A stretch of DNA of 38,460 nucleotides from Gloeophyllum trabeum ATCC 11539 (taxonomy: Eukaryota > Basidiomycota > Agaricomycetes > Gloeophyllales > Gloeophyllaceae). Where the stretch lies: assembly GCF_000344685.1 (NCBI RefSeq), contig NW_006920425.1:102041-140500 (forward strand), written 5' to 3'. The translations under genes were made by a program, and so were the position numbers. The notes under the pieces are model-generated. The model ran no database searches and was not told where the DNA came from. It saw only the letters and a list, made by a program, of their open reading frames with translations. Numbering within the stretch: position 1 is the stretch's first letter; every line of letters begins with the position of its first letter. Shown piece after piece: positions 1-38,460 of this stretch.

Positions 1-1211
1 AGGTCAGAATAAGCTGTATTTAAACGTCTTCGGAGGATGTACATGGCAAACATACCCTAATGGCTTCGCATGTCAAGAACAACAAAGACACCGAGCTGAT
101 GTTGTGACAGGTCCTGAGTTAGCGGAGTTGGCGAGCCGCACGACGTGAAGGCGGGAGGTCGGGGCGGGTGCTCGCCGCAGTGATATACGAAAACAATAGT
201 GAGAACATCTTGGGGACCTGATCCGTACTTACAGTTCCGCATCAGGGCGGCCCCCTCACAATGAATACGTGAGCCATAACATGCCGCGCGCAAGGTAGCG
301 AAATCAGATAGATGAGCTGTACTAGCGCAGAGACAGCAGGAAGTGGTCACACTCGGCTCCACCCAGGGTATGTGCAGCAGCGTCGAGCGTGTTATTACTA
401 AGGGCATCGGGGGCGAGCAAGCGTCGCAGTGCATGGGAACAACGTATCGGTATATCAGGCGGCTCTCTAGGAGCATACGACACCGATCCGAGATCACGGC
501 GTAGGCATCACATACGCATACCGTGCGCGAGGGACCATGCACAAGACCCGGAGACATGAAATAGAAAGACGAGCTGCGCGATGAGAACACGAGAACACTG
601 ATGTCCTGCCTACGCATGTCCGCTCAAGTTGTCGACCTTGATTCATAGGTGTTCGTGGCTTTATTCTGAGCCAAAGACCAGGAGTAATCACCCGCGCCAG
701 CTTCCTTGTGTCCAGCTGGAATTCATCCGCGCCGGGTGCAGTCACGACCCGGAAAAGTCCCCATTTGAACGAAGGACGTCCGCAAGATTGACGTCTGTAG
801 AAGAGACTGGGTGCAGTTGCTTACTACTCAGCGTTTTCTTCTTCGAAATCAGCGAGACGCCACCAGCGCTGCTATTCAGTCCACGGTCTCCCGATTATCC
901 AAGTAGCTGGCGTCGTCTCAGAGGCACCCTTGAGATAAGTCCCCATGTACAGCGGTTTTAGACTGGAAAGCCGCTTCTTAAAGCCTTCCAAAAGCCTTCA
1001 TCCTCACGGCTGCAGACTCCAGAGTTGGAACACGGTCTGTGACTGTGACCCACTGGTTAGCAGAGTCCACGTGACTAGAACGCGGACGCGTCACGGCAAT
1101 GATTAGCCGAGCTGCGCCACTTGTTGACCAGCTACCTTTCTCAGCCTTTCTCCCTCACAATCTTGCGGACTACAGACATCTGCCCAACCTATTTCCTACC
1201 CTACGTTTATT
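1..1211. other. Intergenic or unassigned left edge
   Basis: I find no gene I can support here. Open frames exist on both strands, including one of 186 codons at 57-617 on the minus strand, but they have no recognisable domain and overlap one another. The last 150 bases are the likely upstream region of the kinase-like gene. They contain a CACGTGAC E-box-like site at 1068-1075 and an ACGCGT hexamer at 1086-1091; both are sequence matches only. Confidence 0.4.
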
Positions 1212-2467
1212 ATGGCTCCGCGCAAAAACACAGAAAACACCGAAAAGAAACCCGTCCGATCTTCGACGCGTCTCCGCGAGAAAGCGGCTTTGAAGGACAG
1301 CGCGCAGGTGAATGCGCAGCAAGCTCAGAAAGCGAAATCGAAAGTCCAAGCTGCCAGCTCGAAGGCCAAAGCTCCGGTTCCGCTGGTGAATGTGAGTCAC
1401 TTACGTCCGAGTATCATTCGCCAATGACGCAGCAGCCTGATACACGTTCAGCCTCAGGCAGATGACGGGCCTCTGAGGGGCAGCACAGAGGTACCGGAAA
1501 CAGATAAAACTATAGCGTGGGTCAGCCCTCTTTCCGACGCTCTTTGTGATGCAGGTAAGCATGCCAGAGTATCCGTCTTCACCTCATACCCATCCGCGCA
1601 TATCTTGCAGGCTTTGCCCGCCGGATGCCCCTGCCGTCCTCTATTCTGTACCCCTCTGCTGTTGGAGATCTTTCGCATGTCTACCCTTTCCTTCTGACCG
1701 CTTGGGGAGCGTCCACTGTCAGTGGGTACCGGGAAGAACACCGCCTGGCGCCCTCTTTCCCTATGGACGCGGCCATATGCGCCGAGGCTAACACGATGCA
1801 GCCCAACCCTGGGTCGGTGCTGGGTATCACGCGTACAGGCTTTTCTGTCCGCTTTGGCAACTACCCGCCGCACCCGATGCTCACCTGGGGCGAGCGCGCG
1901 GCTTTCAAGCCCTCGCCGCTGAACGACAACAAGATCGAGCAGGAGACGAAGGTCTACAAGTATATGAATACCAAGGAGGAGCTGAAGGACGTCGTGCCGA
2001 AACTGCTGTTCTCTGGGTTTTCCAGCGCCGATCCTCCCTCGTCGGTCAGGAGCAAGAAGCAGGTCGTGTGCCGGATGCTGGTGACAACCTGCCATGGGCG
2101 TCCGCGGATGACTCGCTGGTCCGAAGAAGCGCAGGCGGCCGTCAAGGCTGCTTACGAGAAGCTCTGGGCGGCGGGGGTCCTGCACAAGGCCGTCGCGGAC
2201 CGCAATATCTTGTTCAAGGACAACGTCGGAAGCGATGAGGACGTGGAGGTGAACAATGTCCGGCTGTGCGACTTCGAAGATGCACTGCTCAAGCATGACT
2301 TGAAGCCCGAGAAGTGGGCGAACGCCTTGGAGGAGGAGAGGAAGGCTCTCGAGAGCCTTTGTGAGAGGATGGGTAAGGCCCCACTGCCGGAGAAGAAGAA
2401 GAAACTCTTCTGGACGGCGGAGGACATACGGAATGCCAAAGCTGAAGGGCGCAACCCATTCGAGTGA
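1212..2467 (+). CDS. Protein kinase-like protein with degenerate catalytic loop
   Basis: Three exons, 1212-1391, 1452-1554 and 1611-2467, join in frame to 379 residues. The N-terminal 60 residues are basic and Ala/Lys/Ser-rich, with no fold I recognise. The C-terminal half resembles the small fungal kinase-like proteins (ABC1/LPS-kinase-like group): a KIEQETKVYKYM segment gives a likely helix-C Glu, the catalytic-loop equivalent is HKAVADRNIL (His286-Leu295), and CDFEDA around Asp315 stands in for DFG. Related proteins usually read HxDxxxxN in the loop; here the Asp position is Ala288 while Asn293 and Asp315 remain, so the protein may be inactive or atypical. Substrate and pathway are unknown. 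The first intron acceptor could be one of two nearby AGs; I chose 1451 because it keeps the frame open. Confidence 0.7.
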
Positions 2468-2878
2468 TCGTGGCCGCCGGATATCGTCGAAGTCTTTGCA
2501 TGCTCTTCGTAGACTGAGCCTGATGTTCCTCTTATAATGTGTATACTAGTTGTATTGGGTCCCCCAATACTATGGCATACTAATATATATCTCATATCCT
2601 TTTTTATCTCCTTGTACTTCGAGAGGTCTGAACGACTTGAAACTACAGTGAGTCCTTCGAACGTTTCACTCACCTCTCCCTCCTTGTCGGCGTTCTCCTC
2701 CTCACTAGTCACTCTTGATTAGAAAATCAATATAACAGCCGCCGAGTAATGAGGAGACAGATGGTTATAGGAGCCTGTGTAAAGACCCCCAGCGTCACTC
2801 ATCCCCAGGGACGAGTTATTTGCCTGCGCTTGTTTAACTACCAATCGACTTCTCGTGAAACACTCTGCCTCTATCGCA
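2468..2878. other. Intergenic region
   Basis: About 410 bases between the kinase-like gene and the broken gene downstream. AT-rich stretches near 2530-2620 fit a 3' untranslated region. I see no RNA gene or repeat. Confidence 0.4.
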
Positions 2879-4172
2879 ATGGATCCTCAGACTCGCAACA
2901 AAAGTCAGTTGCTTATCCCCCCGTCGTATGCCTCTTCGTTATGCGTTGCTGAATCGTTTCTTCCTCTAGAAATTGTCGATCTCACCGAGCAAAAGCTGAC
3001 CACCCTCGGTTTCTTGGGCCTCAGTGAGTTTCTCTCGTTGTTACACGCACACGTTCATCTCGCTCACTCATGATTGTCCGTCCGCTTCGTAGATGCCGTC
3101 CAAGGAGTCAAGAATCTGGTCGAGCAAGTCAGGGCAGACCCGGAGAATCTTGGCAGTAAGTCCTTCTCCCCCTTCATCCGCCTCCCTTCCCTCTTCGTCT
3201 ACTGTTATTTCTTGGTGTGCGGTTGTCAGTTCCCGCGTGCTCACATTTCCGTTTTGCATTCTCACTTCCAGGTCGAGCTGTTGAGGCGCAAGTACGCCCC
3301 CCAAACTTCCGCTCAAGGAGCTCCCCAGGCCTCTCCTAGGTCTCCTAGGTCTCCGACCTTTCCAGGTTCCCCGTCCTGAGCGACTCCGATACCCACTTCA
3401 CTCGGCTCAGTACCAGCTCGTCTGCCACGACGGTCGTCGCTCCCGACCTGATGTCTCAGTACGAGATCAACTTTTATTACCACGGCCTCTCGGAGGACCC
3501 TCCGAAGCTTATGTGGCGCTCTGACTTCGACATAACCCCCTTCCGCATGCCCAAAGTCGGAGAACGCTTCTTCAAGCCCTACCCCAAGCCTGCCTTCGGT
3601 ATATTCAACACGCGTCTCAACGACGTCTGGGACTACCGTCTCGCTCCTAGGATCCGTGCATAGCTCAAGACTCATGGTATCAAGTACTCGGCACTGAAGG
3701 CTGCCCGCTTCTTGACCGTCAACGAGGACGATGGGACAGAGACGTGGGGTCCCTTCACCGTTTGGATAGCCGTCCATCCCAACACCACCAAGGCTGCAGC
3801 TGTTCGCGACATCACTCCCGATATACTCCAGGTCCTCAACGATGCCCAGGTCTACGGTGCTGTCGTGGAGTGGTACGAGGGGACTGTCTAGAGGCTGGCT
3901 GCCCCCCCCCCCCTCTGACGGCCGTTGCGGATAATTCCGACCCCACCTTCGGCCTCAGCCATCCGTTCAACGCTGGCCTCGGGATCCCCAGAGCGTCCGA
4001 CGATGCGCAGGGCACCGTCGCTCTTCTGTTCCGCGAGGTCAAGACCAAGAACGACAAGCCCAGCGACAGGACCCCCGCCCCCACCAACAAGCACGTCGCC
4101 ACTCTCGACTCCACCACCCCCTATGACTTCGACGCTGCCAACCCTCTCAGCATCCTCATCTATATAATATAG
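2879..4172 (+). pseudogene. Degraded member of an Agaricomycete protein family
   Basis: A coding remnant can be followed in pieces: a start at 2879, short exons containing DLTEQKLTTLGFLGL and AVQGVKNLVEQVRADPENLG, then a long stretch with YEINFYYHGLSEDPPKL, GPFTVWIAVHPNTT and GTVALLFREVKTKN...TNKHVATLD. Related proteins occur widely in mushroom genomes, I believe, without a known function; the TNKHVA segment is loosely reminiscent of the His region of trypsin-like folds, but I do not claim that. Breaks: an in-frame TAG at 3661-3663, a second at 3889-3891, and a frame change at a run of 12 C (3902-3913), after which the family reading resumes in another frame. The end near 4172 also looks premature. 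Sequencing error at the C run is possible but would not remove the two stops. Confidence 0.6.
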
Positions 4173-4419
4173 AATATTTAAATGAGCTGTACCAAGGACT
4201 ACACATGAACAGTCTCTGTTATGTAATTGAAGCTCCACTTGATAAGACATGTACATGTGTAAACCAAGGCCGTAAACTGACCTTAAACTGTGAGTAAACC
4301 GAAATCTAAACCGACGCTAAATTAAAACCGCCCTCAAACCGCCCATCGTGACTTCCCCTAATGCCTCATACTTGATCTTTTCCTGTCTAGTACACTACTA
4401 CCGGCCGCATATCATAGCA

Positions 4420-5454
4420 ATGCTCCAACTCCCCATAGAAATACACAACGAGATAGTCTTCCACTTCGTCTGGGACCGTCCAATCCGACGCCCACGGCCG
4501 AAGCCAAGGTGGCGCGACATCGAGCCCCTATCCCTAGTGTGTCGTGCATTCCGGCGCATGGTACTCGAGGCGTGGTTCCACACTCTCTGCATATGCAGGA
4601 GACAAGACTTGTCGATTGTCTCGCAATACTGGCCCGAGCTTCCCCAGTGGGTGAGGTGAGCTGCAGCACCTTATCTAACAATAATATTGCACGTTGTAAA
4701 CTCGACTGTGCGTCAGAGTATTCGTCTGCCTACACAATCTGCTGGTGGACTACGACGACGAATGGGACCTCGCGCGGTTCGTAAACCTTCGGGAAGTCGT
4801 CGTGCAGATGCTCCCGTTCTGGGACGTTATACCCTTCCCGTGTTTGGCCAACGTGCCGCCATCCGTGACCAAGCTTGACATGACGGGCATGGGCGAAATC
4901 GGACCGACAGACCTGGAGGCTATCGTCAAGCCGTTCCCTAACCTCCGCGTCCTACGACTGCAGCCCTACAGCACTTGGTGCGGGCTCTGCAACACGTTCA
5001 CGTCCTCGAGCTTTTCCTGCCCTGTGCCGTCCTCCCTCACTTATGAGGGTGGAGTCGGCTTACCGGTGAGTGCATGGCACTTACATACATCTTGTACTCC
5101 CCCCAATGTATCGATCTTATTCAGGCGCATTTCGCGCAATTCCTGCAGCCGCTGGAGGATCTTGAGACGCTCTACATAACGGCCAAGTATGACTTACTTT
5201 CAGACGAGGAAGCAAATCCGCTTCTCGAGATAGGTGAGGAGAACAAAACCATGTGGAGCGGTGAATGCCGTGATTGCATGCAGAGATTGTACCCAGACGA
5301 TTCCTTCCGAGAGGACTGGGTTGCCAAGAAGAAAACGCCTGCCATACACCTGCCGGCATTGAAGAGGGTAGAATGGATATTCTTGTCGGGAGACGCTTTT
5401 GCCAACGAGACCGGTGACAAGTCCCATTTCCGGCCCAATCCCCTACACCTATAG
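4420..5454 (+). CDS. F-box/LRR-like protein
   Basis: Exons 4420-4655, 4717-5065 and 5125-5454 join in frame to 304 residues. The N-terminus (LPIEIHNEIVFHF...LSLVCRAFRRMVLEAWFHTL) fits the fungal F-box pattern of Leu-Pro followed by a Leu-x-x-Val-Cys-Arg-x-Phe segment, which in this family recruits the Skp1-cullin ubiquitin ligase. The rest (NLREVVVQML, PNLRVLRLQP, LEDLETLYI, LPALKRVEWIFLSGD) looks like irregular leucine-rich repeats that could bind a target. Such genes are expanded in basidiomycetes and targets are generally unknown. The start was chosen because it places the F-box at residue 3. It is convergent with the kinase gene downstream and unrelated to the F-box pair at 14-25 kb. A further 3' exon cannot be excluded. 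Confidence 0.7.
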
Positions 5455-5893
5455 CCGTTCCTGACTGTCGGTGCCGATCTCTTCGACACAAATAATCTTT
5501 AGATATGACATCGTGAAGCAAGGTCAGACAGCGAGCGATGAAGTGAGCTGCATTGAGCATATGCACCAAGACGTAGATATGCGGTTTCTCTGACCTAGCG
5601 AGACAAGTCCAGTCCTCCAATTACGAGGAGACAGGTATGAAGAGAATAAGGGGTGGGTATATGATTGCATAGCGTGCGAGAAGAGAGCATGAAGACAAGG
5701 AGACGGGAATGAATCGAGATACAGGACCAAAGCAACTGGTCTCTGAGTATAAACCATGAGGCAACCTGGAAACCATCATACAATGAATCCGAGGGCGAAG
5801 GACGTCTTTTCTAGCAAGAAATCAAACCAGTGTTCAGAGGAAAGCGTACAATGGAAAGCCGATTGAAGCGTTCGAGTGGCGTCTCGTACGCCC
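5455..5893. other. Intergenic region between convergent genes
   Basis: About 440 bases between the 3' ends of the F-box gene (+) and the Kin4-like kinase (-). It should hold both 3' untranslated regions. No gene, repeat or RNA seen. Confidence 0.4.
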
Positions 5894-8800
5894 CTAATCT
5901 TGCTCCCCCTCATCCTCATCTTCTTCTTGAATGGCGGGCGCACGATACCCGGCACTCACCGATCTACCGGTGGGCAACTGCCTGCGGGAAGTTGCTCTAG
6001 GTTCTTCGAAGGTAGTTTCAGTCGGTAATGGGGATGACCTTCCAACTGGGGAATGACTAGACTTGCTCCTCCGACCTGTGCTGGCAGCGGATCTTGCGCT
6101 GCGTTTGGCGGTCCCATGGCTCGCGTTCGTGAACCGAGGCGGGGCTGAGAGTGTGAATGTCTCAGCCGCTTGGCTCTGCAAGGGTCCAGACGTGGAGGTA
6201 GGCATTTGTCCCAGTCCGCCCATAAAAGGCGACGTATCATCGTCCTCGTCCACCCAGTCATCCTCGTCTCCCATGTTTAGGCTCTGACGACCGGAGAACA
6301 CATCTCGTATACTCATTGGGCCGTCCCCGGCGGGAGATATAGCCAAGACCTCGATTGGCAGATGCGCCGATCGAGTCTGCCAACCCGGCGGTTCGAGGCC
6401 CCATGACTTCTTCCAGCTTGACCTCCCCACGGAGTTGCCTGGGTTCCCGAAGGCACTTTGTCGTTTCTGCGCAATGAAAGTGGAGTTTCCGTAGCCTTTG
6501 CGCGGTGTATCATCGAGGGAACGTCTGCCTTTAAATGGCGAAGCGGTCCTTTCGCCTTCGGACTGCTCGTAAAACGAATTTCGACGGGATGAGTTCCGGG
6601 AATGTACTGAGGATGCATTCGAGTTCGACCGGCCATGGGTTGGTCTGCCGGAGGTACCTTGACCGGAGTGTGAGTGCCGAACAACTCGAGTGGAAGAACC
6701 TGAGCCGCCTCTTCTATGGTACTTCGGGAGAGGTGACGCCGTTCGACTGACATTGTGCAGCGAACCGCCAGAGCTGGCGGAGGGCGACTTTCGGTGTCGA
6801 CGCATAGTGATGCTTTGCACCGAAGATGGTCTAGAAGGGTATTCTCCGCGCTCTGAATTGGGAGTATGGCTCCCGAAGGATCGACGACTTGCATCACTTC
6901 TCTGACGCGAGATGGCTGTGGTATGATCAAACAAATCTCGGGACGACTCTACGACCATTTGCATCGACGTCGTGGACGACCTTCGTGAGTTGACGCTGCT
7001 TGATCGCCGGGAAGATGCTGAATGTCGTTTAGAATGATACCCTGTCTTCCGGGAGGTACGAGCTCCTCCACCGCTGGTTCTCCGCTTGACGGCTCTACCA
7101 GCGGTCGGGCTAGCACCGGAAGTCGAATTGGAGCTTGGGACATTATGAGCATACGCCATACCGCGGGCAGTACCTGAGCCGGTAGTGCCTGATTTCCGCT
7201 TGCCTTTACGATCTTCCTGGAACCACATTCTGAATGCACTGAGCAGACTGGCTCGATTTCGATGGCCCATCTTCCCCCCGTGACTCCCCAAGTCCGGTAA
7301 AGAGGTGAGGGTGTCCCCGGGAGATGCGGTCGGCGTAGGTGAATGCGCTGGACTTTCAGTCACTACCCAGGGAGAGCCCACTTGAGACCGAGACGCCTTC
7401 GGCTCAGGATCTGCGGAAGGCGTCGCAGGGAGCGGCGCATCCTTGTCCTTGACACCTTTCAGAGGGGGTGACTTGGTCATAAGCCTGCTAGAAGAGCTAC
7501 CATGTGAACTCCTGGATTCCTCGGTACTGGTGACTTTCTTCTCAAGCTCTCGAGCAGCTTTCTCCCTCTCCTTCTCCTCGCGGACCGCCTCACTGGATTT
7601 TTTCCTTACAAGTCCAGCCGCCTCGAGAGCAGTGGTAGCGCGCTGCATGATGCTCACACTACCTGATCGCCCCTTCCTACCTCTGGAGCTGGAACTCCCG
7701 GGCGTGGAAGGCTGAGACTTGACCCCCGCCTCGTTCACAGACGGACTTGGAGATAGGAGTGAGCGCATCGGAGATGTGGTCCGCGGCGGCGTCTGAGGTC
7801 GAGCAGTTGTTGCAACGGTTGGCGTCGGGGGAACAAAAGCGAGTTCCGGGGCAGAATGCACCGAGTGAAGGGGAGGATCAGCAGGGCTTGCCTCTTGCAT
7901 GGGAGATCCGCGCCGAGAAGGGCCTTCCGGCTTCTTCTCGTGTCTCTTCGCTTTCGCTTGTTCTACCAGATCCGACGCAGATGTGTCAACATGGGTCAAC
8001 AAGACTTTGTCGGCGTGTCCCTGCTCAATTGCCTTCTTCTCTGCTTTCCTCCGCAGCATCCACCAAAGGGCTCCAGTAGAGTCGCACGCGTCCGAAAGGA
8101 CTGAGTGCACGATCTGCCCGGTGTCGAAGCCCAGGACGCTGAGTCCGTTCAGTAGCTCGCGCTCAAGTGGCGTGGTAAAGATGATGGGAGCTGGGGTATT
8201 CAACAAGGAAGCGAAGTCCTGAGGTGCCGCTGAGGCCAGTGGCCGCTCCATACGGGTGCGATCGGAATCCTCCTCCTCATGGTCAGACAACGCCGACGAA
8301 ACAGAGCGCCGCTTGGTCCTAGCAGGAGTCTTCGGTGGATGAGTAGGCGGCGATTTGGACGCGCTGGAGCCCGTCCGCGGCAAAGAGGGTCGAGAGAGGT
8401 CGTCGTCGCCCTCCTCCTCCTCGTGAACCGTATCCGGCTTCTTCCCGCCCTCAGCAGCCTCCAGCGCCGCATGGATAGCAGTGATGTCTGTAATAGTATT
8501 TTCGCTGGGATTGCGACGGATGAGGAACTCATCGGTTCCTTGGGCGACCGAACGATCGCCAAAGGTATCGTCAGGAGTGGTAGGGCCTGTCGGGAGCTCA
8601 GACGATGCAGACATGAAAGTTGCTTCAGAGGTGGCTGAGGATACGGAGTTTTCAGGGGATGGTTGTGTAGGGGGAGAAGATATTTGAAGTGTGTCCGTCT
8701 TGGTTGTAGATTTAGCGGGGACAGATGTATCGCTTGTCTCAGATGAAGATACTTTAAACCAGGGATGGGATAAGATCTGCGAGATGGACGATCTCTGGGA

Positions 8801-9780
8801 TGGGTCTTTGACGAGGATTTTCTTTATTAGATCCCTCGCGTCTATAGCAAGCTCGGTCAGAACAGCTCGGAGGGCATACGCAAACCCGTACCGTCTGACA
8901 GCCACTCTGGATCTTCGAACTCCCCCTTGATAATCATCTCACGCATTACGTTCTCGTCATCGTCATCAAAGGGCAAGGTACCGGTCAAGAGGGTATATAG
9001 GATGACTCCGAGAGACCATATGTCGACCTCTGCGGCAAGCTTATATGACGGTTCCTCGTGCACTAAATGTGACACTCACCTGGCCCAAGATACTTTCGAC
9101 CTTGGAGCATCTCTGGCGAAGCATATCCAGTTGTGCCGCAAAATGTTTCCAGCAGGCCTCCCCGCTCAAACTCCCGAGTGAACCCAAAGTCTCCCAGCTT
9201 CACACGGCACCTCTCATCTAGAAGAACGTTCTCCAGCTTGAGGTCGCGATGCACTATCCCCTTCTCGTGGACGTAGGCAACCGCTAGGCAGAGTTGACCG
9301 AATATGATCCTAGTCTCCTCTTCGTTTAGCCGGCCTTTCTCCGCCAGATAGTCAAACAGTTCGCCACCAGAACAGAGCTCCGTGACTAGCCAGATCGACG
9401 ACTCGGTCGCGATTACTTCGTAGAGTTGGGTTACATGAGGATGGTGCAGACGGCGGTGATGGTGTATTTCGCGGGTCAGGGAGGCCGACATAGCTTTCGG
9501 AATTTGCTTTATCGCCACTTTCGTAGACGTCAAACGGTGCGTCCCCAGTCGTACCTTCCCGTACGCCCCTGCTCGCTCGGAACCGTGAGTTCTACCCAAT
9601 ACCACAGCAGCCGACGCGTCAACGCTCACCTTCCCCGATCACCTTGCCCAATGTATAGTTCCCGACGACCCTGATCTTAGTCGACGATAACTCCTTCCCT
9701 AATTCGTTGTACGCCGACGCAAGTTGAGCTTTCTGGTTCTGGGAGACCGAGACGGAGTGTTTGTGGCCGTGCGTAGACAT
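5894..9780 (-). CDS. KIN4: Kin4-family serine/threonine protein kinase (CAMK-like)
   Basis: Four exons on the minus strand, 9780-9630, 9568-9080, 9029-8892 and 8841-5894, join to 1241 residues. The kinase domain covers roughly residues 43-300: Gly-rich loop GEGAYGKV (49-56), ATP Lys71 in VAIK, HRDLKLEN with Asp159, DFG at 177-179, an activation segment ending GTTGYASPEM, then EVDIWSLGVILYTLLTG and GEFEDPEWLSDDARDLI. The ungapped match of these segments across the introns fixes the splice sites. After a Ser/Thr/Pro-rich linker, ELLNGLSVLGFDTGQIVHSVL...GALWWMLRRKAEK looks like a UBA-type helical module, followed by about 800 low-complexity Ser/Arg-rich residues and an acidic tail. In budding yeast Kin4 acts in the spindle position checkpoint; in basidiomycetes the role is inferred only. 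The kinase appears catalytically intact. Confidence 0.88.
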
Positions 9781-11319
9781 GTTGGCATATACAGATAAAC
9801 GAAAGGCGCAGGCATATAAGCCTATAAAGTAGTGGTACTGAATACAAGTGAAACGGGCTAGAGCAAAGGGTCTCGTAGAGTTCTAGAGGGGCGGCGAGGA
9901 CGCCAGGGTGAAGTCCGAGGTCAAGAACGCGGAACGCCCATGCGCCTCCTGTTCTCAGCCACCGACCACGGTTTCCTCTTGCCATCCGTCGTTGTATATC
10001 TCTGTCTCTGGAGCGCGTCTTGTAAACTGGCTTTTCTGGCATAAGATCTTGCATCAAGGTCTCTGGCGTAGACGTTTGGACGGCTGGCGCTACCGATGAC
10101 GCCGACGGTTACCCGGAGTATTGTCCATACTCTTGAGAGACATACAGCAACAGCTACGAAACCGCGTCTTATTTGATTGCTTCCCACTGGCTTTACGCTC
10201 GCTGCTCGCAGCGGGACAGACGTTCCCACCTACTATTGAGGAAGCCGAGCAACCGTTGTAAACATGCCCTCAAATGCGATGATGCTCCTGATCGACCGAA
10301 CGTGCCCTTCGTCTATAGGGACGACTCAGTTTTGGGGTAGCGGAGGCGTTATCGTTTCTCAGTAGCCGCTCGGACGGTATGCGAGTTCAACTTGTGCACT
10401 GTGATGTCTTTCTCAGATCATCGTCCGGTCCCGCTGGCCTCCGACTACTATTTGCCGCTGCTGCTTAATGGCTTGCAACGGTGATGCAGGGTCGCGCTAT
10501 CCGAGGCCGTCTCGTCGCAAGATCTCGCATGGGGCAGGCGGTTTTGATGCACACAGCTCCAGGCGCCGTGTGGTACTAATCTTCGCAAGCGGATGTCTTG
10601 CGGCGGCCCTGGTATCGCCCCGGCTTTTCTCTTGTCGTCCGCCGTGTCGCCTGCATACCTCTTCGTTATATATGTGGAAGATGCTGTGCGTACTGCTTCA
10701 TCTCGTGTTACATAGTAGCGCAGACATGATAGTGTCCAGGCCAGAGTTCCTGCCTGATCCAAGTAAATTTGACATCGTCTGTCGATTAGCCGACTCAACC
10801 CGGCGGCGCCAGCGACCCTAACCTCAGAAGTTGCAATTGTTCGTTGCTCGACATCGTCAAAGGGTCCCCGTATCGGCTAAGTTGGCAAGGCACCATCCTT
10901 CCATCTCTGCACTGCCGTACGGGGCCCCTCCCTTGTATGTGTATATCTACGAATTCTATCATAGCCACTGGCAGTCTATCATCTATCACCCGTATGTAGA
11001 ATGTTGCAGGGCTAGTCACTTGCATCCGATGGTCGGTTGCTCCGTCAACTTTGGTTGACGGGCCGCACGTGAAGCTTTGCGGGCTGCTTACACGCTCAGT
11101 TCGGTCAACCGACTACCATCAGGACCTAAGAAGACCGCCTTCTAACCGGATGGGCCGAGACATCTTACGAGAGAAGGAGAGCAGGTGTACGTACTAATGG
11201 GGAGACTGCGGGTAATGAATCTAACGCCTCGGACGAATAAAAGGTGAGAGATCTGTCTACTCTATAGAGAAGCACCTGACCCTCATCTCCCTCTTGCAGA
11301 ACCAGTCTACTCGGGCATC
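9781..11319. other. Long unassigned region between divergent genes
   Basis: About 1.5 kb between the start of the Kin4-like kinase (-) and the aldehyde dehydrogenase (+). Open frames up to 126 codons occur on both strands but none has a recognisable motif, a good splice-supported extension or biased composition. The region probably contains both promoters. Near the right end, a GT-AG segment at 11244-11299 (GTGAGA to TTGCAG, 56 bases) has the size and signals of a 5' untranslated intron of the dehydrogenase gene; this is a guess. Confidence 0.35.
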
Positions 11320-13243
11320 ATGAGCTATACGCCTATCAGTGAGATTGAACTCGTAAGACCCTTTGAACCCGTCATTGCAGTTTCACCGACGTTCTTTTGC
11401 TCAGATATACAGACGTGTATCGGACACGTTTAATTCCGGAGTCACCCTTCCTCTGGCCTACCGGCGAAGGCAGCTTCTTCAAGTAGCCAGGATGATTCAG
11501 GAAAACGAAAAGGCCCTCGAGGGCGCGATCTACGCTGACCTGGGGAAGCCCAAGTTTGAGGCCATGCTGTCTGAGCTAGGCCCCGTGGCATCCGCCGCTC
11601 GGCAGGCGGCGGATAAGCTCGAAGAATGGACTAGGCCGCAGAAGCCAGAAGTAGAAGAATGGCGGAATACTTGGGATACCACGATTTACACGGTGCCCAA
11701 GGGAGTTGGCCTCATTATCTCGTGAGAGCTTTGCGCGTCTGCTTTTGTTCGCTGATCCTCAGATGATATAGTCCTTGGAACTACCCGTACATCATCTGCT
11801 TATGCCCATTAGTGGGTGCCATAGCTGCGGGATGCTCAGCTATTATCAAGCCATCAGAACTTGCGCCGGCCACATCTCAAATCCTTGCTCATCTCATCCC
11901 GAAATATCTGGACCCGAATGCCTATGCAGTGGTTCTCGGGGCTGTCCCCGAGACTTCTACTCTTCTCAATTTCAAATGGGACCATATCATGTACACCGGA
12001 GGGATCCGCGTGGGACGGATCGTGGCGGCTGCAGCTGCAAAGAACGTAACCTCATTGACTCTGGAGCTGGGCGGTAAATCTCCGGTGTTCGTTGATGGCG
12101 ATAACACGGACATAGATATCGCCGCAAAGCGGATACTTTATGGGAGGCAACAAAATTCAGGCCAGGTTCGTTTGCTTCCGCAGACTTTCTACTTGATTCA
12201 GAGAGACGAGATTGACATCATGGTTTGCTCAGCTCTGCGTCTCGCCCGACTACGTCCTCGTTCCCCGTCATAAGAAGGCTGCCCTCATCGCTGGGTTCGA
12301 GAAGGCGTACAAGGCTTTCTATCCCGATGGTCCCCTCGCGCCATCATCGCACATAGGCAAAATCGTCAACCCAGCTCACCACGCTCGCCTGGTCTCGCTC
12401 TTGGAGCGCACGAAAGGCAAGATTGTCCTTGGTGGGCAGACTGAAGGTGACAAGAGGCTCGCGCCGACGGTCGTAGACGATGTCAAGGAAGACGACGTCC
12501 TGATGGAAGAGTGAGCGGTTCATTGCGTGCATCGGAGTGCCCGCATACCAGCTGATGGTCTTCCAGTGAGATTTTCGGAGCAATTGTGCCCGTGATTGCT
12601 GTGGATGATGTCGAGCATGCCTTGCGCATCATCAGGGGACGGTGAGCATATATGCAGCTACGTGCATCAGAGAGCTAAGATCGTTCTATGGTACGAAGAC
12701 CATACCCCTTAGTTTCCTATTGCTTCACTGAGAGCGAAGAGACAAAGCAAAAATGTAAGTGAAACGCCGAGTATCGCGTTATTATGTTGCGGCGAGTGGT
12801 GACGTTATATTACACAGTCCTCTCAAGGACCAACAGTGGCACTATGGTATTCAACGACACGTTCATGCAGCTCGCTGGTGCGTGATCCGGTCCACTGAAT
12901 TTGCCTGAATACCAATAAAACTGTTTCCAGTACACGAAATACCGTTCGGAGGCCATGGCGAATCTGGCTGTAAGTGCAATATTGCACTAGACGATCAAGG
13001 CACTCACGATTGGTATTTAGATGGCTCTTGGAACGGTAAATTTAGCTTCGACACATGGGTGCATAAGCGCGGGTCTATCAATGTGCCCATCGCGTGAGTT
13101 AAACTTCCACTGCCACATTAGAGGATGCTGACGTGTTTCTTGACAGCGCCGATCCTCATCTGGCGTTCCGATACCCGCCATACTCGGAAGATGCGTACAA
13201 TTTCTTGGCGGCAGCAGTGAGGCAACCAATTCCAGACGCTTGA
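11320..13243 (+). CDS. Aldehyde dehydrogenase, family 3 (fatty-aldehyde dehydrogenase type)
   Basis: Ten exons, 11320-11352, 11405-11721, 11772-12165, 12233-12510, 12567-12641, 12699-12754, 12818-12877, 12931-12969, 13021-13093 and 13147-13243, join to 473 residues with every junction in phase. The product oxidises aldehydes to acids using NAD(P)+. Visible family marks: WNYP (119-122), the cofactor Lys143 in IIKPSE, catalytic base Glu215 in LELGGKSP, nucleophile Cys250 in GQLCVSPDYVLVPR, DEIFGAIVPV, and PFGGHGESGYGSW near the C-terminus. Family 3 enzymes, such as yeast Hfd1, lack the long N-terminal extension of other classes, as here. I see no C-terminal membrane anchor. Fatty or aromatic aldehydes are likely substrates by family. 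An alternative acceptor at 11380 would add eight residues; the chosen one fits the family better. Confidence 0.9.
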
Positions 13244-14007
13244 TTCTGGTGACGTGTATAGTTCGTATACTTTGTTTCTGTATGATGATGTACTGTAGGC
13301 TCGCTTTGTGGGCGTTATAGAATATGATCGACCTGAGACAGGCTCCAGATCACGAAGCATGTCGCGCTTGAAGCTTGCGCGACGAGCTGCAGTGAAGCGA
13401 CTGCGACGGTATTTCCGCTTCCAGGCCTTCCTACATATGAAGAAGCGGCAAATCAGCCTAGGTGCTCAAATTTCAAATCGTGAAGCTCCTGTGGTACATA
13501 CAGAGACCTGCCACGAAGCATGATGTCTTGTGCTCCGCCGCATTTCGTGGATCTCGGGAACAGAGAGGGATCTACGCAAGATCAAGCCCCTATGGCCACA
13601 ATGGGCTTCTTCGGGTTTCGCCGGTGCAAGTTCACGATGGGTCGTCTGGCCAAGGGCGAGTGAGTCAGGCCTCAGGTACAAGAATGTCGCCTTTCTCATA
13701 ATGGAGGGCCACAATCAATATGATTCGCGCGCTTACTGGTGAGTGTGTGGCTCTACCTTGTATTCGGCCACCCGGTTCACCCTTCGCGGGCGACGGGATT
13801 CGGGGCCGAATTTGTCTCTTCCTACTTCCGCACAGATTCTGTACGTGCTCGCTCGCGTTTCGACTATCATGGGGACGTGTCAACCCGACGGAGATGCCAA
13901 GCAAGGATCTGGATCAGGAACGCCACCGTTTTGGCGGATGGTGCGTGGCTTTGACCAGCAGCCTCAAGTGCAAATTGGATTGACCGCTCTGTGGCACACC
14001 TTGGAAA
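13244..14007. other. Intergenic region
   Basis: About 760 bases between the dehydrogenase and the first F-box gene. No coding sequence I can support. The last ~100 bases resemble the region upstream of the paralogous F-box gene at 23.5 kb (GTGGCAC, CTTGGA and TATAAAT in the same order). Confidence 0.4.
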
Positions 14008-14019
14008 TATAAATTGAGC
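13991..14019 (+). promoter_or_regulatory. Core promoter of F-box gene A, shared with paralogue B
   Basis: TATAAA lies at 14008-14013, 55 bases before the ATG at 14063. The paralogous gene B has TATAAA at 23547-23552, 56 bases before its ATG at 23603. Both are preceded by GTGGCAC and CTTGGA at matching distances. This conserved block supports both promoters and the choice of the ATG at 14063 rather than 14027. Confidence 0.6.
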
Positions 14020-14062
14020 CTGCGCAATGTCCATCGTCCCTTCAAGTTTTGACATCACTACG

Positions 14063-15244
14063 ATGGCCTCCCTCATCGACCTCTTCCCGTACGACGTCAT
14101 TTTGTCAGTATTCATGTTTATGAATCTCAAATCTCTGATTATCTGCAGAGAAGTGAGTGACCGCCTTGATCATCCCGTGCCTCATTCCCGTCTGATAAAG
14201 GCGCATTGCGTAGGTCTGCAGGGGCTTCAAAGATCTAATTGATGCAGATTTGCGACTTCAGTACCATATTGCGCTCGACGCAGCTGGCATGGAAAATGGC
14301 CCTCCAAGTTGGATGGATATCAAGGAGCGCAAGGACCGCCTGCAGAGCTATGTATCACGGTGGCAAGGCTTTGTGTGGCAACAGGGGACGTTGCTTCCTC
14401 CTCTACCAGGCCCTATTCTTCATTGGGTAATCGACTCTGGCGTAATAGGTCGCTTTTACGACGCTGGCAACGGTGTTTACGGGATGCACTTTTCTCGTCT
14501 ACCTGCGCGTTCTAGGAATATCATTCAGAAGGGGTGGCAGATCGGAAACATCGGCCATAATGCGACAGCCTTCTGCCTGGATCCGTCGCAGGATCTTCTT
14601 GTTGTTGCGGAGGTGATTCCCGCCGGGTAGGTGTCTTAATTGTATCTCAACGATCAAATGGTAATTCACGCTGCCCGCCCAGAAATCCACAGGCAGCGCA
14701 GCAGAGCTTCTTATATATGCGAGGGTTAACGAACGGATGTGTCCACCCGTCCGCCTGTGCTGATATGTGGAAATTCGCCGCTCCGGCAGGGCCTGAAGTT
14801 GCGGATGGGTCCGTGTGGACCATCCGAGTTCTAGGACACCTGATTGGTATTTTGGTCAATGCAGACAAACCGGAGTTTATCGTATACGATTGGAAGAGCG
14901 ACCGGATTGTGATGGTATTTGTATTTCCTCTTTGGCCTAGTTGATGTAGTTCTAACATCATACCATGACAGTGGGTGTGGTCATCGAGTTTCCATATAGA
15001 CGGGTTCGTCTTTCTCAACGAAAGGTTCATCTTGCTCTCCATACCAAGCAGTCCAGGAAATCTGGATGTGTTCGACATGCATCATACGCCAACCGTGCGG
15101 ACGTTGCTAGATGACGTGGAATCCTTCTGCACTTTTGAATACCCTGAATCTCGCATGCCGGTGGTGTGTTGCATCGACTCCACCTCTGGCTGCACTTCCG
15201 GCGGGACTCTGGATGTGCCCTTCTTTCCAGCTCCTTCCAGCATA
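14063..15244 (+). pseudogene. F-box gene A, 5' part, cut by transposon
   Basis: Exons 14063-14152, 14214-14626, 14683-14914 and 14972-15244 encode the first 378 codons before the transposon. The F-box lies in LFPYDVILSVFMFMNLKSLIICREVCRGFKDLID, followed by LQYHIALDAAGM, as is common in polypore F-box proteins. Introns fall at the same places as in paralogue B (VICKE/VCH, GG or HG, IVM/WVW). The host frame ends at ATA (15242-15244), whose last two bases are the left TA target duplication. With the element present the frame runs on into it and stops at 15440-15442, giving a chimeric truncated protein. The rest of the gene is at 22088-22695; together they would encode 522 residues. Target of this F-box protein is unknown. 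An upstream in-frame ATG at 14027 would add 12 residues. Confidence 0.85.
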
Positions 15245-15255
15245 CACCGCCAAAG
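15245..15255 (+). repeat. Left terminal inverted repeat with TA duplication
   Basis: CACCGCCAAAG, the exact reverse complement of 22075-22085. The preceding TA (15243-15244) matches the TA after the right end (22086-22087) and is the presumed target-site duplication. Similarity between the two ends stops after 11 bases. Confidence 0.92.
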
Positions 15256-15697
15256 CAGACCCACTGTCATTTCACGTGGAGGCGTCATCGGCCACAGCCC
15301 CCAATTCCACATGTGGCAGAGATTCAGAGAAACTGGAAGCCACGGCAACCAGCCTCTCGTTCCACCTTGTCGCCAGTTCTACGTGTACTCCATGTGGCAT
15401 CGAAATCTCTCAGGAAGCTGTAAATTAGGTGTACTAATGTGAATACCACAAACCAGACATGTGGGTGTCGAGCTCGCTGAAACATGCAGGTCACCTCGTA
15501 ATCTGCCACCTCAGACATGCGGCGGTAACCTGGATAGCATATTGTAGTTACCACTGTGGCAGCAGAATAATAGACCAGATTTCAGTCTCGTCCCATTAAA
15601 CAAATGCACGTTCATTCCGCGGTAATATCAGATCGTTACTGTACACTCAGGTGGGATACAAAGGACAATGGAGAAGACACAAATAGCCCGCATATCG
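15256..15697. other. Left subterminal region of the transposon
   Basis: Non-coding part between the left end and the stop of the partner gene. It holds repeated CATGTGGC/CACGTGG-type motifs: CACGTGG at 15273-15279, CCACATGTGG at 15307-15316 and CATGTGGC at 15391-15398. Similar motifs recur at the right end and in the internal promoter, so they may be binding sites for an element-encoded protein. Confidence 0.5.
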
Positions 15698-17135
15698 CTA
15701 CACCTCATTGCCGACAACCTCGTCGACCTCTTGCTGGAAGTCATTCTCTTCCTGGTCCCCTTCAGCCCCCTCCGACTCAGCGAAGATACCATATGTCTTC
15801 CGGTCATCCTTCAGGATCGACTTCAATGCTCTACAACATTGCTAAGATCAACTGTCCGGGCGGCTAAAGAAACAGGAAGACATACCGGCTTATTTTCTTC
15901 TTATCCCCTCCAGCCAGCTCCCGTATGAGCTCGAGTCGACCGTCCATAGCAAACCAGTAGTCTGCATTCCCCCCAGGCTCATCATCATCTTCACCTGCTT
16001 GTGGGCTCTCATGACCAGGCGCAGCTTCGTGCCCATACTTCTCGATGTATACCTCTCTCTAAGTGCACGAAGAAAGAGTTAGAACCATGTTTAAGAGGAA
16101 ATCGGGTACTCACCATCACAGCAACACGGGTGCACAGCGCGGCAGTTACAGTATTCTTCGAAGTCGCTAGATTCTGAGCAAGCTTGTAGATATTTGTGCA
16201 TTTGGTCTTGTCTTTGTTTTTGATACTGGCTGCGATCTGAACAAAACACACATGAAGTGAGCAACATGACATCTGTTCGTATCCCAAGGTGAGAGGCTTA
16301 CCGCTTTCTTCCACTTCGACCGGAGCTGGGTCAAAGAGTACTGGATCTGACTCTGGACTTTGCTCCAGTCGGCCGGGTTCCGCTCGAGATCGCGCGGGAG
16401 TTCATGTTCTTGATATTTCTTCAAGAGACCCTTTTATCGGACTTCAGTACAGCCCTGAAGATCTTCAGTAAACTTACCTCTACATGGATCCGTGGAATGT
16501 CCCCTTTGTAGTGGGATATCTTAGCGGACAGTAGCGCCGCAAGCGCGTACTTGTCAATCGATTTCTGTTATGAAGTACCTTTCAGTGTCGCGCAGATGCA
16601 AACCAGACCTAACGCAAACCTTAAGGCTGTTCGATACAGCGTACAGCGGCTGTGCGGTCACAATCTTGTCGACTTGGTTGCGAAGGGCCTGTTGGCCGGC
16701 CCACAGGATGTAAAGTCGTTCAGAAAGACTGCGCTGATGGTAATGATGTATTGGCCACACTTATCGACACTAGATTCTGACAGAATATATCACACCCACC
16801 GCATTGAAGTCGTCACCTCGGTCTTGTTGCTCTTTCGTGAGCTTGAGCTTCTTAGAATACCGGTGCGCGAACTGTTGGAGGCGACCGGTGTCAGTCGTGC
16901 CACCTGTGGCACGGGGTTGAAGGATGCCCGGACTGAAAGAGATGGTGCCGGCCGGGTCATTGACAATGCTTGGGTCAATGTTCTCGTTGTTCCCTGTTAT
17001 TGAGCCCTCCTCGTTACCCTCTGCGAAGTCCGACTCATCATCGGCAGCACGATCACTGGCATTGTCCGTGCGTGCCCGCTTTCGCCGCAACGGAGATGAG
17101 ACGGGGCTGCTTTCAGGAGAATCGCCACCTGACAT
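15698..17135 (-). CDS. Transposon partner protein (364 residues), function unknown
   Basis: Seven exons on the minus strand, 17135-16800, 16733-16620, 16564-16478, 16430-16302, 16236-16114, 16058-15886 and 15830-15698, close in frame to 364 residues. The N-terminus is Ser/Pro-rich with a likely nuclear signal RRKRARTD (17-24) and an acidic segment; then RLQQFAHRYSKKLKLTKEQQ, a helical middle (SLSERLYILWAGQQALRNQVD, KYALAALLSAKISHYKG), YWFAMDGRLELIRELA and a C-terminal KSILKDDRKTYGIFAES. No enzyme motif is visible. I recall similar proteins encoded beside this transposase type in other mushroom genomes, which suggests an accessory or DNA-binding role like TnpA of Spm; that is inference. Divergent from the transposase, 275 bases apart. 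An alternative start at 17180 would add 15 residues. Confidence 0.8.
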
Positions 17136-17410
17136 CACGAATCGGAGCCGTCCAATGTGGGCTTCAGAAGCCGAGGGCATGTCGAAGTAAAACTGAAGTT
17201 GAAATTTCGTGACTGTTGAGAGGCGGAGGAAAGAGATGTTGCCACATGCAAGAGCGCGCCGCGCGGCTTTACAACTGCACACGATTGTGGCTTGGAGCTA
17301 TTGTCACACGCCACTGTCGTATTGACTTCGTGCATAACAGGACGGGCTCTGCCACAAGGTGTCGAAGTATTCTCTCTCTGAGTCAGGCTTGCCTCAACTC
17401 AGATATCAAA
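17136..17410. promoter_or_regulatory. Bidirectional promoter of the transposon
   Basis: A 275-base spacer between the divergent start codons must drive both genes. GCCACAT at 17241-17247 matches motifs in both subterminal regions of the element (15311-15317 and 15392-15398 as complement, and 21854-21860). I see no clear TATA box. Confidence 0.55.
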
Positions 17411-20400
17411 ATGCCCACTCAGGCAGGACCTGTACCTTCATGTAAGTAATTGGGACACCTACTTGGCAGTGAACAATAACTTACTCCTTCCAGATTTTGA
17501 AGAGTGTCTTGAGACAAAGAAAGTCCGCTGTAAAAAATGTGCCCTTTGGGTTTCACAGAATCGTCAGTGGATGGAACGCAAAAATTGGCCCGGCCATATC
17601 ACCACCCCGACTCACATTAAGAACGCAAAGAAGTATGATCAGCTTGAGGCTCAGCGAGACAAGATCCAGCAGCGGAATGCGCGCTACGAGGCTGAATTAC
17701 AAGCTCTTGAAGCGGGGAAGCACCCTTCGGCCCGGGCACTGGGGTCAGCACACATCAGTTCTCGCGAGAAGCCGGTGGGACCTGAGATGAGCAATATTAC
17801 TGCGTCCGAGGCACAGATGTGGGATGATGTCGAGATGGGTGCAGTGGACTTTGACTGTGGTGATGATCCCAAGGTGTCGGAGAGAGAGCGGTTAGACCGC
17901 GCCATCGCATCCCTATGGACCGCGACAAATGATTTCAGCCTTACGGATTCGGTCGAGGTGGACAGCGCAGCTCGGCAATGGGAAGAGTTTGATGCACAAG
18001 AAGATATACTAACAGACATATTGCAGAACATAAGTAAGGACCACATCTCATCAATATGATTGTGACTTACAGTTGCTATAGTGGGCGAGGTCGAAGAGCT
18101 CAGCGTCGATGACATACGTGAACGGCAATTCAGTGACTTCACTGGTAGCTCACCTGAGTCAGAATGGTTTCCGTATGGCTCTAAAACGGTGAGGAAGACC
18201 TTGTGAAGATATCAAACTTGAATAGCTAATTGATATTATTACCAATGAGATGTTCCTCTTGGACATGTTGGAAAACCTACCCCGTATGCGCGTCTCGGAT
18301 ACCTTAATGCGAGTCATCATTTGGGTTCTCAAGGAGACGGGTGCAAGGGATGTGCCATCGTTCGATGCTCTGCGCAAAATGCAGGAGGGGATGCGTGAGC
18401 GCTGTGGCGTCCCTACGCATCAGCATCGGACATCAAGAGGAAACATATTCTATTACAATGATGTCCGTACCTTGATCGCAAAGGTAAAATTTCTTCTCTC
18501 TTGTAGAAGGACCAATCTGACGTCCCGCTCCCACAGGACTGGTCAACGCTTGCCGTTCGGAAGCATATGCATCTATATCCGGTGATACCAAGTGGTCCGA
18601 TTAGCGAAGTTTGGCATGCAGAGAAATTTCGGAAAGAGCTTGATCTTGATATCCTAAGTCCAATGTATGATGCCGGCCAGGATCATCACTACTACGTCAA
18701 TGAGTTTGCTCGGATGAAGACTGGTCAATTCGTTGTGCCTATACGATGGCTAGAAAGGGAAGAGGATAGTCAAATCGTCGCTGACGCATATGCAGTGGCG
18801 TGCAATGAGAATGTATGTTCACCTTACTCTCCCGCTTCATGTTGCAACCTGAGAGAATATCAGGGAACCTACAAGATTGATGATAGCAGAACAATCATTA
18901 TTGAAACCAAACACCTTGACGCAGACTTTTTGGATTTGATAGACCAAAATCTGGTCCCCATTTGTGATCGTACGTCATAGTCATGGGAATGCACACTCAC
19001 ACTGATTTTCCTTATCCAGAGGCCACGATAGATGCCGGACACAGGGCACGGATGCCTAATCCTCTCCGCAAAATTGCGGCAGGAGATCCGCTCTACACGA
19101 GTTTCGTCGACTATTGGTCTGACGATGTCTCTGGCAATAGAACAAAGTCATACAACAAGCATGTAAATGCCTGTGTTGTGCATCGCAATCTACCCCGGCG
19201 TCTGCTTCAGCAGGAGGTACATGTTCACTTCATCTCAACTTCACAAAATGCGAGTGCGCCAGAGCAATTTCGGGCATTTAAGGAAACCGTCGAGTATGTT
19301 TAGAGCAGAATGATGTGCTTGAGACTCCCTCATCAAGCTCTTACAGGGCAACTCACAAGGAACCAGTGCAAGTTCGAGATGCCATAACCGGTCAAGATTT
19401 GCGGTTTCGACTCTTCACAAACACAGGTCCTGGGGATAATCCACTACAAAGTGAAATGTGTGGTCACATCGGCGGGAAGGGGAATTATTACTGTAGAAAA
19501 TGCTTTGCCGGTGGTACTCAAGAATTCAAGCAGACCAATGAAGGGTATGAAAGTCTTTTCCACGTATGTAACTGATGCTATCTCGACCTCAAATGAGTGA
19601 CCATTAAGTTTGTACAGGTTGGTGTCCCGCGGACAGCTTTAGCCACCGTAGCAGAAGTAGAAAAGCAGCTGGAAGCAGCTTGTACAGGAATAGCCGAGCG
19701 TGTCAAGGAACTCCAGACATCAACAGGGGTCAAGGATGGCTACACCCAGCCATGGATCGAGAAAATCATTGATCGTGCTCGGGAAATGAGAAAGGATTCC
19801 CGACGCAGTCAAGAAAGCATTAGAGAGGAGCTAATGGACTGGGTACGAGCCCGCCGGCATGATATTATAAATCCAGTTCTCACAATGCAAGGTCGGTTGG
19901 CATTTCCCTTTGAGATTCCGAGTGGAGGCTAATTAATATTCTGAAATATCCAGCGTTTGATCCTGCAAAGGATACACCCATTGAGATCTTGCATACGATA
20001 CTCCTCGGGATTGTGAAGTATGTCTGGCACGGAACGCACACCAGCTGGTCGGATGAACAGAAAAAGACATATGCTATTCGGCTACAGTCGACTGACGCGA
20101 AGGGACTGTCGATCCACGCAATACGCGCTGATTACTTGATGCAGTACGCCAACTCGCTGATCGGACGGCAGCTGAAGACAGTTGCACAAGTCAGTGTCTT
20201 CGCAGTCCATGATCTCGTCGATCCTACTTGCTTCTCGCTTTGGAAGGCTTGCGGTGAACTTATTGCGTTGCTTTGGTATCCCGAAATTCTCCATTTGGAT
20301 GACTACCTTGTACGCAAATGTTTCTGTGCTGATCAGTGATAATCAGTCTGAATTGATGCTTTGCACACAGCACGATCTCGAAATTGCCGTCGCAAATGTA

Positions 20401-21695
20401 TTAGATATTTTTGCAGAGATCGAGCCGTCAAAGATCATAACAAAGATCAAGTTGCACCTTTTATCTCATATCAAGGACGATGTCCGACGCCTTGGACCAA
20501 TCCTGGGGGAAATGGATGAGATATTCGAGTGCTACAATGGAGTCTTCCGTAACTGTTCGGTATTCTCAAACCATTTAGCACCTAGCCGGGACATTGCCTT
20601 AGATCTGTCAGCCCAGGAGAGCTTCAAGCATCGAGTGATGGGGGGTTTCTGGCCGTCTGTAGCTGGAGACGGTCGGTGGGAGTGTGCCGGGCCAAAGGTG
20701 CTGGATTACCTACATAAACACCCTATCTTACAGAGACACCTCGGATGGTCCTCTGGTGAAGAACCTGCTGTCGGTATGTTGTTCCCCGCAAGAAATTTTA
20801 TTCATCGGTGATAGCTCAGTCCTTAGGCTCCGTCAAACTTGCTTCCCACCTGAAGGGGACACGACAACGTCCGACTGCAAGATGGGCAGATACCACAGCA
20901 TCTAAGGCTATCAATAGTGGATCTGTGACCACAAAACCGTCATCCCGTTGGACAATCGGCAAATCTGTTATATCAAAGTCTCAAGAAAGCTGTCTTTGCG
21001 GGGCTTGGGTCATTGCCGAATGCCCGATTTCCGTATGTGATCGAGCCCAGCTCCTTATTTTCTTGTCTGATGGCTATACAGGCCCCAGGAGAAAGGATGA
21101 TTGGCCGCATTGCCGAGATTCTTGAGGAAGAAGGAAGTGGTCAGGTACTTGTCACAATCGAGCGGTTTGAAGTGGGTGAGACACGTGATATAACTTTCGG
21201 CATGCCGACTCTTTCACGACGATGCGGCGAGCCAACATTCATAAGTATATCTCCATCTGTATGTAAATCACTTATATCTCTTGGTTCCAGGACTAACCAC
21301 TCGACTTGCAGACGGTCGAATTCTGTATTAACGTGCAGCACAACTGCCAGAGGGAGAGATGTGCTGCGACTGGACAGAGAGCCAAGAAACAGGAACGCCT
21401 GGAGACCAACATCATGGAGGCTGTCCTAGCACACAGCTCCGACGACCATTTTCTAATCAATACCCATTCCCTGCACAACCCTCAGCTACTCCGTCAGGTC
21501 CTTCCTCCTCACCTCACCCGACCAATGCCAAGATTTGATGAGCACAGGAACCGCAAGGAGAAGCATGCAGAGCTGGCGGCGAAGCTTCGGGCAGACACTG
21601 TTTCAAAGCGGAAGAAGGCGGAGGAGGCTAAGCTTCAGAAGCAGCGGGAGGAGGCCGTCGGAGGGCAAAGTTCGAAGAAACGGAAAAAGGTGTAG
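17411..21695 (+). CDS. Tnp2/CMC-like transposase candidate (1202 residues)
   Basis: Fourteen exons join without a stop: 17411-17441, 17494-18033, 18082-18188, 18226-18483, 18537-18812, 18864-18969, 19020-19293, 19347-19563, 19618-19891, 19954-20309, 20371-20773, 20827-21032, 21082-21258, 21312-21695. A zinc-finger-like C-x2-C-x18-H-x5-H lies at residues 23-51 (VRCKKC...GHITTPTH). The core has [15 protein letters not shown] followed by YYCRKC (559-583), resembling the GD...C-x2-C block of Tnp2 transposases, then [19 protein letters not shown] (702-720) and [11 protein letters not shown]. The C-terminus has [14 protein letters not shown] (1079 on) and a Lys/Arg-rich tail ending KKRKKV. The family is very common in mushroom genomes. 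It would cut and paste the element; which Asp/Glu residues are catalytic I cannot assign. Confidence 0.83.
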
Positions 21696-22074
21696 TTCTG
21701 GTGTACAGGACAGTGCCGGTGCTATTATTTTGTCATATACAGATAGCTCGAGTAGTATATGATATATATGGTACTCATATGGCTACAGTGTGGATAGTGG
21801 CCTTAGTGAAGCTGTATAGGGAACTCGCCTAAAGGTGGACCATGCACGTGGTGGCCACATAGTGACTGGCTATGACTACCGTGAACCGAACTTCTAGGGG
21901 CTGGATTGGATGCTCACGGAAAGAAGGTGAGCGCAGGTGGTGGCTACGTGGACTCGCTGTATAGAATCTATATACATAAAATAGCTATGTAACGGCTGAG
22001 AACAATTTTACCTCAAGGCGGCGTGGAGATATAAATCGCACGCGTCCCCGTCATCTCGTGTCTGGCTTATGATA
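21696..22074. other. Right subterminal region of the transposon
   Basis: Non-coding. It holds two copies of a 13-base motif, GTGGTGGCCACAT at 21848-21860 and GTGGTGGCTACGT at 21937-21949, 89 bases apart. TATAAA at 22030-22035 points outward, about 50 bases from the end, and could promote transcription into the cut F-box gene. Confidence 0.5.
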
Positions 22075-22085
22075 CTTTGGCGGTG
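22075..22085 (-). repeat. Right terminal inverted repeat with TA duplication
   Basis: CTTTGGCGGTG, the exact complement of the left end. TA follows at 22086-22087, and the F-box coding sequence resumes at 22088. Confidence 0.92.
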
Positions 22086-22087
22086 TA

Positions 22088-22695
22088 GTGTACGTCGTCA
22101 GACTTGAATTTGACCATACCCGATTCGGCCAGCATCCGGACTTCTGGCGCGATCCTGTAGGCCCCATCACGCACTTCATACCAGCCTCGGTCATCCTTTC
22201 ACGGCTGCAGCGGGGAAACCACTGGACATGGTCCGAATGGGGTCCACAGGAGACGCATTTGGAAGGCAACATGATAGTACCCGTGGGCACCGTGAAGAAC
22301 GCCCAGAGGTTTGCCTTCCTTACTCATACCCTGATGGGACATCCCGTACTTGAAGTGTACGACTTCGGTGGATCGCGGAGGCCCGAGGTCGCGGCGACGG
22401 AAGCCCAAAATGTCTCGAGCATGCTTCAGAGATACAGTGTCGAGTGGCCGATGCCCGAAGGTCACCACCAGCGAACTGAAGTTCTCCCGTGCGGTCTGCA
22501 ATACACGAGAAAGGCTGCGATCATGGCTGGATTCTCAGATTGGGGACAAATTGGTGCCGGAGTGGACGTTGTCACATGCGATGACGGTGTCGTGTTCGTG
22601 CGGGTGAGTTCTCTCGTAGTGATTTGGAACCCTGCTGAATTGTCTTTCAGGAGGACCCTGCCAGAGGGTTTGATTTCCGTGCCGTTACGCTATGA
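22088..22695 (+). pseudogene. F-box gene A, 3' part, separated by transposon
   Basis: Coding sequence resumes directly after the right TA at GTG (22088-22090) as VYVVRLEFDHTRF and runs to 22603, with a final exon at 22651-22695 (EDPARGFDFRAVTL, stop TGA). It matches the C-terminal third of paralogue B: VISSRLEHGIIWDW against VILSRLQRGNHWTW, VLTVYDF against VLEVYDF, and the last intron is in the same place. There is no stop or frameshift, so decay has not set in. Without the element this would be codons 379 to the stop of a 522-residue protein. It has no natural ATG of its own near the start, so it is probably not expressed as a useful protein. Confidence 0.85.
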
Positions 22696-23540
22696 ACGGG
22701 TCTTCTTCCAAACACTGTGCACTGTTGTCTGAGTCACCCGCTTCCATGCGACCTAAGGCTCCGAGTGTGATTGTTGTATAGAACATCTCCCTGGCATTTC
22801 ATCCACATTGTAGATATTTCACATTGCATCAATAGAGTCTCCAAAGAGAGCCGCATACACTCGCTGCTCTGGGTATTCTGAAAAAAACCGTCAATGTACC
22901 GCCCTACAGTGTGCTCTAATAAATTGTGAATACTGACTTACACCAGGCCGCTGTGCAGCGACTGTACACTACTGGTACTGTAAGTATGGTCCGAGCCTCA
23001 GGCGAGGCGGATCTGACAGATCTGAATCATCTGATCATGAAGAACTTGTCAATCAATGCGTTCCTTCGGGATTTCCCGGCCGTGTTCACCTGTGGTTCGC
23101 CTGAGGTTCGAGCGACGATATTGCAACCATACAATATTATAATATTGTACGGGGACATCATTGCGATACTAAGCGTCGTCATCGAGTCAAATCTAAGGCT
23201 AGGTGCGTGTAACTTATTTTATGGCATTTCTGTGCAAAATTGTCGCAATTAGGGTTTGTGGCATCACCGTGCGCGTGTGCGGTCGAATCGTGGCTGCGAC
23301 GGACGACCCACGATGAACCTCGTACAATATTAATCCCGCGGCAGAATACGTACGCTTACTTTTTTGCATGCTTTGCGACAATAAGAATACCTTCGGTTAA
23401 CCAAGACATCATGCATCATGCACCAGGAGCATCGGCACGGCACTGCGATTGGGCGGAGCAACGAAGTGTGGCTTGGACCAACTGCATTGACCTTCTCGGG
23501 ACGCTTTGAAAGCTTGGCCCTGAATACGTGTGGCACTGCT
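22696..23540. other. Intergenic region with a perfect palindrome
   Basis: About 850 bases between the two F-box genes. An open frame at 22926-23252 has no recognisable features. The only structure I see is a 20-base perfect palindrome at 23130-23149. Confidence 0.4.
23130..23149. repeat. 20-base perfect palindrome
   Basis: TACAATATTATAATATTGTA reads the same on both strands. Possibly a scar of a small mobile element or a protein-binding dyad; no flanking duplication was found. Confidence 0.6.
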
Positions 23541-23558
23541 TGGACGTATAAATAATGC
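23530..23558 (+). promoter_or_regulatory. Core promoter of F-box gene B
   Basis: TATAAA at 23547-23552, 56 bases before the ATG at 23603, preceded by GTGGCAC and CTTGGA exactly as in gene A. Confidence 0.6.
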
Positions 23559-23602
23559 CCACCCGGTGGCTTTCGTCCCTCACTTGCGAACCTCACACAA
23601 CT

Positions 23603-25433
23603 ATGTCGCCCGGTCACGGCGCATTCACCGAACTGCCCGTCGAGGTCATTACATTGATCCTTGTTCATGTTGACTACAGGATGCTTCTAATCTGCAAAGA
23701 AGTAAGTGACTTATTACTGTGGCTGCGTATCTTGCAAGGCTCACGCCCTTATATGGAACGTCTGACCTTTAGGTCTGTCATTTCCTGCGAAGCATAATCA
23801 ACAATGATCAGCTTTTGAGCTACCGCATCGACCTAGCAGCTGCTAATATGGAAGATGGTATGGCCTGTCAGATGAATACGGCTGAACGTTATCGCCGCCT
23901 TCGTCAGTATGTCTCAGGCTGGGATAACCTGAAGGGCCTCTCAGAGTCGCAAAATCAACGCTGGCTGGCACCTCTACCTGGGAATACATGGTTGAGTGCC
24001 TGGGAAGTACAGGCAGGGATTCTAGGTCGGAGCTACCATGCTGAAGACGGGACCTATGGCGTGGTTTTTGATCAACTGCCTGCGATCGCGAGAAATATCC
24101 CTCATCGTCAATGGCACATTGGAACCGTCGGCCACAACCTCGCGGTTTTCACTATGGAACCATCAGAAGACCTGCTTGCTACTGTGCATCATGGTACGTC
24201 AGAAACGCGAGTGCATAATGTAATATGTACGATCCATATATTAATGAGAAGTGAGAAATTAGGACTAGTGAACTTCGTCTGAGACGGCTCTCAGATGGAG
24301 GTCCCCACCCCTCTGCTGCGCTTCCTGTGCTGAATCTTGATATATTTCACACCTTCCATCAAGACTTCACGGTCAAGATCTCTGGAGATTTCATCGGCGT
24401 TTCCGCCGGCAGGTGGTCTGAGTTTATATTGTGGAGCTGGAAGACTTCAACCATCGTCGGGGTACGTCCGTCCTCTATGACCTACTATAAACATATCACT
24501 GATTGTCTGTCTGTGGCAGTGGGTCTCAGGTCGCCTCGCAGATGGGTTCATTTTATTAGATCAGCGGTTTATCTTGCTGTCTGAGCGCTCATATCCCGCA
24601 AGTCTGAGAGTTTATGATCTCAATCATCTCCCACGGGAATGCGCATGCTTGGACAGCCTGGCAGTTTTCTGTGTTTTCGAATATCCAGAGTCTTGTCCCA
24701 TTTATAACTTCCAGATACACACTTCTTCCCCTCTCGACTGGACCCCGAACAGAGATTTAGATCCCCCTTTCTTTTCGGCGCGCGACGACAGGTTCATCGT
24801 CGTCACATTCCATTTCGAGGAAGATATTTGGGCAAGAAGTCGCGGTGAACGTCACCCTGAAGACCGCACTCATTTTATATCATATTCTGTTATCTCCTCG
24901 CGTCTAGAGCACGGAATAATCTGGGATTGGAACTCCTGGGGTGTAGAAGGAACTTGCATGACGCTGGGTTTATCCGGGAGTCTGTCCTGGAAAAAGGTAA
25001 AAAACGGGCCTCGCGTCGCTTTTTGGGCGGGCGATAGCTCGACCGGACCCGTCCTGACGGTCTACGACTTCACAAGAGGCCAGAGACGTCGACCTGTCGT
25101 GGATGAAGAACAGGACGGTATTCAGACTTGCACCCAGAGGTTCCACCGAGTAAACTGGATGTTTCCCTACCAGCAGCCTGTAGATCTGTGGACGGACTTA
25201 CAATACACGAGCAGGACTGTTACACTGGAAGGAATTGAAGCTGCGCTCATCGGGCCGTCACACATCGCCACTTATGAAGACGGTATTGTTATTCGTGTGG
25301 TAAGCTGTCTCATTGCCGTTCACGTAGGGCCATTGCTCATGCGTGTATCCTTCAGCGCCAGGCTTATTATGATGAACTTGGCCACATATTTGGCTACGAC
25401 ATGCATGAAAAGTTCTTGGTTCTTACACTCTGA
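23603..25433 (+). CDS. F-box protein, gene B (intact paralogue)
   Basis: Exons 23603-23701, 23773-24193, 24295-24461, 24520-25299 and 25356-25433 join to 514 residues. The F-box is near the start (ELPVEVITLILVHVDYRMLLICKEVCHFLRSIINND), followed by LLSYRIDLAAANMEDG. The remainder (WHIGTVGHNLAVFTMEPSEDLL, FILLDQRFILLSE, FCVFEYPES, VLTVYDFTRG) looks like a beta-propeller-like or repeat region of the kind seen in mushroom F-box families. It likely acts as a substrate adaptor for an SCF ubiquitin ligase; the substrate is unknown. It is a tandem paralogue of gene A, with the same four intron positions and promoter block, and serves as the reference for the empty insertion site of the transposon. 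Confidence 0.82.
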
Positions 25434-25904
25434 AGGTTTGCCATCTTCGGAGACGCACCGAAAGGCCCTGCGGGTGGTGGCCTCAATATTGCGGCATTTT
25501 TGCTTGTATCCTTGGTAGCAGGCGATATACCACATACTAGTATATAGATTCGAAGCCACGCATTATTTTTTTGCCGTATAGAGGTTCCAAATTTGCACCA
25601 TATGCCTAGCGTACGAACAGAATGTAATCTACAATTGTAATCGACCAGTAATCGACTGCAAGCTTCGGAAGCATTGGATTGCCATTTGGCGCCGCGAATG
25701 TGGCGTGGGTCCGTATTTGGCTGTGTTGTACTCCTGCGGAGTGCAGCCTCGCCTCCTCGCCGTCGTCATCGTCTGCAACGACCACCAACACATCCCGCAA
25801 AACCCCTTACGACTTCGTTTGATACGGTGCGGATTGGTCGCTTTGCTCCCTCGCTGCAGACTTCGAGACTGACTGAGCTGACCTCAGAATCGCACGTTTC
25901 CATA
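25434..25904. other. Intergenic region upstream of synaptobrevin
   Basis: About 470 bases. No coding sequence supported; presumably the F-box 3' untranslated region and the synaptobrevin promoter. Confidence 0.4.
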
Positions 25905-26633
25905 ATGTCAGTACACCCTGCTCGTTGTCAATGTTACCTGACGGTTTCATTCTGACAATACACTTCCCGGACCGCTCACGCATTGAATAACCTTATACTG
26001 TCGGGATGCCAGGTCTGAACCATACGACCCATACCTTCCCCGTGGCGGCTCGTCCAACCCTTCTGGCCCGAGCGGCGGCAACGCCAAGACGGCCGCCATC
26101 CAGCAGCAGATTGATGATACAGTAGGTATCATGCGGGAAAACATTACGAAGGTGGCGGAGAGAGGAGAGAGGCTGGATTCGCTGCAAGACAAGACTGGTG
26201 AGTCGCTGTGTTCCTCATCGTTCTCGTTACTTTGGAAGCAGGATAGGACTGGGTTGGCAATAGAACTGGGTACTGAATGCTGTACGTCATAGATAACTTG
26301 GCTGTTTCCGCACAAGGATTCCGGCGCGGGGCGAACCGTGTACGAAAGGTGTGTAACGATGTCGGTGTTGAATATCTTGACCGGACTGACGATGTTCCTT
26401 TATTCCTCGTTAGAATATGTGGTAAGTAGTCATGCTAGCTATAGCATTCTCATACGTTCTGATTTGCTCCTGCGACTCCAAAGGTGGAAAGACATGAAGG
26501 TCAGTACATCCTTAGCCTGCCATTGTTTGCTCGCTGACGACTGTCGATGTAGATGCGAATCATCATCGGCGTCGCCATTGCCATCATCATTATCATCATT
26601 GTCGTGTCCATCGTCAAGGCCACTGGCCACTAG
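25905..26633 (+). CDS. SNC1: Synaptobrevin/VAMP-type R-SNARE (Snc1-like)
   Basis: Six exons, 25905-25906 (AT only), 26013-26197, 26293-26348, 26414-26421 (8 bases), 26484-26499 (16 bases) and 26553-26633, join to 115 residues. The start codon itself is split AT|G; the intron begins GTCAGT and ends CCAG, giving [13 protein letters not shown], the usual fungal N-terminus. The SNARE motif spans about residues 28-88 with the zero-layer Arg54 in [21 protein letters not shown] precedes a single membrane segment at 90-110 rich in Ile/Val. The protein sits on secretory vesicles and pairs with plasma-membrane SNAREs for fusion, by family knowledge. The tiny exons encode NMWWKDMK, conserved in the family, so the model is well supported. 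Confidence 0.9.
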
Positions 26634-27046
26634 ACGACTCTAACCCTTCCCAGCACCTCGACCGCGTCTGTTGTATCTATCCCTCTGCGTACTATAATTT
26701 CTCTCCATATTTCATACCTCACTGTGAAATAGCTCTGTTCTCGCTGCTCAGGGTCTACTTGTTGGGATATGGAGATTCCTTCGGACTACTTCTATATCTC
26801 TGTGATATTATCTGAATGGTTTACGTGTTTGTAAATGGACAAGAATGCACTGCGTTCTGCACGGCGTTCGAGACTGTACGCGTGACGTCAGCGGCAGGTG
26901 ATGGCCACTACTCCCGGTGCCCCACACTTCTTCCAGACCAAGAAGTACTGCCCGATCAATGTGCGGAGCCATGACTTGCGACGTTCAGTTCAAGGCCATT
27001 TAAGTCGCAAACCAGAGTCACCACCGCAACGTCCCTCATAACCTTC
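26634..27046. promoter_or_regulatory. Intergenic region with CRE- and MCB-like sites
   Basis: About 410 bases upstream of the PCNA-motif gene. ACGCGTGACGTCA at 26878-26890 combines an ACGCGT (MCB-like) hexamer with a perfect TGACGTCA palindrome (CRE-like, bZIP family), about 160 bases before the ATG. Motif match only. Confidence 0.45.
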
Positions 27047-27956
27047 ATGCCACGAGCTAAAAGAACAAAGCTTTCGCCATCGACAACGACGTCCAAAGTC
27101 AATTCTCACCGCAAGACACGTTCTTCGGCGCAGGACGCTGCTGAGCCCGAGCAACCACTTGACAGGTCCGTCGCGACACTAGACCTGCCGGATGACGACG
27201 GTGCAGACACCAAATCGTTCGCATCAAGGTCTCGGACGACGGACGATGACGGCCAATCCGTAGCCTCGACATCAAGACTTACAGACGAGGATCCCGCTCT
27301 CTTCGATGAGGAGGAGACCCCTGCACCATCCAAGCAGAAGCAGAATTATTACGGGGGAGGCGGCTACGATGCCCTGAAGTCCTTCAATGGCCAGATGTAT
27401 TCTGGCATGGCGATCGGCGGGTCACATACCTGGAATTATGACCAGGGCGTGTGGAAGGAGACGAAGGAGGAGCCGGACTTGTGGAAGATCGACTATAAGA
27501 CAAGGAAGAGGCGCGCCAGGAACGCGCCGAAGGGTAGTGGGGCACCTGTTGGGACAGAGTATCATTGGTTGATTGTCGCGCACCAGGTACAGTTCCATCC
27601 TATATCTGTTGAGGATTCCCGTGCTCAAATATTGTTATGGATAGTATGTCAAGAAGATTGACACGAATACGTACGAGACGCACCTGACGGGATCGAAGTA
27701 CAAGCTCGCGCACAAGAACGTGAATTCGAATTCGTGGTCGGTACCCACTGTCAAGAGACAGCGGGAGCGCGAGATACTGTTGCTTGAGGATGCGAAGAGG
27801 AGGGTCGAAGGCTTGCCGCCCGTCTTGGCTAATGAGAAGGCAAAGGTGAAGAAGGGCAAGGAGGAGAAGGGGCAGGCGACTCTAGATAGCCTCTTCGCCG
27901 GTGCAGGGAAGAAGCGTAAGAGGGAAGACGCCGCGGAAGGCGAGGACGCACCATAA
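27047..27956 (+). CDS. Conserved fungal nuclear protein with PCNA-box-like motif
   Basis: Exons 27047-27586 and 27645-27956 join to 283 residues. N-terminal 100 residues are Ser/Thr/Asp-rich and probably disordered, with a basic start (MPRAKRTK). The conserved core runs from YYGGGGYDALKSFNGQMYSGM through GGSHTWNYDQGVWKETKEEPDLWKI, GTEYHWLIVAHQ, YVKKIDTNTYETHLTGSKYKLAH to VKRQREREILLLEDAK. Near the C-terminus QATLDSLF (257-264) resembles the PCNA-interacting box Q-x-x-[ILM]-x-x-aromatic-aromatic, with Leu at the first aromatic place, followed by GAGKKRKRE, a likely nuclear signal. I do not know the protein's function; a role at replication forks or repair is inference from the motif and from standing next to POL2. 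Confidence 0.75.
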
Positions 27957-28525
27957 GTCCTACTACGCGTGGCGGACAAATACCGTGGTGTTGTGTATGA
28001 GCGGAAAGCTGTCATTTATCTTGTATCATAACGGTCTTCCTGCATAAACTCTCTCTACTTGGAGAGAAATTTAATATTCAGTCTTGTCTGTCAAACACCT
28101 AGATTCGCGCGCAAACGCTGGAATTGGAGAACGCAGCTTCAGCCTACGTCTGGAAATGCTGCTTAAAATACGATGAGGAGAAAGGTTTTTACCCACAGCA
28201 GTATATCCGAGTCACCTCCCTCTTCTTGACCGGCACTCAGCGGTCAATGGGTAGGACAGTGATCCCAGAGAGAAGTGGCTCTGCATCGCGTTAATACAGC
28301 GGCAAACTCTAGGCACTCTCCATAAGGGTCATCGTAAGCTGAAAGGTTGAAGTTCGGATGAGAATCGGATGAGAATTGGATGAGGGACTCGGAGCTTTTC
28401 AGCCACAGACGCGTCGCGTAACGTGTCACACCAGGCATCATTATCGCGTCTCCCGCCGGCGCTCGCGATACTTCACCCAGCACGGCAACTTATCCTTCAG
28501 GCTCGCTGTCCTACACGACGGCAAC
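27957..28525. promoter_or_regulatory. Intergenic region upstream of POL2, MCB-like site
   Basis: About 570 bases. ACGCGT at 28409-28414, within GACGCGTCGCG, lies about 115 bases before the POL2 start. In yeasts ACGCGT binds MBF and drives G1/S transcription of replication genes including DNA polymerases; in this GC-rich window the hexamer is not rare, so the support is modest. Confidence 0.45.
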
Positions 28526-31500
28526 ATGGGTCGCGGCTCTTTTGGTCTGGCATCTCGTCGGGCAAGAGGTTCATTCCAGCGAGGCGGATATCGCGGAGGT
28601 TCGTTCCGAGGAGGCAGAGGTCGCGGACGCGGTCGCTCAGGCGGCGCCAGCGCGGAAGGAAGCGCACCCACGAGAGATGAGGAAGGCACACAGCTAGAGG
28701 AGCGTTTTGAGCAAGTCAGGGTGAACGATGAGGTGGACGAAAAGCTCGGGTTCGCGAGAGTGCAGGATGGACCGAAGAGGGAGGGGTGGTTGGTTAACAT
28801 GCATCCGGTGAGAATAACGTGTCCATCCTGTCATGGCACGCACACTGACTATTGAAACGATACAGACATTGGTTAAAGATCCTGATTGGCCTGGAGGGAA
28901 AGCGGGCGTGGACTACTACTTTATTCAAGACGACGGGGACCTCTTCAAGTGCACATTCCTCTATGAACCGTATTTCTGCGTCGCTTGCAAGGTGAGCTCA
29001 CATTCTGATGCTACCCGTACTGGGGCTAAACTTCGCACAGAATGGGACAGAGACAATGGTGGAAGAGTGGCTGCTGAAGAAATACGAAGGCGTCATTTGC
29101 CGGATCACCCGCGAACGCAAAGAGGACCTCCAAATGCCCAACCATCTCATGGGTCACCGCCGACTATTCCTACAACTTCACTTTCGCAACGTCTCCGATC
29201 TGCTCAGCGTTCGGCGAGACATTGTGCCTCTGGCCCTGGCCAATGGTGCCAAACGGGATGCCGTAGACGCGTACGCCGAGGTAGTCAATGCTACCGCCGA
29301 GAACGCCGGTATGCAGATCGAACTCGAAGACGAGGACATGCGTGGGTCCAGTCGGGAGAAGGATCCGCGCGAGGCTATCATCGACGTGCGCGAGTACGAC
29401 GTCCCGTACTACCTGCGGGTCGCCATCGACAACGAGATTCGAGTTGGTCTGTGGTACGCGGTGACGTTCACTGCGGGCCAGCCATCCTTCAAGCACATTG
29501 CGGAGAGGGTGAAGCGTGCCGACCCGGTCGTCATGGCGTACGATATAGAGACAACCAAGGCGCCGCTGAAATTCCCTGATCAGGCCATTGACCAGGTTAT
29601 GATGATCTCGTACATGGTGGACGGTCAAGGCTACTTGATCACGAATCGGGAGATCGTCAGCGAGGATATCGAGGACTTCGAATATACGCCCAAGGAGGGC
29701 TACGAAGGCCCATTCACAATCTTCAACGAGCCAGACGAAGTGAGTCGCTCCACCGCTAACCGAGTATGCTACCTACTGACTTCGCACTTCAGGCGGCCGC
29801 TATCACGCGTTTCTTCCAGCACATCCAAGAAGTCAAGCCGACTGTTATGGCAACATTCAACGGCGACTTCTTCGATTTTCCATTCCTATGCGCACGCTCT
29901 AAGGTCCACGGTATTGACATGTTCCTGGAGACTGGTTTCGCAATAGACTCGGAAGACGAGTTCAAGAGCAAGACTTGCGTCCACATGGACTGCTTCCGCT
30001 GGGTCAAGCGGGACTCATACCTGCCCCAAGGTAGTCAAGGTTTGAAAGCCGTCACGACGGCGAAGCTGGGCTATGACCCTATCGAACTTGACCCCGAACT
30101 CATGACACCGTAAGTTTGTCAAAATCAATAAAGCAGCAGAGGAGGGAGCTAACTATATCCTTTGCAAGATATGCTATGGAGCAGCCGCAAGTTCTGGCAC
30201 AATATTCCGTGTCCGATGCCGTTGCCACATATTATCTGTACATGAAATACGTTCATCCCTTCATATTCTCACTTTGCAACATCATTCCGCTGAAACCCGA
30301 CGAAGTCTTGCGGAAAGGCAGCGGCACTCTCTGCGAAACTCTGCTCATGGTACGTCATTTGTCCTTCACGGTCAGGGTTACCAATGCTTAAGTGGCGCAG
30401 GTGGAAGCCTACAGAGGGCACATCATTATGCCCAACAGGCACGAAGAGGCTCAAGGGAATATGTACGAAGGTCATCTGCTCGCCTCGGAGACGTATGTCG
30501 GTGGTCACGTCGAAGCCCTTGAAGCTGGAGTATTCCGAAGTGATATCGCTACGCATTTTAAGATTGAACCGTCGGCCGCTCAGAAGGTATGATGAAACTG
30601 CGAATATCATCTGTATAGATGTTGATAACAAATTCCTCAGCTGATCGACGAACTGGATGCTGCTCTCATGTTCTGCATCGTCAAGGAGTCTAAAGCGTCC
30701 ATGGAGGACGTTACGAATTATGACGAAGTCAAGCAGCAGATTCAATCAGCTCTGGAAGAGATGCGAGATAATCCTTTGCGCCATGACAAACCCCTGATCT
30801 ACCATTTGGATGTCGCGGCGATGTATCCAAATATCATGTTGTCGAACCGACTTCAACCCGACTCCGTCGTCGATGAGTCCGTCTGCGCTGTTTGTGACTA
30901 TAATCGACCAGGGAAGCAATGCGATCGGCGTATGACATGGGCTTGGAGGGGAGAGTTTTTCCCGGCGCACCGAGACGAATACAATATGATCAGACATGCC
31001 TTGAATCAGGAGACGTTCCTATCCAAGAGACCTGGAGGGCCCCATCGACGATTCACGGACTTGTCTGAGTCAGAGCAGACTGCGCTGATCCACAAGCGGC
31101 TCGGTGACTATTCGCGCAAAGTGTATAAGAAGATGAAGGACACCAAGGTCGAGAATCGCGAATCTATCATATGCCAACGCGAAAACCCTTTCTATATCGA
31201 TACCGTCCGAACGTTCCGAGATCGGCGATACGAATACAAGGGTCTTCACAAGACTTGGAAGAAGAATCTCGATAGCTTCGTGTCGGAGGGACGTACTATC
31301 GCTGAGGTGGAAGAGGCGAAGAAGATGATAGTGCTCTACGACTCCCTCCAGCTTGCCCACAAGTGCATCCTGAACTCCTTCTACGGCTACGTCATGAGGA
31401 AAGGCGCTCGCTGGCACTCCATGGAGATGGCTGGTATCACATGTTTGACGGGGGCGACTATTATTCAGATGGCTCGGCAGCTCGTTGAGCAGCTTGGACG

Positions 31501-34500
31501 TCCCCTCGAATTGGATACTGACGGTATCTGGTGCATGCTGCCCGGAATATTTCCGGAGAACTTCAAGTTCAAACTGAAGAACGGCAAGGCTATCGCCTTC
31601 TCGTACCCTTGTACCATGCTCAATCACCTCGTGCACGACAAGTTCACGAATCATCAATACCACGACCTTGATCCAGTAACGGGTCAATATACGATACATA
31701 GCGAGAACTCCATCTTTTTCGAACTCGACGGGCCTTATAAGGCCATGATCCTTCCCTCCTCGAAAGAAGAGGACAAATTGCTGAAGAAGCGGTACGCGGT
31801 ATTCAATGACGATGGGTCGCTGGCGGAATTGAAGGGCTTCGAGGTTAAGCGACGTGGCGAATTGCAGCTAATCAAGATTTTTCAGTCGCAAATCTTTGAG
31901 AAGTTCCTTCTAGGATCTACGACCGAGGAGTGTTACGCTGCGGTTGCTGAAGTCGCTGACCGATGGCTGGATGTTCTCTTCAGCAGGGCGGAGAATATGC
32001 CGGACAATGAGCTCTTCGACCTTATCGCCGAGAACCGAAGCATGTCGAAAACATTGGCTGAATACGGCGGACAGAAGTCGACATCGATTAGTACTGCGAA
32101 ACGTCTTGCAGAATTCCTGGGCGATCAGATGGTGAAAGACAAAGGCTTAGCCTGCAAGTTCATTATATCAGCTCGTCCCATGGGTGCACCAGTCACGGAA
32201 CGAGCTATTCCGGTCGCGATCTTTTCCGCCGAAGAGAGCGTCAAGAGGACGTATTTGCGGAAGTGGCTGAAAGATAACAGCTTGGCCAACTTCGATATTC
32301 GCTCCATCTTGGATTGGGAATATTACATCGAACGCTTAGGATCCGTTATCCAGAAGCTGATCACCATCCCGGCTGCGATGCAGAAGGTCGCCAATCCTGT
32401 TCCTCGTATTCACCATCCCGACTGGCTGCATCGGCGTGTAGTAGCTATGGACGATAAATTTCGGCAGCACAAAGTCACTGACTTCTTCAAGCGCGCTACT
32501 GAGGAAGATAAGATGACGCAAGATTCTGTGGATGACATGGAGGATTTCGGCAATCGCAGACCGGACGGACAGCTGCGCATCAAGCCAAACAACCGCAAGG
32601 CTGCCCCGAGGAATGAAGAGTCACAAGAAGAAGTCCAAACTCAAGAACCCGCGGAGGAGAAACTGCCGAACCCGTCAGAGAATTATCGTGAATGGCTTCG
32701 AGTAATGAACTCTAGATGGCGAAGAAGGCGGGCGGCGCGCTTCGGTGATCCCAACTCAACTGTTGTGCCTGCAATGTTCAGAGGCGGCCGAGTAAGGACC
32801 GTGCACCGCTGGGACATAGTGCAATTGCGACCAAGCAAGGTCCCGGGACGATACACTCTATGGCTGTCCATCGATTCTGAACTCGTTGCGATCCCGCTCC
32901 GTGTTCCGCGCGAGTTCTACATTCATTTTAGGAGCCCACCGAAGCAGGATAAATTCCAAGTTGATCAATACTTCTGCGAGCAAGTAGTCAAACATTTACC
33001 TCGCGGACAGCCTTGCGTCAATTTATACAAAATCTCAGTCCGCGAAGATATTTATCAAGATGGACATGACCACTTTGTAGACCTCACGATAGATCCCAAC
33101 GTGGACAGTGTCTTCGAGTTGCAGGTAAGCTTCTGGCAAGTCGCCGATGTCTCATGCTGATGAGAAGTTATGAGGTCCCACTAGTAGTGCGCGCTCTCCT
33201 TAAATTGGGGAAGACTTGTGTCATGGACGACAAGACTATGACACTGAATAGAGCAGAGAGTGCCGGAGTGGACCTCCATCAGCTCACCCATGCCGAACCT
33301 TCCATGACACGCGGTAAATATCTCAACGGTGGCACGGGAGGCAAATACATATTCGTCTACCACGCTTGCTCGAACAACGCACCAGTGCATGTTTTTGCCG
33401 TCTTCCATCCTGACGGCTCCGTCAAGCTGCACATTGTCGACCCAGCGACCCGCCGACAAGGGATTCCCCGGATGCAGGAATTGTACAATGAACTACTGTC
33501 CAGACATCGGGCAGCGAACGGCGCGAGCTACTCGGTGCAATATCAGGAGATGCTCACTTTCGATACGACCTATCACAGCAGTGATGTGACCGCTCTGAAA
33601 GCAGTATCTCGGGAACTTGGATTACTCGAAGGCCGATCGTACACTGTAGTTATCTCGTCCATGAAAGAGCAAATATATTTCGACAGCCATGTCCCGAGGC
33701 TAGCGAAGTTCCCCGTCTTGTCCATGTCCAAGGCGAAGGGTCCCCATAGCCTGGATGTGTTCCCATGGCAAGCGAACGTTGCGCAGAAGATGCTCAGCCG
33801 GTACCTGTCACTGGGTCCATGGCTTGATCGGACGATATCTCTCGCGGACTACTACGACGTACCAGTCGGCCATATCGAAGGCGACTTGCCTCTCTATGTT
33901 GCTGATCTCGAATTCGCCAGGCGTCTCCTCAAAGAAGACATGGTTTTATGGTGGTCTCCTGGGGACCGGCCCGACCTTGGAGGAATTGAAGAGGACAAGC
34001 GACAGACTCAGGAAATCGCCAGCACGGAGTTCCTGTCGCCTGGGTGCTATGTCAACGTCTGCTTGGAGATCGCGGTTCGTAACCTGGCGGTGAACTCAGT
34101 GTTGCACTCTGTCGTAGTCAACGAGCTGGAAGGCAGCGGCGGAGCAACCGCGTTCGACTCAGTCTCACACACTCTGGACGAATACACCGGCCGCGATGCT
34201 CCTCGGGATCTCACCCTAGGCGAATCAAATGTCTCTCCGAAGACCTTGAACGTCCTGAAGTCTATGATCAAAACCTGGCTTCTGGACAAAATTCAAGGTA
34301 ACTTCGAGAGCCCCGCTACTCTTGCTATTGATCACTTCTGGAGGTGGATTAGCTCGAACGCATCGAACATGTATGACGGAAGTATCCACAGATTTGTCCA
34401 CAGTCTTATGCGGAAGACCTTCATACAACTTCTGGCTGAATTCAAGCGGCTCGGGTCTCATGTCGTCTACGCAGACTTCAGCCGTATCCTGTTGGTGACT

Positions 34501-35655
34501 TCGAAACCACCAGGCACAGCTCACGCCTATGCAACATACATTACCACAGCTGTCACATCGCACGAATTGTTCCAGCATGTCTACCTGAATACCGAACGCT
34601 TCTACGATTTCCTCGTATTCATGGATCAAGCTAATCTAGGCGGCGTGGTCTGCGAGGATCCTTTAGCCATCGAACCCCCAGAGGAACTCGCTATAGAAAT
34701 GCGGTGGAACATCGAGACCTTCCTGCCCAAGGCTATCCAGGAAGACTTCCGGAGCATCGTCCGTTTCTTTGTCATTAACCTGTACCGAACCCAGCAGCAA
34801 AACCGAGACACGTCTCGTACGCCGTTGCGACTCTTGCAGAACGCCGCTCCAGAAGCTACCCAGCGGGACGCGGGGAAGGTCAAGGAGATGGAGGCCACGC
34901 GAGAATTCATCGCGCGGCGCCTCACGCGCCGCTGCCTCAAGACGGTCGGGAATATCCTCGAGCGGTACCGCTACTCCCAAATGCAGGACGAGCCGGACGA
35001 GGACTTCTCCTTCCCCGTCCTGCCGGGGGCGCACCTCGCGATGACGAACCCGCCGCTCGAATTCGTCAAGTTCGTCTGCGCGGTGTTCCACCTCGCGAAG
35101 GACTACCAGGTCGAGATGGGCCTGCTGCGGCGGAACCTGCTCGAGCTCGTCGGCGTGCGCGAGTTCGCCGACGACGCGGTGTTCCGCAACCCGTGCGAGC
35201 CGCTGCGCCTGACGAACGTGCCCTGCCGGCACTGCGACGCGCTGCGCGACTTTGACTTCTGCCGCGACACGGAGCTGCTCCCGAGCAGTGCGCAGATGAC
35301 GCCGCGCTGGGCGTGCGGCGAGTGCGGCGGGGATTTTGATAGGACTGCGATCGAGCTCGCGCTAATTGATATTGTGTACACCCTCGAGCGCACGTTCACG
35401 CAGCAAGATTTGCGCTGCTCGAAGTGCAAGCAGATTCAGTCGGATAATGTCTCAAGGCATTGCCAGTGCTCTGGGGCGTACCAGCTCACGATCAGCAAGG
35501 CGGACGTGCGGAGAAAATTGAAGACGATTGTAAATGTGGCTATGGTGCACAACCTCGGTCGGTTGAGGGTGAGGGTTCAAGTATTACCACTTTCTGATGG
35601 TGTACTAACTCGTTCTGGTCAGGAATGCGCACAGACGCTCCTGGAGAACTGGTGA
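28526..35655 (+). CDS. POL2: DNA polymerase epsilon catalytic subunit
   Basis: Nine exons, 28526-28807, 28866-28991, 29041-29739, 29793-30109, 30169-30349, 30401-30586, 30641-33124, 33175-35568 and 35623-35655, join to 2233 residues, normal for the family. It is the leading-strand replicative polymerase with proofreading. Exonuclease residues: Asp304/Glu306 in AYDIETTK, Asp394 in TFNGDFFDF, Asp491 in [11 protein letters not shown]. Polymerase: motif A Asp654 in [11 protein letters not shown], motif C Asp889/Asp891 in ELDTDGIW. Cysteines in [14 protein letters not shown] fit the iron-sulfur site. The inactive second polymerase half follows, then C-terminal zinc sites from Cys2109 (CRHC...CGEC) and Cys2173 (CSKC...CQC). 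The first 50 residues are RGG-rich, an unusual extension. All catalytic residues are present. Confidence 0.97.
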
Positions 35656-36007
35656 TCGTGAGCGGACGGAGCTTGGGATAGATGAATACCTTGTCATATC
35701 GATACCATATAGCAGTACTGTATTTTTAGCGCTTTTCAGTCTCGCTTTGTACGCAACTCTTGCAATGTTCCATTAATAATAACAGATCCATCGACGACGG
35801 CTTACGAGGATATTCATAGCCATGCCTCAGGTGGAGGCAGGATGGCCTTAGAGCTGCGCGCTCGATAACGATTAAACCATGGGACCCATGGCATATATAT
35901 TCCAGTTCAATGTTCCTTCGCTAATCGTTACACATTGGTTCGAGGCATAGATAATGCAGGAAGAGAGAAGTCGAAGAACGGAGAGGAAAACGGCGAACGT
36001 AGTACGA
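35656..36007. other. Intergenic region between convergent genes
   Basis: About 350 bases between the POL2 and calmodulin 3' ends. No gene or RNA seen. Confidence 0.4.
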
Positions 36008-36862
<855 letters not shown>

Positions 36863-37453
36863 TTTGTATGCCAAGGAATGGACGGGTAATCAGCGGGAAG
36901 AATTGGTGGTTGGTCTTAAGCAAGGGCCTTGGTGCGATACAGCCTCGGATACACTGCCCATATTGATGGACGGGACATCTCGGCAATCGCCGACAGCGTC
37001 CGGCGTGACTATGTTTAGCGCAGCTGTGCACTCGGGCGTTGTGGGCGTCTCTCTACGTATTGCCTTCGTATGAATTTACGTGTGTAAGCTGTGCATGTAC
37101 GCTTGCCACAGCCAGGGACAGGTACAGGTACGACGTGTAATTTGTGAGAGTCTGCTTCTGAGAATGCGTAAGTACTTAGCGCGGGAAGTGTGGCCTTGTC
37201 TCCGGGACTTCCGGCTGTGGCTCCGAGCTTTCCTACTCAGGCGACCCCGCAGCGAGCCTGAATCCAGCTCCATCTCGAACTCCAACATGACCGTGTTTCA
37301 GCCGGATCCGGTTTATCTCTATCGGATGAGATGACGTGCGCTGCGCAGTACGCGGTATAAAGGACGTTGCTGTGTCTGCAGATCATACAACCAACTACCG
37401 AGCCACATCCACATCCACACCTACTGACTTCGATACTCGTAATCGCATCCGCC
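36863..37453. promoter_or_regulatory. Divergent intergenic region with TATA box
   Basis: About 590 bases between calmodulin (-) and the small gene (+). TATAAA at 37356-37361 lies 98 bases before the ATG at 37454 and is the likely promoter of the small gene. Nothing else recognised. Confidence 0.5.
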
Positions 37454-37849
37454 ATGTCGAACCTCATCAACAAGCTCACGGGCAAGGGCTCGGGCAGCGG
37501 CAACAGCCAGCCCAGCAACGAGCCCACCTACAGCATCCAGCCCCACCCGGCTGTGAGTGGCTTTAACGCCTCCCCTTACCGTGCGATAAACTCATATGGG
37601 CGACAGCAAACCAACGACCCGAGGGACCTCGAGCCCCCGCAGCTGGGCGGTGGACTGAACAGCAAGCCGGAGTACCAGGCGTTCCATGCGCGCGACCCCC
37701 ACGTCCCGAGCAAGGAGATCAGGGACAACATGCCTCAGCCCGCGGTAAGTGTAATATGGCGGTAAATTGGATCTTGACTTACTGATCTGCCATAGAGTCG
37801 CGAGGAGCTGAAGGCCAGATCAGCGCAACTGAACAACCGGAGCAACTAG
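37454..37849 (+). CDS. Small uncharacterised protein
   Basis: Exons 37454-37744 and 37796-37849 give 114 residues: MSNLINKLTGKG, a Gly/Ser/Pro-rich middle, KPEYQAFHARDPHVPSKEIRDNMP, and a C-terminal REELKARSAQLNNRSN that looks helical. A segment at 37553-37606 inside exon 1 begins GTGAGT and ends GACAG, is 54 bases and keeps the frame, so it may be a further intron (96 residues if spliced out) or an optional one. No family known to me; composition suggests a soluble, partly disordered protein. A TATA box 98 bases upstream and GC-rich codons suggest real expression. Confidence 0.65.
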
Positions 37850-38238
37850 TCTATAGCTAACCTGGACAGGTTTTCACTTGCATGTAAGATGCGGAACGAG
37901 AGTGTATAATAGGATAATAATTGTACATGTAGACATACTGGTCGGATTGTAATCAGGAGGGCGTCCCTAACCTTGCCTCCATTGACCTTGGGGCTTTTCC
38001 ACTGAGATCGTCGCGATAAGATGCGTAGTTGCTTCCCGCCACTGGCGGCGCAGGTATACCCCTCAAGAGAAGCCAGCCATGTCTGTCAATAAAACCGCCC
38101 CTCTAGATCTGCGCTGCAATGGAATGAATAGGGCGGCAGAACTGCAACGATCACATCAGGAAAATCCAACTCAAAATTCAAACAACATTCCCCCAAAAAT
38201 GACATAAACACACGTCCGTTCCTACGCGCCCCGTCGAC
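37850..38238. other. Intergenic region between convergent genes
   Basis: About 390 bases between the small gene and the WASP homologue. No gene or RNA seen. Confidence 0.4.
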
Positions 38239-38460
38239 CTAATCCCACTCCTCCTCGTCCTCCTCCTCCTCATCACTATCCCCCAGCTTCTTATTCCGCT
38301 CCATCAGCGCAGCAGCCAGCGCCGCCGTCAAATCCCCCCCGCCTCCCCCTCCACTGCTGCTACTGCTCTCCTCCACTGCGGGCGAGCGCGGCGGCGGCGA
38401 GGACGAGTCGACCTTGCGCAGCGAGTGCACGCCCTTGCCCTGGATGGACGCGGGGAGGTC
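38239..38460 (-). CDS. LAS17: WASP/Las17 homologue, C-terminal end (partial)
   Basis: The reading frame enters from the right edge of the window and ends at TAG 38239-38241, giving the last 73 residues. DLPASIQGKGVHSLRKVD is the end of a WH2 actin-binding motif; after a Ser/Gly-rich linker, DLTAALAAALMERNKKLGDSDEEEEDEEEWD is the central-acidic part that binds and activates the Arp2/3 complex, with the conserved penultimate Trp. This is the typical fungal WASP ending, acting in cortical actin patches and endocytosis. The rest of the gene lies outside the window. Confidence 0.88.
   Translation of the reverse strand, partial: DLPASIQGKGVHSLRKVDSSSPPPRSPAVEESSSSSGGGGGGDLTAALAAALMERNKKLGDSDEEEEDEEEWD

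Follow-up and report, generated by a model that had tools for sequence, protein, structure and literature searches.

A complete, apparently autonomous DNA transposon interrupts an F-box gene of Gloeophyllum trabeum ATCC 11539 (contig NW_006920425.1), occupying positions 15245-22085 (6,841 bp) of the 38,460-nucleotide stretch analysed here, hereafter the window. We read it as a cut-and-paste element of the CMC/CMCT clade whose target is the dinucleotide TA, duplicated on insertion (probability about 0.93), and count it as a firmly established new TA-duplicating CMC transposon. The clade comprises EnSpm/CACTA, Mirage, Chapaev, Transib and their relatives. A two-gene transposon of this type inside an F-box gene had been proposed in a sequence-only reading of the same DNA, and our tests agree with that proposal. 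The locus is organized as follows.

14969..15242, + strand: F-box host gene, upstream part of the cut exon, joined by one TA to 22088-22732
15243..15244: left TA, target-site duplication; the empty sites of the C3 sister copy have one TA
15245..15255, + strand: left terminal inverted repeat CACCGCCAAAG; recurs at C6, diverged in other copies
15256..15697: left subterminal region; by motif search, CATGTGG at 15307-15316 (palindromic), 15391 and 15458
15698..17180, - strand: accessory gene, 7 exons, 379 aa, hand-built gene model
17180-16800, 16733-16620, 16564-16478, 16430-16302, 16236-16114, 16058-15886, 15830-15698, - strand: exons of the accessory gene, same model
17181..17410: interval separating the start codons of the divergent genes, by coordinates; putative shared promoter
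17411..21695, + strand: CMC-type DDE transposase gene, 14 exons, 1,205 aa, 13 GT-AG introns, hand-built gene model and family alignment
21696..22074: right subterminal region, without another DNA match in the genome
22075..22085, - strand: right terminal inverted repeat CTTTGGCGGTG, by sequence, inverted-pair scan and 13-mer search
22086..22087: right TA, target-site duplication, by sequence and inverted-pair scan
22088..22732, + strand: F-box host gene, downstream part of the cut exon, by joined frame and joined-protein search
24514..25347, + strand: paralogue B of the host gene, gapless at the insertion point

The element is bounded by perfect 11-bp inverted repeats with a TA on both flanks: TA CACCGCCAAAG starts at 15243 and CTTTGGCGGTG TA finishes at 22087, which reproduces the ends given in the sequence-only reading. 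Taken alone, such a 13-nt perfect inverted pair is unremarkable, since three others of 11-12 nt were also perfect among the 27 pairs of the inverted-pair scan (25 shown), and the end 13-mer (TA plus 11 bp) is expected about once from the genome base composition, with five found. Such other perfect pairs would be compatible with an inverted repeat that merely arose by chance on either side of ordinary host genes, but the probability of this is practically negligible: the recurrence of paired ends with TA at seven of the eight family loci refutes it, the transposase landmarks are kept, and a host exon is cut exactly. The ends of the transposon are proven by this recurrence in its family relatives. 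Paired TA-CAC...GTG-TA ends enclose both genes in the window, in five relatives at 11/13 or better and, in a relaxed search, at C17 with 10/13; C11b carries a single end only, there too followed by TA. The end types of the family are CACC/CACG..GGTG/CGTG. The nearest relative, C6, ends in TA CACCGCCAAAG...CTTCGGCGGTG TA and shows 69% DNA identity to the element, of which no closer second copy was found in the genome. In addition, no DNA elsewhere in the genome matches the terminal 456 and 392 bases of the element. In the shuffled-locus control, a TACAC..GTGTA pair of at least 11/13 arose in 3 of 120 trials, and three further 11/13 pairs from a looser end scan, of which C3 has two and C11a has one, do not span the genes. 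The 13-mer at C10 was rejected as a family end: its partner lies 7.2 kb away with two mismatches and without TA, and the 9.9 kb examined there hold no transposase match. At C12, the partner of the 13-mer lies at a distance of 2.0 kb (12/13, TA on both sides), and the bases adjoining the end are unlike the family by eye; this locus is possibly a short non-autonomous copy.

The sister copy at C3 is inserted in a repeat, two uninserted copies of which (C4 and C7) have exactly one TA at the insertion point. C4 matches the joined C3 flanks without gaps at 226/236 positions when one TA is placed between them (200 left bases, with the right flank compared over 34 bases only), whereas joining with no TA or two TAs gave 201 and 203 matches, respectively. 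C7 likewise has one TA at the insertion point, with one 5-bp gap elsewhere. Alternatively, the TA could be part of the inverted repeat, which would make 13-bp ends with no target duplication. TA is self-complementary, the repeat alone is therefore undecisive, and both TAs are present in 7/7 two-ended copies. However, the empty sites refute this for C3, and in the window both the F-box frame and the paralogue alignments require one TA, making 13-bp ends extremely improbable. We retain TA as a target-site duplication. The two checks suggested by the sequence-only reading, for other copies with the same ends and for the empty site, were thereby both borne out on relatives in this genome. C3 shares about 54% of the catalytic-domain residues with the element in the window. 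C3 and C11b have 2.4 kb in common at 97.9-99.0% identity, which points to past activity in the family.

Joining the host flanks with one TA yields ...AGCATAGTGTACG..., the sequence of the modelled empty allele, and a single stop-to-stop open frame of 306 codons. The restored frame and the junction alignment of the joined protein (PFFPAPSSIVYVV) with paralogue B (PFFSARDDRFIVV), both claimed from the sequence, were recovered. Paralogue alignments are gapless at the junction in four cases out of four, two of them weak, and a search with the joined protein returned its own two pieces as the best matches, followed by the paralogues. The F-box domain PF00646 matches the start of the host gene over the cut-off (E 1.7e-8). 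From the open host frame alone, a recent insertion of undated age is plausible. An old, no longer mobile insertion whose transposase is retained for a host task would fit the lack of any subfamily copy besides C6 at 69%, as well as dN/dS values far below 1. However, both ends are perfect (11/11), a host exon open over 306 codons is unlikely after long residence, and the second gene has also been kept. We consider an old insertion quite improbable, and the element may still be active at present.

The transposase reading frame is intact in the 14-exon model. Comparison with C6 gave a dN/dS of about 0.07 for the transposase gene and about 0.13 for the accessory gene; both are under purifying selection. 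In the transposase alignment, W[SA]DDVS is found in 8/8 family copies, and DNP, CR[KR]C, [IV]LHT, HxLxH and FEC are each found in 7/7 copies covering them, of the eight aligned. The acids D, D and E (in W[SA]DDVS, DNP and FEC) are unchanged across the covering copies and, judging from the alignment, would be the catalytic residues. No Pfam family over the cut-off was found for the transposase when all matches at E<=10 were inspected. The match to DivIC (E 5) lies below the cut-off and is not believed, and the sole solved-structure match of a 596-residue part of the protein, a LysR-type regulator at E 0.33, was taken as chance. Similar unannotated proteins probably occur in mushroom genomes. 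A transposase without a Pfam family can escape domain-based annotation. According to the accessible part of PMC12730594, the CMC/CMCT clade is defined by C(2)C and H(3-4)H between the second D and the E plus one H, together with 5'-CA..TG-3' ends and a target duplication of 2-5 bp. In the element, CR[KR]C, HxLxH and [IV]LHT supply C(2)C, H(3-4)H and the extra H, all before FEC, and the CAC..GTG ends flank a duplicated TA.

The best profile match of the transposase is to the Plavaka copies of the same genome, scoring 43.2 against 25.4 for the best of 60 column permutations and 18.9 for the reversed profile. The landmarks LH, HxxxH and E carry the match, so that the element shares a block of H, HxxxH and E with this CMCT lineage known from basidiomycetes. 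The element might thus be a Plavaka with unusual ends, and PlavakaA makes 2-bp duplications, as stated in the accessible part of PMC12730594. The Plavaka domain PF18759, however, is not among the Pfam matches of the transposase at E<=10, and the 44 genome pieces matching it all lie outside the eight family loci, which contain none. Moreover, Plavaka ends are given in the same source as TGT..ACA or CATCA..TGATG, in contrast to the CACC/CACG..GGTG/CGTG ends here. We regard a Plavaka origin as very improbable and keep to a TA-duplicating CMC element. The sequence-only reading had called the transposase Tnp2-like, which holds at the level of the CMC clade and not at that of the family. The Tnp2 domain PF02992 has no match in the transposase and matches elsewhere in the genome, at C8 and C2. 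Compared with the 43.2 for Plavaka, the first Tnp2 piece of the genome scored a marginal 27.3 (best of 60 permutations 22.1, reversed 23.8), through the D and CxxC block, and the second scored 15.8, no match. The element resembles EnSpm/CACTA in its CAC...GTG ends and in its two genes, EnSpm/CACTA elements having a TnpA/TnpD layout. The duplicated target differs, being the 2-bp TA here and 3 bp in EnSpm/CACTA according to the accessible part of PMC12730594.

The accessory gene is intact and divergent from the transposase gene. Its protein has no Pfam match over the cut-off and no PDB match; Dcc1 (Pfam, E 0.089) falls below the cut-off and is not believed. At least partial relatives of the gene lie on the same side and in divergent orientation at 7/7 other family loci, weak beyond C6. 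Direct matches are weak at four of these seven (E 0.005 to 0.3), and a plain protein search detected the gene only in the window and C6. By analogy with TnpA in En/Spm and the Myb-like protein in Harbinger, which act as partners at the ends, the accessory protein most likely binds DNA at the ends or assists in their assembly. We propose that the 1,205-aa DDE transposase would bind the CAC...GTG ends, excise the element and then join it to a TA cut with a 2-nt stagger, with the divergent 379-aa protein as the conserved second component.

The Phanerochaete element Pce1 is TA-flanked; a literature search found no paper on it. The closest published elements are CNEST of Cryptococcus and ESTA of rusts, compared here by description only, in papers of 2026 and 2025 on TA-duplicating CMC transposons (PMC12810828 and PMC12730594, each accessible in part). 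Beyond these two papers, none among the literature matches listed reports such an element in mushrooms, and the accessible parts of PMC8290104, PMC9674265 and PMC8955403 give no end sequences for such elements. CNEST is described as about 7.2 kb long, with CAC ends, a TA duplication, 33-bp inverted repeats starting CACGG and a CMC-type DDE transposase gene of about 4.4 kb (CNAG_05910), and as mobile in a trap assay (PMC12810828, accessible part). By that description, our element similarly combines CAC ends and a TA duplication on about 7 kb (6.84 kb) with a transposase gene of 4.3 kb, and both went unrecognised by a library, Repbase for CNEST and Pfam here. The ends differ, being 11 bp and starting CACCG here. 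In addition, the mobility of CNEST has been demonstrated in the trap assay whereas the present element is known from sequence, and it carries an accessory gene whereas the accessible part of PMC12810828 mentions no second gene for CNEST. ESTA are EnSpm-like elements with TA duplications that share, by description, the CMCT transposase landmarks and the TA duplication with our element. They differ in that three ESTA families carry a TET/JBP gene and the type is placed in rust fungi; further ESTA families exist beyond these three (PMC12730594, accessible part).

The locus and its relatives provide the end-to-end anatomy of TA-duplicating CMC transposons in another fungus: empty sites are documented, the termini fall into two types, and the second gene can be followed through 8/8 loci. 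The element is intact and the host gene was disrupted in nature, which permits direct tests of whether the transposon moves and whether it requires the accessory protein. As a tentative extension, to which we give rather less than even odds, these elements could form a separate CMC lineage of TA-targeting transposons with two components, the DDE transposase acting together with an obligate partner that belongs to no known family. The same partner may also be present in CNEST, whose transposase gene leaves roughly 2.8 kb of the element for it.

The subterminal regions were searched for motifs in the element, C6 and C3, leaving out C11a, C9, C1 and C17. Three candidates were rejected: the 8-mer ACATGTGG, which does not hold up in C3; ACGTGG, for which the C3 result is not convincing; and ATGTGGC, of which the C6 interior also contains four occurrences. 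The four CATGTGG hits counted in the element correspond to three sites, the palindrome being read on both strands, and one further CATGTGG lies in the interior at 17242. CATGTGG was picked after viewing the element and C6, which makes C3 the only independent test; the 820 bp of C3 termini contain three hits, a number reached in 0 of 500 shuffles.

The element has exact ends, a TA duplication and two genes, which are separated by a gap of 230 bases and are divergently transcribed from it.

Features of the element and its surroundings (window coordinates)
11767-12270: upstream of the element, a segment of an aldehyde dehydrogenase gene
15243-22087: element with both flanking TAs, TA-CACCGCCAAAG ... 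CTTTGGCGGTG-TA
17180-15698, minus strand: accessory gene, 7 exons, 379 residues, hand model from splice signals
17411-21695, plus strand: transposase gene, 14 exons, 1,205 residues, hand model from splice signals
28996-35652: downstream, the gene for the catalytic subunit of DNA polymerase epsilon (exonuclease, POL2 thumb, DUF1744, zinc fingers)

The hand model of the transposase gene has no internal stop once its 13 introns, each with GT-AG borders and 37-62 bases in length, are removed.

The interrupted host gene starts (from 14063) with a match to the F-box domain. Joining the window flanks with one TA yields 306 open codons. However, joins with no TA or two TAs leave other frames open, up to 258 codons, so that open length alone is weak evidence and the paralogue alignments decide the junction. 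Paralogue B (C16:126554-127387, window 24514-25347; 38% identity) and a second paralogue (C16:48441-49100; 36%) cross the junction without a gap, as do two weak relatives, with the nearest gaps in the paralogue alignments at least 8 residues away. The alignments confirm the frame restoration with one TA and the gapless match to paralogue B claimed from the sequence alone. Diverged paralogues lie on the same contig (within window 14063-25347, a span that also takes in the host gene, and at C16:48441), one of them 2 kb downstream; loss of the host gene may therefore be buffered.

An inverted pair by itself is no proof of ends, as the scan that picked it up counted 27 such pairs; among the 25 listed, three besides the element ends are perfect at 11-12 bases. 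Base composition predicts about one occurrence of the end 13-mer in 35.5 Mb; the genome search found five: two in the element and one each on contigs C6, C10 and C12. The one on C6 is the terminus of the nearest relative (69% DNA identity over the transposase gene), whose opposite end differs by one base and which has TA outside both ends. Two protein searches returned the same eight family loci, on C16 (the window), C6, C3, C11 (two loci, C11a and C11b), C9, C1 and C17. Paired TACAC...GTGTA ends with 11-13 of 13 matches were found in five of the seven relatives, compared with 3 of 120 shuffled-locus trials; C17 has ends with 10/13 matches in a relaxed search, and C11b shows a single end adjoining a TA. 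This recurrence bears out the ends as placed by the sequence-only reading, which had called for a search for other copies with the same ends. A first, looser scan gave three extra 11/13 pairs, none enclosing the two genes. The family has two end types, CACC[GA]CC and CACGC[CA]CA. On C12, TACACCGCCAAAG and CTGTGGCGGTGTA lie 2.0 kb apart (positions 2972-4983 of the piece L038), possibly a non-autonomous short relative or a chance pair.

Since TA is its own reverse complement, an empty site is needed to judge its duplication. The sister copy on C3 lies within a dispersed repeat (C4:2675375-2675610, C7:1658660-1658890, C13:1044700, C9:177723). When 200 bases of its left flank and 34 of its right flank were fused with a single TA between them, the C4 repeat copy aligned without gaps over 236/236 positions with 226 identities, falling to 201 with no TA and 203 with two. 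The C7 copy also carries a single TA at the insertion point, with one 5-base gap elsewhere, and C9:177723, which matches less well (75%), is the third site to span it. The empty sites of the C3 copy thus prove the two-base TA duplication that had been claimed. Within the repeat, 122 bp from where the C3 copy inserted, the target stretch occurs once more in diverged form.

The accessory protein has no Pfam match above cut-off and no PDB match. A plain genome search found its gene only in the window and at C6, where 232 of 364 aligned residues are identical. At the other six loci the direct profile matches are weak, but they sit where expected and in divergent orientation (best E: C9, 7e-5; C11b, 7e-4; C3, 0.005; C1, C11a and C17, 0.05 to 0.3). 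The C9 pieces strongly match those of C11a (E 2e-46), C17 (2e-39) and C1 (8e-33) as best pieces, those of C11b match C3, and both C9 and C11b pieces match C6 (2e-5 and 1e-4). By these sequence matches, the second gene is judged to be conserved across the eight loci. Compared with C6, the transposase has dN 0.16 and dS 2.28 (1,073 of 1,205 codons), and the accessory gene dN 0.21 and dS 1.68 (292 of 379). The dN/dS ratios of about 0.07 and 0.13 are inexact, as dN is reduced by the exclusion of badly aligned codons and dS is almost saturated; they clearly point to selection against change on both genes.

No credible Pfam match was found for the transposase. In the family alignment, W[SA]DDVS is conserved in 8/8 copies, and DNP, CR[KR]C, [IV]LHT, HxLxH and FEC in the 7/8 that cover these stretches. 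These blocks make up the landmark set that PMC12730594 gives for the CMCT clade: three acidic residues, two Cys and three His. A profile of seven copies (C11b was too short) scored 43.2 against the Plavaka proteins encoded in this genome (nine of ten; the tenth was too short), with the match carried by the LH, HxxxH and E blocks; 60 column permutations reached at most 25.4, and the reversed profile 18.9. Against the first Tnp2 protein of the genome it scored 27.3, through the second D and the CxxC block (controls 22.1 and 23.8, respectively), and against the other 15.8; Plavaka itself scored 24.5 against the first. Based on these scores against their controls, kinship to Plavaka is supported and kinship to Tnp2 marginal. 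The protein belongs to neither PF18759 nor PF02992 by Pfam search of the protein and domain searches of the genome. The sequence-only reading, right on almost every point, had called it "Tnp2-like", which stands only at clade level, with this marginal profile kinship, and not as PF02992 membership. The genome holds 44 match pieces of Plavaka PF18759 versus only two of Tnp2 PF02992; this abundance of Plavaka, together with the gene structure, suggests a mushroom-type basidiomycete.

PMC12810828 describes CNEST of Cryptococcus neoformans as about 7.2 kb long, with 33-bp repeats starting CACGG, TA duplications at new insertions and a CMC transposase gene of about 4.4 kb, and ranks it as a new superfamily; ESTA elements likewise have TA duplications (PMC12730594). 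Going by these published descriptions, the ends, the duplication, the size and the gene length of the window element all fit this kind. No paper on a further TA-duplicating CMC element in mushroom-type fungi was among the matches listed from the open-licence literature. The element adds to a recently described kind of transposon, and the advances are the sister-copy empty-site proof, the eight-locus family, the conserved second gene and the placement beside CNEST and ESTA.

By analogy with CMC transposons, we infer that a DDE enzyme would cut at the CAC...GTG ends, the cut ends would be joined to a 2-base staggered break at TA, and repair would then duplicate the TA; the second protein might act as a partner. 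The C3 and C11b copies show that the family was active in the past: over three shared blocks, 2.4 kb together, they are 97.9-99.0% identical (5121-7378 of L031, C3:20500-30400; 3171-4835 of L033, C11:1042000-1051900), with no DNA match found between the first two blocks. Transposase residues before 458 are unmatched in the C3 copy and those after 534 in the one-ended C11b copy. Only the perfect ends and the open host frame suggest that the window insertion is recent.

The motif CATGTGG was compared in the window copy, C6 and C3, and was not chosen from C3. In the window element it has four matches (three sites, all at the left end) in 820 terminal bases versus one in the 6-kb interior; the counts are 4 versus 0 in C6 and 3 versus 1 in C3. 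The motif may serve as a binding site for the transposase or the accessory protein.
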